A stretch of 64,000 bases of DNA. Origin: Galactobacter valiniphilus (lineage in GTDB: Bacteria; Actinomycetota; Actinomycetes; Actinomycetales; Micrococcaceae). Below, piece by piece: positions 1 to 64,000 of the stretch (its first letter is position 1; each line of letters starts with the position of its first letter). Where the stretch lies: positions 62,001 to 126,000 of the forward strand of contig NZ_QQXK01000001.1 in the NCBI RefSeq assembly GCF_003575975.1. The letters run 5' to 3'. The position numbers and the translations under genes were made by a program. Under the pieces are notes generated by a model. It searched no databases and was not told the origin of the DNA. It saw only the letters and a program-made list of their open reading frames with translations.

Positions 1-119
1 GTTCCCCCGCAGCACGCCTCAGGCGAGGCGCCCGCCTGGGGCGACCCGGCGGCGTCGTGCACCGGGGACGACCCCTGGCAGCACGCACCCTGCGAACCGT
101 GGTGAAGGTGAGTGGACAT
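1..119 (-). CDS. paaD: Phenylacetyl-CoA epoxidase subunit PaaD, N-terminal fragment (probable)
   Basis: An open frame starts at ATG 119 on the minus strand and runs off the window edge without a stop, giving 39 residues (MSTHLHHGSQGA...). It begins four bases after the paaC stop, the usual place of paaD in a paaABCDE operon. The visible part is Gly/Ser/Cys-rich and carries none of the conserved PaaD (DUF59-type) core, so the assignment rests on gene order and on an unbroken, translationally coupled frame. If correct, PaaD helps assemble or mature the PaaABCE monooxygenase. An in-frame version of the short GACGCCGCCGGG repeat found elsewhere in the window falls inside it. Confidence 0.55.
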   Translation of the reverse strand, partial: MSTHLHHGSQGACCQGSSPVHDAAGSPQAGASPEACCGG

Positions 120-123
120 CAGA

Positions 124-987
124 TCACCAGGTCGCGCCGGGGAACTTGCGGGCCAGGACCTGCATCTCGGCGAGCAGGTAGCCAAGGTGCTCGGTGTGCT
201 CGCCGACGCGGCCGCGGCACAGCGCGTCCTTCGCGACGGGCATGCCCAGGCCGGACTCCTCGATGACGGCCGTGACGCGCTGGTCCCAGTCCTCCTTGAG
301 CGAGGACGGGAGCACCGCGACGCCGGTGGCGGCGAGGCGCTCGTGCAGCGGCTCGTCCACGAAGAGCTCGTGGGCGTACGGCCACATGACCTCCAGCGAG
401 TGCTGGATGCGGCGGACCGACTCCTCGGTGCCGCCGCCCAGGCGGAGCATCCACTGCGTGGCGTGATCCACGTGGTACTCCACCTCCTTCAGGGCCTTGG
501 CGCTGATGGCTGCGATGGTGGCGTCGGTGCTGTTCAGCAGGCGCGTGTAGAGCAGCTCGAGGTAGACGCTGAAGAAGAGCTGGCGGGCGATCGTCAGGCC
601 GAAGTCTTGGCCGGGCACCTCCACGAGGTGCACGCTGCGGAACTCGTCCTCCTCGCGCCAGTAGGCCAGGTCGTCCTCGGTCTTGCCGATGGACTTGCCT
701 CCGTAGGTCATGAAGGAGCGGGCGTGGCCCAGGAGGTCGAGCCCGATGTTGCCGAGCGCGATGTCCTCCTCCATCTCCGGGGCGCGGGAGATCCACCAGG
801 CGAGGCGCTGGGCCAGGATGAGCGAATCGTCGCCGAGCCAGATGGCGTACTCGCCGTTGTCCGCGGCCGGCGGGGCGTCCTGCAGGGCGATGTCCTCGGG
901 GCGCAACGCGTGACCCGGAGTGACGCGCGTGGCCGAGGCGACGTTGTCGCCGTAGCCCGCGAACTCCTCCTCGAAGTCGTGGCTCAC
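124..987 (-). CDS. paaC: 1,2-phenylacetyl-CoA epoxidase subunit PaaC
   Basis: This 287-residue ferritin-like protein is the structural, catalytically inactive partner of PaaA in the PaaAC heterodimer of the epoxidase that converts phenylacetyl-CoA to its ring-1,2-epoxide. The helical core is recognisable (LAWWISRAPEMEEDIALGNI, LDLLGHARSF, VEYHVDHATQWMLRLGGGT) and its length is normal for the family. The ATG overlaps the paaB stop by four bases (ATGA), showing translational coupling in paaABC(D). The complete iron ligand set of PaaA is not evident, as expected for PaaC. Family assignment is secure from sequence and gene order. Confidence 0.95.
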   Translation of the reverse strand: MSHDFEEEFAGYGDNVASATRVTPGHALRPEDIALQDAPPAADNGEYAIWLGDDSLILAQRLAWWISRAPEMEEDIALGNIGLDLLGHARSFMTYGGKSIGKTEDDLAYWREEDEFRSVHLVEVPGQDFGLTIARQLFFSVYLELLYTRLLNSTDATIAAISAKALKEVEYHVDHATQWMLRLGGGTEESVRRIQHSLEVMWPYAHELFVDEPLHERLAATGVAVLPSSLKEDWDQRVTAVIEESGLGMPVAKDALCRGRVGEHTEHLGYLLAEMQVLARKFPGATW

Positions 988-1322
988 AGGTGCTTCACCC
1001 CTTCGGAGGCGGTGTAGTACGTGGCGTGACGGTAGTCCTTACCCTTCGGGGACTCGAAGAAGGACTCCTTGTCGCGCGGGTCGCTCGCGATGATGTTGTC
1101 GGAGAGGACCACCCAGAGCGACACGCCCTCGTTGCGGCGCGTGTACAGGTCGCGGGCGTTGCGCACGGCCATGTCGGCGTCCGGGGCGTGCAACGAGCCG
1201 GCGTGCACGTGCGAGAGGCCGCGCGAGCTACGCACGAAGACCTCCCACAGCGGCCAGGCGTGCTTGTCCTCCTGGAGGGCGCCCGTGGCGTTGGTGTCGT
1301 TGATCTGGTTCTCAGCGCCCAT
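984..1322 (-). CDS. paaB: 1,2-phenylacetyl-CoA epoxidase subunit PaaB
   Basis: A small 112-residue subunit of the epoxidase, thought to bridge PaaAC heterodimers. Diagnostic stretches are WPLWEVFVRSSRGLSHVHAG near the N-terminus and ARDLYTRRNEGVSLWVV in the middle, typical of PaaB (about 95 residues in Proteobacteria). The N-terminal 20 residues (MGAENQINDTNATG...) are an actinobacterial-type extension. It starts one base after the paaA stop codon and overlaps paaC by four bases, so the three genes are read as one transcript from the promoter near 2400. Confidence 0.95.
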   Translation of the reverse strand: MGAENQINDTNATGALQEDKHAWPLWEVFVRSSRGLSHVHAGSLHAPDADMAVRNARDLYTRRNEGVSLWVVLSDNIIASDPRDKESFFESPKGKDYRHATYYTASEGVKHL

Positions 1323-1323
1323 G

Positions 1324-2310
1324 TCAGGCCGCCTTCCCGCTGGCCTCGGCCAGCTTGAGCTGCTGCTTGCGGGCGTACTCGGCGGCGGCCTCGCGGACCC
1401 AGGCGCCGTCCTCGTGCGCCACGCGGCGGCGCTCGAGGCGCTGCGCGTTGCAGGGGCCCTTGCCCTTGATGACGTCCATGAACTCGACCCAGTCGAGCTC
1501 CTTGTGGATCCACTGCTTGGTCTCTTCGTCGTAGCGAAGCTCCGGATCCGGGAGGGTCAGGCCGAGGACCTTGACCTGCTCCACGATCATGCCCACGAAG
1601 CGCTGGCGCAGATCGTCGTTGGAGAAGCGCTTGATGTGCCAGGCCATTGACTGCTTGGAGTTCGGCGAGGCGTCATCCGGCGGGCCGAACATCATGAGGG
1701 CCGGCGCGTAGAAGCGGTTGACTGCGTCCTGGGCCATGGCCTTCTGCTCCGGGGTGCCGTTCGCGAGCGTCAGCAAGATCTCGAAACCCTGGCGCTGGTG
1801 GAACGACTCCTCCTTGCAGATGCGGACCATGGCGCGGCCGTACGGCGCGTAGGAGGCGCGGCACAGCGGGACCTGGTTGGCGATCGCGGCGCCGTCGACG
1901 AGCCAGCCGATGGCCCCGACGTCGGCCCAGGAGCGCGTGGGGTAGTTGAAGATGCTCGAGTACTTGGCCTTGCCCTCGATGAGGGCCTCGACCATCTCGT
2001 CGCGGGTGGCGCCGAGGGTCTCGGCGGCGGAGTAGAGGTAGAGACCGTGGCCCGCCTCGTCCTGCACCTTGGCCATGAGGATGGCCTTGCGCTTCAGGCT
2101 CGGGGCGCGGGTGATCCAGTTGGCCTCCGGCTGCATGCCGATGATCTCGGAATGCGCGTGCTGGGAGACCTGGCGGATCAGGGTCTTGCGGTAATCCTCC
2201 GGCATCCAGTCGCGGGGCTCGATACGGCCATCGGCCGCAATGAGGGCGTCAAAGGCGGCGCGGCCTTCGTCGTCGGCGACGGTGCTCGGCGTGGCGGCGG
2301 TGGTGCTCAT
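1324..2310 (-). CDS. paaA: 1,2-phenylacetyl-CoA epoxidase catalytic subunit PaaA
   Basis: This is the di-iron oxygenase subunit (328 residues) that performs the epoxidation of phenylacetyl-CoA using O2 and electrons from PaaE. Two carboxylate/histidine motifs are visible: DEAGH at about residues 84-88 and KEESFH at about 166-171, as expected of a ferritin-like di-iron site. The reading frame extends well upstream, but ATG 2310 is preferred: it is preceded by AGGAGG about 8 bases upstream, begins the family-like sequence, and lies 70 bases downstream of a good promoter with a PaaR-type dyad. First gene of paaABC(D). Confidence 0.96.
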
Positions 2311-2379
2311 GCGCTTGGCTCCTCCTGGTCGATGCGGGCCGTGGGTGTTTCGCGGGCGTGCGTGCCTGCTCTGAATTAC

Positions 2380-2421
2380 TGACCGCTCGTTCAGGTTATG
2401 TGAGCGACGTCGCATGGTCAA
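2380..2421 (-). promoter_or_regulatory. paaA promoter with PaaR-type operator
   Basis: Reading the minus strand, a -35 TTGACC (2416-2421) is followed after 17 bases by a -10 TAACCT (2393-2398). Immediately downstream lies the dyad TGAACGAGCGGTCA (2380-2393). The same dyad occurs after the promoters of paaI, paaZ and the thiolase operon. Placement on the start region suggests repression by the TetR protein at 18298-18933, relieved presumably by phenylacetyl-CoA (family knowledge, not shown here). Confidence 0.75.
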
Positions 2422-2468
2422 GCGGTGGGGGGCGGTTGTGGTGGGGTGTTTGAGGCACATTTCTGGCG

Positions 2469-2531
2469 AACGGCCCGATCGCTTCAAAACTGCCCGAAGG
2501 TTGTGGCAGTTTTGAAGCGATCCGGCAGTTT
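2469..2531. repeat. Intergenic palindromic element, AACTGCC/GATCGCTTC family, copy 1
   Basis: Perfect 18-base arms GATCGCTTCAAAACTGCC (2477-2494) and GGCAGTTTTGAAGCGATC (2505-2522) surround a 10-base loop. An extra GGCAGTTT (2524-2531) offers an alternative pairing partner. Related copies lie at 3632-3694 and 6427-6490. It sits between divergent paaA and the AbiEi-like gene, so it is not a terminator for either. Confidence 0.85.
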
Positions 2532-2646
2532 CTTGGGGGGTGTCGCGGCGGGGGCACCGCTGCGAGGTTTCCCTCACAGGCGGCGGACATCCCCGACGAC
2601 TGCTTCCAGTGCGCCGCGAGCGCCGTCCCGAGGGCACCGTGGACGG

Positions 2647-3627
2647 ATGGACCACGAACTGCTCGCGGCGCGAAGCCGTGTCATTCCCGGCGATAGCTCC
2701 GCGGCGCTGTCGCGTCGTTTCTGCCGCGGCGATCTGGTGCGCGTGGCTCCGCGAAGCTACGTGGAGACCAACGTCTGGGTTCAGGCCAGCCACCGCGAAC
2801 GCTTCCTGATGACGGCCGCGGGCGTGCTGCGCACGCGGCCAGAGGCCATCTTCTGCGGCGCGACCTCGCTCGCGCTGGTGTACCCCACGGCGCCCCTGCC
2901 CGAATTCATCGACGTTTTCGCGCCCACCCGCCACCATCGAGGTCGCGCAACACCGAGCTTTGCCGTCCACGACGGCCCCCTTGCTGAGCAGGCCCGGCGC
3001 CTCCCGGCCCCGGCTGTCCGACTTCACGGCGCGGCCACTACCGATCCGGTGTTCGCCCTGGGCTATGTGCGCGAGGCGACCGAGCCGGCCTTGGTCCACG
3101 TCCTTGCCGCGGGCGGATGGCGGGCGCTCGCGGCGGCCGACGCCGTGCGGCGCAATGTCGCCGGGATCGATGAACCGGAGCTGGAGGCCCGACTCCACGC
3201 CATCTCCGCTCTGCGAACCCGCGCCCGCGCCGTCGGGCTCTGGAACCAAGCGAGCCCCCTCAGCGACTCCGTCGCGGAGTCGAGGAGCCGGTTCCTGATG
3301 CTTGATGCCGGGTTGCCTGGACCCGTCCTGCAGCAAGCCCACCGGGACGCCCAGGGTCTCATCGCGTTGACCGATTTCTGGTGGGCCTGGCTGCGGCTCG
3401 TGGGAGAGGTGGACGGGATCCAGAAGTACTTAGACGCCGCGATGGGATCCGGGAGTACGCCCGCCCAGCGCATCGCACGGGAAAAAGCCCGCGACAACCG
3501 CCTGTTCGCCCAGGGCTACCGTGTCTTGCACTGGGGCTGGGCCGACTTGGAGGTTCCGGGGCGCCTCGTGTCGCGACTGATCGGCGCCGGGCTGGTCCCG
3601 GACCGCTCGCGCCGACCCTGGCCGTAA
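2647..3627 (+). CDS. AbiEi-type / DUF559-like hypothetical protein
   Basis: A 326-residue protein resembling the large actinobacterial family annotated as type IV toxin-antitoxin AbiEi-like or DUF559-type proteins. The N-terminal third has the usual pattern of a small DNA-binding-like region ([17 protein letters not shown], then [11 protein letters not shown]). The C-terminus has a DUF559/Vsr-like end, with [15 protein letters not shown] at about residues 245-260 and a [19 protein letters not shown] segment. This resembles the (D)...E...RD..L...G pattern of very-short-patch-repair endonuclease-like domains. No partner toxin gene is adjacent. The gene is bracketed within a few bases downstream and 115 bases upstream by related palindromes. 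The start is ATG 2647; the true start could be slightly different. Function unknown. Confidence 0.7.
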
Positions 3628-3631
3628 GCCG

Positions 3632-3694
3632 AACTGCCGGATCGCTTCACAACTGCGCGAACCTTCCGGCAGTTGTGAAGCAATCCGGCAGTTT
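3632..3694. repeat. Intergenic palindromic element, AACTGCC/GATCGCTTC family, copy 2
   Basis: Left arm 3632-3656 (AACTGCCGGATCGCTTCACA...) pairs with right arm 3668-3693 (GGCAGTTGTGAAGC...) with one mismatch over about 25 bases. It starts five bases after the AbiEi-like stop codon, between convergent genes, so it may also act as a bidirectional terminator. It shares arm sequence with copies 1 and 3. Confidence 0.85.
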
Positions 3695-3709
3695 CTCGGC
3701 GACGGACGG

Positions 3710-4312
3710 CTAGATCCAGCCCCGGTCCAGCGCCAGCTTCACGGCCTGCGCGCGTGTGTCCACGTGGAGCTTGCCCAGGATGCTGGAGACGTGGTTGCGC
3801 ACCGTCCCCGGGGCCAGATGCAGCGCCCGCGCCACCTGCGCCACGGGCTCGCCGCCGCGTCCGGCCCGCAACACATCCAGCTCGCGGTCCGTCAGCGGGC
3901 TGCGCTCGTCCGCGAGGGCGTCCGCCGCCACCTCCGGATCCACGTAGCGCCGCCCGGCAGCGACATCCCTCAGCACGGACGCCACCTCCTGCGCCGGCCG
4001 GGACTTGGGCATGAACCCCTCCACCCCGGCCTGCAGCGCCCTCCGCAGCACACCCGGGCGCGCATGCCTGGTCACCACCACGCAGCGCGTGCTCACGGTG
4101 CGCCGCAGCTGGGCCGCAACCTCCACGCCGTCGAGCCCCGGCATTTCGACGTCCAGCAGGCACACGTCCGGCACCAGCCGCGCGGCGGCCTCCAGCGCGC
4201 TCGGCCCGTCGGGGCACTGCGCCACCACCTCGATGTCGTCCTCGAGGTCAAGGAGCGCGGCCATTGCAGTGCGGATCATGTCCTCGTCATCGGCAATCAA
4301 CACCCGAATCAC
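3710..4312 (-). CDS. NarL/DesR-family response regulator
   Basis: A 200-residue response regulator: receiver domain (residues 1-115) with acidic pocket DDE at 8-10 and phospho-acceptor Asp54 in LLDVEMPGLDG, then a LuxR-type helix-turn-helix (TDRELDVLR ... VRNHVSSILGKL). The receiver is somewhat degenerate after helix 3 (TRHARPGVLRRALQAGVEGF), but Lys in FMPKSRP is kept. The gene overlaps the upstream histidine kinase by four bases (ATGA), forming a kinase-regulator pair of the DesKR type. The likely target is the pair's own promoter (dyad at 5743-5760). The stimulus is unknown. Confidence 0.92.
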   Translation of the reverse strand: MIRVLIADDEDMIRTAMAALLDLEDDIEVVAQCPDGPSALEAAARLVPDVCLLDVEMPGLDGVEVAAQLRRTVSTRCVVVTRHARPGVLRRALQAGVEGFMPKSRPAQEVASVLRDVAAGRRYVDPEVAADALADERSPLTDRELDVLRAGRGGEPVAQVARALHLAPGTVRNHVSSILGKLHVDTRAQAVKLALDRGWI

Positions 4313-5727
4313 GCCTCGTCACCTCCCGGAAGACGCACCGTCAACACAAACTCCCCCGCCTCGTCGCTCCACCGCGCGGCCCCTCCGGCCGCGCTGGCCC
4401 GCTCCCCGATGCTCCGCAGTCCCGCCCCGCGGGAGCCATCCGCCCCGCCGTCCGAGGCGTTGCGCGCCTCGAACACCCACGCCGCACCCTCCCGGCGCAG
4501 CCCCAAGCTGGCGGACGGCCCGGACCGATGCTTCAGGATGTTCGTGGTGCTCTCGCGGATGATCGGCCCCAGCACCTCGCGCGGCGCGCCCCCGAACGGC
4601 CCCGTCGCCTCCAGCTCCACGGACAGGTCGGCGGCCCGCAGCAGATCGGCCGCGTTGCCGAGCTCGTCGGCGAGCGGCACCCCCCTGAATCGCGCCGCGA
4701 GGTCCCGCGTCCCCTGCCGCGCCTCGTCGACGCTGGCCCGGGCTGCGCTCACCTGCGCCTCAGCCTCGGCCGGCTTGCCCTTGGCCAGGAGCCGCTCCGC
4801 GAGCTCGAGCTGTAGCGCGATCACCTGCAAGTGATGCCCCTGCAGATCATGCACATCGTTGGCGAGCCGCAGCCGCTCCCGCGTGGCCGCGAGCTCAGAC
4901 TCGGCGAGCCGAGCGGCGTCAAGGCGCGCCACCACGTCCCACCACCACAGCGCGCTCACGCTCATGAGCGGCAAAAGAATGGTGTAGAGCGGCATCATCC
5001 ACTGGCCAGCACCCTGCATGAACAACGGTTGCGTCCACCGCACGTCCACGAGCGTCAGCACCACCATCACCGCAGTGGAGAGCAGGGTGATCCGGTGCCG
5101 GATCCCCACGGCCCAAGGCAGCACTGCCAGCGTCGCCGCGAGCGGGCCCACCGCCAGCAGCGCGGAACCAGCAGCGACACCCAACACGCCGCCGAAAAGC
5201 ACCCCGGTCGTCAGGGCCGACACGACCCGGCCGCGCGGCGCTGGCCAGCCGCCCGGATACGCGGCGACCAGCCACGTGAGCGCGGCGAACCAGGGGACCC
5301 CGAGGCCAGCGACGGCAAGCCCCAGGCCCGGCACCTCGGTGTGCCGAGCGGCCCCGAGGCCCACCCACATGAGCGCGATCACCGCGTTGAAGAACACCAC
5401 GCCGCCCAGGGTGTACCACCACGTGGCGCGCACGCCCCGGCCGCTGCCCACGCCGGACGCAGGCATGGCGGGCGCACTGCCCGACGGCGCGGGGTCGGCC
5501 GGGGTGCCCGACGGCGCGGGGCCGCGTTCGGCCCTCAACATCCGCGCGCCAGCGGCCGGGGTGCGCGACGGCGCGGGGCCGGCTGGGGCATCGAGCGTCG
5601 GCTCGTCGCTGAGCCCCGCCTCCGGGGCCGGGTGGGGCCGGGCGGCGGGCGAGGCGCCGGTGGCACCCCGGTGAGCGCCCGGGCCGGCGGCGGGCGCGCC
5701 TTGCGCGTCGAAAGGAGGGACGGTCAC
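4309..5727 (-). CDS. DesK-family sensor histidine kinase
   Basis: A 472-residue membrane sensor kinase. Residues 1-100 are a low-complexity Pro/Ala/Gly tail in which PAPSGT-like units recur; these units are encoded by copies of a short DNA repeat. About five membrane segments follow (roughly 105-265). A HisKA_3 dimerisation region has phospho-accepting His293 in NDVHDLQGHHL, and a HATPase domain has the N-box RESTTNILKHR and a G-box GAGLRSIGERA. The chosen start is GTG 5727; a later start near residue 100 would also leave an intact kinase. It is translationally coupled to the response regulator. Confidence 0.9.
   Translation of the reverse strand: MTVPPFDAQGAPAAGPGAHRGATGASPAARPHPAPEAGLSDEPTLDAPAGPAPSRTPAAGARMLRAERGPAPSGTPADPAPSGSAPAMPASGVGSGRGVRATWWYTLGGVVFFNAVIALMWVGLGAARHTEVPGLGLAVAGLGVPWFAALTWLVAAYPGGWPAPRGRVVSALTTGVLFGGVLGVAAGSALLAVGPLAATLAVLPWAVGIRHRITLLSTAVMVVLTLVDVRWTQPLFMQGAGQWMMPLYTILLPLMSVSALWWWDVVARLDAARLAESELAATRERLRLANDVHDLQGHHLQVIALQLELAERLLAKGKPAEAEAQVSAARASVDEARQGTRDLAARFRGVPLADELGNAADLLRAADLSVELEATGPFGGAPREVLGPIIRESTTNILKHRSGPSASLGLRREGAAWVFEARNASDGGADGSRGAGLRSIGERASAAGGAARWSDEAGEFVLTVRLPGGDEA
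5478..5578. repeat. Three copies of the short dispersed repeat TGCCCGACGGCGCGGGG
   Basis: Exact copies lie at 5478-5494 and 5505-5521, and a one-base variant (TGCGCGACGGCGCGGGG) at 5562-5578. All are inside the coding sequence of the kinase N-terminal tail, where they encode Pro-Ala-Pro-Ser-Gly-type units. A further exact copy is at 26405-26421, and shorter matches are scattered through the window. Confidence 0.8.
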
Positions 5728-5742
5728 GGGCCGAGCCTACGT

Positions 5743-5760
5743 GCATGACTTTTGTCATGC
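5743..5760. promoter_or_regulatory. Perfect dyad upstream of the two-component genes
   Basis: GCATGAC-TTTT-GTCATGC is a perfect 18-base dyad 16 bases upstream of the kinase start, in the divergent gap to the COG2426 gene. Its position and symmetry fit a dimeric response-regulator site for autoregulation. The binding protein is inferred, not shown. Confidence 0.5.
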
Positions 5761-5879
5761 GCCGTCGTGCGTTTGTTCCCGGGCAGGGGTGACGCCGCGA
5801 CACTGCCCGCCGGCGGCGCGGGCGGGTGGACTTGGAGCAGTTCGCATCACCGATTCCCTCAGCAACTCAGGAGCCAGCC

Positions 5880-6383
5880 ATGAACGGCATCATCGAGTCC
5901 CTCCAGCAGCTCGCCGGAAGCCTTCCCCCGCTGTTTCAGCCGCTCGTCTCGGCCCTCGCCGGCGCCATCCCCTTCGTGGAGGGCGAGGGCGGCGCGGCCC
6001 TCGGCATCCTCGTGGGCATCCCGCCGGTGGTGGCGATCATCGCCGGCATCGTCGGCAACTTCGCCTGCGTCTTTGTCCTCGCGATGGTTGCAGCCAAGAC
6101 GCGCGAGGCTGTCGTGACTCGACGCGCCGCCGGGCAGACCATGGTCACTGAGGCCCCGTCACCCCGCAACCGCAAGGTGCTCGCCGCCATGGACAAGTAC
6201 GGCGTCCCGGGCGTGAGCCTGCTCGGACCGCTGCTGGTTCCCACGATGTTCACTGCCACGGCGCTCGTCGCCGCCGGCGTCCGCCCCGGCCGCGTGCTGT
6301 TCTGGCAGGGCCTGGCGATCGTGCTGTGGACCACCGCGATCGGCGTGCTCGTCAGCTTGGGCCTCTCGGCGCTCGCCCGCTGA
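5880..6383 (+). CDS. Small multidrug-export-like membrane protein (COG2426 family)
   Basis: A 167-residue integral membrane protein with about four to five hydrophobic helices. It shows the family signature AGAIPFVEGEGGAALGILVGI in the first third and a second conserved block around YGVPGVSLLGPLLVPTMFTA. Family members are annotated as putative small multidrug export proteins, but transport has not been firmly demonstrated for the family. ATG 5880 follows CAGGAGCC. It is divergent from the adjacent two-component pair and shares its control region, so it may be a target of that system. Confidence 0.75.
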   Translation: MNGIIESLQQLAGSLPPLFQPLVSALAGAIPFVEGEGGAALGILVGIPPVVAIIAGIVGNFACVFVLAMVAAKTREAVVTRRAAGQTMVTEAPSPRNRKVLAAMDKYGVPGVSLLGPLLVPTMFTATALVAAGVRPGRVLFWQGLAIVLWTTAIGVLVSLGLSALAR

Positions 6384-6426
6384 GGCGGACCCACCCACTC
6401 ACCCGGCCGGGCGCCGTCGGGCACTG

Positions 6427-6490
6427 AAACGGCCCGATCGCTTCAAGACTGCCGCAAGAAAGCAGCCGTCCCGAAGCGTTCGGGCCGTTT
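6427..6490. repeat. Intergenic palindromic element, AACTGCC/GATCGCTTC family, copy 3
   Basis: Outer arms AAACGGCCCGATCGCTTC (6427-6444) and GAAGCGTTCGGGCCGTTT (6473-6490) match at 17 of 18 positions. The left arm is nearly identical to that of copy 1. It lies between convergent genes, where it can also serve as a transcription terminator. Confidence 0.8.
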
Positions 6491-6515
6491 CGCCGAGCTC
6501 AAGCGAGCCGGTCGC

Positions 6516-7271
6516 TCAGAGCACCTTGGAGAGGAACTCCTGCAGGCGCGGGGTCTGGGGGTTGCCGAAGACCTGCTCCGGGGCACCCTCCTCGCACACC
6601 ACGCCGTCGGCCATGAAGACCACGCGGTCGCAGACCTCGCGAGCGAAGCCCATCTCGTGCGTCACGAGCACCATGGTGATGCCGGTCTGCGCGAGCTCGC
6701 GGATCACCTCGAGCACCTCGCCCACCATCTCCGGGTCCAGCGCGGAAGTGGCCTCGTCGAAGAGCATGATCCCGGGCTCCATGGCCAGGGCGCGGGCGAT
6801 CGCCACGCGCTGCTTCTGGCCGCCGGAGAGCTGCGACGGGCGCGCGTCCGCCTTCTCCTTCAGCCCCACGCGCTCCAGGAGCGCCAGCGCCTGCTTGCGC
6901 GCCTCGTCCTTGCTGCGCTTCTTCGTCTCCACGGGCGCCAGCATCACGTTCTCGATGACCGACATGTTCGGGAAGAGGTTGAAGTGCTGGAAAACCATGC
7001 CCACGTGGCGGCGGACCTCGTTGATGTCCACCTTGGGGTCGGTGAGGTCGAAGCCGGCCACGCGCACGGTGCCGGAGGTCGGATCCTCGAGCCGGTTCAG
7101 GCAGCGGAGGATGGTCGACTTGCCGGAGCCCGAGGGCCCGATCAGCGAGATCACCTCGCCGGCGTTCACCGACAGGTCGATGCCCTTGAGCACCTCGTTG
7201 GAGCCGAAGGACTTGCGCAGCCCCACAACGTCGATCACGGGTGCCGTCTCAGTCACGGTCTGCGCGCTCAC
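6516..7271 (-). CDS. glnQ: Polar amino acid ABC transporter ATPase (GlnQ type)
   Basis: This 251-residue ATPase energises uptake of glutamine or a related polar amino acid. Walker A (GPSGSGKST), Q-loop ([11 protein letters not shown]), signature LSGGQKQR, Walker B ([12 protein letters not shown]) and the switch histidine (VTHEMGFA) are all present and in normal order. The ATG overlaps the end of the upstream fused binding-protein/permease gene by four bases, so the two are one operon and one transporter. Substrate specificity cannot be fixed from sequence; the ATPase class is that of glutamine, glutamate, aspartate or arginine systems. Confidence 0.93.
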
Positions 7272-8779
7272 TTGTTCACCTTCTTATCCACGTAGTTCGC
7301 CAGCCAGGTCAGCAGCGTGATCACAATGAAGTAGATGACGCCGACGATGATCAGCATCTCCGTGGTGCGGAAGTTCGCCGCGTAGATCTGCTGGGCCTGG
7401 TAGAGCAGTTCGGCGAAGCCGATGGTCAGCAGCAACGAAGAATCCTTCAGCGTGATGACCAGCTGGTTGATGATGGACGGCGTCGAGATCTTGACCGCCT
7501 GCGGCACCACAACGCGCTGCATCGACTTGCCCCAGCCGAGGCCGAGCGAGCGCGAGGCCTCCATCTGGCCGGGGTCAACCGACTGCAGGCCGCCGCGGAC
7601 AATCTCCGTCAGGTACGCGCCGGAGTTCAGCGCGAGCGTCGCGACGCCCGCCCAGAAGATGTCTCCCTTGACGCCCGTGAGTTGCGGGAGGCCGAAGTAG
7701 AACAGGAACGCCCACACCAGGATCGGGGTGCCGCGGAAGATCGCCACGTACACGGTGGCGACGCCGCGCAGCACGCGCGAGGTGGAGACCTTCATGAAGC
7801 CGAAGACCAGGCCGAGCGCCAGCGCAATCACGAACGCCACGATCGTGATGACCACCGTGTTCCAGAGGCCCTTGGAGAGGGCCGGCCAGGAGTCGGCGGC
7901 GAGCTGGAAGATGTTGCCGCTGCTGGCGGCCTTGGGGTTCAGGTACTGATCCAGGATCTTCTGGTACTCACCGGAGGACTTCAGCTTGGCGAGGCCATCG
8001 TTGAACGCGGCGAGCAGCTCGCCGTTCTTGCCCTTCTGCACGGCAAAGCCGTACTGGCCACCGGGGATCTTCTCGGTGACGACCTTGAGGCCGTTGCCCT
8101 GAGCGATGCCGTAGGCCAGCACCGGGTAGTCGTCGAACACGGCCACGGCCGACTGGTTCTTGACCGACTCGTACATGGTCGCCGACTGGTCCAGCGCCTT
8201 GACGGTGAAGCCGTACTGCGAGGAAAGCTTCTGCGCCTCGGCCAGGCCCTCGGAGCCGGACTTGGCCACGACGGTCTTGCCCTTCAGGTCCTCGTAGCCC
8301 TTGATGGTGTCGTCCTTGGCGGAGATCGCCATCTGCACGCCGGACTCGAAGTACGGCTCGGAGAAGTCGAAGATCTTCTTGCGCTCGTCGGTGATGGACA
8401 TGCCGGCGATGACGCCGTCGGCCTGCCCCGAGGTGACGGCTGAGAGCGCGGCCTGGAAGCCGAGGGACTGGATGTCGACCTGGAAGTTCTGGTCCTTCGC
8501 GATGGCGCGCAGGATGTCCATGTCGATGCCGACCAGCTCGCCGCTGGACGTATCGCGGAACTCGAACGGCGCGAAGGTCGTGTCGGTCGCGATGGTGAAC
8601 TTCTTGCCGCCGAGGTCGGCGGGTAGCACGGCCGGCTGCTGAGCCTGCACGACGGCGGCCGGTTGGCTTGTCGGGGCGGGCGCGGCGTGGGCGGCGGTGC
8701 CGCCCAGCAGCATCGCGAGGGCGGCGGCGGCCACCCCGGCGATGGCCCGCAGGCCGAATCTTGATGGTGTCGAGTGCAC
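7268..8779 (-). CDS. Fused substrate-binding protein/permease of a polar amino acid ABC importer
   Basis: A 503-residue fusion. Its signal peptide ([21 protein letters not shown], cleavage near AHA-AP) is followed by a periplasmic-type binding domain. That domain has a [16 protein letters not shown] start and the [11 protein letters not shown] block, and ends near residue 280. A C-terminal permease has four or five membrane helices and the EAA-type motif [22 protein letters not shown]. This layout is known in GlnH-GlnP-type Gram-positive importers and dispenses with a separate lipoprotein receptor. GTG 8779 is chosen because AAGGAGTCC lies at the right distance and the signal peptide follows directly. 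Coupled to the ATPase gene. Confidence 0.92.
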
Positions 8780-8905
8780 GAAGGACTCCTTTAGTGTGCG
8801 AGTGGGCGCGCCGGTCCTCGAGCGCGCCTGGACCCAGGGTAGACCCCCGGCGGGATCGACCACTTCGGTCGGTGTGAGTCACACCACATTGGGCCTGTTA
8901 GTACC

Positions 8906-8974
8906 GCTTTGAGGCGTGTTCTGCGCTTTGAGGCGCGAGAAACGCGCCTCAAAGCGCAAGCTGCGCCTCAAAGC
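8906..8974. repeat. Intergenic palindromic element built from GCTTTGAGGCG units
   Basis: Four copies of the unit occur: direct at 8906-8916 and 8925-8935, inverted at 8945-8955 and 8964-8974. The inner stem TGCGCTTTGAGGCGCG (8922-8937) pairs perfectly with 8943-8958 over 16 bases with a 5-base loop. It lies between two minus-strand genes, upstream of the transporter and downstream of the transglutaminase gene end. Confidence 0.85.
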
Positions 8975-9005
8975 TTCGGCGAGCGCACGACGTCGGGCGC
9001 CCGCC

Positions 9006-9848
9006 TCAGGCGAGCAGCGTCACCTCCACCGAGGCCTCCATCCGGGAGGAGCCCTCGCCGTCGAAGACGCCGCGCAGCGGCGGCACGTCGCGGTAGTCGC
9101 GCCCACGGCCCACCACCACGTGGCGCTCGCCGATGGGGATGAGATTGGTGGGGTCGTAGCCCACCCAGCGCCCGGCGAAGTACTCGACCCACGCGTGGGC
9201 CTCGCCGGCCACGGCCTTGCCCTTCTCGGGCTCGCGCGAGGGGTGGAGGTAGCCCGAAACGTAGCGGGCCGGGATGCCCACGGAGCGCAGCGCGCCGAGG
9301 GCCACGTGCGCGATGTCCTGGCAGACGCCGCTGCCGAGCGCCCAGGCGTCGGCGGCCGTGGAATGCACGGTGGTGACGCCGGAAACGTACTTGATGGCCT
9401 CGCCCACGCGCTGGCACAGGGCCAGGGCGCTGGCGCCCACGTCCTCGGGCTCCAGAGCGTCCTGCGCCAGCTGGCGCACCCCGGAGGGCGGGGCCGTGAG
9501 CGGGGTCTGCACCATCATCTCGGCGAGCTCGAGCGAGCTCAGCGTGCGCGAGCACACCTCCTCCACGCTCATGGTGGGAACAAAGACGGCGGAGCGTTGG
9601 ACCGCCACCACCGTCTCGGCGCGCAGGTGCAGCTTGGTGTGCGCCTGCAGCAGCTCGAACTCCCCCACCGTGGTGCCGAAGCCGTCCACGCTGTGGCGCA
9701 GCGGTACCGGCGGGTCCAGCGTGATGGAGCTGGAGAGCACCGTCTGGTCCATCTCCTGCAGCGGGGAGATGCGGACCTCGTTGTAGGAGGCGTGCGCCGG
9801 GTTCTCGTAGAGGAACTCGAGCGTGTGGACGACCTTGAGGCGGCTCAT
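9006..9848 (-). CDS. Transglutaminase-like cysteine peptidase-fold protein
   Basis: This 280-residue protein has an N-terminal beta-rich region (MSRLKVVHTLEFLYENPAHA) followed by a transglutaminase/protease core. Its catalytic triad is visible as Cys176 (GSGVCQDIAH), His218 (GEAHAWVEY) and Asp232 (YDPTN). It is the third gene of a coupled three-gene operon with an alpha-E protein and a circularly permuted ATP-grasp enzyme, a widely conserved but uncharacterised set. Computational studies of ATP-grasp amidoligases predict peptide synthesis and processing for this set. ATG 9848 overlaps the upstream stop by four bases. The substrate is unknown. Confidence 0.9.
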   Translation of the reverse strand: MSRLKVVHTLEFLYENPAHASYNEVRISPLQEMDQTVLSSSITLDPPVPLRHSVDGFGTTVGEFELLQAHTKLHLRAETVVAVQRSAVFVPTMSVEEVCSRTLSSLELAEMMVQTPLTAPPSGVRQLAQDALEPEDVGASALALCQRVGEAIKYVSGVTTVHSTAADAWALGSGVCQDIAHVALGALRSVGIPARYVSGYLHPSREPEKGKAVAGEAHAWVEYFAGRWVGYDPTNLIPIGERHVVVGRGRDYRDVPPLRGVFDGEGSSRMEASVEVTLLA

Positions 9849-10792
9849 GAGGTGCTTCCGATCCAGGAGGGCTGGGCGTAGGAGGCGAAGTGGCGATCGC
9901 GCATGGCGTCCCCGGCGGCCACGAGGCTCGCCTGGACCTTGCGCATCCACGCCGGCATCTCGGTGCGCAGCTCGGCGGGGTCAACGTAGAGCAGCTCGCT
10001 GCGGATCCGCCCGAGGCCGGCCGTGGCGCCGCCCGGGATGACGGCGTCGCCGCGGTCCGGATCGAGCGCAGCGAGGCACCCGAGGGCGCCGTCGAGGCTG
10101 TGCAGGATGGAGCGGGAGAAATGCTTGTCCCTCACCAGGAAGTTGGCCGCCGCCTGCTCGGAGATCACGCCGCGGCAGGAGCGCAGGAAGGCCTCGTAGC
10201 CGCCGCACGCGCGCAGCAGGTTGACCCAGCTGGGGCCCTCCCCTGGGTCCCCCTCGGGGGCGCCCCAGCGGCGGGAGGCCAGGAGCCGGGCGGTCATGTC
10301 CGCCTGCTCGATGTCCCGCCCCAGGGCCAGGAAGTGCCAGCCCAGGTCGTGGCGCATCGAGACGTCGGCGATGCCCACCGCGAGGATCGAACGCTGGCGC
10401 ACCCATTCGAAGAAGGAATGCACCTTGTCCTGCGTAATGACCTCGGGCATGCGCGCGTTGGTGGTGTTGAGGACCTCCCAGAACTCGGCCGAGATGATCT
10501 CGCGGGCGCGTCGGGCATTCTCGCGAGCCGCGGCGAGGGAGAAGGCGATCGAAGAGGGCTCGGTCCGCGACGCCACGAGGGTGGAGATGAGGTCCTCGCG
10601 GCTCAGGGGGCGATCGGACGCCGGCGCCTGCGCCCCCAGCACGCCGAGCAGCAGGCGGCAGGCCTGCTCCTCGTCGGCCCACGGGTCCTGCAACAGCGTC
10701 TGCATGTGGACGTCGACCATGCGGGCCGTGCCCTCGCTGCGCTCGATGTAGCGCCCGATCCAGAACAGGCTCTCGGCGATGCGGCTCAGCAT
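9845..10792 (-). CDS. Alpha-E domain protein (DUF403)
   Basis: An all-helical protein of 315 residues with the characteristic N-terminus MLSRIAESLFWIGRYIERSE and the later block DMTARLLASRRWG. The family has no established biochemical activity and occurs almost always next to circularly permuted ATP-grasp and transglutaminase-like genes, as here. The start ATG 10792 lies inside the end of the upstream ATP-grasp gene (7-base overlap) and its stop overlaps the downstream gene by four bases, so the three proteins are probably made in fixed ratio. Confidence 0.9.
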   Translation of the reverse strand: MLSRIAESLFWIGRYIERSEGTARMVDVHMQTLLQDPWADEEQACRLLLGVLGAQAPASDRPLSREDLISTLVASRTEPSSIAFSLAAARENARRAREIISAEFWEVLNTTNARMPEVITQDKVHSFFEWVRQRSILAVGIADVSMRHDLGWHFLALGRDIEQADMTARLLASRRWGAPEGDPGEGPSWVNLLRACGGYEAFLRSCRGVISEQAAANFLVRDKHFSRSILHSLDGALGCLAALDPDRGDAVIPGGATAGLGRIRSELLYVDPAELRTEMPAWMRKVQASLVAAGDAMRDRHFASYAQPSWIGSTS

Positions 10793-12447
10793 GACTCCCC
10801 CTCGGCTCGGCCCTGCTGTTGCTGTTGTTGTTGCTGCTGGTGGTGCGCCTCCCCGTCCTCCGGCGTATCGAAGCCGGAGACCGAAGGAGCGGGGAAGGCG
10901 GCGGAGGCCGCCACGGCCTGCACCGGCGCCGGCCGGCGCCCGCGCCATGGATGCGAGGCCCCGCGCACGCCGTCCACCACCCAGGTGTCCTTGGAACCGC
11001 CGCCCTGGCTGGAGTTCACGACCAGCTCGCCCTCGGGCAGCGCCACGCGCGTGAGCCCGCCGGGCAGCACGTTGACCGTGCCCGAGTGGTTCACGGCGAA
11101 GGGACGCAGGTCGGCGTGGCGGGGCCGCACGCCGTCGCCCACCAGCGTGGGGAGCGTGGAGAGCACCACGAGCGGCTGGGCGATCCAGCCGCGCGGGTCC
11201 GCCCGGAGCCTGGACGCCATGGCGTTGCGTTCCTCGGCCGAGGCGTCGGGACCGATCATGATGCCCTTGCCGCCCGCGCCACCGACCGGCTTGACCACGA
11301 GCTCGTCGAGGCGATCGAGCACCTCAGCGAGCGCCTCCGGCTCCTCGAGCCGCCACGTCGGCACGTTGTCGATGATGGGTTCCTGGCCCAGGTAATAGCG
11401 GATCAGGTCGGGGACGTAGGTGTACATGAGCTTGTCGTCGGCCAGGCCGTTGCCCACGGCATTGGCGAGCGAGACCTTGCCCTCGCGGGCAGCCGCCATG
11501 AGGCCGGGCGTGCCAAGCACCGAATCGGGGCGGAACTGGAGCGGGTCGAGGTAGTCGTCGTCCACGCGGCGATAGATGACGTCAACGGGCCGCGCTCCCT
11601 CGGTGGTGCGCATGAACACGCGCCCGCCCTGGCAGTACAGGTCGCGGCCCTCCACGAGCTCCACGCCCATGAGCCGGGCGAGCAGGGTGTGCTCAAAGTA
11701 GGCGGAGTTGTAGACGCCGGGGGTCAGGACCACCACGGTGGGGTCGTCGACGCCCACGGGTGCCGAGGCCCGCAGCGCCTTCAGCAGCATGGCCGGGTAG
11801 CCGTCCACGGGCCGCACGCGCATGGTGCGGATGAGCTCCGGGAGCGTCTGCGAGATGGCGTCGCGGTTGGAGATCACGTAGGAGACGCCCGAGGGGATGC
11901 GCACGTTGTCCTCGAGGACGCGCACCGTGCCCGTCTCGTCGCGGATCAGGTCCACGCCGGCCACGTGGATGCGCACGCCGTTGGACGGCTCCACGCCGCG
12001 GGCCGAGCGGTAGTACTGCGAGGAGGAGGCGATCACGGCGGCGGGGACGATGCCGTCGCGGACCACGGCGGCCGGGCCGTAGACGTCCGCGAGGAACGCC
12101 TCCAACGCCAGCACGCGCTGGGAGACGCCCGCCTCGATGTGCTCCCACTCGCGCGCCTCGATGATGCGCGGCAGCGGGTCCAGCGGGAAGGGCGCCTCCT
12201 CACCGGCGAAGTCGAAGGTCACGCCGCGCGAGAGGTAGTTGCCTGCCAGCGCGTCGGTACGGCTGCGCAGCTCCTCCTGGTCGATGGTCTTCAGGACCCG
12301 GTGCAGCTCCAGGTACGCCTCGCGCGGGGCGGAGGGGCCAAAGCTCGTACTTGGAAACATCTCGTCCCAGCCGGCCACCCCGGCGGCCGAGCGGCGCGGC
12401 GGCGCCCCATCCGTATAGCCAGCGAAGAGATCCATCATGGGGGACAT
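10786..12447 (-). CDS. Circularly permuted ATP-grasp type 2 protein (DUF404/DUF407)
   Basis: This 553-residue enzyme belongs to the circularly permuted ATP-grasp family predicted to form amide bonds at the expense of ATP. Conserved blocks are VLEDNVRIPSGVSYVISNR, LTPGVYNSAYFEH, EGRDLYC, DVIYRRVDDDYLDPL and ELVVKPVGGAGGKGI. The C-terminus is atypical: after VNSSQGGGSKDTWV it has an Ala/Pro-rich tail ending in nine consecutive glutamines encoded by mixed CAG/CAA codons. First gene of the operon; alternative in-frame ATGs lie three and four codons after the chosen ATG at 12447. Confidence 0.9.
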   Translation of the reverse strand: MSPMMDLFAGYTDGAPPRRSAAGVAGWDEMFPSTSFGPSAPREAYLELHRVLKTIDQEELRSRTDALAGNYLSRGVTFDFAGEEAPFPLDPLPRIIEAREWEHIEAGVSQRVLALEAFLADVYGPAAVVRDGIVPAAVIASSSQYYRSARGVEPSNGVRIHVAGVDLIRDETGTVRVLEDNVRIPSGVSYVISNRDAISQTLPELIRTMRVRPVDGYPAMLLKALRASAPVGVDDPTVVVLTPGVYNSAYFEHTLLARLMGVELVEGRDLYCQGGRVFMRTTEGARPVDVIYRRVDDDYLDPLQFRPDSVLGTPGLMAAAREGKVSLANAVGNGLADDKLMYTYVPDLIRYYLGQEPIIDNVPTWRLEEPEALAEVLDRLDELVVKPVGGAGGKGIMIGPDASAEERNAMASRLRADPRGWIAQPLVVLSTLPTLVGDGVRPRHADLRPFAVNHSGTVNVLPGGLTRVALPEGELVVNSSQGGGSKDTWVVDGVRGASHPWRGRRPAPVQAVAASAAFPAPSVSGFDTPEDGEAHHQQQQQQQQQGRAEGESC

Positions 12448-12655
12448 TCATCCATAGGAATGTTTCCTGCGTAAGACCTGAATGAAGACTGCGCGCAACG
12501 TGGGCGGTTGGTCACCTTTCGGTGACCTTGGCCCGCTTGGAGCCTTCATGCCCGACGTCGCCCGGTAACGTCGCGCTTTCGGCGTCCGGTGGGCGGCCGG
12601 GCGCCACGCGGCCGGGCCACCCCGGCGGCGCGCGGCACGTTGTTGCAGGAGACGC

Positions 12656-12991
12656 ATGATCGGCACCATCGCCTACGCGGCGCTCGTCACGGTGGTCCTC
12701 GGCCTGTTGCTGTTCGCGGCGACGAGGCGCCGCGTGAGCGCCTGGCTCGCCTGGCCGCTCGGCCTGGCTTTCTGCTGGGGCGTGGAGCTCTGGCAGCTCA
12801 CCGGGGTTCCAGCGCGGCTGTCCTCGCAGGGGATCGGCTGGCGGCTCACCCTGGGCACCACCTTTGATTGGCGCGACGTTGCCCTGTACCCCGTGGGCGT
12901 CGCGCTCGCCGCGCTGGCCCTATGGGCCGTGCCAGCGCTGCGAGCGACAGCACGCCGACGCGGGGAAGCCGCGTCGGACCACCCAGCCTGA
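12656..12991 (+). CDS. DUF2809-family small membrane protein
   Basis: A 111-residue protein with three or four predicted membrane helices. The sequence VELWQLTGVPARL in the middle and TTFDWRDVALYPVGV toward the end match the DUF2809 pattern (glutamate-rich helix followed by a short DL-aY motif). ATG 12656 has a good ribosome-binding site (CAGGAG, 7 bases). It is a lone gene between the ATP-grasp operon and the peptidase. The 208 bases upstream hold only a short stem (GGTCACC, 12510-12527). Function unknown. Confidence 0.7.
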   Translation: MIGTIAYAALVTVVLGLLLFAATRRRVSAWLAWPLGLAFCWGVELWQLTGVPARLSSQGIGWRLTLGTTFDWRDVALYPVGVALAALALWAVPALRATARRRGEAASDHPA

Positions 12992-13054
12992 CGCGCGCCT
13001 TCGCCCTGAGCGAGAGCCCCACCGCCCCGCCCCGCCATGCGCCAAGATGGGTGC

Positions 13055-15295
13055 ATGACCACCCCCGAGCAGAGCCTGCCCACGCCGCCGATCGCGCCGA
13101 AGCGCCCCGTCAGCTCCACCCACCACGGCGACACCCGCACGGATCCGTGGGAGTGGCTGCGGGACAAGGAGTCTGCGGAGGTCCTGGCCCACCTTCACGC
13201 CGAGGACGCCTATGCGAAGGCCGTCACGGCCGATCAAGAGGCCCTGCGCCAGGAGCTCTTCGACGAGATCAAGGCCCGCACCGTGGAGACGGATCTCTCC
13301 GTCCCCGCCCGCGAGCGCGGCTGGTGGTACTACTCCCGCACCGAGGAGGGCAGCCAGTACGCCCTCCACGCGCGCATCCCCGCGCAGGACACGGGCGACA
13401 CGGAGGCCGATTGGACCCCGCCCACCCTGACCCCGGGCCAGCCGGTCCCGGGCGAGCAGATCCTCCTTGACGGCAACGCGCTCGCCGAGGGCCAGCCGTT
13501 CTTCTCCCTGGGCGGCCTCGACGTGAGCCGCGACGGCACGCTCCTGGCCTACGCCGTGGATAACGCCGGCGACGAGCGCTTCACGCTGCGCCTCAAGGAC
13601 CTCACCACGGGCGAAGACCTGGCGGACACGATCGAGGGCACCTTCTACGACCCGCAGCTCACGCCGGACGGCACGCGGGTCATCTACACCGTGGTGGACG
13701 CCTCCTGGCGCCCCGAAAAGCTCATGGTCCACGTCATCGGCACGGACCCGGCCGAGGACACCGTCCTCTTCACGGAGACCGACCCTGGCATGTGGCTCGG
13801 GGCCTCCACCTCCCCGGACGGCGAGGACCTCGTCATCAACATCGGCAACGCCGAGTACGGCGAGAGCTGGGTCTGGGCCGGCATGGACGCCGCCTCCCAG
13901 CCCGTCAAGGTGGTGCCGCGCGAGACCCGCACGCTGCACCAGGTCCTCCCCGTCACGCTGGAGGGCGAGCGCCGCCTCATCGTGCTCTCCGACCTCGACG
14001 CCCTCAACGGCCGCGTGGACCTCGCCCCGGCCGAGGGCGGCGACCCCGCCGCCTGGACGCCGGTCCTCCCGGCCCAGGACGAGGTGAAGTTCGGCGGCAT
14101 CGAGGCCACCGCCACGCACCTCATCGTCTCCGTCCGCGAGGACACCGTCCCCCGCGTCTGGACCCTGCCCCTGGCGGGTCTGGGCACGCCGGAGCAAGCG
14201 GCGCCCTCGGCGCCGCTCGCCGCGGCGGAAGGCACCCAGGTGCCTAGCGGCGCCGTGCCCGGCCACGCGCCGTCGGGCACCGACACGGAAGGAACCGCGG
14301 GCGAGGTGCCGCTCTCGGTGGCCTTCCGCTCCGCCGCCTTCGAGTCCCCCTACCTGCGGCTCGTGCGCGTGGGCGACCTGTTGCCCGCCGAGGTGCACGA
14401 TGTCCGCGCCGCCGACGGCGCCTCGCGCCTGCTCAAGACCACTCCCGTGCGGCACGTGAACCTGGACGACTATCGCGTGCACCGCGAGTGGGCCACGGCC
14501 CGCGACGGCGCCCGCATCCCGCTGACCGTCATGCACCACAAGAGCGTCACGAACGACGGCACGGCCCCGCTGCAGGTCTACGGCTACGGCTCCTACGAGG
14601 CGAGCATGGACCCGGTCTTCGGCATCCCGCGCCTCTCGCTCCTGGACCGCGGCGTGGTCTACGCCGTGGCCCACATCCGCGGCGGCGGCGAGCGCGGCCG
14701 CGAGTGGTACCTGCAGGGCAAGAAGCTTGCAAAGCAGAACACCTTCACCGACTTCGTCGACGCCACCGCCTGGCTGACCGAGAACGGCTGGGGCGACCCG
14801 GCGCGCGTCGCCGCCGTGGGCGGCAGCGCCGGCGGCCTGCTCATGGGCGCCGTGGCCAACCTGGCCCCGGAGCGCTACGCGGCGATCGTGGCGCAGGTGC
14901 CCTTCGTCGACCCGCTGACCTCCATCCTGGATCCCGAGCTGCCCCTCTCCGCCCTCGAGTGGGAGGAGTGGGGCAACCCCATCGAGGACGCCGAGGTCTA
15001 CGCCTACATGAAGTCCTACTCCCCCTACGAGAACGTGGGTTCCCTGCCCTACCCGGCCATCGCGGCGCGCACCTCGCTCAACGACACCCGCGTGCTCTAC
15101 GTGGAGCCTGCCAAGTGGGTGCAGGTCCTGCGCGAGCGCGGCACGGGAACCGAGCCCATCGTCATGACGATCGAGATGGACGGCGGCCACGGCGGCGCGT
15201 CCGGGCGCTACGAGGGCTGGAAGGACCGCGCCTGGGACAACGCCTTCGTCCTGACGCACCTGGGCGCCACGGCGCGCATCGCGCCGCTCGCCTGA
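13055..15295 (+). CDS. Prolyl oligopeptidase family serine peptidase (S9, oligopeptidase B-like)
   Basis: A 746-residue S9 peptidase that would cleave oligopeptides, probably in the cytoplasm as no signal peptide is seen. An N-terminal part (DPWEWLRDKES) leads into the beta-propeller (about 70-450). The alpha/beta-hydrolase domain has Ser591 in GGSAGG, Asp677 in LNDTRV and His712 in GGHGG. The YGSYE and AHIRGGGERGREWY blocks are typical of PtrB-like enzymes. A low-complexity insert at about residues 390-425 includes an APSGT unit encoded by the dispersed repeat (14267-14279). The start is ATG 13055; the upstream sequence is weak for a ribosome-binding site. Confidence 0.93.
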   Translation: MTTPEQSLPTPPIAPKRPVSSTHHGDTRTDPWEWLRDKESAEVLAHLHAEDAYAKAVTADQEALRQELFDEIKARTVETDLSVPARERGWWYYSRTEEGSQYALHARIPAQDTGDTEADWTPPTLTPGQPVPGEQILLDGNALAEGQPFFSLGGLDVSRDGTLLAYAVDNAGDERFTLRLKDLTTGEDLADTIEGTFYDPQLTPDGTRVIYTVVDASWRPEKLMVHVIGTDPAEDTVLFTETDPGMWLGASTSPDGEDLVINIGNAEYGESWVWAGMDAASQPVKVVPRETRTLHQVLPVTLEGERRLIVLSDLDALNGRVDLAPAEGGDPAAWTPVLPAQDEVKFGGIEATATHLIVSVREDTVPRVWTLPLAGLGTPEQAAPSAPLAAAEGTQVPSGAVPGHAPSGTDTEGTAGEVPLSVAFRSAAFESPYLRLVRVGDLLPAEVHDVRAADGASRLLKTTPVRHVNLDDYRVHREWATARDGARIPLTVMHHKSVTNDGTAPLQVYGYGSYEASMDPVFGIPRLSLLDRGVVYAVAHIRGGGERGREWYLQGKKLAKQNTFTDFVDATAWLTENGWGDPARVAAVGGSAGGLLMGAVANLAPERYAAIVAQVPFVDPLTSILDPELPLSALEWEEWGNPIEDAEVYAYMKSYSPYENVGSLPYPAIAARTSLNDTRVLYVEPAKWVQVLRERGTGTEPIVMTIEMDGGHGGASGRYEGWKDRAWDNAFVLTHLGATARIAPLA

Positions 15296-15330
15296 GCCGT
15301 CCCGGGGGCAGCGATCCCCTCACGTCCCTG

Positions 15331-15362
15331 CCGCGGGCCCCTTCTTCTGGAGGGGCCCGCGG
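15331..15362. terminator. Stem-loop after the S9 peptidase gene
   Basis: CCGCGGGCCCC (15331-15341) pairs with GGGGCCCGCGG (15352-15362) around TTCTTCTGGA. No T-tract follows. The right arm abuts the start of the DUF1275 gene, so it may also hide that gene's ribosome-binding site. Confidence 0.6.
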
Positions 15363-15366
15363 CGGC

Positions 15367-16172
15367 ATGATGGGCGCCATGTGGTTCAGGGACCTGCTGG
15401 CGACCTTCCGCCCGGGCGCGAGCGCGAAGGACGGCCCGCTGCCGCCGCTCTTGCTCGCCCTGACGCTCCTGACGGGGCTCGTCGACGCCCTCTCCTACCT
15501 CGTGCTCGGCCACGTCTTTGTCGCCAACATGACCGGCAACGTGGTCTTCCTCGGCTTTGCCCTCCCGGGCGTGGGCTGTTTCTGGGCGCCGGCCTCGATC
15601 GCGGCGATCGCCGCCTTCGGCGTCGGGGCGCTGGCGGGCGGGCACTGGATCGCGCCGGCCAGCGTGTTGCGGGCCGCGGCACGCTGGCGGGCGGGCGCTG
15701 GATCGCGCCGGCCAGCGTGCCGCGGGCCGCGGCCCTCTGGCGCACGACGGCGTGCCAGGCCCTCCTGGGGCTCCTCGCCTGGGCCGCGTGGGCCGTAAGT
15801 TCGGGCGACGCTCCCGGCGGGGCGGTCGCCGGCACGTTCGCCTCGCTGCTCGTCATCGTGCCGCTCGCCGTGGCCATGGGCCTGCAGAACCACACGGCGA
15901 GGTCCCTCAAGGTCGCGGATCTGACCACCACGGTGCTCACCCTGACCATCACCGGGCTCTTCGCCGATTCCTCCGGCCCGGGCGGCGCCCCGCACCAGGG
16001 CCGCCGGCTGCTCTCCATCCTGGCCATGGGCATCGGCGCGGCGCTCGGCGCCTGGGCCGTGCTGGGCGGGCTCACGTGGCTCGTCTTTCTCGGCTGCGTT
16101 CTGCTCCCGGCGGCCGTCGCCGTGGCCGCCTGGCGGGCCGGGCGCTCGGCGCCCGCCTGGAGCGAGACGTGA
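15367..16172 (+). pseudogene. DUF1275 (YoaK-like) membrane protein, frame broken by a 53-bp tandem duplication
   Basis: Residues of a DUF1275 membrane protein are split over two frames. The first part (from ATG 15367: LTLLTGLVDALSYLVLGHVF, MTGNVVFLG) ends its homology at about 15680. The second part (QALLGLLAWAAWAV, AMGLQNHTARSLKVADLTTT) continues in the +2 frame to TGA 16172. The cause is visible: 15629-15681 is repeated with four differences as 15682-15734. The unit is 53 bases, not a multiple of three, and removing one unit restores a single 250-codon frame. It may be a pseudogene, a reversible phase-variable gene, or a collapsed or expanded repeat error in the assembly. Confidence 0.85.
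15629..15734. repeat. 53-bp tandem duplication (two units)
   Basis: Unit 1 is 15629-15681 and unit 2 is 15682-15734, with 49 of 53 bases identical. The four differences show it is not a trivial copying artefact of one read. It lies inside the DUF1275 gene and shifts its frame. Confidence 0.9.
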
Positions 16173-16210
16173 GCACCCGCCGTCGGGCGTTGCGGCCGTC
16201 ACCCGATCCT

Positions 16211-16273
16211 GTGACGCTTGACACAAGCGTCACTCGGGGCATAGCTTCCAGTTACTGACAGACCGTTCGGTCA
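16211..16273 (+). promoter_or_regulatory. paaI-paaK promoter with PaaR-type operator and a second perfect dyad
   Basis: The -35 TTGACA (16218-16223) and -10 TAGCTT (16242-16247) are 18 bases apart. The PaaR-type dyad GACCGTTCGGTC lies at 16261-16272, just downstream of the -10. The -35 is embedded in a second, perfect dyad GTGACGCTTG-ACA-CAAGCGTCAC (16211-16233), absent from the other paa promoters. Confidence 0.75.
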
Positions 16274-16318
16274 CTAAAGGGCGCCCGCGTCCTCGCACCG
16301 CCGCAGGGAAGGAAGCGC

Positions 16319-16783
16319 ATGAGCGCAGAAGCCACGGAACTGGGGGCCCGCCTGGGCGCGCAGCACAAGATCCTCGAGTTCGATCACTGCTCGCACTGGC
16401 TCGGCGTGGAACCCGTCGAGGTCGAGGACGGCCGCGTGGTCATCGAGATGACCCTGCGCAAGGAGATGCTCAACGGCTTCGGCATCGCCCAGGGCGGCAT
16501 GCTCTTTACCTTCGCCGACGTCGCGTTTGCCATGGCCTGCAACGAGGCCGAGGGTGCCGAGGACCACTACACCGTGGCCCAGGGTGCCGACGTCAACTTC
16601 CTGCGCCCCGGCCAGCCGGGGCGCCCCATCCGCGCCACCGCCGTCCGCCGCGTCCAGCAGGGACGCAGCGGCCTGTACGACATCACCGTCACGCAAGAAA
16701 ACGCCGACGGCTCGGTCTCCACCCTCCTGGAGTTCCGCGGTCGCTCCCGCACCGTCATGGGCGCCCCGCCCATCGTTCGTTAG
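16319..16783 (+). CDS. paaI: Hotdog-fold acyl-CoA thioesterase PaaI
   Basis: This 154-residue hotdog thioesterase hydrolyses stalled hydroxyphenylacetyl-CoA and related thioesters, recycling CoA in the phenylacetate pathway. The signature NGFGIAQGGMLFTFADVAFAM includes the family HGG-like turn, here with Gln-Gly-Gly, and the catalytic Asp (FADVAFA). The gene starts 46 bases after the PaaR-type dyad and is followed after a 108-base gap by paaK, with which it is probably co-transcribed. Confidence 0.9.
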   Translation: MSAEATELGARLGAQHKILEFDHCSHWLGVEPVEVEDGRVVIEMTLRKEMLNGFGIAQGGMLFTFADVAFAMACNEAEGAEDHYTVAQGADVNFLRPGQPGRPIRATAVRRVQQGRSGLYDITVTQENADGSVSTLLEFRGRSRTVMGAPPIVR

Positions 16784-16891
16784 CCCCGCAACGACTCACC
16801 CGCGGTCCCCTCGCCGCACACCGGCCGGCGGTTCGTTCCACCGGCGCCCACCCGCACGCAGCACCCACGCAGAATCCAGGAAGGCTCAACG

Positions 16892-18208
16892 ATGACCTCC
16901 ACGAACACCACCTCGACCGAGAATGGCCTCGATCCCGAAGAGACGATGAGCCGCGACCAGATCGAGGCCATCCAGACCGAGCGCACCGCGGCCATCCTGG
17001 ACTACGCGTACAACCGCGTGCCGCTGTACAAGAAGAAGTTCGACGATCACGGCGTGCACCCCTCCGACTTCGTGGAGCTCGCCGACCTGGCCAAGTTCCC
17101 GTTCACGTCCAAGGAGGACCTGCGCGAGACCTACCCCTTCGGCATGTTTGCCGTGCCGCGCGAGGAGGTCGTGCGCATCCACGCCTCCTCCGGCACCACG
17201 GGCCGCGCCACCGTGGTGGGCTACACCCAGCAGGATCTCGACGACTGGGCCAAGCTCGGCGCCCGCTGCTTCCGCCTCTCCGGCGTGCAGCGCGGCTGGC
17301 GCGTGCACAACGCCTACGGCTACGGCCTCTTCACTGGCGGCCTCGGCGCGCACGCCGCGATCGAGCGCGCCGGTGCCACGGTCATCCCCATGTCCGGCGG
17401 CCAGACCGAGAAGCAGATCACGCTGATCCAGGACTTCGAGCCCGAGGCCATCGCCTGCACGCCCACCTACCTGCTGACCATCGGCGACGCCATGCAGCGC
17501 CAGGGCCTCGACCCCCGCAAGACCTCCGTCAAGGTCGCCGTGCTCGGCGCCGAGCCCTGGACGCAGGAGATGCGCGAGGAGCTCGAGGAGATGTGGGACA
17601 TCGACGCGTGCGACATTTACGGCCTCTCCGAGGTCATGGGCCCCGGCGTGGCCGGCGAGTCGAACCTGACCAAGGACGGCTCCCACATCTGGGAGGACCA
17701 CTTCCGCCCCGAGATCATCGACCCCTTCGATGAGCGCCGCGTCATGGCCGACGGCGAGTCCGGCGAGCTGGTCTTTACCACCCTGACCAAGCAGGCGCTG
17801 CCGATCATCCGCTACCGCACGCACGACCTCACCACGCTGCTCCCCGGCACGGCCCGCCCCGGCCACCGCCGCATGGGCCGCATCACGGGCCGCAGCGACG
17901 ACATGATCATCCTGCGCGGCGTGAACCTCTTCCCCACGCAGATCGAGGAGCTCGTGCTCAAGGTGGACGGCCTCTCGCCGCACTTCCAGCTCGAGATCAC
18001 CCGCCCGGGCCGCATGGACCAGCTGGCCGTGAAGGTGGAGCGCCGCGAGGACTGCTCCACCGACCGCGCCCGCGCAGCGGCCGGCGAGCTGCAGAAGCTC
18101 ATCAAGATCCACATCGGCTCCAGTTGCGCCATCGACGTGGTGGACCCGGGCGCCCTGGTCCGCTCCGTGGGCAAGCTGCGCCGCGTCTACGACCTGCGCA
18201 ACCAGTAA
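16892..18208 (+). CDS. paaK: Phenylacetate-CoA ligase PaaK
   Basis: This 438-residue adenylate-forming enzyme activates phenylacetate to phenylacetyl-CoA, the first step of the pathway. Visible motifs are HASSGTTGRATVVGYT (residues 97-112, ATP phosphate-binding loop), YGLSEVMGPGVA, and the hinge/adenine block GRITGRSDDMIILRGVNLFP. The C-terminal domain has the KVERREDC segment. The length is normal for PaaK. It lies between paaI and the tetR-type regulator gene, separated from the latter by a strong stem-loop. Confidence 0.95.
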   Translation: MTSTNTTSTENGLDPEETMSRDQIEAIQTERTAAILDYAYNRVPLYKKKFDDHGVHPSDFVELADLAKFPFTSKEDLRETYPFGMFAVPREEVVRIHASSGTTGRATVVGYTQQDLDDWAKLGARCFRLSGVQRGWRVHNAYGYGLFTGGLGAHAAIERAGATVIPMSGGQTEKQITLIQDFEPEAIACTPTYLLTIGDAMQRQGLDPRKTSVKVAVLGAEPWTQEMREELEEMWDIDACDIYGLSEVMGPGVAGESNLTKDGSHIWEDHFRPEIIDPFDERRVMADGESGELVFTTLTKQALPIIRYRTHDLTTLLPGTARPGHRRMGRITGRSDDMIILRGVNLFPTQIEELVLKVDGLSPHFQLEITRPGRMDQLAVKVERREDCSTDRARAAAGELQKLIKIHIGSSCAIDVVDPGALVRSVGKLRRVYDLRNQ

Positions 18209-18215
18209 TTCCTCG

Positions 18216-18255
18216 ACGCAACGTGGGGTGGGCGCACGCCCACCCCACGTTGCGT
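18216..18255. terminator. Long perfect stem-loop between paaK and paaR
   Basis: ACGCAACGTGGGGTGGGCG (18216-18234) and its exact complement (18237-18255) are separated by only two bases, giving a 19-bp perfect stem followed by TTT. It starts eight bases after the paaK stop and ends 42 bases before the regulator start. It can act as a terminator or attenuator that lowers regulator expression; in DNA form it is also a near-perfect 40-base palindrome. Confidence 0.75.
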
Positions 18256-18297
18256 TTCACACGACACCCGGCCACGCGCCGTGGGAGGATCACCCCT

Positions 18298-18933
18298 ATG
18301 CCCACCATCTCCACCCCCGGAAGCACGCCAGCCGCCGCCCAGCACGGGGCCAAGCGCGGCCGCCCGGGCTACGACCAGGCCACGGTCCTGAAGATCGCGG
18401 TCCAGGCGTTCACCGAGTTTGGCTACGACGCCACGAGCATGGGGATGCTGGCCGAGCGGCTCGGCATCTCGAAGTCGGCCATCTATCACCACGTGCCGTC
18501 CAAGGTGGAGATCCTGCGCCTGGCGCTGGATTCGGCCCTCACCCCGCTCGAGGCGGTGTTCGACGACGCCTCGCAGGGCTCCGGCACGGCGCTCGAGCGC
18601 CTGCGTGGCGCCGTGAGCGGCACGCTCAAGGTGCTCTTCGAGCAGCAGACCTCCGTCACGCTCCTGCTGCGTCTGCGGGGCAACTCCGAGGTGGAGCTCG
18701 CAGCGATGGAGCGCCGCCGCGCGCTCGACCGCCACGCGGCAGCCTTGGTCAGCGCCGCGCAGGAGGAGGGCTCCGTGCGCTCAGATCTTGCGGCCACCAC
18801 CGTGGCCCGCTTCCTCTTCGGCACGGTCAACTCCCTCACCGAGTGGTACCGCCCGGGCGGCAACGTCTCCGAGGCGGAGGCGGAGCGCACCATCCTCGCC
18901 ATCCTCTTCGACGGCCTCGTCCCGCGCGCCTGA
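18298..18933 (+). CDS. paaR: TetR-family transcriptional regulator, probable PaaR
   Basis: A 211-residue TetR-type repressor. The DNA-binding helix-turn-helix is at about residues 27-73 (FTEFGYDATSMGMLAERLGI, then SKSAIYHHVPSKVEILRLAL), followed by a helical ligand-binding domain. Actinobacterial PaaR proteins of this type repress phenylacetate genes and are released by phenylacetyl-CoA. Linkage to paaI-paaK and the shared dyad at four paa promoters in this window support that role. Residues 1-20 are a flexible Ala/Pro-rich extension. No PaaR-type dyad is seen directly upstream of this gene, so it may depend on the paaI promoter and read-through. Confidence 0.88.
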   Translation: MPTISTPGSTPAAAQHGAKRGRPGYDQATVLKIAVQAFTEFGYDATSMGMLAERLGISKSAIYHHVPSKVEILRLALDSALTPLEAVFDDASQGSGTALERLRGAVSGTLKVLFEQQTSVTLLLRLRGNSEVELAAMERRRALDRHAAALVSAAQEEGSVRSDLAATTVARFLFGTVNSLTEWYRPGGNVSEAEAERTILAILFDGLVPRA

Positions 18934-18956
18934 CGCTGAGAGAACGCTTTGCAGCT

Positions 18957-18985
18957 CGGCCCCGACCCCACGTGGGTCGGGGCCG
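18957..18985. terminator. Terminator after paaR
   Basis: CGGCCCCGACCC (18957-18968) and GGGTCGGGGCCG (18974-18985) form a perfect 12-bp stem with a 5-base loop, 24 bases after the regulator stop. Confidence 0.75.
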
Positions 18986-19069
18986 GAGTTCTATGCCCCG
19001 TAGAATGGCCGGTGGCCTGTGCTGTGCGCGGGCCACTCAAGACGATTCTCGAGAAGAGCTAGGCAGCAC

Positions 19070-19966
19070 GTGAACGACCTGATCATGACCCTCACGGGAG
19101 CGGAAGCCGGCACGACCACCGCCACGGTGTTCCTGCTGACGATGCTCTCGAGCCTGTTCCTTGCGGTGGGCAATGTGTTCCTGGCCCGCCGCAACGACCT
19201 CGGCTGGTGGTTCTACCTGCTCGGTGTCTTTGCCGGTCCGCTCTTCGTTGCCCTCTACCCGGGCCAGAACGACTACTGGCTGCTGCTCGGCGCCGTGCCG
19301 CAGCTCATTGCGGGCGCCGTGGGCCTGTGGGCCTTCTCCCGCTCCAGCCTGCGCGGGCGCTACACGCGCCGCGTGAAGAACGCCGAGTGCTCCGTGGCGG
19401 CGCTCATCCTCTTTGTGGTGCTGGTCCTCGTGGTCACCCTGCTGCAGTTCGGCGAGGCCATCACGGCCCCGCGCGTGCTGTTCGCGACGCTGAGCAACCC
19501 CGGCATGATCACCCCCTGGATCAACGCTCTCTGCACGGCCCTCCTGACGGTCTCCGTGGCCTACCTCGGCTTCGGCGCCCGCTGGGCCTGGGGCACCCTC
19601 GCCCTCGCCGGCGCTGGCCTGGCCGCCCTGACCACCCTGCAGCCCATCATCTCCGGCTCGGGCGAGCCGCTCTTCGCCCTCCTCTTCGGCTACGTGCTGA
19701 TCTTCATCACGGCGATCTACGGCCTCATCGCGTGGGGCACCCCGGTGCCCGCCGCCGAGGAGGACGCCGCCGAGGAGGCCGAGGTCGAGGCCAGCGCCGA
19801 CGTGCTGGACCGCGCCGCGGCCGAGCGCGCCGTCGCTGCACAGGATGCCGAGGACGCCGAGGACTCCGCGGCCGCCCAGGCCGAGGCCCCCTCCGGAGAC
19901 GAGGCCGCGGAAGCCGACGCCGCGACGTCGGGCACCGAGACCCCCGCCGAGGCCAAGCGCGACTGA
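19070..19966 (+). CDS. Uncharacterised membrane protein with acidic C-terminal tail
   Basis: This 298-residue protein has about seven membrane helices in residues 1-215; the first helices (ATVFLLTMLSSLFLAVGN, then DLGWWFYLLGVFAGPLFVAL) are weakly PnuC-like. An unusual Ala/Glu/Asp-rich cytosolic tail of about 75 residues follows (EEDAAEEAEVEAS...). The tail includes an AATSGTE unit matching the dispersed short repeat. GTG 19070 is chosen; an in-frame ATG five codons later is also possible. Function is not recognised. If it were PnuC-like it would move nicotinamide riboside, but the match is too weak to claim. Confidence 0.6.
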   Translation: MNDLIMTLTGAEAGTTTATVFLLTMLSSLFLAVGNVFLARRNDLGWWFYLLGVFAGPLFVALYPGQNDYWLLLGAVPQLIAGAVGLWAFSRSSLRGRYTRRVKNAECSVAALILFVVLVLVVTLLQFGEAITAPRVLFATLSNPGMITPWINALCTALLTVSVAYLGFGARWAWGTLALAGAGLAALTTLQPIISGSGEPLFALLFGYVLIFITAIYGLIAWGTPVPAAEEDAAEEAEVEASADVLDRAAAERAVAAQDAEDAEDSAAAQAEAPSGDEAAEADAATSGTETPAEAKRD

Positions 19967-19982
19967 GCCTCACCGCCGGCAA

Positions 19983-20020
19983 GGGGGATGCATTCCCGCC
20001 AGGGAATGCATCGCCCTTTT
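19983..20020 (+). terminator. Rho-independent terminator
   Basis: GATGCATTCCC (19987-19997) pairs with GGGAATGCATC (20002-20012), extended by GGG/CCC pairs, and is followed by TTTT at 20017-20020. It ends the transcript of the membrane protein gene. Confidence 0.8.
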
Positions 20021-20143
20021 CGCGTCATACAAGGGCACAGGAGCGTCCCCGGGCGACCTCGCACCGTCCCCTGCCGGTACGTTGAGGTCAGCCTCTTCTC
20101 TGCGGGGAGGGGCATCCATGACACCGCAGTACCCGGAGGAACA

Positions 20144-21802
20144 ATGACGTCCCGACCTGATACCAACGCGCCCGCATCCCGCTCGGCCGGCCACCTCATC
20201 GTCGACAGCCTCGTGGCTCACGGCGTGAAGCGCACCTACGTGGTGCCGGGCGAGAGCTACCTGGATGTGCTCGACGGCCTGCACCACTCGGAGATCGAGA
20301 CCGTGGTCTGCCGCCACGAGGGCGGCGCCGCCTACATGGCCGAGGCCGACGGCAAGTTGCACCAGGTGCCCGGCGTCGCGATGGTCACCCGCGGCCCCGG
20401 CGCCGCCAACGCCCACGTGGGCCTGCACACCGCGTGGCAGGACTCCACGCCCATGGTCCTCTTTGTTGGCCTCATCCCCTTCGAGCACCGCGACCGCGAG
20501 GCCTTCCAGGAGTTCGATCCCAAGGCCTGGTTCGAGTCCGGTGCCAAGCGCGTCATGGTCCTCGACCACGCCGAGCGCGCCTCCGAGATCGTCGCCGAGG
20601 CCATGTTCGCCGCCGTCTCCGGCCGCCCCGGCCCCGTGGTGGTCGGCCTGCCCGAGGACATCATCCGCGAGCAGGTCCACGCCGAGGTGCATCCGCAGAT
20701 CCCCGTGGCCACGGGCGGCATGACCGTGGAGGACTGGAAGTCCCTCAAGGCGGCGCTCCTGGAGTCCAAGAAGCCGCTCTTCATCTTCGGCGGCAACGAC
20801 TGGACGCAGGAGGGCGCCACGGCCTTCACGCAGTGGCTCGAGGAGCACAAGCTCGCCGCCGCCGCCGAGTGGCGCTGCGAGGGCACCGTGCCCTTCTCCT
20901 CCCCGTCCTACGTGGGCCCCATCGGCTACGGCCGCCCCAAGCCGACCTACGACCTGCTCGAGGAGACCGACCTCCTCGTGTTCATCGGCACCGTCCCCGG
21001 CGACGTCATCACCAACGGCTTCAACATCCGCCAGAACTGGGACCAGAAGAACTTCATCGTCACGATGGATCCCTCGCTGCGCGGCCGCTCCGGCCCCGTG
21101 ACCCACCAGATCGTCTCCAAGCCGGACACCTTCGTGCGCGACCTCGTCCGCATGGACCTCGAGGTCAAGCCGGAGTGGGAGGAATTCACCACCCGCATGC
21201 GCGCCGAGCAGGAGAAGTTCGCGGCCCTGCCGGAGGCCCGCACCGATGCTGAGCAGTCCACCATGGACTCCGTCATGGCCCACCTGGTCCCGGCCCTCCC
21301 GGCCGACACCATGGTGACCTTCGGCGCCGGCGAGCACACCAACTGGGCGCACCGCTACTTCCCCACCGAGTTCTACGCGTCGATGATCTCGGCCCGTAAC
21401 GGCTCCATGGGCTACTCCGTGCCCTCCGCCGTGGCGGCCTCGCTCAACTACCCCGAGCGCCTCGTCGTGACCATCGCCGGCGACGGCGAGTTCCTCATGA
21501 ACGGCCAGGAGCTGGCCACGGCCGCGCAGTACGGTGCCACGCCGCTCGTGATCGTCATGGACAACGAGGAGTACGGCACCATCCGCACGCACCAGGAGCG
21601 CATGTACCCGCAGCGCATCTCGGGCACGCAGCTGAAGAACCCCGACTTCGCGCTCATGGCGCAGGCGTTCGGCGGCTTCGGCGCGCGCGTGGAGCGCAAC
21701 GAGCAGATCGCCGACGCCCTGGCCGCCGCGATCGAGGCCACGCGCAACGGGCAGTTCGCGCTGGTCCACGTCCTGGTGCCGCAGCGCTCCAAGGCCTACT
21801 GA
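20144..21802 (+). CDS. Thiamine pyrophosphate-dependent enzyme of the acetolactate synthase/pyruvate oxidase fold
   Basis: A 552-residue TPP enzyme with three domains: N-terminal Pyr domain (residues 15-185) with the catalytic Glu in VVCRHEGGAAYMAEADG, central domain (about 200-330), and PP domain with the metal/TPP motif GDGEFLMNGQELATA ... MDNEEYG. RGPGAANAHVGLHTAWQDS is also diagnostic. It is not adjacent to ilvN or ilvC, and an FAD-binding signature is not obvious, so it is more likely a dedicated decarboxylase/ligase than the housekeeping acetolactate synthase. The exact substrate is undetermined. ATG 20144 follows a strong GGAGGA site. Confidence 0.85.
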   Translation: MTSRPDTNAPASRSAGHLIVDSLVAHGVKRTYVVPGESYLDVLDGLHHSEIETVVCRHEGGAAYMAEADGKLHQVPGVAMVTRGPGAANAHVGLHTAWQDSTPMVLFVGLIPFEHRDREAFQEFDPKAWFESGAKRVMVLDHAERASEIVAEAMFAAVSGRPGPVVVGLPEDIIREQVHAEVHPQIPVATGGMTVEDWKSLKAALLESKKPLFIFGGNDWTQEGATAFTQWLEEHKLAAAAEWRCEGTVPFSSPSYVGPIGYGRPKPTYDLLEETDLLVFIGTVPGDVITNGFNIRQNWDQKNFIVTMDPSLRGRSGPVTHQIVSKPDTFVRDLVRMDLEVKPEWEEFTTRMRAEQEKFAALPEARTDAEQSTMDSVMAHLVPALPADTMVTFGAGEHTNWAHRYFPTEFYASMISARNGSMGYSVPSAVAASLNYPERLVVTIAGDGEFLMNGQELATAAQYGATPLVIVMDNEEYGTIRTHQERMYPQRISGTQLKNPDFALMAQAFGGFGARVERNEQIADALAAAIEATRNGQFALVHVLVPQRSKAY

Positions 21803-21818
21803 GCCGGCCGGCTCCCCG

Positions 21819-21866
21819 AGCGGGGTGCCGCGGGGCGTTACGTCACGCCCCGCAGTGCCCCGCTCG
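21819..21866. terminator. GC-rich imperfect stem-loop after the TPP enzyme gene
   Basis: GAGCGGGG ... GCGGGGCGT pairs with ACGCCCCGC ... CCCCGCTC, with an internal mismatch loop. It starts about 15 bases after the stop codon. No clear T-tract follows. Confidence 0.6.
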
Positions 21867-21924
21867 TCTTGTGTCGGGCATCCTGAGGGCGTCCCCGCGG
21901 GGGCGGGTGGCAGGGGCCGCGTGA

Positions 21925-21981
21925 GGTGCCCGACGGCGTGTGGTGGCTTCGGGCACGACGGCGCCCGGTCGCCGTCGTGCC
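21925..21981. repeat. Short repeat plus inverted pair in the 308-base gap before map
   Basis: The gap 21803-22110 holds the stem-loop above, one copy of the dispersed repeat (TGCCCGACGGCG, 21927-21938), and a perfect 12-base inverted pair GGCACGACGGCG (21952-21963) / CGCCGTCGTGCC (21970-21981). The arms are a variant (GCACGACGGCG) of the same repeat. I see no gene in the gap; the rest is featureless GC-rich sequence. Confidence 0.7.
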
Positions 21982-22110
21982 TTGGGTTGCCCCGGCCGCG
22001 GCCGCCAGCGCGGCACCCGCCCGGGCCTCGTGACGCCCGGCGAGCGCGAGTGATTGAATGGCAATGGCCTCGCGTCCGCCTGCGACGCGGCCGCTCTTGG
22101 AGGATGTGCA

Positions 22111-22878
22111 GTGATCGAATTGAAAACCCCCGCGGAGATCGAGGCGATGCGCCCCGCCGGCCGCTTCGTCGCCGACGTGCTCGCGGCGCTCAAGGCCAGC
22201 GCCAAGGTCGGCGTGAACCTCCTGGAGCTGGACGCCCTGGCCGCCCGCATGATCAAGGAGGCCGGCGCGGTCTCCTGCTACGTCGACTACGAGCCCGCCG
22301 GCTTCGGCAAGGGGCCCTTCGGCTACTCGCTGTGCACCTCCGTGAACGACGCCGTGTTGCACGGCAAGCCCTTCGACTACGTCCTGCGCGACGGCGACGT
22401 GCTCAGCGTGGACTTCGCCGCGAGCCTCAACGGCTGGGTCGCCGACGCCGCCGTGACCGTGGTGGTCGGCCGCGAGAACGCCGAGGGCGAGCGGCTGATA
22501 CGCGCCACCGAGGAGGCCCTCGCCGCGGGCATCGCCGCCGCCCAGCCGGGCGCCAAGACGGGCGACATCTCGCACGCCATCGGCGAGGTCGCGCGCTCCT
22601 ACGGCCTCACGGTCAACCTCGAGTTCGGCGGCCACGGCGTGGGCCACACCATGCACGAGGACCCACACATCTCCAACGATGGCCGCCCGGGCCGGGGCCT
22701 CAAGCTGCTGCCCGGCATGGTCGTGGCGATCGAGCCGTGGTTCATGTCCACCACCAACCGCCTGCGCACCGACCGCGACGGCTGGACCCTGCGCAGCGCC
22801 GACGGCTCGCTGACCGCCCACTCCGAACACACCGTGGCCATCACGGAGACGGGAAACATCGTCCTGACGGCGCCGTAG
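22111..22878 (+). CDS. map: Type I methionine aminopeptidase
   Basis: This 255-residue dinuclear metallopeptidase removes initiator methionine from nascent proteins. All metal ligands of the pita-bread fold are visible: Asp101 (SVDFAA), Asp112 (VADAAVT), His175 (GGHGVGH), Glu208 (AIEPWF) and Glu239 (SEHTVAI); His179 is the substrate-side histidine. The gene is alone, away from the ribosomal-protein/adk cluster where an actinobacterial map copy often lies, so it is probably a second map paralogue. The start is GTG 22111 after a GGAGG site. Confidence 0.93.
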   Translation: MIELKTPAEIEAMRPAGRFVADVLAALKASAKVGVNLLELDALAARMIKEAGAVSCYVDYEPAGFGKGPFGYSLCTSVNDAVLHGKPFDYVLRDGDVLSVDFAASLNGWVADAAVTVVVGRENAEGERLIRATEEALAAGIAAAQPGAKTGDISHAIGEVARSYGLTVNLEFGGHGVGHTMHEDPHISNDGRPGRGLKLLPGMVVAIEPWFMSTTNRLRTDRDGWTLRSADGSLTAHSEHTVAITETGNIVLTAP

Positions 22879-22921
22879 GCCGGGCCGCCACTGCCCGCAG
22901 AGCGGACCAGTCCAACAGTGA

Positions 22922-22951
22922 TTGACAAGTCTCTATCGCTGGGGGCAGACT
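22922..22951 (+). promoter_or_regulatory. Promoter of the 41-residue ORF
   Basis: TTGACA (22922-22927) and CAGACT (22946-22951), 18 bases apart, form a good vegetative-type promoter. The expected start lies about 75 bases upstream of the small ORF, leaving a moderate leader. Confidence 0.5.
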
Positions 22952-23034
22952 GGTCGCACCGCCGCGGCGCCCCCGCCGCAGGCCCCGGAACGTACGGGGT
23001 CCACACCGGCGGTATCGACGAAAGGAGGCCGACG

Positions 23035-23160
23035 ATGAAGGAACCCTTCCAGGGTGTGCCGCGCCAGGCGCACGGGAAGCGTCAGGACATCAACGGCAAG
23101 GGCCTGCGCCCCTCCCGAACTGTCCCGCCTCGTTCCCACGCCGCCAGGCGCGGCGCCTAA
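23035..23160 (+). CDS. Small basic 41-residue protein, unknown
   Basis: A short ORF (MKEPFQGVPRQAHGKRQDIN...) that is Arg/Lys/His-rich with no hydrophobic segment. Support comes from context: a near-ideal AAAGGAGG ribosome-binding site 7 bases before ATG 23035, a promoter with TTGACA about 110 bases upstream, and a terminator beginning 19 bases after the TAA stop. It could be a nucleic-acid-binding or ribosome-associated small protein, but that is only a guess from charge. No family is recognised. Confidence 0.6.
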   Translation: MKEPFQGVPRQAHGKRQDINGKGLRPSRTVPPRSHAARRGA

Positions 23161-23178
23161 CCCACACGGGTTTCGGTG

Positions 23179-23220
23179 GGCCCGTCCCCCACGCTGACGA
23201 GCGTGGAGGGGCGGGCCTTT
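23179..23220 (+). terminator. Terminator after the small ORF
   Basis: GGCCCGTCCCCCACGCT (23179-23195) pairs with AGCGTGGAGGGGCGGGCC (23200-23217) with one bulge, a 4-base loop and a following TTT. Confidence 0.8.
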
Positions 23221-23261
23221 CCCGTACCCTCGAACCACTCACCCTCCCCCGAAAGGCCGCC

Positions 23262-23960
23262 ATGAGCACCGCCCCCGTCCACCCGCTCGCCTCCGCCCTG
23301 CCCAGCTTCGGGCTCGTGCTGCGCACCCCGCGCCTGGCCCTGCGCCCAGTGTGGGACGAGGACATCGTGGGCCTCGTGGACGCCGCCGTCGCCGGCATCC
23401 ACCCCAAGGACCAGATGCCGTTTGTGGTGCCGTGGTCGCTGGCCCCGCGCGAGGAAATGTTGCCGAGCACGGCCCAGAACATCTGGGGCGAACGGGCAGA
23501 ACGCACGCCCGAGAACTGGAACCTCAGCTTTGCCGTGCGGCGCGTGGACGCGGACGTGGACGCCTGGTGGCGGGCCCCGATCATCGGGCGCCAGGACTAC
23601 TTCGTGAAGAACTTCCCCCTCAATCGCTCCGTCGGCACGGGCTCCTGGCTCACCGCCTCCGAGCAGGGCAAGGGCTTGGGCAAGGAGATGCGCCAGGCGA
23701 TCCTTGTCTTCGCCTTCGACCACCTCGGTGCCACGGAAGCCACCTCCGGTGCGTACGACTGGAACCTGCCCTCGCAGGGCGTGTCCCGGGCGGTCGGCTA
23801 CCGCGAGAACGGCCGTGCGCGTGAGGTCAGCGCCGGCCAGCCCGTCCGCACGGTCTTGTTCACCATGGAACCCCACGAGTTCGTCCGCCCCGAGTGGACG
23901 CTAGGCGTGGAGGGCGACGTCCCGGGCCTGCGCGCCGAGCTCGGCATCCCGGAGGAGTGA
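23262..23960 (+). CDS. GNAT-family N-acetyltransferase
   Basis: This 232-residue protein is of the RimJ/RimL-like acetyltransferase class. It has the N-terminal LRTPRLALRPVWDEDIVGLV and an acetyl-CoA loop region at GSWLTASEQGKGLGKEMRQA (Q/RxxGxG/A pattern). The later VSRAVGYRENGR block is where substrate-specific N-acetyltransferases carry N-x-x-S-...-G-Y-x-x-x-G. A middle insertion (residues 70-115) is longer than in RimJ. The acceptor (protein N-terminus, amine or antibiotic) is unknown. Independent transcription unit convergent with paaZ. Confidence 0.82.
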   Translation: MSTAPVHPLASALPSFGLVLRTPRLALRPVWDEDIVGLVDAAVAGIHPKDQMPFVVPWSLAPREEMLPSTAQNIWGERAERTPENWNLSFAVRRVDADVDAWWRAPIIGRQDYFVKNFPLNRSVGTGSWLTASEQGKGLGKEMRQAILVFAFDHLGATEATSGAYDWNLPSQGVSRAVGYRENGRAREVSAGQPVRTVLFTMEPHEFVRPEWTLGVEGDVPGLRAELGIPEE

Positions 23961-23965
23961 TCTCC

Positions 23966-24027
23966 TTCCCCGGTGCTTGCACCTTTCCCCGGTCGATACG
24001 CGGGGAAAAGTGCAACGACCGGGGAAA
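23966..24027. repeat. Interleaved palindromic element, TTTCCCCGGTCG type
   Basis: Arm a, TTGCACCTTTCCCCG (23977-23991), pairs with 24001-24015 (14 of 15). Arm b, TTTCCCCGGTCG (23984-23995), pairs perfectly with CGACCGGGGAAA (24016-24027). The pairs overlap and are mutually exclusive, so the element is an a-b-a'-b' type like those at 50280 and 30395. Confidence 0.8.
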
Positions 24028-24062
24028 CGCGACGCAGGGCCGCGCGCGGCCCGCCCCCCCAC

Positions 24063-24120
24063 CGCACGACGACGCCGCGGTGACCTTGTCATGGGAAGGT
24101 CACCGCGGCGTCGCCGTGCG
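24063..24120. terminator. Bidirectional terminator between the GNAT gene and paaZ
   Basis: The 25-base arms 24063-24087 and 24096-24120 (CGCACGACGACGCCGCGG... / ...CCGCGGCGTCGCCGTGCG) match at 24 of 25 positions around an 8-base loop. It lies between convergent genes. Confidence 0.85.
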
Positions 24121-24134
24121 TCAAAGGGTCGGCA

Positions 24135-26252
24135 TCACCAGTTCTTGTAGGTGATGTCCTCCTTCTCCACGAGCGTGAGGACGTCGTACGTGGCGACGAG
24201 CTCGCCGTTCTGGTTGTTCAGAACGGCGTCCCAGGCGACCTCCCCGTACTCGTCGGTGACGCGCGGGGTGATCTTCTTGGCCGTGAGCGTCACGCGGATG
24301 GAATCACCGGCGGCGACGGGCGTGATGAAGCGCAGGTTCTCCAGGCCGTAGTTGGCCAGCACCGGCCCCGGCGCAGGCTCCACGAAGAGGCCGGCGGCCC
24401 AGGAGACCAGCAGGTAGCCGTGGGCCACGATGCCGGGGAAGAAGGGGTTGGCCTCAGCGGCGTCGGGCTGCGTGTGGGCGTAGAAGGTGTCGCCCGTGGT
24501 GTCGGCGAAGGCCTGGATCTCCTCGCGGGAGACCTGGCGCAGGCCGGAGGCGAAGCCGTCGCCGATGCGCAGCTCGGCGAGGGACTTGCGAAACGGGTGC
24601 ACATTCTCGGGGCTGCCGCCGAACTCGGGGTCGCCGGCGAGGGACTGCTTGGCGCCCGTGTGCCAGACCTGCGTCACGGCGGTGAGCATGTCGGGGCTAC
24701 CCTGCAGGGCGGTGCGGGCCATGTGGTGCTTGACGGCGCGGATGCCGCCGAGCTCCTCGCCGCCGCCGGCGCGGCCGGGGCCGCCGTGGATCAGGTGCGG
24801 CATGGGCGAGCCGTGGCCCGTGGAGGTCTTGGCGTCGTCGCGGTCCAGGACGTGGACGCGGCCGTGGTGGGCCGCGATGCCCTGGGTCAGCGCCACGACC
24901 ACGGCCGGGTCGTGCGAGCAAATGGTGGCCACGAGCGAGCCGCCACCCATCGCGGCAAGGCGCACGGCGTCGTCCACATCGGCGTACTCGATGACGGAGG
25001 TCACCGGGCCGAAGGCCTCGATCTCGTGGACGGCCGGGGCGTTGGGGTTCTCCCACGTGAGCACCACGGGCGACATGTAGGCGCCGGCCTCGGCGGCCTT
25101 CCCCTCCTGGGTGACGGCGTCCTGCGCGGACGGGTCGCCGTAGGCCAGGGCGCCTCCTCCGGCCACGAGGCGGCCCACGGCGTCGCGGACGTCGCGCAGC
25201 TGATCCATGGAGGCGAGCGGGCCCATCGTGGCGCCCTCGGCGCGCGGATCGCCCGTCTTGGTGCGGGAGTCGAAAGTCGCGGCCAGTGCAGCCACGACGG
25301 CGTCGCGGCGCCCGGCGGGGACGAGGACGCGGCGCACGGCGGTGCACTTCTGACCAGCCTTGGCGGTGACCTCGTTGGAAACGGAGCGGATGAAGGCCGT
25401 GAACTCCGGGGTGTCCTCGGTGGCGTCCGGGCCGAGGATCGCGGCGTTGAGCGAGTCGGTCTCGGCCGTGAAGCGCACGCCGCCCTCGGTCACGTTGACG
25501 TGCTTGCCGAGCCCGTGGGCCGTGGCGGCGGAGCCGGTGAAGGCCACCATGTCGCGGTAGTCGAGGTGGTCCAGGATGTCGCGGGCGGAGCCGGAGACGA
25601 GCTGGATGGAGCCGGCGGGCAGGAGGCCGGACTCGACCATGAGGCGCACGCAGGCCTCGGTCAGGTAACCCGTGGGGGTGGCCGGCTTGACGATGGTCGG
25701 CACGCCGGCGATGAAGGCCGGGGCGAATTTCTCGAGCATGCCCCAGACGGGGAAGTTGAAGGCGTTGATCTGCACCGCCACGCCCGGGAGCGCGGTGAAG
25801 ACGTGCGTGCCCTGGAAGGAGCCGTCCTTGGAGAGGACCTCGACCGGGCCCTCCTCGATGACATTGGCGTTCGGGAGCTCGCGGCGACCCTTCGAGGAGA
25901 AGGTGAAGAGCACGCCGATGCCGCCGTCGATGTCAACGAAGCCGTCGCGCTTCGTGGCGCCCGTGGCGAGGTTGAGGCGATCCAGCTCCTCGCGGTGCTC
26001 CTGCAGATACAGCGCGAGCTGCTTCAGGATGAGGGCGCGCTCGTGCAGGCTCAGGGCCTTCAGGCCCGCCTGGCCCACGGTGCGGGCGTGGTTGATCATG
26101 GCCGCGATGTCGAGGCCGGAGGTGGAGGCCTGGGCGATCAGCTCACCCGTGGAGGCGTCGCGGACCTCGGTGCCGGCGGTGCCGTCGGCGGGCGTCCACC
26201 AGGCGTCGAGGGCGTAGCTGGGCACATAGCTGGTGTGGGCGGTGAGGGTCAC
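24135..26252 (-). CDS. paaZ: Bifunctional oxepin-CoA hydrolase/3-oxo-5,6-dehydrosuberyl-CoA semialdehyde dehydrogenase PaaZ
   Basis: A 705-residue fusion that opens the oxepin-CoA ring and oxidises the resulting aldehyde. The N-terminal aldehyde dehydrogenase (residues 1-530) shows Glu264 (FTAETDS) and nucleophile Cys303 (GQKCTAVRR). The C-terminal MaoC-type hydratase (about 550-705) has the Asp/His pair in GDTFYAHTQPDAAEANP ... FPGIVAHGYLL. Both active sites look intact. Transcribed alone, under its own PaaR-type operator, convergent with the GNAT gene and divergent from an SDR gene. Confidence 0.96.
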   Translation of the reverse strand: MTLTAHTSYVPSYALDAWWTPADGTAGTEVRDASTGELIAQASTSGLDIAAMINHARTVGQAGLKALSLHERALILKQLALYLQEHREELDRLNLATGATKRDGFVDIDGGIGVLFTFSSKGRRELPNANVIEEGPVEVLSKDGSFQGTHVFTALPGVAVQINAFNFPVWGMLEKFAPAFIAGVPTIVKPATPTGYLTEACVRLMVESGLLPAGSIQLVSGSARDILDHLDYRDMVAFTGSAATAHGLGKHVNVTEGGVRFTAETDSLNAAILGPDATEDTPEFTAFIRSVSNEVTAKAGQKCTAVRRVLVPAGRRDAVVAALAATFDSRTKTGDPRAEGATMGPLASMDQLRDVRDAVGRLVAGGGALAYGDPSAQDAVTQEGKAAEAGAYMSPVVLTWENPNAPAVHEIEAFGPVTSVIEYADVDDAVRLAAMGGGSLVATICSHDPAVVVALTQGIAAHHGRVHVLDRDDAKTSTGHGSPMPHLIHGGPGRAGGGEELGGIRAVKHHMARTALQGSPDMLTAVTQVWHTGAKQSLAGDPEFGGSPENVHPFRKSLAELRIGDGFASGLRQVSREEIQAFADTTGDTFYAHTQPDAAEANPFFPGIVAHGYLLVSWAAGLFVEPAPGPVLANYGLENLRFITPVAAGDSIRVTLTAKKITPRVTDEYGEVAWDAVLNNQNGELVATYDVLTLVEKEDITYKNW

Positions 26253-26265
26253 GACGCGCCTTTCC

Positions 26266-26279
26266 CGAACGATCGGTCA
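26266..26279 (-). promoter_or_regulatory. PaaR-type operator of paaZ
   Basis: CGAACGATCGGTCA (26266-26279) is the same dyad as at the other paa promoters, 13 bases upstream of the paaZ start and thus over the expected transcript start or leader. It also lies in the shared gap with the divergent SDR gene, 94 bases before its start. Confidence 0.7.
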
Positions 26280-26372
26280 GTTTTCCAAGGCCTACGGTAT
26301 CAGCGCCGGGTGATGCGGGCCACACCCGGACTCCCCTAGGCTGATACCACCCGGTAACTTTTGGAGGTTTCA

Positions 26373-27368
26373 GTGCCCTCGCTTCCGTGTTTTCTTTCCT
26401 TCCCTGCCCGACGGCGCGGGGCAGCTACCGCGGGACCCGGCGCCTCGGGCGCGGGGTCGCTGGCCGGTGAAACGGCCGCTCAGCGGGGCGACAGCCAGGG
26501 CGGTACCCAGGGCGGCACCCAGGGCGAGGCGAGCGCCGAGGCCGTGCGCGACGCCGTCGTACTCATCACCGGGGCCGCCCGCGGCATGGGCCTGCTGTAC
26601 GCGCGCAAGGCTGTGGCGGCCGGCGCCGCCCACGTCCTGCTGTGGGACGTGGACGCCGCTGCGCTCGAGGAGGCCGCGCGCGAGCTGGAGCCGCGGGGCT
26701 CGGCCGAGCTGCACCCGCTCGCCCTGGACCTCGCCGACCGCGAGGCGCTGCTCGCGGCGGCCGCCGACGCGCTCGCGACCTTCGGCACGGTCAACGTGCT
26801 CATCAACAACGCGGGCATCGTGCGCGGCAAGCGCTTCTGGGAGCACGACCCGGCCGCCGACATCGAGGCCACGCTGCGCGTCAACACGCTCGCGCCCATG
26901 TGGCTCACGCGGGCCCTCCTGCCGGCCATGCTCGCGGACCGCTCCCGCGAGGCGCGGATCCTCAACATCGCCTCGGCGGCCGGCACACTCGCGAACCCGA
27001 ACATGAGCGTGTACGCATCCTCCAAGTGGGCCATGCTCGGCTGGAGCGAGTCCCTGCGGCTCGAGCTGGAGAAGGACGGCCACCGCCACGTCGCCGTCAC
27101 CACCTTCTGCCCGAGCTACGTCTCCACCGGCATGTTCGAGGGCGCGCGCGGGCCGTTTCTGACGCCGATCCTCACGCCGGAGACCGCGGCGTCGGCCGCC
27201 TGGGACGGGATGCTGCGCCGCACGCCCGTGGTCATGCGTCCGTGGACCGTGAAGTTGGGCGCCGCCCTACGCGCCGCCTTGCCGACCCGGGCCTGGGACG
27301 TGGTGGGCGGCAAGGTGTTCCACGTGTATTCCTCGATGGACAAGTTCACGGGGCGCGCCGGGAAGTAG
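26373..27368 (+). CDS. Short-chain dehydrogenase/reductase
   Basis: A 331-residue classical SDR with Rossmann motif TGAARGMG at about residues 66-73, NNAG, Ser in IASAAGT, and YASSK catalytic pair. The C-terminal part (MRPWTVKLGAALRAALPTRA) suggests a lipid or membrane-associated substrate, as in 3-oxoacyl or sterol SDRs. The first 60 residues are atypical, low-complexity (SQGGTQGGTQGE) and include the exact 17-base dispersed repeat (26405-26421), so the conserved enzyme starts only after residue 60. GTG 26373 is chosen for its TTGGAGG site. Divergent from paaZ. Confidence 0.85.
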   Translation: MPSLPCFLSFPARRRGAATAGPGASGAGSLAGETAAQRGDSQGGTQGGTQGEASAEAVRDAVVLITGAARGMGLLYARKAVAAGAAHVLLWDVDAAALEEAARELEPRGSAELHPLALDLADREALLAAAADALATFGTVNVLINNAGIVRGKRFWEHDPAADIEATLRVNTLAPMWLTRALLPAMLADRSREARILNIASAAGTLANPNMSVYASSKWAMLGWSESLRLELEKDGHRHVAVTTFCPSYVSTGMFEGARGPFLTPILTPETAASAAWDGMLRRTPVVMRPWTVKLGAALRAALPTRAWDVVGGKVFHVYSSMDKFTGRAGK

Positions 27369-27398
27369 ATTTCGCGCGGCATCCGGGACGATGTAGCC

Positions 27399-27761
27399 GT
27401 GGACTTTCTTGACGTCGTGGGACAGCTCTTCCGGTGGATCGGACGCGGGCTGCTGGCCCTCTCGGACTGGGTGATCCCGGACTTCTTCACGGGGCGCGAC
27501 AAGCGGCCCGCACCCGACGGCACCCCGCCGAGCAAGCGGGCCATGCGCCATGCCCGCAGGGAATTCGCGAAGAAGGCCGAGCGAGAGGCGGGCAAGAGGC
27601 CGTTTGCCGAGTACCCCGTGGCTTGGGAGCCCTGCCCGCGTTGCGGCCACCTGTGGGTCGATCACTACGTGGGTGACGACGTCGAGGGCCCCACCACCTG
27701 CTCCGACTGCGTCAAGGACGACGTCGACATCGACTGCCCGGCCAGGCCCCTGCCCCGCTGA
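27399..27761 (+). CDS. Small protein with CxxC zinc-ribbon-like pair
   Basis: A 120-residue protein with an amphipathic N-terminus (MDFLDVVGQLFRWIGRGLL), a basic stretch (SKRAMRHARREFAKKAER), and a C-terminal CPRCGH ... CSDC pair that probably binds zinc. The gene starts 30 bases after the SDR stop and may be co-transcribed with it. No family is recognised with confidence; it resembles unannotated actinobacterial proteins. GTG start. Confidence 0.6.
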   Translation: MDFLDVVGQLFRWIGRGLLALSDWVIPDFFTGRDKRPAPDGTPPSKRAMRHARREFAKKAEREAGKRPFAEYPVAWEPCPRCGHLWVDHYVGDDVEGPTTCSDCVKDDVDIDCPARPLPR

Positions 27762-27776
27762 CGCCCTCCGCTCCCC

Positions 27777-29477
27777 TCAGCCCTCGCCTGGTGCCGACTC
27801 TCCGGCGGGCTCGGCGGCGGGTTCCGCGACGGGTTCGGGGACGGGTTCCGCGAGCTCCCAGCGCCGCGTCACCCCGAGCTCGGACAGGAAGTCCTCGTCG
27901 TGACTGACCACCACGACGGCGCCTTGGTAGGAGCCCAGCGCGGCGCCGAGCTCCGTGATGGAGTCGAGGTCCAGGTCGTTGGTCGGCTCGTCCAGGATGA
28001 GCAGGCGCGGCGGCGGGTCGGCGGCGAGCACGCGGGCCAGGTCCACGCGGAAGCGCTCGCCTCCCGAGAGCCGGCCCAGCGGCTCCTTGACCCGGTCCCC
28101 CGTCAGGCGCAGGCGCCCGGCCAGCTCGCGGGCGCGGGCCTCGGTGAGGCCGGGGACGGCCGCCACGAGGTTCGCCAACACGCTCTGCGCTTCGTCGAAG
28201 CCGGCGCCGCGGCGCTGCGTCATCACGCCCGCCGGGACGAGGGCACCCGGCGCGATCGCCTCGAGCAGCGTTGACTTCCCCGAGCCGTTCGGCCCGAGCA
28301 GGGCCACCCGCTCGGGGCCGCGGATCTGGAGGCGTGCCCCGAGAGCCAACTCCACGCCGTCGTCCATCAGGACCCGGCCGGGCAGCTCCGGCACCTCGGC
28401 GTCGAGGGCCATGCTTCCGGCCCCCAGGCCCGCACCGGGGAGACGGATGTCGATGCCGGCCACCTCGCGGACGGCCTCGCGGGCCTCGTCGAGGGCCTCG
28501 CGGGCGGCACCGAGCCTGGCCTCGTGCAGCGCCGAGCTCTTGCCCGCCGTGGCCTCGGCCGCGTTCTTGCGGGTGTTGGCGAGGATCTTGGGCATCGACT
28601 CGGCGGCCTTCTTGCCCTGGGCCGCGGTGCGGGCGGAGGCAGTCAGCGCCGCCTGCCTCGCCCGCTGCTCCCGCCCGGCGACCGCCTCGGCGCCGCGTAG
28701 GGTGCGCTCGGCCGCTGCCTTAGCCAGCGCCTTGCGCTCCTCGTAGTCGTCCCAGCCCCCGCCGAAGAGCTCGAGCACCACGCCGTCGGCCCGCCCGGCG
28801 CGGACGCGGCGCGGGCGCAGCTCGGCGATCGCGTCGACAGCCCGCAGCAGCGCCCGGTCGTGGGAGACCACCAGCACCGTGCCCGGCCACGAGCCGAGGG
28901 AGGCGATGAGCGCGTCCCGCGCCGCGGCGTCGAGGTTGTTGGTCGGCTCGTCCAGGATCGTGAAGGCCGGCTCCGCGAGTCGCAGCCCTGCGAGCGCCAC
29001 GGCCATGGCCTCGCCGCCGGACAGCGTGGAGACGGGGCGGTCGAGGATGCCCGGCTCGAGGGCGAGGCGTTGGAGCCCGGCCGCGGCGAGCGCGGCGAGC
29101 GCCTGGTCCTCGGCGTCCCAGTTGTCGCCGATGATCTCCATGAGCTCGGCGGCGCGCTCGGCGCTCGGTTCGCCCGTCGTGAGCTCCGCGAGGGCAACAA
29201 GCACGGCGTCCACACCGAGGAGCCGCGCCACCGTGACCTCGGCCGCGAGCGTGAGCTTCTGCGGCAGTACGGCCACCGGCTCGGGGCGGGAGATGGTGCC
29301 GGAGGCGGCGGTCAGCTCGCCGGAGATGAGGCGCATGAGCACGGATTTGCCGAGCCCGTTGGGCCCGATGACGCCGGTGGTGCCGGCGCCGAACGTGGCG
29401 CTCAGCTGGTCGAAGACCTGGCGGCCGTCGTCGAAGGCGAAGGAGACGGAGTCCAGGACAACGCTGGGGGTCAACAT
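27777..29477 (-). CDS. ABC-F family ATPase
   Basis: A 566-residue soluble protein with two ABC cassettes and no membrane domain, the hallmark of ABC-F ribosome-binding factors. Cassette 1 has Walker A GPNGLGKS, signature LSGGEAMA and Walker B TILDEPTNNLD; cassette 2 has GPNGSGKS, LSGGERFR and LILDEPTNDLD. A long Ala/Lys/Arg-rich linker lies between (about residues 225-320), and the C-terminus ends in EP-rich repeats. Members either rescue stalled ribosomes or confer resistance to ribosome-targeting antibiotics. Linker length and sequence do not allow me to say which. Monocistronic. Confidence 0.9.
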   Translation of the reverse strand: MLTPSVVLDSVSFAFDDGRQVFDQLSATFGAGTTGVIGPNGLGKSVLMRLISGELTAASGTISRPEPVAVLPQKLTLAAEVTVARLLGVDAVLVALAELTTGEPSAERAAELMEIIGDNWDAEDQALAALAAAGLQRLALEPGILDRPVSTLSGGEAMAVALAGLRLAEPAFTILDEPTNNLDAAARDALIASLGSWPGTVLVVSHDRALLRAVDAIAELRPRRVRAGRADGVVLELFGGGWDDYEERKALAKAAAERTLRGAEAVAGREQRARQAALTASARTAAQGKKAAESMPKILANTRKNAAEATAGKSSALHEARLGAAREALDEAREAVREVAGIDIRLPGAGLGAGSMALDAEVPELPGRVLMDDGVELALGARLQIRGPERVALLGPNGSGKSTLLEAIAPGALVPAGVMTQRRGAGFDEAQSVLANLVAAVPGLTEARARELAGRLRLTGDRVKEPLGRLSGGERFRVDLARVLAADPPPRLLILDEPTNDLDLDSITELGAALGSYQGAVVVVSHDEDFLSELGVTRRWELAEPVPEPVAEPAAEPAGESAPGEG

Positions 29478-29691
29478 GATGGAGTTCCTCGGTGGTGTGC
29501 CGCGGCGCGCTCGACCTCAGACGGGAGCGTGCTCAAACAGGCGGCGGTGGTGCACCGAGCGGGCCGCTACGGCCTCGCCTCGGCGCGATTCACGCGAGGA
29601 AGGAATCCAACGTCCAGCCTTTCGCAGACAACAGGACGTCTCCAGGGTGGCAGGCCCGGTTGGGAGAAGTCAACCGGACCTGCCGTTGCGG

Positions 29692-30294
29692 CTAGTTCGC
29701 CACCACGTCTTGCCCGAGCCGGAAGCGCAGCGTCGAGCGCGTCTGCGGCCACTCGGCGGCCGTGATCGAGTAGACGCACGTGTCGCGTAGGGAACCGTCG
29801 CGGGTCCGCACGTGCTGGCGCAGCACGCCGTCGAGCTTGGCGCCGAGCCCCTCGATCGCCGCGCGCGATTGCTTGTTGTGCCACGACGTCCTGAACTCCA
29901 CCGCCGGGCAGCCGAGCTCCTCGAAGGCGTGGCCGAGCAGAAGCAGCTTGGACTCGGCGTTGGTCCCGGAGCCGTGCGCGGACGCGGCATTCCAGGTGGA
30001 GCCGATCTCCACACGCGGGATCGAGGCGTCGATGTTCATGTACGTCGTCATGCCGATGATGCGCTGATCGCGCTGCGAGACGGTCGTGAAGGCCAGCATG
30101 CTGCCGGCCTCCTGCAGCGCCAGCCGCCGCTCGATCTCGGCCCGCATGCCCTCCGGCGTGGGGATGTTGGTGTACCAGAGCCGCCACAGCTCGCCGTCCT
30201 TGACGGCCTCAATCAGCCCCTCCTCGTGTTCAAGGCTCAGGGGCTCGAGGCGAACCAGGTCGCCAGTCAGGGTCAGGGGCTTCAGCGCGCTCAT
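29692..30294 (-). CDS. GNAT-family N-acetyltransferase (RimJ/RimL type)
   Basis: A 200-residue acetyltransferase with the opening LTLTGDLVRLEPLSLEHEEG typical of the RimL-like group, the central VEIGSTWNAASAHGSGTN, and FRTSWHNKQSRAAIEGLGAKLDG, which contains the conserved N-x-x-S-...-LGA-x-x-[DE]-G motif of this family. The start is ATG 30294. It lies upstream of the ABC-F gene on the same strand with a 214-base gap, so it is probably transcribed separately. The substrate is unknown. Confidence 0.88.
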   Translation of the reverse strand: MSALKPLTLTGDLVRLEPLSLEHEEGLIEAVKDGELWRLWYTNIPTPEGMRAEIERRLALQEAGSMLAFTTVSQRDQRIIGMTTYMNIDASIPRVEIGSTWNAASAHGSGTNAESKLLLLGHAFEELGCPAVEFRTSWHNKQSRAAIEGLGAKLDGVLRQHVRTRDGSLRDTCVYSITAAEWPQTRSTLRFRLGQDVVAN

Positions 30295-30394
30295 AACCCC
30301 ACGCTACGGCGGGGCGAGGCCGGGAGGAAAGAGCACGACGTCGTGCACCGGGTCCGCGTCGCGGCCCGCCTCGGGCGGGCCCAGCCAGCGAGCA

Positions 30395-30503
30395 TTCGTG
30401 AGTGCCGCGTGCCGTGTCCCCGTGCCCGCGAGTGCCCTGTGCCGCTCGGGAGCCGGCGGCGCGCGGCACTCGCGAACGAGGGCGGACGGCACAAAGCACT
30501 CGC
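30395..30503. repeat. Interleaved palindromic element with GCGAGTGC units (gap before oleA)
   Basis: The 366-base gap 30295-30660 holds arms A (TTCGTGAGTGCCGCG, 30395-30409), B (GCGAGTGCCCTGTGCCG, 30428-30444), A' (30462-30476, 14 of 15) and B' (30487-30503, 15 of 17) in the order A-B-A'-B'. Also present are one short-repeat copy (TGCCCGACGGCGGG, 30519-30532) and a weak AGGAG 13 bases before oleA. No gene is seen. Confidence 0.75.
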
Positions 30504-30660
30504 GAACCGCGCCCAGGATGCCCGACGGCGGGTGGCCGACCTGAGCGCGAGGGCCACGCGCCGTGGGCCCGCGAGACACCTTCCAGCGTGGCGCGACGGC
30601 CGTGCAAAGATCCTTGGCTAACGTGCGGTCAACACCCGCGCCAGGAGTTAGTCTAATTGC

Positions 30661-31665
30661 ATGAATAAATCCCGCATCGCCGCCGTCACGGCCTTCCTTC
30701 CCGAGGAACGCCGCACCGCAGCGCAGACGGAGGCCCGGATCCTCGAGAGCAATCCGGGCCTTCACCTGCCCACGGGACTCATCACGCGCATGACCGGCGT
30801 CGAGTCCGTCTACGTCCGCCCGGCGGACTGGCAGGCCTCGGATCTCGCGGTCGCCGCGGCGCGCCAGGCGCTCGAGGCCTCCCCCGGCGGCGTGGATCTC
30901 CTGATCTTCGCGAGCGCGAGCCAGGACCTCATCGAGCCGGCCACGAGCCACATCGTGAATCACAAGCTCGGCCTCGAGGCCCCCGTGTTCGACGTCAAGA
31001 ACGCCTGCAACTCGGTCATCAACGCCATGCAGGTCGGCTCGGCGCTGATCGAGGCCGGCGTGCACCGCCGCATCCTCATCGCCAGCGGCGAGGGACCCAC
31101 CTCGGCCGTGCGCTGGAAGGTCAAGGACAAGGAACAGTTCCTGCGCTCCTTCCCCGGCTACGTCATGGGCGACGGCGGGGCCGCCGTCATCCTCGAGGCC
31201 GCCGAGCCTGGAAGCGACGCGGGCATCCTCGCTTCCTCCTTCGTCTCCGTCTCCCGGCATTGGACCGTTGGCACGCTCCCCGGCGGCGGGACCATGGGCA
31301 AGCAGGACCCCGAGAGCCTCTACTTCGACATGGACGGCGCTGGCCTGCAGCGGGCCTTCCTCGAGCTCGGCCCCGCTCCGGTCGAGGAGCTCCTGAAGCG
31401 CGAGGGCCTGACCACCGAGGACTTCGACCTCGCGGCCATCCACCAGGTGGCCCTCCCCCACGTAGCGCCCGTCCTGGCCCGCCTCGGCGTGGCAAGCGAG
31501 AAGGTCGTCGTGACGGTCGTCGACCACGGCAACCTCGCCTCCGTCACGCTGCCCCTGCAGCTGCAGCTGGCCAAGGAACGCGGCATGATCGGCCCCGGCT
31601 CACTGGTCCTGCTCATCGGTCTGGCCGGCGGCATCAGCCTCGGTCTCATGGTGGTGAGGCTCTGA
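30661..31665 (+). CDS. oleA: OleA-type thiolase (beta-ketoacyl-ACP synthase III superfamily)
   Basis: A 334-residue thiolase-superfamily enzyme expected to join two long-chain fatty acyl-CoAs head to head, giving a beta-keto acid. Nucleophile Cys116 (VKNACNSV), His261 (AIHQVALPH) and Asn291 (VDHGNLASV) form the KASIII/OleA triad. Downstream OleC- and OleD-type genes favour OleA over FabH. The stop overlaps the next start as TGATG. ATG 30661 has only a distant AGGAG, so initiation may be weak or leaderless. It heads the 30.7-36.2 kb operon. Confidence 0.88.
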   Translation: MNKSRIAAVTAFLPEERRTAAQTEARILESNPGLHLPTGLITRMTGVESVYVRPADWQASDLAVAAARQALEASPGGVDLLIFASASQDLIEPATSHIVNHKLGLEAPVFDVKNACNSVINAMQVGSALIEAGVHRRILIASGEGPTSAVRWKVKDKEQFLRSFPGYVMGDGGAAVILEAAEPGSDAGILASSFVSVSRHWTVGTLPGGGTMGKQDPESLYFDMDGAGLQRAFLELGPAPVEELLKREGLTTEDFDLAAIHQVALPHVAPVLARLGVASEKVVVTVVDHGNLASVTLPLQLQLAKERGMIGPGSLVLLIGLAGGISLGLMVVRL

Positions 31666-33650
31666 TGAGCGCGCGGCTCGGCATCGCCGTCCCCGTCCTC
31701 AACGAGCGCGCCTGGATCCTCCCCACGCTCGAGGCCCTGCGGGACCAGGAGGACCCGGACTTCGACGTCGTCTTCGTGGACAACAACTCCACCGACGGCT
31801 CGGCCGCGTTCATCGAGGAGACGGCCGCGGCCTGGGGCATGACCCGCTGGCGCGTCATCCACGAGGCCCAGAAGGGCACCGGCGCCGCGGCGGACACGGG
31901 CCTGCGCGCCTGCATCGAAGGCGGCGCCACGATCCTCGGCCGCACCGACGCCGACTGCCTGCCGCGCCAGGACTGGACCGCAGCACTGCGGCGCTGCCTC
32001 GCGCCCGTCGAGGAGGGCGGACTGGGCCTGGGACTCGTGGGCGGCAGCCTGCTCCCGCGCCGCGACGAGGGGCTCAGCAAGGCAACCATCGGCGCGCTCA
32101 TGGGCGCCGTGGCCGTCGCCGAGGCCTTCGGACAGGTCCGGCCCGGCAACCGCAGCACCCAGTATCAAGGTCCGTACATGATGGCCGCCGGCTGCAACGT
32201 GGGCATCACCTCCGAGCTCTACCTCGCCGCCGGTGGCTTCGCCCGCACGCGCATCGAGGACCTCCACGAGGACCGCGCCCTCGTCAACGCGGTCCGCCGC
32301 CTCACGCCGAACTACGCGCGGCGGCGCGACGTGGTGGTCTTCGGCTCCAGCCGCCGCGTCAAGGCCTGGGGGCTGGCTAAGACCCTGCGCTGGTACAAGG
32401 ACCACTCTTACCGACCCAACCACGTGGACATCCGCGACCCCGAATCCGACCGCGCCATCAACTTGGCCGAGCGCCGCGAGGACCAGGGCGGCCTAGAGCT
32501 GGCCCAGCGCCGCGACCGCGCCGTCATGAAGGCCGCCCACCCCGTCGCCTTCCCGCTCCTGGACGCCCTCCCCGGCAGGTTCACGCGCCTGCCCAAGGTC
32601 GGCACGTTTGTGAAGGACCCCGCGCTGCTGCGTGAGGTCTTCCTCGACCAGACACGCTTTGCCAAGACCGGCCCCGGCTCGCCCTCCGATCTGTGGACCC
32701 CCATCCTCGGCCCCGATGTCCTCATCAACATGGACGGCCCTGAGCACGCCGCGCTCCGCCGCAAGATCGGCCCGCTCTTCACCCCCGCTTCGGTCTCCGC
32801 CATCGTCGAGGACTCACTCACCGCGACGACGGCCGTGCTGCGCGAACGCCTCGCCTCCGGCGAGCGCGTCGACCTCGTGCAGCACGCCAAGCACGCGGCC
32901 AGCGTCGTCATCGCCCGGCTCGTCGGCGTGAGCACCGACGTCGTGGGGGATGACTTCTTCCGGCAGGCCGCCCGCGTCACGGGATACGTGTCCCTCACGC
33001 GCCGCGGCCTCACCGAGCGCCAGCAGGCGGACGCCCGCGCGGTCATGGACTCGCTGCGGGCCACCGCCGCCGATGCGTATCGCGCGGACGGAGACACCGT
33101 CCCCGCCAGGCTGCGCCGCCTCGGTCTGAGCGAGGAGGACGCCACGGGGGTCGTGGCCGTGCTCATCGTGACGGGCACCGAAACGCTCGTCTCGTTCCTG
33201 CCCCGCATGTCCGCCCTGCTCATCGACTCCGGGTGGCTGCCGCGGCTCGCCGACGACCAGGCCTCGGCCGACGCCGCCATCAACGAGACGCTGCGGGTCA
33301 CCGCGCCCACGCCCGTCACCCTGCGCCGCGTCGCCGCCGACACGTCCCTCGGCGGCAAGCGGTTGCGCGCGGGCGAGAGGGTCGTCCTCGGAACGTACTG
33401 GGCCACCTCGCCCTTCGCGCCGTTCAACCCCTCCGCGGCGGCGGGGGACCTCAAGCGCCTCTGGTTCGGAGCCGGCGCCCACTTCTGCCTCGGGGCGCCG
33501 CTGGCCATGGCCCAGGCGCACCTGCTCTTGGGTGCCTTGGCCGCCGTCCCCGAGCTGCGGATCGTCGAACGCGAGGCGGCCCGCGGCGTGCTCATCCCCG
33601 CCTACGCCCGCCTGATCGTGCAGCGCCGGGGCGGTGAGGACCGTGGCTGA
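31665..33650 (+). CDS. Family-2 glycosyltransferase fused to a cytochrome P450
   Basis: A single 661-residue chain with two enzymes. Residues 1-280 are a GT2 glycosyltransferase: start GIAVPVLNERAWI, nucleotide-binding FVDNNSTDGS, metal motif DAD (95-97) in GRTDADCLP, and acceptor-side block EDLHEDRAL. Residues 290-661 are a complete class-I-like P450 with I-helix TGTET (Glu506), ExxR in NETLRVTAP, and heme loop FGAGAHFCLGAP (Cys608). No stop or frameshift separates them. There is no membrane anchor. It overlaps oleA by one base and the AMP-ligase gene by 8-17 bases. This domain pairing is not one I know as an established architecture. The role is inferred as oxidation and glycosylation of the OleA product. 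Confidence 0.88.
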   Translation: MSARLGIAVPVLNERAWILPTLEALRDQEDPDFDVVFVDNNSTDGSAAFIEETAAAWGMTRWRVIHEAQKGTGAAADTGLRACIEGGATILGRTDADCLPRQDWTAALRRCLAPVEEGGLGLGLVGGSLLPRRDEGLSKATIGALMGAVAVAEAFGQVRPGNRSTQYQGPYMMAAGCNVGITSELYLAAGGFARTRIEDLHEDRALVNAVRRLTPNYARRRDVVVFGSSRRVKAWGLAKTLRWYKDHSYRPNHVDIRDPESDRAINLAERREDQGGLELAQRRDRAVMKAAHPVAFPLLDALPGRFTRLPKVGTFVKDPALLREVFLDQTRFAKTGPGSPSDLWTPILGPDVLINMDGPEHAALRRKIGPLFTPASVSAIVEDSLTATTAVLRERLASGERVDLVQHAKHAASVVIARLVGVSTDVVGDDFFRQAARVTGYVSLTRRGLTERQQADARAVMDSLRATAADAYRADGDTVPARLRRLGLSEEDATGVVAVLIVTGTETLVSFLPRMSALLIDSGWLPRLADDQASADAAINETLRVTAPTPVTLRRVAADTSLGGKRLRAGERVVLGTYWATSPFAPFNPSAAAGDLKRLWFGAGAHFCLGAPLAMAQAHLLLGALAAVPELRIVEREAARGVLIPAYARLIVQRRGGEDRG

Positions 33651-35331
33651 CCTCGTCGCGTCCGTCCTCGCTGCTGCAGACGCGGCGGCCGCGGGAACGG
33701 TCGCCATCCGCTACGGCCGCCGCTCCCTGGGCTATCGCGAGCTCGCCGGGCGGGTGCGTGCGGGGGCTGAGAGCCTCAGGCGCCTCGGGCTCGCGCCGGG
33801 CGACCGCGTGCTCTTCACGGTGCGCCCCGGCCCCGACGCCGTGGTCCTCGCCCTGTCCATCGTGCACGCGGGCGGAACCGTGGTCTTCGCGGATCCCGGT
33901 GCCGGCGCCGCCCTCTTTGCCGCCCGCGCCTCGCTTGCCGCCCCGCGCTGGGTCGCCGCCGAGTCGCTCCTGCACCTTGCCTCGACGCGGCCGCTGCGCC
34001 GCCTGGCCCGCTCCCGCGGCCTCGACCTGCCGCCCTACGCGAGCATCGTCCCCGAGGCCAGGCACCTGCGCGCCGGCCCGTGGCTGCCAGGGACGCCCCG
34101 GGGCGCCGTCGGGCTCCGGGCCCTCTTCGCCGGGAAGGCGGGCCGGGGCACCCGGCCCGGCCACGCGGCGTCGGGCCGTTCTTCACAGCACGACGACGCC
34201 CGGCCGGCTTCCGGCGCGGGCGCCTGGACGGCCGGAGGCCGGGAGAGCGACGAGGCGCTCGTCGTCTTCACGTCCGGAACCACGGGAACCCCCAAGGCCG
34301 TGGTGCACACGCGCGGCTCGCTCGGCAATGGCCTGGGCGATTTCGCGGCGGGCATCGGCCTCGCGGCCGGGCAGAACGTGCTCACCGACCAGCTCATGGT
34401 CGGCGTGCCGGCGCTCATCGCCGGCGCCACGTGGACCTTCCCGCCGCACGGAACCCAGCCCGGCGCGCCCAGCGAGGCCTACCTCGACCTCCTCGACGGC
34501 GCCGACGTCCTCTTCACTCCGCCCGCCACGATGGACGCGCTCCTGAAGCTCCTCGCGCTCAGCCCCCGGCCGGGGACCGCCCGAGTCCGGACCATCGCCC
34601 TCGGCGGCGCGCCGGTGCTGCGCCCGCTCGTGGAGCGCATCCACGAGCGCTTCCCGAACGCCGCGATCCGCACCATCTACGGCATGACCGAGGTGCTCCC
34701 CGTGGCGATCGGCGACGGCCTGGCCAAGCTCGCCACCGCCCCGGCTTCCGACGGCGGCGACGAGGCCGGCACCGTGGTCCCGAGCGTCAGGGCCCGGGTC
34801 GAGGACGGCGAGTTGATCCTCTCCGGCCCCGGGCTGGCCCGTGGCTACCTCGCGGATCTGCCAGGGAACCCGCTCACCGAGCACCGCACCGGCGACCTCG
34901 TGAGGCTGGACGGCAACCGCCTCACGCTGCTCGGCCGCAAGAAGGACATGTTCATCCGCGGCACGCAGAACGTGTACCCGGGGCTCTACGAGCCGCTCGT
35001 CGCCGGGCTGCCCGGGGTCTCCGACGCCGTGCTGACGGGCGTGCCGGACGGGATCGGCGACGACCGGCTGGTCCTCGTGGTCATCCCCGAGGACGCCCCG
35101 CCGGTCGGCTTCGACGCGGGCCACCCGCTCACGGCCACCGTGGCCGCCGCCCTGCCGGGGCTCATGGACGCCGGCGCGCTTCCCGATCTGGTCCTCGCCA
35201 CGGACGCCTGGCCGCGCGCCGGGCGGCATCAGAAGCTCGACCGCCGGGCGTTGGCCGCCCAGGTGGGTGGCTGGGCGGCGCAGCACCCGGGCGCCCTCCC
35301 CGGGGACCCCGCCTCCGAAGGCGCGCCGTGA
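33634..35331 (+). CDS. oleC: OleC-type AMP-dependent ligase (beta-lactone synthetase family)
   Basis: A 565-residue adenylate-forming enzyme. The phosphate loop VFTSGTTGTPKAVVH is at about 209-224, followed by YGMTEVLPVA, the hinge block GDLVRLDGNRLTLLGRKKDM and the A10-type lysine region (AGRHQKLDRR). OleC enzymes adenylate a beta-hydroxy acid and close it to a beta-lactone. An Ala/Gly/Arg-rich insert of about 60 residues (about 150-205) before the loop contains two short-repeat copies. GTG 33634 and GTG 33643 are both possible starts; the latter gives a GTGGCTGA overlap with the preceding gene. It ends in GTGA overlapping the next start. Confidence 0.86.
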   Translation: MRTVADLVASVLAAADAAAAGTVAIRYGRRSLGYRELAGRVRAGAESLRRLGLAPGDRVLFTVRPGPDAVVLALSIVHAGGTVVFADPGAGAALFAARASLAAPRWVAAESLLHLASTRPLRRLARSRGLDLPPYASIVPEARHLRAGPWLPGTPRGAVGLRALFAGKAGRGTRPGHAASGRSSQHDDARPASGAGAWTAGGRESDEALVVFTSGTTGTPKAVVHTRGSLGNGLGDFAAGIGLAAGQNVLTDQLMVGVPALIAGATWTFPPHGTQPGAPSEAYLDLLDGADVLFTPPATMDALLKLLALSPRPGTARVRTIALGGAPVLRPLVERIHERFPNAAIRTIYGMTEVLPVAIGDGLAKLATAPASDGGDEAGTVVPSVRARVEDGELILSGPGLARGYLADLPGNPLTEHRTGDLVRLDGNRLTLLGRKKDMFIRGTQNVYPGLYEPLVAGLPGVSDAVLTGVPDGIGDDRLVLVVIPEDAPPVGFDAGHPLTATVAAALPGLMDAGALPDLVLATDAWPRAGRHQKLDRRALAAQVGGWAAQHPGALPGDPASEGAP

Positions 35332-36248
35332 CGGTCCTCGTCACGGGGGCCGGCGGCTTCGTGGGCGGCGCGGTGGCCCGGCGCCTCGCCGAGTCGGGCC
35401 ACGAGGTCATCGCCGCCGTGCGCCGCCCAGGTTCCTTCGACCACCCGGGCGTGCGGACCGTGACGTGGGAGCTGCCCGCTCCCCCACCCGAGGCCCTGCG
35501 CGAAACCCGGCCGGACGCCGTCGTGCACGCCGCCGCCCGCGTCGACGACACCGCCCCGTGGGCACCGGCCTTCCGCGCCAATGTGCTCGGCACGCGCGCG
35601 GTGCGCTCGGCGTTCCCCGGCGCGCGGCTCGTGCTGATCTCCACCTCGAGCGTGTACGACGGCGCGCGCGGCGTGATCGACGCCAGCGAGGAGGACGCGC
35701 AGCCCGGCGGCCAGCGCGGCAGCTACGCGCGCACCAAGTTCCTCGCCGAGGTCGAGCTGAGCGGCACCGACGCGATCATCCTGCGCCCGCACGCCGTCTA
35801 CGGCCCGGGCGATCGCACCCTGCTCCCCCGCGTCCAGGTGGCGGTGCGCGGCGGGCGCCTGCTCCTGCCGGGCGGCGGGGCCGCCCTCCACGCGCTCACG
35901 CACATCAGCAACCTGCTCGACGCCGTGGGGTTGGCTTTGGTGCCCGGCGCGCCGGCGGGCACGTACAACGTCACGGACGCCGCGCCCGTCCCGGTGGGCG
36001 AGGCGATCGGCGAGTTCCTGACGCGGCGGGGCGTGGAGCACCGGATCGTGCCGGTGCCGCTGGGCCTGGCGCTCGGCGCGGGCGGTGCCGCGGAGGTTCT
36101 CTCCTTCTTCACGCGGCGCACGCCGCGGCTCACGCGGTACGCCGCGGCGCAGATCGGGCGGCAGCACACGTACAACCTGGACGCCGCCCGCGAGGGGCTC
36201 GGCTACCGGCCGGCGCCCACGAGCCTCGAGGGGGCCGAGGGCTGGTAG
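35328..36248 (+). CDS. oleD: OleD-type NAD(P)-dependent epimerase/dehydratase (3-oxoacid reductase)
   Basis: A 306-residue extended SDR with GAGGFVG at the N-terminus, Asp/Arg region near HAAARVDDTAP, Ser in ISTSSVYDG, and the catalytic pair Tyr133/Lys137 (SYARTKF). OleD reduces the beta-keto acid made by OleA to a beta-hydroxy acid for OleC. GTG 35328 overlaps the oleC stop (GTGA). The stop TAG is directly followed by the stop of the convergent P450 gene, with no bases between them. Confidence 0.86.
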   Translation: MTVLVTGAGGFVGGAVARRLAESGHEVIAAVRRPGSFDHPGVRTVTWELPAPPPEALRETRPDAVVHAAARVDDTAPWAPAFRANVLGTRAVRSAFPGARLVLISTSSVYDGARGVIDASEEDAQPGGQRGSYARTKFLAEVELSGTDAIILRPHAVYGPGDRTLLPRVQVAVRGGRLLLPGGGAALHALTHISNLLDAVGLALVPGAPAGTYNVTDAAPVPVGEAIGEFLTRRGVEHRIVPVPLGLALGAGGAAEVLSFFTRRTPRLTRYAAAQIGRQHTYNLDAAREGLGYRPAPTSLEGAEGW

Positions 36249-37502
36249 TCAGCGCGCCGGATGTTTGCGCACCACGAGGCTTTCGTAGGCGGGGATGAGC
36301 ACCTTGCGGCCGTAGCGCCTGCGCACAATGCTCAGCGGCCGTCCGTCGCCCGTGAGCAGCGTCAGGAAGTGGTCGAGCTCCGCGCGGGCCAGCGGGCCGC
36401 CGAGGCAAAGGTGCCGCCCCGCCCCGAACCAGAGCTGTCGGTTGTGGGGCTGGTAGGCCCGATCGATCGCGAACGCCCCGGCCACATTGTTGGCGGTCCA
36501 CGTCAGCACCATAACGCGTTCACCCGCCCTGAGCGTGCGGCCGGCGATCTCCAGGTCCTTGACCACCGAGCGCCCGATGAGCGGTGCCGGAGAGGTGACA
36601 CGGAGGGCCTCGCGCACGGTGTCCTCGCGGCGCTCGGGCCGCTCCAGCAGCCGCACTTGCTCGCCGGAGTCGATGAGGAGCGCCATCATGCGAGCCATCG
36701 CCGAGGCGGCCGTCTCGGTACCGGCGACCATGAGCAGGGTGCACAGGCCCTTCGTTTCCAGCGGGGACAGGCCGAGCCCGCGGCACCTGCCGACGACCGT
36801 GTCCCCACCCGCCGTGTCAAACGCGCCGTCGATGTGCCCGGTGAGCCGCTCCACGATCCCGCGGGCCGCGGCGATCTTGTCCGGCGGGAGCACGGTGTCG
36901 GACGTGGTCCCGAGGGCGATCGAGGCCAGTTCCTCGCCCGTCGCGAAGATCTCGCGATAGGCGTCGTCGCCCCGCGATGCGTCCACCGGTGTTCCGAGCA
37001 GGGTCACGACCATGCGCCCCACGAGGATGCGGCTCAGATCGGCGAGGTCGAGCTCGCCGCCCGCCTCGAGGTGGGCCCGCGCCTCGCTCAGGCGCGAGCC
37101 CCAGGCGGACTCGACAAACGCGTCGCTGGTGCGTGCGGTGAAGAGGTCCTTGCTGCGGGTGCGCAGGTCGTGATGCCCGGGACCGTCGAACAGCTCGTTG
37201 ACCCAGTCGCCCAGGACCTGTGCCCACAGGTGTCCCACCCCGCCCTCGCTGAGCAGGCTGAGATGGGTGGGATCGTTAAGCAGCGCGCGGGCCACGAGCG
37301 GATCCGAGGTGATCCACCCCAGCCGGGGCAGCTTCATGAGCGGGCGGGCGTACTGGCCAAGCCAGTTCAGCACGGGCAGGGCCGGGCGAGCCGCCCGCAT
37401 CAGGCGGTGTTCGTGCGCGGCCGCACCCTGGCCTCGCCCATCGGCGAAGAGCCGCAAGCGGCGCTCGACAGGGGCGGCAGACAGCTCTTCGCGCACTGGC
37501 AT
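36249..37502 (-). CDS. Cytochrome P450
   Basis: A 417-residue soluble bacterial P450 with I-helix motif VAGTETAAS, ExxR in REALRVTSP and heme loop FGAGRHLCLGG (Cys366). It is convergent with oleD with zero spacing, so it is transcribed from a separate promoter upstream of 37502. Its position suggests a second tailoring step on the ole product, such as hydroxylation or decarboxylation of an acyl chain, but this is inference. It is more similar in layout to CYP152-unlike, electron-partner-dependent P450s; no ferredoxin gene is adjacent. The 120 bases upstream of the start show no distinct promoter. Confidence 0.88.
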   Translation of the reverse strand: MPVREELSAAPVERRLRLFADGRGQGAAAHEHRLMRAARPALPVLNWLGQYARPLMKLPRLGWITSDPLVARALLNDPTHLSLLSEGGVGHLWAQVLGDWVNELFDGPGHHDLRTRSKDLFTARTSDAFVESAWGSRLSEARAHLEAGGELDLADLSRILVGRMVVTLLGTPVDASRGDDAYREIFATGEELASIALGTTSDTVLPPDKIAAARGIVERLTGHIDGAFDTAGGDTVVGRCRGLGLSPLETKGLCTLLMVAGTETAASAMARMMALLIDSGEQVRLLERPERREDTVREALRVTSPAPLIGRSVVKDLEIAGRTLRAGERVMVLTWTANNVAGAFAIDRAYQPHNRQLWFGAGRHLCLGGPLARAELDHFLTLLTGDGRPLSIVRRRYGRKVLIPAYESLVVRKHPAR

Positions 37503-37623
37503 GGCGTCAGCTTAGGGGGTCTTCGCGAGAACGTGGAGGACGGGATGCAGCAGATACCGGCGGGTCCGGCGCACGGAGCGAGCGGTGCGGCCACAGCGCC
37601 GCTCGGGCAGGGTCTCGTGCCCC

Positions 37624-38871
37624 TCAGTCGACGGCCAGGACCGTGAGGTCTCCGTCCAGGGTGGTCACGGCGATGAGGTCGGCGCCCACCGCGGGCACTC
37701 CCTCGGTCGCGGGGAGCGTCAGGAGCTGCACGGTGCCGTTGGGGGCGATGCTCAGGACGTGCGTGCCCGGCCTGCTGCTCCCGTCCACGTGAACGGTCAC
37801 ACGGCCGTCACCGGCCCCGGCGCCCGAGGCGTCCATCGAGCTCGGGTCGATGGACGCGACCTCCCGCACCGTCTTGGCGTGGAGGTCCACCGCCGCGACC
37901 TTGTCCCCGGTGGCGATGAGCGCCTGCTGGTCGGAGGCGGCCAGGAGCCGCAGGGGCGCAAGTTCCTCGCCCGAGCCCCGCGCGGACACGGTCAACACCG
38001 CCTCCTGCGTCGCCGGCATGGCGTCGTCGACGACGGCGCGCATCAGCTTGATCTGTCCGTCTTCCCTGGTCTCCCACAGGATTGTGTCGTCGGTGCCCGC
38101 CCACACCTCCGAGGCCCCGGGCGCCGGGATGAGGCTCTGCTGGGTGCCGTCGAGCGCGCTCGTCACGACGTGCCGGCCCTCGACCGACCCGATCGTGAAG
38201 GCCACGTGGTCCCGGGCCAGCACGAGCCGCGTGCTGGAGAAGGGTTCCTCGCCCACATCGTCCGAGCCAAAGACCTTGGTCACCGCCGAGCCATCACGCT
38301 TGGCCTTGTAGAGGGTCCAGGGCGAGGGCCCGGCCTCGGCCGAGGGAGATTCCGCCCAGACCACCCAGTCCTCGTTCTCGACGGCGTCGAGGACCTGCCC
38401 CGGTTCTGCGCCGTCCACCCCCTTCGACGTCGCGAGCGCCCGCTCACCGAGCACCAGCGAGGGGAACTCCTTGAAGGTGCCCGTACCGCCGTCGAAGGAA
38501 CCGTCGGGCTCCTGGGAGCTGAGGACCTCTTCGCCCACGAAGGCCCACGGAATCGGGGTGCCTCCCTTCACCACCGGGTCCACGCTGCCCTGATCGGCCG
38601 GCGTGGACTGGACGGGCTTCGCCGCCTTGCCCCACGCCACGGCGGTGCCGTCGCCCCAGGCGAGCCGGGGCTGGGACGTCCCGCTCGCCGTCGTGCTGGG
38701 GGCCGGGCTGGAGGCGGCAGTGGAGGCCCCGGAGGGGCTCGTCGAGTGGCTCGAGGCCGCCGTGCCCACGTCGATCCCCGTGCTCGGGGCGGGAGCCGTG
38801 GCGTCCGTGCAGGCGCTCAGTGCGAACGCCAGGGGAAGGGACAGGGCCAGCCGCGGGCGGAATGCGCGCAT
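37624..38871 (-). CDS. Secreted lipoprotein, beta-propeller-like, function unknown
   Basis: A 415-residue lipoprotein with a signal peptide (MRAFRPRLALSLPLAFALSA, lipobox LSAC) followed by a Ser/Thr-rich linker (about 30-70). The rest is repeats reminiscent of WD/TolB-like propellers (WTLYKAKRDGSAVTKVF; HVVTSALDGTQQSL; THVLSIAPNGTVQLL). No catalytic motif is evident. It is probably anchored outside the membrane as a sensor or binding protein. ATG 38871 has AGGAG at 8 bases; a frame extension of 20 residues upstream lacks a good start. Transcribed in the same direction as the downstream P450. Confidence 0.7.
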   Translation of the reverse strand: MRAFRPRLALSLPLAFALSACTDATAPAPSTGIDVGTAASSHSTSPSGASTAASSPAPSTTASGTSQPRLAWGDGTAVAWGKAAKPVQSTPADQGSVDPVVKGGTPIPWAFVGEEVLSSQEPDGSFDGGTGTFKEFPSLVLGERALATSKGVDGAEPGQVLDAVENEDWVVWAESPSAEAGPSPWTLYKAKRDGSAVTKVFGSDDVGEEPFSSTRLVLARDHVAFTIGSVEGRHVVTSALDGTQQSLIPAPGASEVWAGTDDTILWETREDGQIKLMRAVVDDAMPATQEAVLTVSARGSGEELAPLRLLAASDQQALIATGDKVAAVDLHAKTVREVASIDPSSMDASGAGAGDGRVTVHVDGSSRPGTHVLSIAPNGTVQLLTLPATEGVPAVGADLIAVTTLDGDLTVLAVD

Positions 38872-38899
38872 CGAGCGACTCCTGGGGCAGAAACGACAA

Positions 38900-38927
38900 G
38901 TGGCGGACCGGTTCCTCGATCCGCCAC
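38900..38927 (-). terminator. Stem-loop after paaH
   Basis: GTGGCGGA (38900-38907) and TCCGCCAC (38920-38927) form an 8-bp stem, 14 bases beyond the paaH stop on the minus strand. It ends the paaJ-ech-paaH operon. Confidence 0.55.
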
Positions 38928-38940
38928 CCACGCTAGGGCC

Positions 38941-39789
38941 TCAGCTCCAGTCGTAGAAGCCCTTGCCGCTCTTCTGTCCCAGCTCGCCGCGGGCCACCAT
39001 GTCGCGCATGAGCTGCGGCGGCGCAAAACGCTCGCCGAGCTCGGAGGCGAGGTACTCGGCGATGTCCAGGCGCACGTCCAGGCCCACGATGTCGGTGGTC
39101 TTGAGCGGGCCCGAGGCGTGGCCGTAGCCGAGCACCATGGCGTTGTCGATGTCCTCGGCGCTCGCCACGCCCGACTCGACCATGCGGATCGCCTCGAGCG
39201 CCAGGGCCACGCCCAGGCGGGAGGAGGCGAAGCCCGGGGCGTCGTTGACGACCACGGCGGTCTTGCCGAGGCCGGCCACCCAGCCGCGGGCGGCGTCCAC
39301 CAGCTCGGGGCGCGTGGCCTGGCCCGCCACGACCTCGATCAGCTTGGAGGCCGGGACCGGGTTGAAGAAGTGCAGCCCAAGGAAGGAGGCGGGGCGCTCG
39401 AGCTCGGCGGCGAGGCCGTCGATGGAGAGCGAGGAGGTGTTGGAGGCCAGCACGGCGCCCTCGGCGAGGTGCGACTCGGCCTCGCGCAGCGTGGAGACCT
39501 TGAGGTCCCACAGCTCCGGCACGGCCTCGACGGCGAGCTCCACCGTGGAGAGCGCGTCCTTGCCCGTGGAGACGGTCAGGCGTTCGAGGATCTCCTCGCG
39601 CGTGCCGCCCAGGCCGCGGGCCAAGGACTTGTCCACGGAAACGCCGATGCGCTCGGCGGCGGCTGCCGCGGCGTCGATGTTCGCCTCGATCACCACCACC
39701 TCGGCCCCGGAGACCAGGAACGCGTGCGCGATGCCCGCTCCCATGCGTCCGCCGCCGATGACGCCCACGCGGGCTGGAAGCTGGCTCAT
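38941..39789 (-). CDS. paaH: 3-hydroxyacyl-CoA dehydrogenase PaaH
   Basis: A 282-residue NAD-dependent 3-hydroxyacyl-CoA dehydrogenase oxidising 3-hydroxyadipyl-CoA in the lower phenylacetate pathway. The Rossmann motif VGVIGGGRMGAGIAH, the SNTSSLSID block, His and Asn of LHFFNPVPASKL, and NDAPGFASSRL are all visible. It is third in the operon after paaJ and an enoyl-CoA hydratase; its ATG overlaps the upstream stop as TGATG. A butyryl-CoA-type (FadB2/Hbd) role cannot be excluded from sequence alone, but position favours PaaH. Confidence 0.9.
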   Translation of the reverse strand: MSQLPARVGVIGGGRMGAGIAHAFLVSGAEVVVIEANIDAAAAAAERIGVSVDKSLARGLGGTREEILERLTVSTGKDALSTVELAVEAVPELWDLKVSTLREAESHLAEGAVLASNTSSLSIDGLAAELERPASFLGLHFFNPVPASKLIEVVAGQATRPELVDAARGWVAGLGKTAVVVNDAPGFASSRLGVALALEAIRMVESGVASAEDIDNAMVLGYGHASGPLKTTDIVGLDVRLDIAEYLASELGERFAPPQLMRDMVARGELGQKSGKGFYDWS

Positions 39790-40613
39790 CACTTCTTCTT
39801 TCGGTCGAGGAACGCCTGCATGCGCTCGAACTTGGCTTCTGACTCGAACAGCACGGCCTGGGCCAGCGTGTCGATGACGGGGTGCGCCTCGCGGGGCGAG
39901 TGGAACACGGCCTTGGTCAGGCGCACGGCCAGCGCGTCCTGCGCGCCGATGCGGTCGGCCAGGGCGTGGGCCGCCGCGAGCAGCTCGCTCGGCTCCACGA
40001 GCTCGGTGATGAGCCCGGCCGCGAGGCACTGCTCGCCCGTCAGGATCTTCCCGGCAAAGAGGATCTCCTTGGCCAGCGGCTCACCGACCAGCTCACGCAG
40101 GCGCCACGTGGCGCCGGCCCCGGCGGTGATGCCGAGGTTGGTCTCCGGCTGACCCATGCGCAGCTGCGGAGTGCCGAGGCGGAAGTCCGCGGCGTAGGAG
40201 AGCTCCGCGCCGCCGCCGAGGGCAAAGCCGTCGAGCGCCGCGATCATCGGCATGGGCAGGCGCGCCAGGCGGTCGAAGATCGTGGAGTTGATGCCGGCCA
40301 GGGCCTCGGCCCGGCGGCGCTCCTTGAGCTGGGCGATGTCGGCGCCGGAGGCGAAGAGCCCCTTGGTGCCGGCCTCGGGGTCCGACGGCGTGCCCGTCAG
40401 GATGAGGATCTTGGGCTCGCGCTCCAGGTGGTCGGCGAGCGCGTGCAGCTCGTCCACCATGGTCTGGTCGATCGCATTGCGCACCTCGGGGCGGTGCAGG
40501 GCCGCGACCACGCGGTCCTCGCCCTCGGTGACGCGCAGGGCAACAAAGTGCTCGGCCCAGGGAGCCGGGGCGAGGCTGGAAGCCGAGCCGGCGCCGTCGT
40601 GCGTTTCAGCCAC
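39789..40613 (-). CDS. Enoyl-CoA hydratase/isomerase (PaaF or PaaG)
   Basis: A 274-residue crotonase-fold protein. The oxyanion-hole block GLFASGADIAQLKE and the second block ALDGFALGGGAELSYAADFRL are normal; the second block ends with TNLGITAGAGATWRL. Crotonase catalytic glutamates are expected near positions 140-160; Glu in QPETNLGI is present, the other position is Ala/Gly, leaving hydratase versus isomerase unclear. Only one such gene is in the window, whereas the complete pathway normally has a PaaF hydratase and a PaaG isomerase. GTG start, two bases after the upstream stop. Confidence 0.82.
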   Translation of the reverse strand: MAETHDGAGSASSLAPAPWAEHFVALRVTEGEDRVVAALHRPEVRNAIDQTMVDELHALADHLEREPKILILTGTPSDPEAGTKGLFASGADIAQLKERRRAEALAGINSTIFDRLARLPMPMIAALDGFALGGGAELSYAADFRLGTPQLRMGQPETNLGITAGAGATWRLRELVGEPLAKEILFAGKILTGEQCLAAGLITELVEPSELLAAAHALADRIGAQDALAVRLTKAVFHSPREAHPVIDTLAQAVLFESEAKFERMQAFLDRKKK

Positions 40614-40615
40614 GC

Positions 40616-41842
40616 TCAGACCCCCTCAATCAGGATCGCGGTGCCCTGGCCCACGCCGACGCACATGGTGGCGAGGCCGAGCTTGCGGCCCTCGCCGCTG
40701 AGCTCGCGCTCCATGCGACCCAGCAGCGTGATGACGATGCGGGAGCCGGAGGATCCCAGCGGGTGGCCAAGGGAGATGGCGCCGCCGTCGCGGTTGACGA
40801 TCTCGGGGTCGATCCCGAGCTCGCGCATCGAGGCGAGGGACTGCGAGGCGAAGGCCTCGTTGAGCTCCACGGCGCCGAGCTCGGAGACGTCAACGCCGTT
40901 GCGCTCGAGGACCTTGCGGGTGGCGGGAACCGGGCCCATGCCCATGATCTCCTGGGCCAGGCCGGCGGAGGCGCCGCCGATCACGCGGGCGCGCGGCGTC
41001 AGCCCGTAGCGCTTCACGGCCTCGGGGGAGGCGACGATAATGGCGGAGGCTCCGTCGTTCAGGGTGGAGGAGTTGCCCGCGGTCACCACGGAACCGCCGG
41101 CCACCACCGGGCGCAGCTTGGCGAGCACCTCGGCCGTGGTGCCGGGGCGCGGGCCCTCGTCGGTGTCGACGATGGTCTCGGCGCCCTTGCGGCCCTTGAC
41201 CGTCACGGGGACGATCTCGTCGGCGAATCGGCCGGCCTCGATCGCGGCGATGGCGCGCTCGTGGGAGAGCACGGCGAAGGCGTCGGCGTCCTCGCGGCTC
41301 ACGTTGAACTGGCGGGCGACCTCCTCGGCCGTCTCCGGCATGGAGAAGGTGGCCTTGCCGTCGCGGGAGAGCTCACCGCTGAGGAAGTTCGGGTTGGGGA
41401 AGCGCCAGCCGATGGAGGTGTCGTAGACGGCGCCGGGCTTGGCGAAGGCCGTGGCGGGCTTCTCCATGACCCAGGGGGCGCGGGACATGGACTCCACGCC
41501 GCCGGCCACGACGATGTCGGCCTCGCCTGCCTTGATCATGTTGGCGGCCATGGTGATGGCGGACATGCCGGAGGCGCAGAGGCGGTTCACGGTGATGCCG
41601 GGGACCGTGTCGGGGAAGCCGGCCAGGAGCCAGCCCATGCGGGCCACGTTGCGGTTCTCCTCGCCGGCACCGTTGGCGTTGCCGAAGATGACCTCGTCCA
41701 CGGCCTCGGCCGGGACGCCGGCGCGCTCCACGGCGGCCTTGATGGTCAGGGCGGCCAGGTCGTCCGGGCGCACCGAACTCAGGGATCCGCCGTAGCGGCC
41801 CACGGGCGTGCGCGCACCACCGATGAGGAAAGCCTCGCTCAT
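40616..41842 (-). CDS. paaJ: Acetyl-CoA acyltransferase, PaaJ-type thiolase
   Basis: A 408-residue degradative thiolase. Nucleophile Cys in NRLCASGMS, His in GGAISLGHPLGSSG and second Cys in MCVGVGQG are all visible. In the pathway it cleaves 3-oxo-5,6-dehydrosuberyl-CoA and 3-oxoadipyl-CoA to acetyl-CoA products. It is the first gene of paaJ-ech-paaH with its own PaaR-type operator 42 bases upstream. The family also includes PcaF of the beta-ketoadipate pathway; context points to PaaJ. Confidence 0.92.
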   Translation of the reverse strand: MSEAFLIGGARTPVGRYGGSLSSVRPDDLAALTIKAAVERAGVPAEAVDEVIFGNANGAGEENRNVARMGWLLAGFPDTVPGITVNRLCASGMSAITMAANMIKAGEADIVVAGGVESMSRAPWVMEKPATAFAKPGAVYDTSIGWRFPNPNFLSGELSRDGKATFSMPETAEEVARQFNVSREDADAFAVLSHERAIAAIEAGRFADEIVPVTVKGRKGAETIVDTDEGPRPGTTAEVLAKLRPVVAGGSVVTAGNSSTLNDGASAIIVASPEAVKRYGLTPRARVIGGASAGLAQEIMGMGPVPATRKVLERNGVDVSELGAVELNEAFASQSLASMRELGIDPEIVNRDGGAISLGHPLGSSGSRIVITLLGRMERELSGEGRKLGLATMCVGVGQGTAILIEGV

Positions 41843-41883
41843 GTCACTCCTCGAGCATGGGCGCCGCGGCGCCGCGTATTTTC

Positions 41884-41933
41884 CGACCGATCGGTCAGGT
41901 AAGAAGTTACCGGCCGAATGTGATCTGCGTCAA
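41884..41933 (-). promoter_or_regulatory. paaJ promoter with PaaR-type operator
   Basis: On the minus strand, TTGACG (41928-41933) and TAACTT (41904-41909) are 18 bases apart. Downstream is the dyad CGACCGATCGGTCA (41884-41897), whose 12-base core GACCGATCGGTC is a perfect palindrome, the best copy in the window. The same arrangement recurs at paaA and paaI. Confidence 0.78.
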
Positions 41934-41943
41934 TGCGCGCCCC

Positions 41944-41958
41944 GTACCCCGGTAGGGG
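41944..41958. promoter_or_regulatory. Dyad GTACCCCGGTAGGGG before the second two-component operon
   Basis: This sequence is shared with the gap upstream of the acyltransferase gene (43775-43796), where TACTCCGGTAGGGG lies at the centre of a perfect dyad. Both are followed by a similar downstream segment (CGGGATGCCCC / CGGGTGATGCCCC). It is interpreted as the response-regulator target. Confidence 0.55.
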
Positions 41959-42023
41959 GCGGCCTCATGAAGCCACCCCTCCGGCGGGATGCCCCCCGCC
42001 GTGCCCCTGATACCTTCCGAAAC

Positions 42024-43094
42024 GTGCCACGTCCCGGACCCCCACTTGTGCTGCAGTACCTCGCGCTCGCGTTGGGCGTGGTGGTGCTCTCCGTGGGAGC
42101 CCCGCTCGCCGTCACGGTCGACCGGCTCGATGTCTGGCTGGCGCTCCTGCTCTGCCTGATTCAATCGGCGGCCGTGGCCCTCGCCCCGCTGCTCCCCCGC
42201 GGCGCCGCCTGGGCCGGGGCGCTCGTCCTCGGTCCGCTGTCGTGGGCGGCCCTGCCCACCTCCGGCGGGCCGTGGCCCGTCTCGGCGACGAGCATGGTTG
42301 CCTTCCTGCTCACGCTGATCCTCGCGAGCCTGCGCGTGCGCTGGACCGCGCTGCTCGCCCCGTCCCTCGCGGCGCTGCTCATCGCCACGGTGCGCATCTA
42401 CGACAACGGCCCCACCCGCCCCAGCCCCGGCCCGCTCATCGCGGACCTCGTGACCTTTTCGGGGCTCGTGGCCCTCACCCTGCTGACCGCCGCGCTCGTG
42501 CGGAACTGGGCCGATGTGCGCTCGGCGCTCGCCCGCGAGCGCTCGCTGAGCGCCGAGGAGGCCTCGGGGGAGTTCGACGACATCGCCGCCACGGCCCGCC
42601 GCGCTATGGGCGAGATGCGCGGGCTACTCGCGGTGCTGCGCGGCGGCGAGGATGCCGAGGCCGCGCCCCAGCCGGGCTTGGGCGAGCTCCCGGCCCTCGT
42701 GGCCGGCCTTCCGCACGCCGAGCGCGTGACGCTCGATGTCTCCGTTCCGGCACCCGGGCGCGTGCCGGAGGCCGTGGCCCTCAGCGCCTATCGGATCATC
42801 CAAGAGGCCCTCAGCAACACGGTCCGTCACGCCCCGGGCGCCCGAGTCACCGTGAAGGTGGCGCACGACGACGCCGGCCCGGCTTTGCGCGTGAGCGTCG
42901 CCAACGGCGCACCCTCCAGGGGCGCCGGACCGGCCGGGCCCGCCGGCGGCGGCCACGGGATCGTGGGCATGCGCGAGCGCGCCGCGTTGCACGGCGGCGA
43001 GCTCGACGCGGGTTCGCTCCCTGCCGGCGGCTTCCTCGTGGCGGCCCGCCTCCCCTATCTCCCCCTTCCCCTCCCCCGAAAGGACGCCCCGTGA
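42024..43094 (+). CDS. DesK-family sensor protein lacking the phospho-accepting H-box
   Basis: A 356-residue membrane protein with about six helices (residues 8-160) and an intact HATPase domain (N-box IIQEALSNTVRHAPG, G-box GGGHGIVGMRERA). In the dimerisation helix the expected ERxRIARELHD segment is missing: the sequence runs from ALARERSLSAEEASGEFDDI directly to ATARRAMGEMRGLLAVLR. It therefore cannot autophosphorylate in the usual way and is probably a phosphatase, a partner for another kinase, or a decayed copy. The start could be GTG 42024 or the earlier in-frame ATG at 41967; the operator position makes 42024 more likely. Coupled to the regulator. Confidence 0.8.
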   Translation: MPRPGPPLVLQYLALALGVVVLSVGAPLAVTVDRLDVWLALLLCLIQSAAVALAPLLPRGAAWAGALVLGPLSWAALPTSGGPWPVSATSMVAFLLTLILASLRVRWTALLAPSLAALLIATVRIYDNGPTRPSPGPLIADLVTFSGLVALTLLTAALVRNWADVRSALARERSLSAEEASGEFDDIAATARRAMGEMRGLLAVLRGGEDAEAAPQPGLGELPALVAGLPHAERVTLDVSVPAPGRVPEAVALSAYRIIQEALSNTVRHAPGARVTVKVAHDDAGPALRVSVANGAPSRGAGPAGPAGGGHGIVGMRERAALHGGELDAGSLPAGGFLVAARLPYLPLPLPRKDAP

Positions 43095-43762
43095 CCACGG
43101 TGCTCATCGCCGACGACCAGGGCATGGTCCGCGCCGGCTTCTCAGCGATCCTCGCCGCCCAGCCGGACCTGCGGGTGGTGGGCCAGGCGGCCGACGGCGC
43201 CGAGGCCGTGGCTCTGTCCCGGAGCCTGCACCCGGATGTGGTGCTCATGGACGTGCGCATGCCCGGCATGAACGGTCTCGAGGCCACGCGCGAGCTCCTC
43301 TCCGACCCGGCCCCCGGTGCCCACGTGCCGCTCGTCATCATCCTCACGACCTTCGATGCAGACGAATACGTCCACGCGGCCCTCCAGGTCGGGGCCAGCG
43401 GCTTCCTGCTCAAGGACGCGCCGCCCGAGCGGCTCGTGGAGGCCGTGCGCGTCGTGGCGGACGGCGGCGCGCTCCTGGCCCCCGAGGTCACGCGCCGGCT
43501 CCTCGATCGCTTCGCTGCGCTGCGCCCCGCCACGCCCAACGCCGCGGCGTTGCGGCTCAACGGGCTCACGGAGCGCGAGCGCGAGGTGCTCGTGGCGATC
43601 GGCAGAGGACTCTCGAATCAGCAGATCGCCGAGGAGCTCTTCATCGCGGAGCAGACGGTCAAGTCCCACGTGAGCCGCATCCTGTCCAAGCTGCAGCTGC
43701 GTGATCGCGTCCACGCCGTGATCCTGGCCTACGACGCCGGGCTCGTCTCCCCCGCGGGCTGA
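43091..43762 (+). CDS. NarL-family response regulator
   Basis: A 223-residue response regulator with acidic residues DD at 8-9, phospho-acceptor Asp54 in VLMDVRMPGMNG, and Thr and Lys of the switch (ILTTFDADEYV, FLLKDAPP) all intact. The LuxR-type DNA-binding domain is at about 155-215 (LTEREREVLVAIGRGLSNQQ). GTG 43091 overlaps the kinase stop by four bases. Because the receiver is intact while the cognate kinase lacks its histidine, phosphate must come from elsewhere, such as another kinase or acetyl phosphate. Confidence 0.9.
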   Translation: MTTVLIADDQGMVRAGFSAILAAQPDLRVVGQAADGAEAVALSRSLHPDVVLMDVRMPGMNGLEATRELLSDPAPGAHVPLVIILTTFDADEYVHAALQVGASGFLLKDAPPERLVEAVRVVADGGALLAPEVTRRLLDRFAALRPATPNAAALRLNGLTEREREVLVAIGRGLSNQQIAEELFIAEQTVKSHVSRILSKLQLRDRVHAVILAYDAGLVSPAG

Positions 43763-43774
43763 GCCGGGCACCGC

Positions 43775-43796
43775 GGCCCCTACTCCGGTAGGGGCC
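43775..43796. promoter_or_regulatory. Perfect dyad upstream of the acyltransferase gene
   Basis: GGCCCCTAC-TCCG-GTAGGGGCC is a perfect 9-base inverted repeat (43775-43783/43788-43796). It starts 12 bases after the regulator stop and lies about 95 bases before the acyltransferase start. It shares TACYCCGGTAGGGG with the kinase promoter. Confidence 0.6.
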
Positions 43797-43889
43797 AGGA
43801 AGCGCTCCCCCGGGTGATGCCCCGGACACAACCCTCAACGGAGTGTTCATTCCGCGGCCGCCAGAGCGGTGGCCAGCAGGAAGGACACC

Positions 43890-45284
43890 GTGACCACCCT
43901 CGCGCCCCGCCCAGCACCCCAGGCAGGGACTCCGTCCACGTCCGGCAGCCAGCCCCCGGGGCGCGACCGCGCCGTCGACCTCGTCCGCGCCGGGCTCATG
44001 CTGTGGGTCGTGACGTTCCACGCGCTCATGGTCGGCGCGTGGGCCCCGGGCGGCGCACCCTCGGTGGGCAACGCGCTCGAAGGCTGGTCCGGCTTCGACG
44101 CCCTCACCTGGGCCGGGCAGATCATGCCGCTGTTCTTCCTCTTGGCCGGCTTCTCCGCCGCCGCCTCCGGCCGCGGGAAGGCCGGTTCCAAGCACGACGG
44201 CGCGGGCCGCCTGGGCGCGCGATTGCTGCGGCTTGTGCCCGCCGTGGCCGCCGGTGCGCTCTCGGTGACGCTGGGCCTCGCTCTCCTCGCCTCCGCTGGC
44301 CTCGACCCGGCACTGCTCGCCGAGGCCGGCTTCCGCAGCGCCCAGCCGCTCTGGTTCCTGCCCGTCTTTGCCCTCTGCACCGCGCTGGCCCCGACCGCGC
44401 TGCGCCTGCACCGTGCCGCCCCGCGCGCCACCCTCGCGGCCCTCGCCGCCGCGGCGCTGGCCGTGGATGTGGTGCGCGCCCTCACCGGCAACGACGCCGT
44501 GGGCCTGGCCAACATGGTCTTCGTGTGGCTGGCCCTTCAGCAGGCCGGTTTCTTGCTCCACTCCCCCGTGCTCACGGGTCTGCGCCCCGCCCGCCTGCTC
44601 ACGCTGGCCGCCGCCTGCGCCTCGATGCTCGCCCTCCTGGTCTGGGCCGGGGTGTACCCGAGCAACTTCATCGAGGCCATGACCCCGCCCACCACGGCGC
44701 TACTGCTCCTGGGCGCGGCGCAGCTCTTCCTCTTCCAGGCCGTGCGCCCGGTGCTCAACGCCGCCGTCTGGCCGGGCGGGCTGTCCCGCGCCGTCGCCGC
44801 GATCAACGCCCACGCCATGACGATCTACTCCTGGCACCTGCCCCTCGCAGTCGCACTGGCCGGACTCTCGTTGGCCTGGGCCGGCCCGCTCCTGCCCGCC
44901 CCCACCAGTGCGGCCTGGTGGGCCACGCGTCCGCTCTGGTTCGCTGCCGTGGGCCTGACCCTGTGGTGGCTGGCCAGCCGCGGCGGGCGCACCCAGCGCC
45001 TCGGCGCCCGGGTCCCCGGAGCCGCCCCGGCGGCCCACCTCGCCACCGCGCCCGGCCTGCCAGCCACCCTGGCAGGCAACGCGGGGCGCCCGAGCCGGCC
45101 GACCGCCGTCGTGCGCTGGATCCTTGCCGTGGCCGGCACGGCCAGTGCCGTGGCGGGTCCCCTCCTCATCCTCGTGCTCGGCGGCACGGGACCTGCGTGG
45201 GTGCTCGGCTCCGCCCTGCTCTGTGCCTCCGTGGCGGCGGCGAGGCGCGCCGCCCGCCCGGCCGAACAGGCCCGCGCCTCCTAG
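43890..45284 (+). CDS. Acyltransferase-3 family membrane protein
   Basis: A 464-residue integral membrane acyltransferase with about ten helices. It opens with the family motif RDRAVDLVRAGLMLWVVTFHALM, whose Arg and His are the conserved active-site pair (about residues 27-47). A second block INAHAMTIYSWHLPLAVAL is characteristic. It would acylate a cell-surface glycan or lipid, substrate unknown. Loops carry low-complexity segments (RTQRLGARVPGAAPAAHLAT). GTG 43890 follows AGGAAGGA. Transcription probably starts after the response-regulator gene from its own operator-bearing promoter. Confidence 0.85.
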   Translation: MTTLAPRPAPQAGTPSTSGSQPPGRDRAVDLVRAGLMLWVVTFHALMVGAWAPGGAPSVGNALEGWSGFDALTWAGQIMPLFFLLAGFSAAASGRGKAGSKHDGAGRLGARLLRLVPAVAAGALSVTLGLALLASAGLDPALLAEAGFRSAQPLWFLPVFALCTALAPTALRLHRAAPRATLAALAAAALAVDVVRALTGNDAVGLANMVFVWLALQQAGFLLHSPVLTGLRPARLLTLAAACASMLALLVWAGVYPSNFIEAMTPPTTALLLLGAAQLFLFQAVRPVLNAAVWPGGLSRAVAAINAHAMTIYSWHLPLAVALAGLSLAWAGPLLPAPTSAAWWATRPLWFAAVGLTLWWLASRGGRTQRLGARVPGAAPAAHLATAPGLPATLAGNAGRPSRPTAVVRWILAVAGTASAVAGPLLILVLGGTGPAWVLGSALLCASVAAARRAARPAEQARAS

Positions 45285-45293
45285 GATGGGGGC

Positions 45294-45818
45294 ATGGCCC
45301 TGGACCCCTCACCGCAGCGCGATCTGCGCGGCACCCTCTCCGGCATGGAGTACCTGCAGCGCATGATCGACGGCGAGATCAGCGAATCCCCCTTCAACGA
45401 GCACCTCGGGATCCGGGTGACGCACGCCGAGCCCGGCACCGTCATGCTCGAGTGCACCGTCCGTCCCGAGCACCTGAACAAGATCGGTTCGGGCCACGGC
45501 GGCTTCGTCTCCTCGCTCCTGGACAACGCCTGCGGCCTCGCCGTGGACACGCTCACGGACGCCGGCAAGGTCTGGACCACCATGGATCTGCACGTGCGCT
45601 TCCTGAAGGCCGTGACGCTCGAGGCCGGCACGCTGCGCATCGTGGGCCACGCCGACCACGTGGGCGGGCACACCTCCGTGTCCCACGCCGAGGTGATCCG
45701 CGCCGATGGAGCGGTCCTGGCCTCGGCGACGTCGAGCCTCTATGCGCTCGACGTCGCGCGGCTGGCCGCCGCTTCCGCGGCGGCTCCCAGCGTGGCCGAG
45801 GCGGGCGACGCCGCGTGA
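45294..45818 (+). CDS. PaaI-like hotdog-fold thioesterase
   Basis: A 174-residue hotdog-fold protein with the signature LNKIGSGHGGFVSSLLDNACGLAVDT, where HGG and the Asp/Asn in the following helix mark PaaI/YbgC-like thioesterases. It differs from the true PaaI at 16319 in sequence and in lacking a PaaR-type operator. It overlaps the downstream lysoplasmalogenase-like gene by four bases, suggesting a lipid-linked role. The start is ATG 45294, nine bases after the acyltransferase stop. Confidence 0.85.
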   Translation: MALDPSPQRDLRGTLSGMEYLQRMIDGEISESPFNEHLGIRVTHAEPGTVMLECTVRPEHLNKIGSGHGGFVSSLLDNACGLAVDTLTDAGKVWTTMDLHVRFLKAVTLEAGTLRIVGHADHVGGHTSVSHAEVIRADGAVLASATSSLYALDVARLAAASAAAPSVAEAGDAA

Positions 45819-46516
45819 CCGGCGTGGTCGTCGATGCCGCCCCCGCGTGGGGCGTGTGGACGCTCTTGGCTCTGGCCGCCGTCGTGGCCGTGGCCGATTG
45901 GGACCTGAGCACCAAGCCCACCACGTGGCTGCGCTGGATGAGCAAGGGCACCGTGCCGGCCCTGTTGGTCGTGGCCGTGTCCCTGTATTCCGTGTCCGGC
46001 AACAAGCCGTCCTGGGCCGCCGTCGCGGCGACCGGCGCGCTGGCCTTGTGCCTGCTGGGCGATCTCTTGTTGCTCGACGACAAGCGTTTTGTGTCCGGCG
46101 GCGTGGCCTTCGCCGCCGCGCACGTGCTCTTCATCGGGGCCCTGCTGCTCGATGCCTACGGCGAGGGCTGGCCCGCCGGGGTGGGCGTGTTCGTGGCGTT
46201 GGCAATCGTTGCGCTTGGCTCCGTGACGTGGGCCCGCCGGGTCATCACTGCGACGTCCGAACCGGGCATGAAGGTCATGACCGGCGCCTACCTGGCGCTC
46301 CTGAGCCTCGTCATCATCGCCGCCGGCATCGACTCCGCGGCGCCGGGCGGGTGGCTGGCGTTGGCGGGTGCCGTGAGCTTCTACGTCTCCGACCTGCTGC
46401 TGACCTCGCGCCGCGCCCGCGCGCTGGATCCCGTTGTGGCCGGCGACGGCCCGTGGGTCATGGTCACCTACCACCTGGCGCTGTTCTGCCTCGCCGGGTG
46501 GGCGTTGATGGCCTAG
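45815..46516 (+). CDS. Lysoplasmalogenase-like membrane protein (YhhN/TMEM86 family)
   Basis: A 233-residue protein with about eight membrane helices. Family marks are KPTTWLRWMSKGTVPALLV near the N-terminus, GDLLLLDDKRFVSGGVAFAAAH in the middle (acidic pair plus conserved His) and FYVSDLLLTSRR in the last third. Members hydrolyse lysoplasmalogens in animals; the bacterial role is not well settled. GTG 45815 overlaps the thioesterase stop, so the pair is translated together. Confidence 0.85.
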   Translation: MTGVVVDAAPAWGVWTLLALAAVVAVADWDLSTKPTTWLRWMSKGTVPALLVVAVSLYSVSGNKPSWAAVAATGALALCLLGDLLLLDDKRFVSGGVAFAAAHVLFIGALLLDAYGEGWPAGVGVFVALAIVALGSVTWARRVITATSEPGMKVMTGAYLALLSLVIIAAGIDSAAPGGWLALAGAVSFYVSDLLLTSRRARALDPVVAGDGPWVMVTYHLALFCLAGWALMA

Positions 46517-46576
46517 CCGCTGGCACGGCGGCAAGGCACCATGCAGCACACCGGATCACACAACGAAGGAGCCCCC

Positions 46577-46891
46577 GTGGAAGCCCTGGACCAGATCGTT
46601 GAAATTCACTTTCCGCTTCGCCTCGACGAGGACACGGACTGGATCGAGGATGTCGAGGAGCTGCTCTTTGAGGCCGAAGGCACCGTCGCGCCGCTGATGT
46701 ACGACGACGGAGAAGAGCTGCGGGGCGCCGATGGCGAGCCCGAATACGTCTTCTTCATCTCCAACAATCCGCTCGCCGAGCTGATCGCCTACGGACGCAC
46801 GTTGCTCACCCTCGAAGGTGTGCCGGCCGGGGGCCACCTGAGCGTCAATGACGAGGAAGGCGAGCTAGGTAGAGGCGAGCGGATCCAGTAG
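46577..46891 (+). CDS. Small acidic hypothetical protein
   Basis: A 104-residue acidic protein (pattern EALDQIVEIHFPLRLDEDTD, then YVFFISNNPLAELIAYGRT) with no motif I recognise. GTG 46577 is chosen for its AAGGAG site 7 bases upstream; an in-frame ATG 36 bases earlier is less well placed. Its small size and acidity resemble immunity-type or regulatory proteins, but there is no partner gene to support that. It lies alone between the lipid-related pair and menB. Confidence 0.5.
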   Translation: MEALDQIVEIHFPLRLDEDTDWIEDVEELLFEAEGTVAPLMYDDGEELRGADGEPEYVFFISNNPLAELIAYGRTLLTLEGVPAGGHLSVNDEEGELGRGERIQ

Positions 46892-47001
46892 TTCCACGGT
46901 GCGGCGCCTTCCAGACACGCACTGCGCCACGTCTTCTACCGCGCCGGGTGGGCGTTGGTGGCCTGAGTAGCGCTCTGCGCATCAGCACTAGACTCATCCC
47001 C

Positions 47002-47952
47002 GTGAGCACCTCCCTTCCTCCCCGCGTCTCGGACACCTTCGACCCCACCCGCTGGCGCGTGGTGCAGGGCTTCGACTTCGAGGACATCACCTACCACCGG
47101 CAGGTGGAGCGCAACGAGGCGGGCGAGATCGTCCGCGACCTGCCCACGGTCCGCATCGCCTTCGACCGCCCCGAGGTGCGCAACGCCTTCCGCCCCGGCA
47201 CGGTGGACGAGCTCTACCGCGCGCTCGATCACGCGCGCATGACCCCGGACGTGGGCTGCGTGCTCCTGACCGGCAACGGCCCCTCCCCCAAGGACGGCGG
47301 CTACGCCTTCTGCTCCGGCGGCGACCAGCGCATCCGCGGCCGCGACGGCTACCGCTACGCCGAGGGCGAGACCTCCGAGACCATCGACCCGGCCCGCGCC
47401 GGCCGCCTGCACATCCTCGAGGTGCAGCGCCTCATGCGCACCATGCCCAAGGTCGTCATCGCGGTGGTGAACGGCTGGGCCGCGGGCGGCGGACACTCCC
47501 TGCACGTCGTCTCCGACCTCACGATCGCCTCCAAGCAGCACGGCAAGTTCAAGCAGACCGACGCCACGGTGGGCTCCTTCGACGCCGGCTACGGCTCCGC
47601 CCTCCTGGCCCGCCAGGTGGGTCAGAAGTTCGCCCGCGAGATCTTCTTCCTCGCCCGCGAGTACTCCGCCGAGGACATGGTCCGCATGGGCGCCGTCAAC
47701 GAGGCCGTGGACCACGAGCGCCTCGAGGAGGTGGCCCTCGAGTACGCCGCCGACATCGCCAAGCAGTCCCCGCAGGCCATGCGCATGCTCAAATTCGCCT
47801 TCAACCTGGCCGACGACGGGCTGGCCGGCCAGCAGGTCTTCGCCGGCGAGGCCACGCGCCTGGCCTACATGACGGACGAGGCCGTGGAGGGCCGCGACGC
47901 CTTCCTCCAGAAGCGCGACGCCGACTGGTCCTCCTTCCCGCATTACTTCTAA
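47002..47952 (+). CDS. menB: 1,4-dihydroxy-2-naphthoyl-CoA synthase MenB
   Basis: A 316-residue crotonase-fold enzyme forming the naphthoate ring of menaquinone. Diagnostic blocks are AFCSGGDQRIRGRDGY, AVVNGWAAGGGHSLHVV and FKQTDATVGSFDAGYGSALLA; the conserved catalytic Asp is in this last block. The C-terminal end SFPHYF is typical. GTG 47002 is favoured because a TAGACT -10 element lies only 7 bases upstream, indicating a leaderless transcript. It is followed 14 bases later by menE. Confidence 0.94.
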   Translation: MSTSLPPRVSDTFDPTRWRVVQGFDFEDITYHRQVERNEAGEIVRDLPTVRIAFDRPEVRNAFRPGTVDELYRALDHARMTPDVGCVLLTGNGPSPKDGGYAFCSGGDQRIRGRDGYRYAEGETSETIDPARAGRLHILEVQRLMRTMPKVVIAVVNGWAAGGGHSLHVVSDLTIASKQHGKFKQTDATVGSFDAGYGSALLARQVGQKFAREIFFLAREYSAEDMVRMGAVNEAVDHERLEEVALEYAADIAKQSPQAMRMLKFAFNLADDGLAGQQVFAGEATRLAYMTDEAVEGRDAFLQKRDADWSSFPHYF

Positions 47953-47966
47953 GGGACGGCGCGGGC

Positions 47967-49187
47967 ATGCGGAGCGTGTTGACCCTGCCCGACGACGGCG
48001 CGCGCACCTTTGGTGCGCACGTCGCTGGCCTGCTCGGCGCCCTGGGCGCGGCGCAGCGCGGCACGGGACCGGCCGTGGAGGTCCTCGAGGGCCCCGCGGC
48101 CGGGGAGTTCGTGCAGACCTTCCCGCAGGACGCCCCGGCGGGCACTGCGGCGGTCATCCGCACCTCGGGCTCCACGGGCATGCCCAAACGGACGGCCCTC
48201 CCCGCCGCCTCGCTCGCCGCCTCAGCCGCCGCGACCCGCGAGCGCCTCGGCGGCGACGGCCACTGGCTCCTCGCCCTGCCGCTGCACTACGTCGCCGGTC
48301 TCGCGGTGCTCTCCCGGGCCCTGCTCGGAGACACCCGGGTCGCCGCGTTGGACCTCCGCGAGCGCTTCACCCCGGAGGCCTTCACGGCCGCCACGCGCGT
48401 GCTGGCAGACCAGTCGGCGCTGGACGCCGACCTCCTCGAGGAGGCTCCCCGCCCGCTCTACACCTCCCTGGTTCCGACGCAGCTCACGCGCCTCCTCGAG
48501 GACGACGCCGCCACAGAGGCCTTGCGCTCCTACGCCGCCGTGCTCGTGGGCGGCGGCCGCACCCCCGACGCGACCCGCGCCCGCGCGCGGGAGGCGGGGA
48601 TCGCCGTCGTGCTCACCTATGGTTCCGCCGAGACCTGCGGCGGCTGCGTCTACGACGGCGTCCCGCTGCCCGGCGTCACGGCCGAGTCCCTGAACGGACG
48701 CCTGCGCCTCGGCGGCGCCATGGTCGCCGGCCCGTACCTCGGCGACCCCGAGCGCTCCGCGGAGCACTTCTCCGAGGAGCACGGCACGCGCTTCTACCTC
48801 ACGGACGACCTCGGCGAGGTCACGGACGGCGTGCTCTCCGTGAGCGGCCGCGTGGACGACGTCATCAACACGGGCGGCGTGAAGGTCTCGGCGCAGGCCG
48901 TGCAGCGCGTCATCGAGGCCCTGCCCGGCGTGCGCGGCGTGCTCGTCATCGGCGTCTCCGACCCCGAATGGGGTCAGCGCGTCGGCCTCGTGCTGGAGGA
49001 GGCGCCCGGCACCGGCATCGCAGTGCCCGACGACGCGACGGTCGCCTCCGCGGTCCGCGCCGCCCTGGGTGCCCCGGCCGTGCCGCGCCTCGTATGGCGC
49101 CCGGCCGCCCTGCCGCGGCTCGGCAACGGCAAGCCGGATCGCCGCGCGAGCATCAGCGCGCTGGAGGCCCTGGGCCGCGAGGCCTGA
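47967..49187 (+). CDS. menE: o-Succinylbenzoate-CoA ligase MenE
   Basis: A 406-residue adenylate-forming ligase activating o-succinylbenzoate before MenB acts. The phosphate loop IRTSGSTGMPKRTALP is at about residues 64-79, followed by LTYGSAETCGGCVY, and the hinge GRVDDVINTGGVKVSAQAV. The catalytic lysine is in LGNGKPDRRA near the C-terminus. It is shorter than AcsA-like ligases, as is usual in actinobacteria. Encoded directly after menB; a short-repeat copy (47986-48000) falls in its first codons. Confidence 0.93.
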   Translation: MRSVLTLPDDGARTFGAHVAGLLGALGAAQRGTGPAVEVLEGPAAGEFVQTFPQDAPAGTAAVIRTSGSTGMPKRTALPAASLAASAAATRERLGGDGHWLLALPLHYVAGLAVLSRALLGDTRVAALDLRERFTPEAFTAATRVLADQSALDADLLEEAPRPLYTSLVPTQLTRLLEDDAATEALRSYAAVLVGGGRTPDATRARAREAGIAVVLTYGSAETCGGCVYDGVPLPGVTAESLNGRLRLGGAMVAGPYLGDPERSAEHFSEEHGTRFYLTDDLGEVTDGVLSVSGRVDDVINTGGVKVSAQAVQRVIEALPGVRGVLVIGVSDPEWGQRVGLVLEEAPGTGIAVPDDATVASAVRAALGAPAVPRLVWRPAALPRLGNGKPDRRASISALEALGREA

Positions 49188-49285
49188 CACCCACCCCTGA
49201 GACGCGGCCCACGCGATTTCACTCGCGCCTGCTTCGGCGCGAGAATGAAGGGTCAGCTTTCCCTGTCTAGGAAGGATCCGCACCC

Positions 49286-50170
49286 GTGGCCACCCCAGCC
49301 CAGTGGATCGCCGGTGCGCGCCTGCGCACCCTCCCCATGGCCGTCGCGCCCGTTGCCGTCGGCGCGGCCGCCGCGTTCGGCGCCTCCGGCCAGCTGCACT
49401 GGGTCCGCGCGATCCTGGCGCTGCTCGTCTCGCTGCTGCTGCAGATCGGCGTGAACTACGCCAACGACTACTCGGACGGCATCCGCGGCACCGACGACGA
49501 GCGCGTGGGCCCGCTGCGCCTGACCGGCTCGCGCCTGGCCAAGCCCAGCCACGTGAAGGCCGCGTCCTTCCTGTGCTTCGGCGTCGCCGCGCTGGCCGGC
49601 CTCGGCCTCGTGCTGCTCTCGGGCTCCTGGCCGCTGCTCATCGTGGGCGTCTGCGCCGTGTTCGCTGCGTGGGGCTACACGGGAGGCAAGCACCCCTACG
49701 GCTACCTGGGCCTCGGCGAGGTCTTCGTCTTCCTGTTCTTCGGGCTGGTCGCCACGCTCGGCACCACGGTCACGCAGATCAACACCTTCACCGCCTCGGC
49801 CTGGCTCGGCGCCGTCTCCGTGGGCCTGCTCGCCATGGCCCTGCTCATGGCCAACAACATCCGCGACATCCCCACGGACCGCGAGGTCGGCAAGAATACG
49901 CTGGCCGTGCGCCTGGGCGATCGCCCCGCTCGCCTGTCCTACGGCGTCATGGTGGTCGTGGCCGGGCTTCTCCCGGCCGTGCTCGCGGTGAGCAACGTCT
50001 GGATGCTGCTGCCGGTGCTCGTCTCCGTGGCCGGCCTCGCGCCCGCCCGCACGGTGCTGCGCGCGCAGTCCCCCCAGGAGCTCATCCCGGTCCTGAAGAC
50101 CACGGGCATCCTGGCCATCGTTTTCGCGGTGCTCTTCGCCGCGGCGGAGGTGCTCGGCCGCCTGGCCTAA
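49286..50170 (+). CDS. menA: 1,4-dihydroxy-2-naphthoate polyprenyltransferase MenA
   Basis: A 294-residue UbiA-family membrane prenyltransferase attaching the isoprenoid chain in menaquinone synthesis. The two aspartate-rich motifs are NDYSDGIRGTDDERVG (about residues 65-80) and DIPTDREVGKNTLAVRLG (about 195-212). About eight helices are visible. GTG start, with GAAGGA upstream. It lies 98 bases after menE and ends at a strong bidirectional terminator. Confidence 0.95.
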   Translation: MATPAQWIAGARLRTLPMAVAPVAVGAAAAFGASGQLHWVRAILALLVSLLLQIGVNYANDYSDGIRGTDDERVGPLRLTGSRLAKPSHVKAASFLCFGVAALAGLGLVLLSGSWPLLIVGVCAVFAAWGYTGGKHPYGYLGLGEVFVFLFFGLVATLGTTVTQINTFTASAWLGAVSVGLLAMALLMANNIRDIPTDREVGKNTLAVRLGDRPARLSYGVMVVVAGLLPAVLAVSNVWMLLPVLVSVAGLAPARTVLRAQSPQELIPVLKTTGILAIVFAVLFAAAEVLGRLA

Positions 50171-50188
50171 TCCCTCCCAGCGCAAGCA

Positions 50189-50225
50189 AAAGCGCCCGAC
50201 GCCACCACACGGCGTCGGGCGCTTT
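50189..50225. terminator. Bidirectional terminator after menA
   Basis: AAAGCGCCCGACGCC (50189-50203) and GGCGTCGGGCGCTTT (50211-50225) form a perfect 15-bp stem with a 7-base loop and A/T tracts on both sides. It lies between convergent genes. The arms contain the GCCCGACG core of the short repeat. Confidence 0.9.
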
Positions 50226-50279
50226 GCTGTTGTCGCTCGGGGCTCCGCCCCGTCCCCAGCCGCCGCCTCAAGCGGGGTG

Positions 50280-50326
50280 CTGGACCGGGAACGGTTTGCT
50301 GACCGTTCTCGGTCCAGCAAACCGTT
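50280..50326. repeat. Interleaved palindromic element
   Basis: Arm a (CTGGACCGGGAACGGT, 50280-50295) pairs with 50302-50317 (15 of 16). Arm b (AACGGTTTGCTG, 50290-50301) pairs perfectly with CAGCAAACCGTT (50315-50326). The two stems overlap and exclude each other. It ends nine bases before the DUF4229 stop codon. Confidence 0.8.
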
Positions 50327-50334
50327 GGGGAGGA

Positions 50335-50688
50335 TCAGGCCTCGTCGTCGGCGACGTTGCGCGTGCGGGCGTCGGCCCCCAGGCCGGCCTGTGCGCGGAG
50401 CGTGTCCTGGAAGTTGTCCTCGACGTCGGCGTCCAGCTCGGCCTGCGTTGCCTTGTGCTCCTTGGCCGCCTTGCGGGCCTCGACGGCGTTGCCGAACTCG
50501 GTCGCGGCGGCGCGGCGCTGGCGGTCCAGCAGCAGGTAGCCCACGGCGAACGCGACGACGGCGCCGACCACGGCGGAGAGGATTGCGCCGATCATGCCCC
50601 AACGGCTCCAGCCGAAGAGGAAGTAGACCAGGCAGGCGGCGGCCACGAAGACCACGGTGCGCAGAACGAAGTAGAGGAAGACCTTCAC
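50335..50688 (-). CDS. DUF4229-family membrane protein
   Basis: A 117-residue protein with two N-terminal membrane helices (LRTVVFVAAACLVYFLFG; AILSAVVGAVVAFAVGYLLL) followed by a charged cytosolic tail with RQRRAAATEFGNAVEAR. DUF4229 proteins are common in Micrococcales next to menA and cytochrome c maturation genes, as here, but have no known function. GTG 50688 start. Divergent from the PLDc_N gene. Confidence 0.82.
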   Translation of the reverse strand: MKVFLYFVLRTVVFVAAACLVYFLFGWSRWGMIGAILSAVVGAVVAFAVGYLLLDRQRRAAATEFGNAVEARKAAKEHKATQAELDADVEDNFQDTLRAQAGLGADARTRNVADDEA

Positions 50689-50769
50689 CCATCCAGTCTA
50701 GGCGGGACCGGACGCGCCAGCGGACTGCCGGTGGGCTGGCACACAGCCACAGTCCCTAGACTGGTGGGC

Positions 50770-51216
50770 ATGAGATGGCTCCTGACGGGTGTGGTCGTCG
50801 CCGCGGCGATCATCCTCTACGCCCTGTTTCACGCGATCATGACCCCCGCACGCTCCGTGCGTGCCCTGCCCAAGGGTGTGTGGATCCTCGCGATCCTGCT
50901 CCTGCCGGTGGTCGGTGCCGGCCTGTGGTTCTGGCTCGGCGCACCCCGCCGCGCGCCCGGCGGCCCCACGCGCCCCGTGCAGCGAGGCCTGGGGCCAGAC
51001 GACGATCCCGAGTTCCTGCGCCGCATCGAGACCCAGCGCCGCCAGAAGGCGCGCGAGGAGAAGCTCAACGCCAAGGAGTCCGAGCTCAAGGCCCGCGAGG
51101 AGCGCCTCAAGAAGGAGGCGGAGTCCAAGCCCGAGCAGGAGGGCGAAGGCGAAGACCCGAAGCCAAGCGATTCCACCGAAACCGACACGACCCCGGGTGG
51201 GGCGCCCCAGCAGTAG
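50770..51216 (+). CDS. PLDc_N-domain membrane protein
   Basis: A 148-residue protein with two membrane helices (GVVVAAAIILYALFHAI; KGVWILAILLLPVVGAGLWF) in the PLDc_N arrangement found at the N-terminus of cardiolipin synthases. It lacks the phospholipase D catalytic domain. A coiled-coil-like Lys/Glu-rich tail follows (QRRQKAREEKLNAKESELK). Common as a stand-alone gene in this part of Micrococcales genomes; function unknown. ATG 50770; a TAGACT element lies about 10 bases upstream, so it may be leaderless. Confidence 0.8.
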   Translation: MRWLLTGVVVAAAIILYALFHAIMTPARSVRALPKGVWILAILLLPVVGAGLWFWLGAPRRAPGGPTRPVQRGLGPDDDPEFLRRIETQRRQKAREEKLNAKESELKAREERLKKEAESKPEQEGEGEDPKPSDSTETDTTPGGAPQQ

Positions 51217-51241
51217 CCTTTCCGCCCGCACGACGCACCGA

Positions 51242-51284
51242 GGGCCCGGTGGCCTCCCCTTTGAGGGAGGCCACCGGGCCCTTT
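51242..51284. terminator. Bidirectional terminator
   Basis: GGGCCCGGTGGCCTCCC (51242-51258) and its complement (51265-51281) form a perfect 17-bp stem with a 6-base loop and a following TTT, between convergent genes. Confidence 0.9.
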
Positions 51285-51300
51285 CACTGCTAGCGCGCGG

Positions 51301-51897
51301 TCAGCGACGTTTGAACCACCGCTTCCAGACGCTCGGGGGCTCGATGGGGTGCTCCGGCCACGGGTGCGCCAGCATCAATCCCTCGACCTCCTCCATGGCC
51401 GCGTCATATTCGGCGGCGTCGAAGGTCAGCGTCGCCGGGAACCAGCCCACTGGATCAAGGTCGTCAGCCGGTGAGTGGGCCTCTTTGCACTCCTCCGGGT
51501 CATCCCCGGGCTCGAGCTCGTCCCTCCAGCGCGTCATGTTGATGGCCCAATGCGGCCGTTCCCAAAGCACCACGGATCCTTCACGCCGCATCCACACCGC
51601 AAACGAGCCGCACTGCAGATCGGCACAGAAGCTACACACGGACAGCTCCAGCTCGCCCGGCTCCAGCTCGTCGTTGGCCCGCACCGAGGCATCCCTGTAC
51701 CCGGCCAGCCACTGTCTCGCGAACGTTTCCACGTGTTTGTGGCTGAAGGGGCTTTCCGCCGCCTTGGGTGCGGAGTTCGACCACGGCTCCCGTCCCGGGG
51801 CGATGGTGTCGACCAGGGCCACGCCATCCACCAGCAGGTGCACGACACGGTCCGGCTCGCTCCACACGGCGGCAATCCTGTTCACGGAGGACGTCAT
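51301..51897 (-). CDS. Hypothetical protein (198 residues)
   Basis: A 198-residue soluble, Trp-rich and acidic protein (DRVVHLLVDGVALVDTIAPG; SFCADLQCGSFAVWMRREGS; EPPSVWKRWFKRR at the end). It has a CxxC-like pair (CSFCADLQC) that might bind a metal. No family is recognised; this composition is typical of unannotated actinobacterial or immunity-like proteins. ATG 51897 is chosen; further upstream the frame is open but passes through an apparent terminator region. It sits between two terminators and is a single-gene unit. Confidence 0.55.
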   Translation of the reverse strand: MTSSVNRIAAVWSEPDRVVHLLVDGVALVDTIAPGREPWSNSAPKAAESPFSHKHVETFARQWLAGYRDASVRANDELEPGELELSVCSFCADLQCGSFAVWMRREGSVVLWERPHWAINMTRWRDELEPGDDPEECKEAHSPADDLDPVGWFPATLTFDAAEYDAAMEEVEGLMLAHPWPEHPIEPPSVWKRWFKRR

Positions 51898-51952
51898 GCC
51901 TTCATCATGCCGCCCCACCCGCCGTCGGGCCTTGCCGGCCTGAACCAACACA

Positions 51953-51985
51953 GCGGCCCCGCCCCTCAACGAGGGGCGGGGCCGC
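51953..51985. terminator. Terminator after the cytochrome c maturation operon
   Basis: GCGGCCCCGCCCCTC (51953-51967) and GAGGGGCGGGGCCGC (51971-51985) form a perfect 15-bp stem with a 3-base loop, 17 bases beyond the ccsB stop. Confidence 0.85.
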
Positions 51986-52001
51986 GTGGCGCTGCGATCG
52001 A

Positions 52002-53051
52002 TCAGACGCCGGCGTAGGAGTGGTAGCCGGGGAAGATGATGTTCACGGCGGTGAAGTTGAAGACCACGCAGGCGTAGCCAACGATGCTCAGCCAGGCCGA
52101 GCGGTTGCCCGTCCAGCCGCGCGTGGCGCGGGCGTGCAGGTAGCCGGCGTAGAGGACCCAGATGATGAAGGACCAGACTTCCTTCACGTCCCAGCCCCAG
52201 TAGCGGCCCCACGCTGCCTCGGCCCAGACGGCGCCGAGGATCACGGTGATGGTCCACAGCACGAACGCGAGGGCGTTAATGCGGTAGGCGGCGTTCTCGA
52301 GCGAGGTCGCGGAGGGGACCAGGCGCATCCACGGCAGCTTGTCCTCGCCGCCGGCGGCCAGGACCTTCTGGCGGCGGCTCTGGATGAGCTGCAGCACGGC
52401 CATGGCAAACGTCAGGGTGAAGAGCGCCGAGGCGATGACGGCGAGGGAGACGTGGATGATGAGCCACGGCGACTGCAGCGCGGGCTGCAGCGGCTGCACC
52501 GGCGTGGGGAAGCCCATGGTCGCTGCGCACATCATGATCACCACGAGGCCGGCCACGAAAACGCCCATGAAGCGGATGTCCCTGAAGATCAGCGCCACGA
52601 GGAAGACGGCGGCGACGATGAACGCGCCAGTGGTCATGAACTCGTACATATTGCCCCACGGCACGCGACCGGCGGCGATGGAGCGGGTGACCACGGCGGC
52701 CAGGTGAACGGCCGCGGCCAGGATCATGATGGCGATCGCCACGCGGGCGCCGCCGCGGCGCGGGGCGCTGCGGTCGTAGGCCATGGTGTCGTCCACCAGC
52801 TGGCCGTCCACCTCGGCGTTTTCGTGGCGCGTGCGCACGGCACCCGCGCCGACGCCGATGAGCTGCTTGGACTCCTCGGCCTTCAGGGAGGCCTCGAGCT
52901 CACGCACGGTGTTCGACGAGCGCACGAGGTCCAGCGCCCACAGAATCAGGGCAACGGCGTACACCATGGCCGCCAGGAGCATGAGCAGCTCAGACAGGGA
53001 GCCCAGCTCGAGGTTGACCTCTTTGGCGCCGATCGCGGGGAGAATTCCCAT
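52002..53051 (-). CDS. ccsB: Cytochrome c assembly protein CcsB (CcsA/ResC family)
   Basis: A 349-residue membrane protein that with ResB transports and attaches heme to apocytochromes c (system II). The WWD-like tryptophan-rich heme motif is seen in WGRYWGWDVKEVWSFIIW (about residues 285-303). Conserved histidines are in LLIHVSLA-type and AGYLHARAT segments. About eight helices are present. An extra charged segment follows the first helix (about 45-100). Last gene of the five-gene minus-strand operon; 12 bases after resB. Confidence 0.93.
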   Translation of the reverse strand: MGILPAIGAKEVNLELGSLSELLMLLAAMVYAVALILWALDLVRSSNTVRELEASLKAEESKQLIGVGAGAVRTRHENAEVDGQLVDDTMAYDRSAPRRGGARVAIAIMILAAAVHLAAVVTRSIAAGRVPWGNMYEFMTTGAFIVAAVFLVALIFRDIRFMGVFVAGLVVIMMCAATMGFPTPVQPLQPALQSPWLIIHVSLAVIASALFTLTFAMAVLQLIQSRRQKVLAAGGEDKLPWMRLVPSATSLENAAYRINALAFVLWTITVILGAVWAEAAWGRYWGWDVKEVWSFIIWVLYAGYLHARATRGWTGNRSAWLSIVGYACVVFNFTAVNIIFPGYHSYAGV

Positions 53052-53063
53052 GTTTCCTCAGCT

Positions 53064-54860
53064 TCAATCGCGCAGCGTGCGCTGCGTGGTGGTGATGGTC
53101 GAGGTGACCTCGACCTGGGTGAGCCCCGGGAATTCCTTCTTCAGGATGTCCCGCAGGGCCTTGGCCTCCGCGGCAAGCCGCGGGTCTTCGCCGCGCGCGA
53201 GCAGGCCGTACTCAATCATACGCCCGCCACCCTCGGTTCCCGACGTGTTGTCGGCAAGCTTGAACCACACGCGGCGGCGCGGAACGAAGAGGGAGATCGC
53301 GAGGCCAAGCACGGCAAGCACCGCGAAGGTGCCGACCCAGGCCTTGCCCGGATCGCGGTGGATCTCGATGCCGATGTAGCGCTTCAGGCCATCGAAGGAG
53401 ATGGTGCCCTTGCCGTCCGGCAGCTCGTAGGTGTGCGTCTTCTCGGAGTTGCCGAGCACGATGCCACCCACGTCCAGCTTGCGGTTGTTGAGCTCCTTGA
53501 GCTTCTTGGTGTCCAGCACGTACACGTTCTGCGGCGTGCCATCGTCCAGGCCCAGATCGCCGTAGTAGGAGTTCAGCTGCAGCGTGGGCTCGTTCGCGTC
53601 CGGGTCGGCCGAGTAGGCCACTCCCTGCGCGTTGTACATGGTGGTCGGCAGCAGGAAGCCCTGGAAGGCGAGCTGCTCGCCGTCGGAGGTGTCCGGCACC
53701 TTGAGCACCATGAGCGACATGTAGGTACCGTCCTGCGGGACGGCCACGACGGGCCCCTGGTAGGCGACCTTGCCCTTCGAGTCCTTCACCGTGACGACCG
53801 GCGCGTAGCCGTTGCCGACGAGGTACACATCGGCACCCGCCACGCGCAGCGGGTGGTTCACCTTGATGGTGTCCTCGCGCACCTCGGAGCCCGGGCCGTC
53901 CTTGACCGTGACCTCGGCGGTGTAGTCAACGGGCGTACCGTACTTGCCGTCGGTGCGCTCCTGGCGGTTGAACTCGATGCTGAACTTGTTCAGCTGCACC
54001 GAGAACGGGGCCAGCGTCTCCGCGTTGAAACGGTTGCCGGGGCTGAACTGGTCGTAGGAGACGAGGGTGTTGGTGAAGCCCTCGCCCTCCACGAGGATGC
54101 GCTGCCCGGAGTAGCCGAACATGCCGCCCACGGCCACGGAGATCAGGACGCCCACGAGCGAGTAGTGGAAGAGCAGATTGCCCCACTCGCGGCTGTAGCC
54201 GCGCTCGGCACCCACGGAGGCGCCCACCTTGCCCTGCGCCGCGCGCGACTGCACGCGGTAGCGGCGGGTCTTCAGGATCTTGTTAAGTCGCTTGATGACC
54301 TCCTCGTCCGAGGGGGCATCCGCCGGCAGCGCCAGCGCACCGGACTCGGGCAGGCGGTTGAACCGCGCCGGCGTGCGCGCCGGCGGGCGCTTGCTGGCCT
54401 GCCAGTGCTGCTTGGTGCGCGGCATGACACAACCGACGAGCGAGATGAAGAGCAGCAGGTAGATCGCGGAGAACCAGGCCGACGTGAACACGTCGAAGAA
54501 CTGCATCTTGTCCAGGACGTTGCCCCAGAACGGGTTGTCCTTCAGGTACTGGACCACCTTCTCAGGGCTCTGCGAGCGCTGCGGAAACAGCGAGCCTGGC
54601 ACGGCGGCCACGGCAAGCAAGAGCAGCAGGAAGAGCGCGGTCTTCATGGTGGTCAGCTGGGTCCACGCCCAGCGCACCATGCCCCAGAAGCCCAAGGCGG
54701 GCACGGCGACGTCGTTCTTTGCCGCCTTCTTGCTCGCCTTGGCGGCCTTGGCCGCCTTGCCTTCCGTGCCCGACGGCGCGGCGGAACCTTCGCCGGGCGC
54801 GCCGGCCTCGGTGCCGTCCCCGGCGCCGGGGAGCTCGGGATCCTTCAACGAATCAGACAT
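53064..54860 (-). CDS. resB: Cytochrome c biogenesis protein ResB
   Basis: A 598-residue ResB/Ccs1 protein. It has three N-terminal membrane helices (residues about 70-90, 135-155, 225-250) with FLLLLLLAVAAVPGSLFPQ, a large extracytoplasmic domain (about 255-525) and a final helix (FAVLAVLGLAISLFVPRRR). The first 50 residues are a low-complexity Ala/Lys/Gly tail with an AAPSGTEG unit encoded by a dispersed-repeat copy (54767-54784). It partners CcsB in heme delivery to apocytochrome c. ATG 54860 overlaps the ccdA stop by one base. Confidence 0.93.
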   Translation of the reverse strand: MSDSLKDPELPGAGDGTEAGAPGEGSAAPSGTEGKAAKAAKASKKAAKNDVAVPALGFWGMVRWAWTQLTTMKTALFLLLLLAVAAVPGSLFPQRSQSPEKVVQYLKDNPFWGNVLDKMQFFDVFTSAWFSAIYLLLFISLVGCVMPRTKQHWQASKRPPARTPARFNRLPESGALALPADAPSDEEVIKRLNKILKTRRYRVQSRAAQGKVGASVGAERGYSREWGNLLFHYSLVGVLISVAVGGMFGYSGQRILVEGEGFTNTLVSYDQFSPGNRFNAETLAPFSVQLNKFSIEFNRQERTDGKYGTPVDYTAEVTVKDGPGSEVREDTIKVNHPLRVAGADVYLVGNGYAPVVTVKDSKGKVAYQGPVVAVPQDGTYMSLMVLKVPDTSDGEQLAFQGFLLPTTMYNAQGVAYSADPDANEPTLQLNSYYGDLGLDDGTPQNVYVLDTKKLKELNNRKLDVGGIVLGNSEKTHTYELPDGKGTISFDGLKRYIGIEIHRDPGKAWVGTFAVLAVLGLAISLFVPRRRVWFKLADNTSGTEGGGRMIEYGLLARGEDPRLAAEAKALRDILKKEFPGLTQVEVTSTITTTQRTLRD

Positions 54861-55672
54861 CAGAGCGGGAACACCACCGAATTCTGGAACCAGTTCTGCA
54901 GGGAAGACATCCAGGTCCCCCACAGGCCCGTGGCCATGAGCAGGCCGAGGACGATGAGAATGATGCCACCCGTGCGCATGATCGCGAGCTGGTGGCGGCG
55001 CAGGAAGCCCAGCGCCTTGCTGGCCTTGCCGAAGGCGAGGGCCACGAGGACAAACGGGACGCCGAGGCCCAGGCAGTACACGAGCGCGAGCAGCGCGCCG
55101 CGCGCGCCGTCCGCGCCGGCGCTGTAGCCGAGCGAGAGCACGGCGGCGAGCGTGGGGCCCATGCACGGGGCCCAGCCCAGGCCGAAGGTGATGCCGAGGA
55201 CCGGCGCACCCCAGAGACCGGCGGGCGGGCGCTTGTGGATCTTGCGCTCGCGCTGGAAGAAGGAGAAGCCGCCCATGAAGACGATGCCCATCACGATGAT
55301 GACCACGCCGAGCAACTGCTGCACCCACGGGTAGTTGTTGCGCGAGATGTGCGCGCCGAGGCTCTGTAACACGAAGCCGAAGAGCACGAACACGGCAGAG
55401 AAGCCCAGCACGAACAGCCCGATGCCGGCGACCATGCGGCCGCGGCGGCGCTCGGCCAGGTCCGCGCCGGCCAGGCCCGAGACGTAGCCGAGGTAGCCGG
55501 GCACGAGCGGAAGCACGCACGGGGAGAGGAAGGAGATCAGGCCGGCCAGCGCGGCGATCGGGATCGCCAGGAGCAGGGGGCCGCTCAGCACCGCCTCGGC
55601 GGCGTCGTTGGCGGAGGGCACGACGGCGGGGAGGGCGGCTCCCAGCCCGGCGGCCAGCACGGTGGGGCTCAC
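54860..55672 (-). CDS. ccdA: Thiol-disulfide interchange protein CcdA
   Basis: A 270-residue six-helix membrane protein passing reducing equivalents from cytosolic thioredoxin to ResA. The two redox cysteines are visible in LSPCVLPLVPGYLGY and GWAPCMGPT, with the expected prolines. GTG 55672 overlaps the resA stop (GTGA). The C-terminus is extended slightly (GTWMSSLQNWFQNSVVFPL). It is the middle gene of phosphatase-resA-ccdA-resB-ccsB. Confidence 0.94.
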   Translation of the reverse strand: MSPTVLAAGLGAALPAVVPSANDAAEAVLSGPLLLAIPIAALAGLISFLSPCVLPLVPGYLGYVSGLAGADLAERRRGRMVAGIGLFVLGFSAVFVLFGFVLQSLGAHISRNNYPWVQQLLGVVIIVMGIVFMGGFSFFQRERKIHKRPPAGLWGAPVLGITFGLGWAPCMGPTLAAVLSLGYSAGADGARGALLALVYCLGLGVPFVLVALAFGKASKALGFLRRHQLAIMRTGGIILIVLGLLMATGLWGTWMSSLQNWFQNSVVFPL

Positions 55673-56295
55673 TTGGTGCCGGTGAGCGCGGTCTTGATGA
55701 GGGCGCGCAGGGTGCCCTCCTCCGCGACGCCGAGCACGCGCGCCGTGATGCGGCGCTCGGAGTCAAGCACCAGGGTGGTGGGCACGGCCTGCGGCGGCAC
55801 GTACTGCGTCAGGGAGAGCAGGACGCCGCCGTCCAGGTCGCGGATGGAGGGGTAGGTCAGGCCGAAGGTGGTGTCGAACGCCTCCGCCGCGGCCTTCTCG
55901 TCGCGGATGTTGACGCCGATGAACTCGACGCCCTGGCTCTTGAACTCCTCGGAGAGCTTCTTGAGCGTGGGGGCCTCGGTGCGGCACGGCGCGCACGCGG
56001 CGTACCAGAAGTTCAGGACGGTGACCTTGTTCGTGAGCTTCGAGGCGTCGATGGTCTCGCCGTCGAAGGTCTTGGCGGAGAACTCGACGGGGGCCGAGCG
56101 GTCGTCGCCCGCGTACTCGGCCACGGTGCCGTCGCCGGCGATGTAGCCCTTGCCCGAGCCGTCCTTGGCCTGCTTGCCGAGGTCCGTGCTCTCCGTGGAG
56201 CAGGAGGCAAGGCCCAGCGTGCCGAGTCCTGCGGCCGCGAGGCCCAGGAGGGCGCGGCGGCTCGTGGTGCGGTTGGATGCGGGGTTCACGCTCAT
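55669..56295 (-). CDS. resA: Extracytoplasmic thiol-disulfide oxidoreductase ResA/TlpA
   Basis: A 208-residue lipoprotein with twin-arginine-like start (TTSRRALLGLAAAG) and a lipobox LASC at about residue 32. The thioredoxin fold has the active site WYAACAPCR and cis-proline region in VPTTLVLD. It reduces the CxxCH cysteines of apocytochrome c so that heme can be attached. ATG 56295 overlaps the upstream phosphatase stop by four bases. Alternative in-frame starts further upstream are unlikely. Confidence 0.92.
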   Translation of the reverse strand: MSVNPASNRTTSRRALLGLAAAGLGTLGLASCSTESTDLGKQAKDGSGKGYIAGDGTVAEYAGDDRSAPVEFSAKTFDGETIDASKLTNKVTVLNFWYAACAPCRTEAPTLKKLSEEFKSQGVEFIGVNIRDEKAAAEAFDTTFGLTYPSIRDLDGGVLLSLTQYVPPQAVPTTLVLDSERRITARVLGVAEEGTLRALIKTALTGTK

Positions 56296-56954
56296 GCTCC
56301 GGGGATGTTGACGGTGCCCGGCAGCAGGCTGGCCGCCGGTTCGGTGTAGTTCAGCTCGCTGAGGCGGCCGTCGGTGAAGGTGAAGGACGTGACCGAGGCG
56401 AGCGTGCACTCGCGGCGGAACGCGTTCAGGCCGAGCGAGCGACCCTCGGAGGCCACGCGGGTGACCCAGATGGGCAGCTGGTGGCTCACGATGACGACCT
56501 CGGCGCCGTCACCCGCCTCAGCGAGCGCCGTCTCGCGGTGATCCTTCACCGCGCCGGCCACACGGGTGACCTGATCGGCGTAGGGCTCGCCCCAGCTGGG
56601 GCGCAGCGGATTGCGCAGCAGCGGCCAGCGCTTGGGGTTGCGCAGGCGCACGGCGATCTTGTCCAAGCCCTCGAGGCGCGAGAAGGCCTCGATGACGCGC
56701 GGCTCCTCGATCACCTCGAGGCCGAGGGCCTCGGCGATGGGGGCGGCGGTTTCCTGGGCCCGCTGCAGCGGGGAGGCGGCCAGGCGGACCACGCGGTGAC
56801 CCTCCTGCGCGCGCTGCGCAAAGTGCTCCGCGACCATGGTGGCCATCGCGTGGCCCTTCTCGGAGAGGCCAAAGTGCGGGAGCCGGCCGTACAGCACGCC
56901 CCCGGGATTGAAGACCTCGCCATGGCGGACAAGGTGGACGGTCGCGACAGACAT
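56292..56954 (-). CDS. Histidine phosphatase family protein
   Basis: A 220-residue phosphoglycerate mutase-like protein. The RHG motif (VHLVRHGEVFNPGG) with catalytic His10 and the second His in VIVSHQLPIW are present. The sequence LPHFGLSEKGHAMA and the SPLQRAQETAAPIA block are typical. It is the first gene of the resA-ccdA-resB-ccsB operon, which is common in Micrococcales, though a chemical link to heme or cytochrome c is not established. Could be a small-molecule phosphatase. Confidence 0.9.
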   Translation of the reverse strand: MSVATVHLVRHGEVFNPGGVLYGRLPHFGLSEKGHAMATMVAEHFAQRAQEGHRVVRLAASPLQRAQETAAPIAEALGLEVIEEPRVIEAFSRLEGLDKIAVRLRNPKRWPLLRNPLRPSWGEPYADQVTRVAGAVKDHRETALAEAGDGAEVVIVSHQLPIWVTRVASEGRSLGLNAFRRECTLASVTSFTFTDGRLSELNYTEPAASLLPGTVNIPGA

Positions 56955-57110
56955 GTCGACATTCTCTCAAAGAGCGGGGCCACGACCGAACCGGGACCCC
57001 GGGTGCTAGCTGTGAGCTTGCGACTAATTCACGTGGAGGTCACCGGCTCGTGGAAAAGATTCGGCAGGCTTTTTGCGTCGACACACTGGACAAGCTTGAA
57101 TCTTCATGTT

Positions 57111-57128
57111 TATAGTTGACGCATCAAC
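57111..57128 (+). promoter_or_regulatory. A/T-rich control region with dyad before yceI
   Basis: GTTGA-CGCA-TCAAC (57115-57128) is a perfect 5-base dyad inside the most A/T-rich stretch of the neighbourhood (TTTATAGTTGAC), 40 bases upstream of yceI. The shape resembles a MarR-type site; no regulator gene is adjacent. Confidence 0.4.
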
Positions 57129-57168
57129 CAGCGGCTCAGGCCGATTGACTTCTCCGAGAGGAACCCTC

Positions 57169-57714
57169 ATGACCGCCCTCCCCACGAACCTCACCCCCGG
57201 CACCTGGACCATTGACCCGGCCCACACCCTCGTTGGTTTCTCCGTGCGTCACGCCGGCATCTCCAAGGTCCGCGGCCGCTTCGGCGAGGTCGAGGGCGTG
57301 CTCAACGTGGGCGAGACCGTCGAGGACTCCTCGCTGACCGTCGAGATCAAGACCGCCTCCATCGACACCCGCAACCAGGGCCGCGACGACCACCTGCGCT
57401 CGGGCGACTTCTTCCAGGCGGACGAGTTCCCCACCATGAAGTTCGTCTCCCTGACCGCCACCGGTTCCGGCGAGGACTGGGTCATGAAGGGCGAGCTGAC
57501 CATCAAGGACGTCACCCGCGAGGTGGAGCTTGAGGTCGAGTACAACGGCGTCGCCACCGATCCCTTCGGCGCCCACCGCGCCGGCTTCTCCGCCGAGACC
57601 ACCATCTCCCGCAAGGAGTGGGGCCTGACCTGGAACGCCGCGCTGGAGACCGGCGGCGTCCTCGTGGCCGACAAGATCAAGCTCGAGCTCGAGGCCGAGT
57701 TCGTCCGCGGCTGA
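57169..57714 (+). CDS. YceI-family lipid/isoprenoid-binding protein
   Basis: A 182-residue lipocalin-like YceI protein. It opens with GTWTIDPAHTLVGFSVRHAGISKVRGRF and continues with the paired TASIDTRNQGRDDHLRSGDFF, both diagnostic of the family. It lacks a signal peptide, as is usual for actinobacterial cytosolic members. YceI proteins bind polyisoprenoids; the present gene is near menA but not linked to it. ATG 57169 with a GAGAGGAA site; monocistronic, ending in a strong terminator. Confidence 0.93.
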   Translation: MTALPTNLTPGTWTIDPAHTLVGFSVRHAGISKVRGRFGEVEGVLNVGETVEDSSLTVEIKTASIDTRNQGRDDHLRSGDFFQADEFPTMKFVSLTATGSGEDWVMKGELTIKDVTREVELEVEYNGVATDPFGAHRAGFSAETTISRKEWGLTWNAALETGGVLVADKIKLELEAEFVRG

Positions 57715-57744
57715 TCCCGCAGCGCAAACCGTGCGCACCAGTGT

Positions 57745-57784
57745 CGAGGGGCGCCCACCGCTAGTGCGCGGTGGGCGCCCCTCG
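57745..57784 (+). terminator. Terminator after yceI
   Basis: CGAGGGGCGCCCACCG (57745-57760) and CGGTGGGCGCCCCTCG (57769-57784) form a perfect 16-bp stem with an 8-base loop, 30 bases past the stop codon. Confidence 0.85.
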
Positions 57785-57888
57785 CGCATTCCGGACGGCG
57801 TTTGGCCAGCGCATTGCCGGGCCGTGGCCCTACGATGGAGGCACGCGTGGGGAGCGTCGTCTCCCGGCAACACCTTCTAGGAGGCAGC

Positions 57889-58449
57889 ATGTATCCCCAG
57901 CCCGGACCCTATGGCTCCCCCTCCGGTTCGCCGTTCGGACCTGTCCCTCCCCTGCCCGGCGAACGCCCGCCGGCCATGCAGCACGTGCGGTGGGTGCAGT
58001 TTGCCGCCGCGGCGATCGTGGCGATCCAGGGCATCCTGGGCCTCGTCTTCTCCGCCGATGCCGGCCGCAACGGCCCGTACCTCTCCACCGCCGCCACGGG
58101 TCAGCTCATCGGCACGGTGATCCAGGTGGGCCTCATCATCACCGTGGCCATCCAGAGCCACCAGGGCATCAACGCGTGGCGGATCGTCGGCACCATCTGC
58201 GCCGGCATCACCGTCATCACCGCGCTCTTCTCCCTGACCGGCTCGTCCATGTTCTTCGGCGTGCGCCTCTACCGCGGCGCCGACAGCTACGCCGTGGTCC
58301 AAATGCTGCTCTCCGGCCTCCTTGCCGCCGCCGCCATCACCGCCATCGTCATGTGGTGGACGCGCGACGTGAACCGCTGGTTCGACGGCTGGACCCGCGT
58401 GCGCCGCTACGCCGCCGCCACCGGCATCCCCGTTCCTCCCGTTCGCTGA
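57889..58449 (+). CDS. Membrane protein with Pro/Gly-rich N-terminus (paralogue 1)
   Basis: A 186-residue protein with a short Pro/Gly/Tyr-rich tail (residues 1-35) and four predicted helices. A NAWRIVGTICAG segment in the middle is shared with the next gene (NAWRIVGTVCGA), so the two are tandem paralogues. A hydrophobic IVMWWTRDVNRWFDGW end is also similar to WWMRPSSQWFGA in the second. ATG 57889 has GGAGG upstream. No function is recognised; the N-terminal tail resembles actinobacterial cytosolic interaction tails. Confidence 0.7.
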   Translation: MYPQPGPYGSPSGSPFGPVPPLPGERPPAMQHVRWVQFAAAAIVAIQGILGLVFSADAGRNGPYLSTAATGQLIGTVIQVGLIITVAIQSHQGINAWRIVGTICAGITVITALFSLTGSSMFFGVRLYRGADSYAVVQMLLSGLLAAAAITAIVMWWTRDVNRWFDGWTRVRRYAAATGIPVPPVR

Positions 58450-58484
58450 CGCCACCGCCGCCAAGAAGTCCCAGGAGACCCGCC

Positions 58485-59336
58485 ATGAGCACACCCCCCA
58501 CCGACCCCACGCCCGGCCAGGATCCGCAACAGCCCTCCGGCGAGGAGCCGCCGCGCTACGGTGTCCGCCTGCCCGGCTACGGCCAGAACGCCGCCCCGCA
58601 GGGCTCCGCTCCGGTCCCCGAGAACAACGAACGCCCCGGGTGGGACGCCTCGCCGCACGCAGCGCCCGGTGCCGCCGGCACCCCCGGCACCCCCGGCGCG
58701 CAGCCGGGCGGCTACGGCCAGGTCCCGCCGGCCCCGCAGTATGGCCAGCCCGCGCAGGGCGGCTTCACGCTGCCCCCGGCCCCCGCTGATCCCTACGCGC
58801 AGGGCATCCCGGTGCAGCCCTCCGGCGTCTACGGCAACTACCAGCAGCCCGGCTTCGGCGCCCCCGCCGGCCAGATGCCCCCGCGCCCCTCCACGGCGCG
58901 CTGGGCGAGCCTGCTCCTGGCGATCGGCGCCGTGGCGTACCTGATCACGGCCGCCATCCAGATGATGACCATCGACGCCGCGACGCTGCGCGAGGCGGCG
59001 CTTGCCGCCGTCCCGGCGGAGATGCAGAGCCAGTACGAGAGCATCTTCACCGAGGAGATGATCAACTCCACGAAGGTCACGGCCGTGGTTCTCATCGCGA
59101 TCATCTCCGCGCTGGCCGGGCTCGTCGCCTGGCTCACGTACCGCGGCCAGAACGCCTGGCGCATCGTGGGCACCGTCTGCGGCGCCGTCGCCGTGCTCGG
59201 CAATATCACCGGCGGCCCCATCGGCCTGCTCTTCGCGGCCCTCGCCGTGGCGATCATCGTGCTGTGGTGGATGCGTCCCTCGAGCCAGTGGTTCGGCGCG
59301 ATCTCTCAGGCCAAGCGCCAGGGGCAGCGCTTCTGA
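58485..59336 (+). CDS. Membrane protein with long Pro/Gly/Tyr-rich N-terminus (paralogue 2)
   Basis: A 283-residue protein. Residues 1-135 are low-complexity, Pro/Gly/Gln/Tyr-rich (GYGQVPPAPQYGQPAQGG), followed by four membrane helices sharing NAWRIVGTVCG and a WWM-R-S-QWF end with the preceding gene. Such tails in actinobacteria are often phosphorylation or scaffolding regions. ATG 58485 follows AGGAGA and lies 35 bases after paralogue 1, so the pair is an operon. Function unknown. Confidence 0.7.
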   Translation: MSTPPTDPTPGQDPQQPSGEEPPRYGVRLPGYGQNAAPQGSAPVPENNERPGWDASPHAAPGAAGTPGTPGAQPGGYGQVPPAPQYGQPAQGGFTLPPAPADPYAQGIPVQPSGVYGNYQQPGFGAPAGQMPPRPSTARWASLLLAIGAVAYLITAAIQMMTIDAATLREAALAAVPAEMQSQYESIFTEEMINSTKVTAVVLIAIISALAGLVAWLTYRGQNAWRIVGTVCGAVAVLGNITGGPIGLLFAALAVAIIVLWWMRPSSQWFGAISQAKRQGQRF

Positions 59337-59367
59337 GCTCGAGCGCCGAGCGCGCCTGACGTCAGCA

Positions 59368-59407
59368 ACGGCGGCGGGCCGGGGAGAGATCCCCGGCCCG
59401 CCGCCGT
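59368..59407. terminator. Bidirectional terminator before rex
   Basis: ACGGCGGCGGGCCGGGGA (59368-59385) and its exact complement (59390-59407) form an 18-bp stem with a GAGA loop between convergent genes. Confidence 0.88.
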
Positions 59408-59442
59408 CGTTCATGCGTGGGGCCGTGCCGACCCGGCGCCCC

Positions 59443-59492
59443 GGGCCGCCCGCCCGGGGCCGCCCGCCCGGGGCCGCCCGCCCGGGGCCGCC
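59443..59492. repeat. 14-bp tandem repeat, about 3.6 units
   Basis: GGGCCGCCCGCCCG is repeated at 59443-59456, 59457-59470 and 59471-59484, with a partial fourth unit to 59492. It lies in the 208-base gap between the membrane-protein pair and rex. A short-repeat copy (GCGCCCGACGGCGCGGC, 59522-59538) follows. Confidence 0.9.
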
Positions 59493-59545
59493 AAACCCGC
59501 CCGGGAGAGCTTCACCACCCAGCGCCCGACGGCGCGGCACGCGCC

Positions 59546-60187
59546 TCAGGCGCGTCGCTCCCCCAGCCCCGGCCCGGCCTGGTGCGCCAAGAGCTGCAGC
59601 TCCGTGGAGAGGTCGACGCGGTTCACGTGCACGCCCGGCGGCGCGGAAACGGCCACGGGCGCGAAGCTGAGGATGGAGGCCACGCCGGCGGCCGCCACGC
59701 GGTCCACGAGGGCCTGCGCGGCCGGGCCGGGCACCGTGAGCACGGCGAGCGTCACGCCGCGCTCCTTGACGATGTCCTCGAGCGCGGCGGCGTCCTCGAC
59801 GAGGCGCTCACCGGTCTGTGTGCCGACCACCTCGGGCGAGGCGTCGAGCACGGCGACGACCTCGAAGCCGCGGGTCGTGAAGCCCGCGTAGCCGGAGAGC
59901 GCGCGGCCCAGGTGGCCGGCGCCCACGATCGCGACGCGCCAGGGCTGGGTCAGCCCGAGCGCCGTCTCCAGAACGGGGCGCAGGGTCTCGATCTTGTAGC
60001 CCACGCCGCGGCGGCCGTGGGAGCCGAGCAGGTTCAGGTCCTTGCGCAGCGTGGCCGGCGTGGTGCCGGCGGCCTCGGCGAGGCGCGTGGAGGAGACGGT
60101 CTGCACGCCCTCCTGCTCCCACTCGCTGAGGCTGCGTAGGTACAGGGAGATGCGGCGCAGCGTGGCCTCGGGAAGGTGCTTGCTCAT
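59546..60187 (-). CDS. rex: Redox-sensing transcriptional repressor Rex
   Basis: A 213-residue NADH/NAD+-sensing repressor. An N-terminal winged helix (residues 1-75: RRISLYLRSLSEWEQEG, TPATLRKDLNLLG) is followed by a Rossmann domain with VAIVGAGHLGRALSGYAGF and a SFAPVAV block. It lowers expression of respiratory and fermentative genes when NADH is low and is released when NADH is high. Translationally coupled to the glutaredoxin-like gene upstream (ATGA). No Rex box (TTGTGAAnnnnTTCACAA) is seen within this operon's immediate upstream region. Confidence 0.93.
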   Translation of the reverse strand: MSKHLPEATLRRISLYLRSLSEWEQEGVQTVSSTRLAEAAGTTPATLRKDLNLLGSHGRRGVGYKIETLRPVLETALGLTQPWRVAIVGAGHLGRALSGYAGFTTRGFEVVAVLDASPEVVGTQTGERLVEDAAALEDIVKERGVTLAVLTVPGPAAQALVDRVAAAGVASILSFAPVAVSAPPGVHVNRVDLSTELQLLAHQAGPGLGERRA

Positions 60188-60459
60188 GCGGTGAGCAGGC
60201 GCTCGAGGCGGGCGGCGTCGATGCGCCAGAAGTCCCGCTGCACGCCGTCGATCATGAGGACCGGGATCTCCTCGGCGTAGCGCGCGGCCAGCTCGGGGTG
60301 CTCGCTCACGTCCACGTCCTCCCAGCTGTGCCCCAGGCGGCCCGTGACCTCGCTCAGCACGGCGCGGGCGTCGGCGCACAGGTGGCATCCCGGCTTGGTC
60401 AGCAGCTGCACCACGGGGCGCTCGGTCGAGGAAGACGGGGGAAGACTCACGCCGTTCAT
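60184..60459 (-). CDS. Glutaredoxin-like protein (DUF836 type)
   Basis: A 91-residue thioredoxin-fold protein with the active site KPGCHLCADA at about residues 23-32 and cis-Pro in EIPVLMIDG. It is coupled to rex, a common actinobacterial pairing, and is probably involved in thiol redox control, possibly with mycothiol. ATG 60459 gives a normal length; the frame is open upstream but no better start is seen. Confidence 0.85.
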   Translation of the reverse strand: MNGVSLPPSSSTERPVVQLLTKPGCHLCADARAVLSEVTGRLGHSWEDVDVSEHPELAARYAEEIPVLMIDGVQRDFWRIDAARLERLLTA

Positions 60460-60550
60460 TCTAGTTCGCCGCGCTGGCCGGGCCCCGTTGCGCCCGACAC
60501 ACTCGCGGAGGATCGCTGGCGCTCCTCGCGCACCCCGCGGCGCCGCGCCG

Positions 60551-60593
60551 AAAAACAGCGAGGGCCGGGATCCGTGTGGATCCCGGCCCTCGC
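60551..60593 (-). terminator. Rho-independent terminator of the bS22 gene
   Basis: GCGAGGGCCGGGATCC (60558-60573) and GGATCCCGGCCCTCGC (60578-60593) form a perfect 16-bp stem. On the minus strand it is followed by TGTTTTT (60551-60557). Confidence 0.92.
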
Positions 60594-60599
60594 GAGCGC

Positions 60600-60698
60600 T
60601 CACTTCTTGTTGCGGCGCTGGTGGCGCGTCTTACGAAGCAGCTTGCGGTGCTTCTTCTTGGCCATACGCTTGCGGCGCTTCTTGATGACGGAACCCAT
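60600..60698 (-). CDS. AURKAIP1/COX24-domain small ribosomal protein bS22
   Basis: A 32-residue, extremely basic protein (MGSVIKKRRKRMAKKKHRKL...) matching the actinobacterial bS22 (AURKAIP1/COX24) micro-protein, which binds the small ribosomal subunit near the decoding centre. ATG 60696-60698 has AAGGAGAA upstream, and a canonical terminator follows seven bases after the stop. It lies upstream of the BldC-like gene in the conserved actinobacterial order. Confidence 0.93.
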   Translation of the reverse strand: MGSVIKKRRKRMAKKKHRKLLRKTRHQRRNKK

Positions 60699-60833
60699 GG
60701 GTTCTCCTTGTGTAGACGTTCAACTTGCTAATTCGTACCGAGCGCTGCCCATCGCAAAGCGCGCATTTCGGCCACGTTCATCCACCATCGTACCTGCCCC
60801 GACTGGCGGGACGTGCATCGGGTGGTAGGCACC

Positions 60834-61049
60834 TCAGACGGTGCCGGTGCCCCGCATCTCCAGGCGGGCCGAACCGAGGAAGGCCTCAACGGCGGTCTCG
60901 GGCACGCGGTAGGAGCGGCCGAACTGCACGGCGGGCAGCTCACCGGAATGCACCAGGCGGTACACGGTCATCTTGGACACGCGCATGACCTCGGCGACCT
61001 CGGCCACGGTCATGAACCGGGCGTCGGCGAAGTGGCGGGGTTCCGGCAT
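60834..61049 (-). CDS. BldC-like helix-turn-helix DNA-binding protein
   Basis: A 71-residue MerR/excisionase-type HTH protein, with FMTVAEVAEVMRVSKMTVYRLVH as the first helices and LPAVQFGRSYRVPETAVEAF as the wing. The family includes Streptomyces BldC, which binds direct repeats cooperatively. It lies next to the bS22 gene, as in most Actinobacteria. The start is ATG 61049; an upstream extension to 61145 is open but has no better ribosome-binding site. Confidence 0.88.
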   Translation of the reverse strand: MPEPRHFADARFMTVAEVAEVMRVSKMTVYRLVHSGELPAVQFGRSYRVPETAVEAFLGSARLEMRGTGTV

Positions 61050-61219
61050 GGTGCGAACCTCTACTTCCTGATGAAGGAACGAAACACGGGTGATCTCGGG
61101 GTTGCCGCTCGTGGACGACCCCGACACGGGTGCGCCTGGGCACACCTGTGACGCCTGGCAGTCTACGGGTCAGATGTGACTCGCGTGAACAATGGTGTTC
61201 GGTGTGTCTCAGGGGACGT

Positions 61220-61666
61220 TCAGCGGCGGCGCCCGAAGCGCTGCTTCGCGAAGCGATCGATGATCTCCTGGGCGCGCTCGGTGACCTGCTCCAGGCTCCT
61301 GCCCACGCCGTGCTGGCGGCGGGCCGCCAGCGCCCCGCGCTGCGCCGCGTCGTCGTGCTCTTCTCCCACCTGCCCGACGGCGGCGGAGGGCTCGGCGGGG
61401 GCCGGAACAAAGGTGCCGAGCCAGTCGAGCACCTCGCGCAGCCCCTCGGGCTCGAGCGAGTAGAAGCGTCGCTGCCCTTGGGCGCGGATGCTCACGAGGG
61501 ACGCCTCGCGCAGCACGCGCAGGTGCTTGGAGACGGTGGGCTGGGAGACGTCGAGAGCGTCGACGAGGTCGCCGACGGCGTACTCGCCCTCGGCCAGATG
61601 CGTCAGCAGCTGGCGTCGGGTGGGGTCGGCGATGACGTGATACAGATCGGAGGGCACGGACGGCAT
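61220..61666 (-). CDS. ArsR-family transcriptional regulator
   Basis: A 148-residue winged-helix regulator with DPTRRQLLTHLAEGEYAVGDLVDALDVSQPTVSKHLRVLREASLV. It lacks the CxC(D) metal-binding motif of classical ArsR/SmtB proteins, so it is probably not a metal sensor. The C-terminal 50 residues (Glu/Arg/Ala-rich) are an extension. It starts 46 bases before the acuC stop codon region on the same strand, possibly in an operon with acuC. Confidence 0.85.
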   Translation of the reverse strand: MPSVPSDLYHVIADPTRRQLLTHLAEGEYAVGDLVDALDVSQPTVSKHLRVLREASLVSIRAQGQRRFYSLEPEGLREVLDWLGTFVPAPAEPSAAVGQVGEEHDDAAQRGALAARRQHGVGRSLEQVTERAQEIIDRFAKQRFGRRR

Positions 61667-61712
61667 GGTATCCGGCGCAGCGGGGGGAAGGCTGTGTGCG
61701 GCTCTTCCGGCT

Positions 61713-62912
61713 TCAGTCGAACCAGGGGTCGAGCCCCAGCGCGGGAAAGACCTCCTTGCGGGTGGCCATGATGGCCCGGTCCACCGGATCCCCCGGGTCG
61801 TAGCCGACCTCCCACGAACGCCACCACAGCTCCGTGTCGTCGCCCATCGTGGGCGGTGCGTCGAAGCCGTAGCGCTCCTTGACGTACTCGCGGAAGGGCG
61901 CCGGCACCGGGGTGCGCAGGGCCAGCGGACGGCCCGCCGCGGCGGCCACCAAGTGTGTCCAGACGCGCGGCACCGTGTGAACGATGTCATAGCCACCGCC
62001 GCCCGTGGCGATCCACCGGCCCTCACACAGCTCGCGCGCCAGCTCGGCCACATCGAGGGCGTTCTGGCGCTGCCCGTCCACCGTCAGGCGCAGGTTCGTG
62101 AGCTCGTCGCGCTCGTGGCCGTCGCAGCCGTGCTGGGACACGATGATGTCCGGTTCGAAGGCGCGAGCCACGGGCACCACGACTGAATGGAAGGCCCGTA
62201 GCCAGCCGTTGTCACGAGTGCCGGCCGGCAGCGCCACGTTGACCGCCGAGTTGGGGGCGACCGCACCGCCGGTCTCGTTGGGGAAGCCCGTTCCGGGGAA
62301 GAGCGAGCGGCCCGACTCGTGCAGGGAGATCGTCATGACGCGCGGCTCGTCCCAGAAGATCGCCTGCGTCCCGTCGCCGTGGTGCGCGTCGAGGTCCAGG
62401 TACAGGACGCGCTGCGCGCCCTGGTCCAGGAGCCGCGCGATGGCGCCCGCCGCGTCGTTGTAGATGCAGAAGCCGCCGGCCTTGGCCCTGGCCGCGTGAT
62501 GCATGCCGCCGCCGAAGTTCACGGCCGGCACGCCCTGGTCCTCCAGGATCGCCTCCGCCGCCACGATCGAGCCGCCGAAGAGGCGCGCGCTGGCCTCGTG
62601 CAGCTCGGGGAAGATCGGGTCGTCCTCCGTGCCGAGGCCCAGATCCGGGCTCGACTCGCCGTCGGGTCCGGAGGCGCGCTTGACAGCCTCGACGTAGCCC
62701 GCCGAGTGCACGGTCCGCAGCTGATCGTCCTCGGCGACATACGGGGCCAGGACGCGGCTCGGCGTGCGCCCCAGCACGTCGAGGTCGCGGATCAGCCTGG
62801 CCGTCAGGCCCAGGCGCTCAGGGTTCATAGGATGCCGGTCGCTGAAGCGATACGACGCCATCGCGTCGTCGTACACCAAGGTCACCCCAGCCGGCGGTGT
62901 GCTGCTCATCAC
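61713..62912 (-). CDS. acuC: AcuC-like histone deacetylase family protein
   Basis: A 399-residue class II-like deacetylase. Zn ligands and charge relay are visible: GGGMHHAARAKAGGF, DLDAHHGDGTQ and SQHGCDGHERD, with GGGGYD near the end. In Bacillus, AcuC deacetylates and so activates acetyl-CoA synthetase; that is the best inference. Tyr in GGGYDI is the transition-state residue. GTG 62912 precedes an in-frame ATG one codon later. Divergent from trkH with a perfect 13-bp stem between them. Confidence 0.9.
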   Translation of the reverse strand: MMSSTPPAGVTLVYDDAMASYRFSDRHPMNPERLGLTARLIRDLDVLGRTPSRVLAPYVAEDDQLRTVHSAGYVEAVKRASGPDGESSPDLGLGTEDDPIFPELHEASARLFGGSIVAAEAILEDQGVPAVNFGGGMHHAARAKAGGFCIYNDAAGAIARLLDQGAQRVLYLDLDAHHGDGTQAIFWDEPRVMTISLHESGRSLFPGTGFPNETGGAVAPNSAVNVALPAGTRDNGWLRAFHSVVVPVARAFEPDIIVSQHGCDGHERDELTNLRLTVDGQRQNALDVAELARELCEGRWIATGGGGYDIVHTVPRVWTHLVAAAAGRPLALRTPVPAPFREYVKERYGFDAPPTMGDDTELWWRSWEVGYDPGDPVDRAIMATRKEVFPALGLDPWFD

Positions 62913-62951
62913 GTGGCCAGGCTAGCGCAGGGCGCGGGGGGTGGTTGAATG

Positions 62952-62980
62952 GGCGCTGGCCGCACGGTGCGGCCAGCGCC
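62952..62980. promoter_or_regulatory. Perfect inverted repeat between divergent acuC and trkH
   Basis: GGCGCTGGCCGCA-CGG-TGCGGCCAGCGCC is a 13-bp perfect dyad. Between divergent genes it is unlikely to be a terminator; it may be an operator or a leader stem of trkH. Confidence 0.5.
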
Positions 62981-63033
62981 GTCGCCGCCCGGGACGCGGC
63001 CCGGCGCACGGTCAGTCTTCAGGAGCACCACGC

Positions 63034-64000
63034 ATGACTTCCATCGCGCCTGCGGGGGACCCGGAGGAGGGCAACGCCCTCACGCGGGCCGGCGCGCGGG
63101 TGCGCGAGTACGTGGACCGGCTCGCCGCCAGCTCCCCCTCCCGCCTGGCCCTCGGCGTGTTCGTGGTCGGCATCGCGTTCTTCACGCTCCTGCTCGCGAC
63201 CCCCATCTCCTCCGCCACGGGCGAGTGGACCTCGCTCCACGACGCCATGTTCACCGCCGTCTCGGCGGTCTGCGTGACGGGCCTGACGGTGGTCTCCACG
63301 GCCACGCACTGGTCCTTCTTCGGGCAGCTCGTCATGATCATCGCCGTGTTCGTGGGCGGCTTGGGCATCCTCACGCTCGCCTCGGTGCTCTCCCTCGCCG
63401 TCACCAAACGCCTCGGCGTGCGCGGCAAGCTGCTGGCCCAGCAGTCGATGAACACGGCGGCGTCCGGCAAGCTCGGCGAGGTCGGCTCGCTCCTGCGCAT
63501 CGTCATCACGACCTCCGTGATCATCCAGGGCATCCTCGCCCTCTGGCTCACGATCCGCTTCTGGACCTACGGCGAGGGCCTCTGGCTGGGGCTCTGGCAC
63601 GGCATCTTCTACTCCATCTCCGCGTACAACAACGCCGGCTTCACGCCGCACTCTGACGGCCTGGTCCCCTACGAGACCGACGCCCTGCTGCTCTTCCCGC
63701 TCATGATCGGGATGTTCATCGGCTCGCTCGGCTTCCCCGTCATCATGGTGCTGCTCAAGTACCGCTTCCACACGCGCAAGTGGAACCTGCACACCAAGCT
63801 CACGCTCGTCACCTCCGGGCTCCTGGTGGTCGGCGGCACGCTCGCGTGGGGCCTGTCGGAGTGGAACAACAACGCGACGATCGGGCAGATGAGCGTGGGT
63901 GACAAGCTCCTGCACTCGCTCTTTGCTTCGGTCATGACCCGCTCCGGCGGCTTCAACCTCGTGGAGATGGACGACCTCCACCCGGCCACCATGGTCTTCA
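63034..64000 (+). CDS. TrkH/KtrB-family potassium transporter, N-terminal part
   Basis: The first 322 residues of an ion transporter of the TrkH/KtrB superfamily, running off the window. Three selectivity-filter-like segments are visible: AVCVTGLTVVST, SAYNNAGFTP and TRSGGFNLVE, each followed by a membrane helix, in the 2TM-pore-loop order of the family. It would mediate K+ uptake with a KtrA/TrkA regulator expected downstream. ATG 63034 has AGGAG at 8 bases. The N-terminal 35 residues are cytosolic. Confidence 0.9.
   Translation, partial: MTSIAPAGDPEEGNALTRAGARVREYVDRLAASSPSRLALGVFVVGIAFFTLLLATPISSATGEWTSLHDAMFTAVSAVCVTGLTVVSTATHWSFFGQLVMIIAVFVGGLGILTLASVLSLAVTKRLGVRGKLLAQQSMNTAASGKLGEVGSLLRIVITTSVIIQGILALWLTIRFWTYGEGLWLGLWHGIFYSISAYNNAGFTPHSDGLVPYETDALLLFPLMIGMFIGSLGFPVIMVLLKYRFHTRKWNLHTKLTLVTSGLLVVGGTLAWGLSEWNNNATIGQMSVGDKLLHSLFASVMTRSGGFNLVEMDDLHPATMVF

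Follow-up and report, generated by a model that had tools for sequence, protein, structure and literature searches.

Ole enzymes are known for making hydrocarbons and beta-lactones. The stretch of Galactobacter valiniphilus DNA analysed here (64,000 nucleotides, hereafter the window) carries genes for OleA-, OleC- and OleD-type enzymes together with a glycosyltransferase (GT) and two cytochromes P450 and lacks oleB, which raises the question of what such an operon makes. An initial annotation had read the genes as one pathway to an oxidised and glycosylated product rather than a plain olefin, and knew of no described pathway with this gene set.

Layout of the operon and identity of its enzymes

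The five genes of the window operon were confirmed in position and order:

30661..31665, + strand: OleA-type condensing enzyme, 334 aa (Pfam ACP_syn_III; alignment; OleA tree); catalytic C116, H261 and N291, OleA-type glutamate E92, motif EPATS...DVKNACN
31665..33650, + strand: GT2-P450 fusion protein, 661 aa (Pfam GT2 and P450; model mean pLDDT 83.9)
31665..32405, + strand: GT2 (GT-A fold) domain of the fusion, residues ~1-247, motifs TDADC and HEDRA
32406..32477, + strand: low-confidence interdomain linker, residues ~248-271 (AlphaFold model)
32478..33650, + strand: cytochrome P450a domain, with I-helix GTET, ExxR and heme-ligand Cys
33634..35331, + strand: OleC-type adenylate-forming enzyme, GTG start, not fused to OleB (Pfam AMP-binding; OleC tree)
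35328..36248, + strand: OleD-type short-chain reductase, 306 aa, GTG start (Pfam Epimerase)
36249..37502, - strand: P450b, a second cytochrome P450 (Pfam P450), convergent at zero distance

Reading the DNA at the junctions, we found that the oleA stop codon TGA (31663-31665) has one base in common with the ATG of the GT-P450 gene at 31665, that the end of the latter (33650) falls inside oleC (GTG at 33634, alternative GTG at 33643) and that oleC and oleD overlap in GTGA, with oleD starting at 35328. The oleD stop codon TAG ends at 36248 and that of P450b, which is 36% identical to P450a, begins at 36249. These junctions and coordinates, together with the alignments described below, bear out the initial description of OleA, OleC and OleD types with intact active-site residues chained by overlaps, of a GT and a P450 in one protein and of a second P450 converging on them. 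The cassette sits in the midst of genes resembling phenylacetate-type and beta-oxidation-type catabolism. A foreign composition was rejected, since GC3 is 0.885-0.964 across the cassette against 0.932 (sd 0.034) in 28 hand-chosen other ORFs of the window; total GC of oleC (0.766) and oleD (0.772) lies slightly more than 2 sd above the 0.711 (sd 0.025) of the same 28 ORFs.

The catalytic residues are conserved across the aligned relatives, a set from which L047 is left out and in which a few records are duplicates and six OleAs are of Nocardia type. OleA E92, C116, H261 and N291 are present in 86/86 rows and the OleD Ser, Tyr and Lys in 69/69; OleC keeps E353 and D421 in all 92 rows and K534 in 89 of them, and the two Asp residues of the GT DxD motif are found in 93/93 and 92/93. 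The heme Cys is retained in every row of P450a (81/81) and P450b (49/49), as is the I-helix acid-alcohol pair (E-T in the 81 P450a rows, E/D-T in the 49 P450b rows). P450-derived glycosyltransferase activators of the TIGR04515 type have lost the heme Cys. Since both P450s keep it throughout, we rejected a role as heme-less GT activators; scores against TIGR04515 (58 and 72 bits) lie below its curated cut-off of 343.

The names OleC and OleD denote kind rather than equivalence, because the NCBIfam Ole-type models score far below their equivalog cut-offs (71 bits against 900 for OleC, 133 against 580 for OleD). Against the PDB, the window OleA scores higher with a FabH-type structure (4dfe, 125 bits) than with 3row (95.5 bits), which we take to be Xanthomonas campestris OleA. 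Although these scores favour the FabH-type entry, a FabH or FadD identity for OleA and OleC was rejected on the strength of the OleA glutamate, the distance from the genome's own FabH and the conserved gene set. The full OleA motif (EP..[AS]...D..NAC) is unmatched in 12/87 rows, though the Glu aligns in these too. As described in a survey of OleABCD clusters, OleA was recognised there by a sequence pattern ending in NACL (PMC7158056); such a pattern would miss window-type OleAs, because these read NACN, as do four OleAs of OleABCD operons (L064, L065, L153 and L154).

Nocardiolactone-type clusters encode a heterodimeric OleA pair. The lipstatin cluster has a pair of this kind in LstA and LstB, as summarised in PMC7064751. 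The window differs from both in holding a single OleA; the one other match to it in the genome is 31% identical and lies on another contig.

The fused glycosyltransferase-P450

The fused GT-P450 is an unusual and rare feature of the lineage of the window. Among 78 loci in which tblastn found both GT and P450a, the two are fused in five rows (the window, L047, L067, L052 and L094) and separate in 73. The five rows stand for four genomes, L047 and L067 being one genome of the window's own genus; in G002, also of this genus, the contig starts inside P450a, where the fusion state is unreadable. Because the fusion recurs in L047/L067, L052 and L094, we rejected the idea that faulty sequencing or assembly had put GT and P450 together. 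The four genomes with the fusion group in a single clade of the OleA tree (SH-aLRT 98), and the rows near it, where deeper support is weak, are mostly Microbacteriaceae. The simplest account would be that the fusion arose once and then passed between families. Little is needed for such a fusion, since 11 of the 15 unfused pairs examined have a four-base overlap between the GT stop codon and the start codon of the P450. A phrase search of the literature, weak evidence given its few phrasings, found no GT-P450 fusion.

The AlphaFold model of the fusion protein has a mean pLDDT of 83.9 and a pTM of 0.61, with a weak linker at residues 248-271. In a fold search with the fused model, the 50 listed of 1916 matches were all P450s, and the nearest folds to the P450a part among the matches listed were EryK, CalO2 and BioI. 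When the GT domain was searched alone, the 50 matches listed were general GT-A enzymes (TMq 0.51-0.63), and the fold matches therefore name neither donor nor acceptor.

Conservation of the gene set and its separation from the olefin operon

Relatives were collected by two routes. By OleA, a search of 396 genomes in the order gave matches at E<=1e-40 in 23. Six of these belong to the family coded f15, with 33-36% identity, and the four f15 loci examined (L064, L065, L153 and L154) are OleABCD operons. For the remaining 17 genomes, 16 loci were inspected, the locus of G258 being left out; by tblastn, 13/16 carry GT, P450a and OleC, and 10 of these 13 also OleD, which was not seen in L049, L053 and L063. 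By GT, a scan of named genomes gave 249 relatives, the best 80 of which were taken as loci and are the basis of the following tblastn counts. The order OleA-GT-P450a-OleC-OleD is kept in 56/80. Within these 56 loci, P450b is convergent and downstream in 16, divergent and upstream in 12 and was not found in 27, while one has a weak same-strand P450. OleD was undetected in 7 further loci; 14/80, all Nocardia or Segniliparus, have GT and OleC without P450a; and three (L068, L117 and L134) are cut or partial. Genera among these best 80 of 249 include Agrococcus, Salinibacterium, Cellulosimicrobium, Oerskovia, Arthrobacter, Paenarthrobacter, Nocardia, Lentzea and Saccharothrix. Redundant rows are unmerged in the counts (L047 equals L067, L063 equals L076, and L059 and L103 are probably one). 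As GT was the selection criterion, the 80 loci do not prove that it is always present. In evenly drawn genomes, GT was found at E<=1e-45 in 17/394 of the class, and it was found at the same threshold in 29/118 genomes of the genus of G742 and 38/150 of the family of G557; these figures give GT presence, gene order having been examined in few. By both routes the set proves to be conserved and no chance association, and its spread is much wider than the single example in a 2020 paper (see below).

Neighbouring genes were counted with our own gene caller in 91 loci minus L048, L082, L105, L106 and L143, and identified by a Pfam scan of one representative per homology group. At a distance of no more than five called genes from a core gene, 23 loci have an IlvD-like gene, 19 a gene resembling acetolactate synthase and 18 the small subunit of that enzyme; in nine loci, of which seven are named Arthrobacter or Paenarthrobacter, the neighbours include adenylate kinase and SecY.

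OleB is lacking in the window and unfused to OleC, as had been claimed: PF00561 has 14 matches in the genome, none of them on the window's contig, and OleC stands alone. The search for OleB elsewhere, which the initial annotation had called for, used the OleB half of an OleBC fusion (332 aa, from L065) against 24 genomes, namely 16 with the cassette (including G258, whose locus was left out of the inspection above, and G002, whose locus is cut at its contig start), three OleC-less relatives, G001, in which no cassette was seen, and four f15 OleABCD controls. The result was two-peaked: ten genomes have a match at E<1e-80, with 55-100% identity, and after these the strongest hit in any genome drops to 7e-13. 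The window genome (3.4 Mb, 99 contigs, completeness 100) gave no match at E<=0.001, and the idea of an OleB located elsewhere in it was rejected. An OleB orthologue is present in 6/16 cassette genomes (G351, G288, G043, G386, G359 and G275), in each case within an OleA-OleB-OleC-OleD run (L147-L152); the other ten gave no match better than 9e-6. Likewise, OleB was found in none of the 80 GT-selected loci (best 80 of 249) with flanks up to 10 kb. Because six cassette genomes also hold OleABCD elsewhere, the cassette is a system distinct from the olefin operon.

Trees, both built by a quick method with one type of support, agree with this separation. The 75 rows of the OleA tree (48 cassette, 3 OleC-less, 13 Nocardia-type, 10 OleABCD and 1 FabH) comprise 56 hand-picked of 87 window-type rows, the full set of 18 obtained with the other OleA query, and FabH. 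OleAs of the cassette group with those of the OleC-less loci (support 94, not starred), with OleABCD and Nocardia-type OleAs placed apart. The FabH outgroup, the genome's own, sits on a very long branch far from the window OleA, contrary to a grouping with FabH that would have spoken against the OleA assignment. In the OleC tree (75 rows), the ten OleBC halves group in a single clade (support 100), apart from the cassette OleCs, the window OleC included; 15 Nocardia-type OleCs are nested among those of the cassette. Compared with the olefin pathway (oleA-oleBC-oleD), the window thus has homologues of OleA, OleC and OleD with residues intact, including the OleA Cys, His, Asn and catalytic Glu, but neither a separate nor an OleC-fused OleB; its OleC is unfused and in a separate clade, GT and P450 are added, and six genomes carry both operons at different places.

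Two kinds of related loci vary the set. In Nocardia-type GT clusters, possibly of nocardiolactone type, GT2 is 55-59%, OleC 41-46% and P450b 49-52% identical to the window proteins, whereas OleA is distant (26-30%) and accompanied, in 13 loci, by a degenerate OleA-like partner (profile E 1e-11 to 5e-21), and P450a is missing. Near OleC, 11 Nocardia loci have a gene that falls into one homology group with a PapA-like representative. Apparently GT and OleC, mostly along with P450b, were kept while the condensing enzyme beside them was swapped. In L048, L055 and L056, OleA and P450a are present, and OleC and window-type GT were not seen in the 20-kb stretches. These loci encode instead a TIGR02304 'F390 synthetase-related' adenylating enzyme (353.7, 289.3 and 283.2 bits, respectively, against a curated cut-off of 251.9). 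L055 and L056 add a GT21-type glycosyltransferase (matching the HpnI model in L055, below cut-off) and an EryCIII/GT28-like one, and L048 a protein with ATP-grasp and GNAT domains. The link to glycosylation therefore recurs with enzymes of other families, and a beta-lactone would not be essential to OleA-P450a clusters, given their different adenylating enzyme. That adenylating and conjugating enzymes recur with other parts supports a role in lipid conjugation.

The gene set had been described before. In Actinoplanes atraurantiacus, Robinson et al. (2020, mBio, PMC7064751) report OleA, a glycosyltransferase, OleC, a P450 and OleD together in a genome lacking oleB, and propose a hydroxylated, glycosylated beta-lactone; its OleA was active on a p-nitrophenyl ester, but the protein recovered, in the account given there, did not react with the acyl-CoAs tested. 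The claim that no described pathway has this gene set was therefore wrong. The window shares this gene content, oleB being absent from both, but it has GT and P450 in one protein, the P450 before OleC and a second, convergent P450. L162 and L163 show the order OleA-GT-OleC-P450-OleD as listed in PMC7064751, with partial P450 matches of 39-41%. The gene set and the product idea were thus already outlined in 2020; the fused GT-P450 and the wider spread are additions.

The probable product

Head-to-head condensation of acyl-CoAs is established for other OleA enzymes. We tentatively read the operon as devoted to one pathway, leading to an oxidised and glycosylated lipid and most likely ending in a beta-lactone, a reading with close to an even chance of being right. 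OleA would condense two acyl-CoAs head to head, and OleD would reduce the keto group to give a 2-alkyl-3-hydroxy acid. P450a, and P450b where present, would hydroxylate the chains, the GT2 domain would add a sugar to one hydroxyl, and OleC would adenylate the carboxyl and most likely close a beta-lactone ring, which would not be decarboxylated because OleB is missing. With GT2 and P450a fused in this lineage, hydroxylation could be coupled to glycosylation. All of these chemical steps, with the site of the sugar and the type of ring, are what we infer. That the product is an oxidised glycolipid of some kind is probable, and between the two endings we clearly favour a beta-lactone over an ester. 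One pathway without OleB, and a product that is probably no plain olefin, are the parts of the initial proposal that the OleB search, the OleC tree and the six two-operon genomes sustain; its novelty fell with PMC7064751.

GT2 glycosyltransferases are inverting. The operon could instead make a macrocyclic glycolipid ester, a macrodilactone like glucolipsin, cycloviracin or fattiviracin, in which case GT2 would glycosylate the 3-hydroxyl, OleC would join the carboxyl to a sugar hydroxyl of another molecule and the P450s would add hydroxyls; no beta-lactone could come of such a glycoside, because a glycosylated 3-OH cannot close the ring. This we rate as a serious minority possibility. As described in PMC4365757, glucolypsin (glucolipsin) consists of two glucoses and 2-methyl-3-hydroxy iso acids closed via glucose C6' and the carboxyl, its producers being Nocardia vaccinii and a Streptomyces; cycloviracin comes from a Kibdelosporangium, and trihydroxy acids are building blocks of both fattiviracins and cycloviracins. 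Glucolipsin A and cycloviracin B1 are given with beta-glycosidic bonds only (PMC13047676), as expected of an inverting GT2, and arthrobacilins, made by Arthrobacter strains (PMC7564310), are classed among lactone glucolipids (PMC8171317). The 2-methyl-3-hydroxy acid and beta-glucoside of glucolipsin fit the logic of OleA, OleD and GT, and the producers come from related groups; Arthrobacter, Paenarthrobacter, Nocardia, Lentzea and Saccharothrix are among the named genera in which the GT was found (best 80 of 249). The TIGR02304 enzyme of L048, L055 and L056, with no OleC in the stretch, and the PapA-like-group gene near OleC in 11 Nocardia loci point the same way. However, the C2 branch expected from OleA is missing in cycloviracins as described in PMC4365757, no separate esterification enzyme was seen in the window operon, and OleC without OleB has been taken as a sign of a beta-lactone in the reasoning of PMC7064751. 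Among the titles listed in literature searches, some of them genome reports, none concerned biosynthetic genes for these macrodilactones. The fit of the cassette to their structures is suggestive only, and we consider it unlikely that the cassette family is the route to the actinobacterial macrodilactones (glucolipsin, cycloviracin, fattiviracin and perhaps arthrobacilin).

Nocardiolactone is undecorated, and GT and P450s might likewise act on another, neighbouring lipid while OleA, OleD and OleC make a beta-lactone of that kind. Nocardiolactone, a dialkyl beta-lactone, is reported second-hand from Nocardia with oleACD and without oleB (PMC7064751, PMC7413640), 36 nocardiolactone clusters are mentioned in this genus (PMC7413640), and the 14/80 Nocardia and Segniliparus loci with GT and OleC but no P450a (best 80 of 249) would suit such a division of labour. 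Yet 56 of those 80 loci have GT and P450a placed between OleA and OleC, and the two overlap by four bases in most unfused pairs examined; we rate an undecorated product as improbable. Least probable by far are olefins made with another decarboxylase or a P450 in place of OleB. P450s elsewhere do decarboxylate fatty acids, and the OleA, OleC and OleD types are present, but a separate OleABCD operon already exists in 6/16 cassette genomes and both P450s keep the usual I-helix acid-alcohol pair.

The six genomes that hold both the cassette and a complete OleABCD operon elsewhere make the two branches separable by deletion, and the fused GT-P450 offers a single protein in which the coupling of hydroxylation to glycosylation can be measured. 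If the macrodilactone route were true, an OleC homologue would have turned into an ester-forming ligase, joining a 2-alkyl-3-glycosyloxy acid to a sugar hydroxyl with no beta-lactone closure. A conserved Ole branch whose product is oxidised and glycosylated would extend the actinobacterial lipids by a class that has been little explored and whose members might be enzyme inhibitors or surfactants.

Replacement and division of cassette genes in relatives

In the 20-kb stretches of three relatives (L048, L055 and L056), a TIGR02304 adenylating enzyme is encoded in place of OleC, close to OleA and P450a, the P450 that is fused to GT2 in the window. Other glycosyltransferases or an ATP-grasp/GNAT protein lie alongside at the same three loci. 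Genomes G736 (L158/L159) and G637 (L160/L161) have their pathway genes divided over two sites, one carrying GT-P450a-OleD together with P450b, the second, convergent P450 of the window, and the other OleA-GT-OleC, with a separate GT at each site. At Nocardia-type loci (L104, L108, L116, L121 and others), the cassette GT2 and OleC, usually also P450b, are joined with a distant OleA and a degenerate OleA-like partner, often along with a small gene of ~85 aa and a PapA-like gene. The GT reading at L049:9571–10294 (genome G043) is broken into two parts that differ in frame, reflecting either a frameshift or a sequencing error.

Divergent genes within the genus

P450a of the congeneric genome G002 (L050:2–958, on a contig that starts inside this gene) is 73% identical to that of the window, and the adjoining OleC and OleD are 90% identical. 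Judged from these sequences, the G002 P450a may have been either replaced or changing faster. The interval from OleD to the next gene in L050 holds no P450b.

A further gene lies beside P450b in the window:

37624–38931, reverse strand: gene encoding 435 aa

A Pfam search with this protein gave no match. Its identity to homologues is ~51–53% in G003, of the same genus, and 48% in G002; the genes around it are mostly 88–99% identical in the same comparison.

Surroundings of the cassette

The cassette is flanked in the window by the following:

24135–26252, reverse strand: metabolic genes
27777–29477, reverse strand: ABC-F protein, upstream of the cassette
38941–41842, reverse strand: metabolic genes
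46948–49187, forward strand: metabolic genes

The metabolic genes encode an aldehyde dehydrogenase-MaoC fusion, hydroxyacyl-CoA dehydrogenase, thiolase, enoyl-CoA hydratase and an AMP-binding protein, a set that resembles a phenylacetate-type catabolic region. The ABC-F protein is closest to the ribosomal-protection type at 261.6 bits, below the cut-off of 380, and its type is therefore left unassigned.

Across loci (L049, L053, L095, L101 and others), adk/secY are found near the cassette in nine, and genes resembling ilvD and acetolactate synthase lie close to it in about 20. The latter neighbours suggest that branched-chain precursors might be relevant to the cassette.
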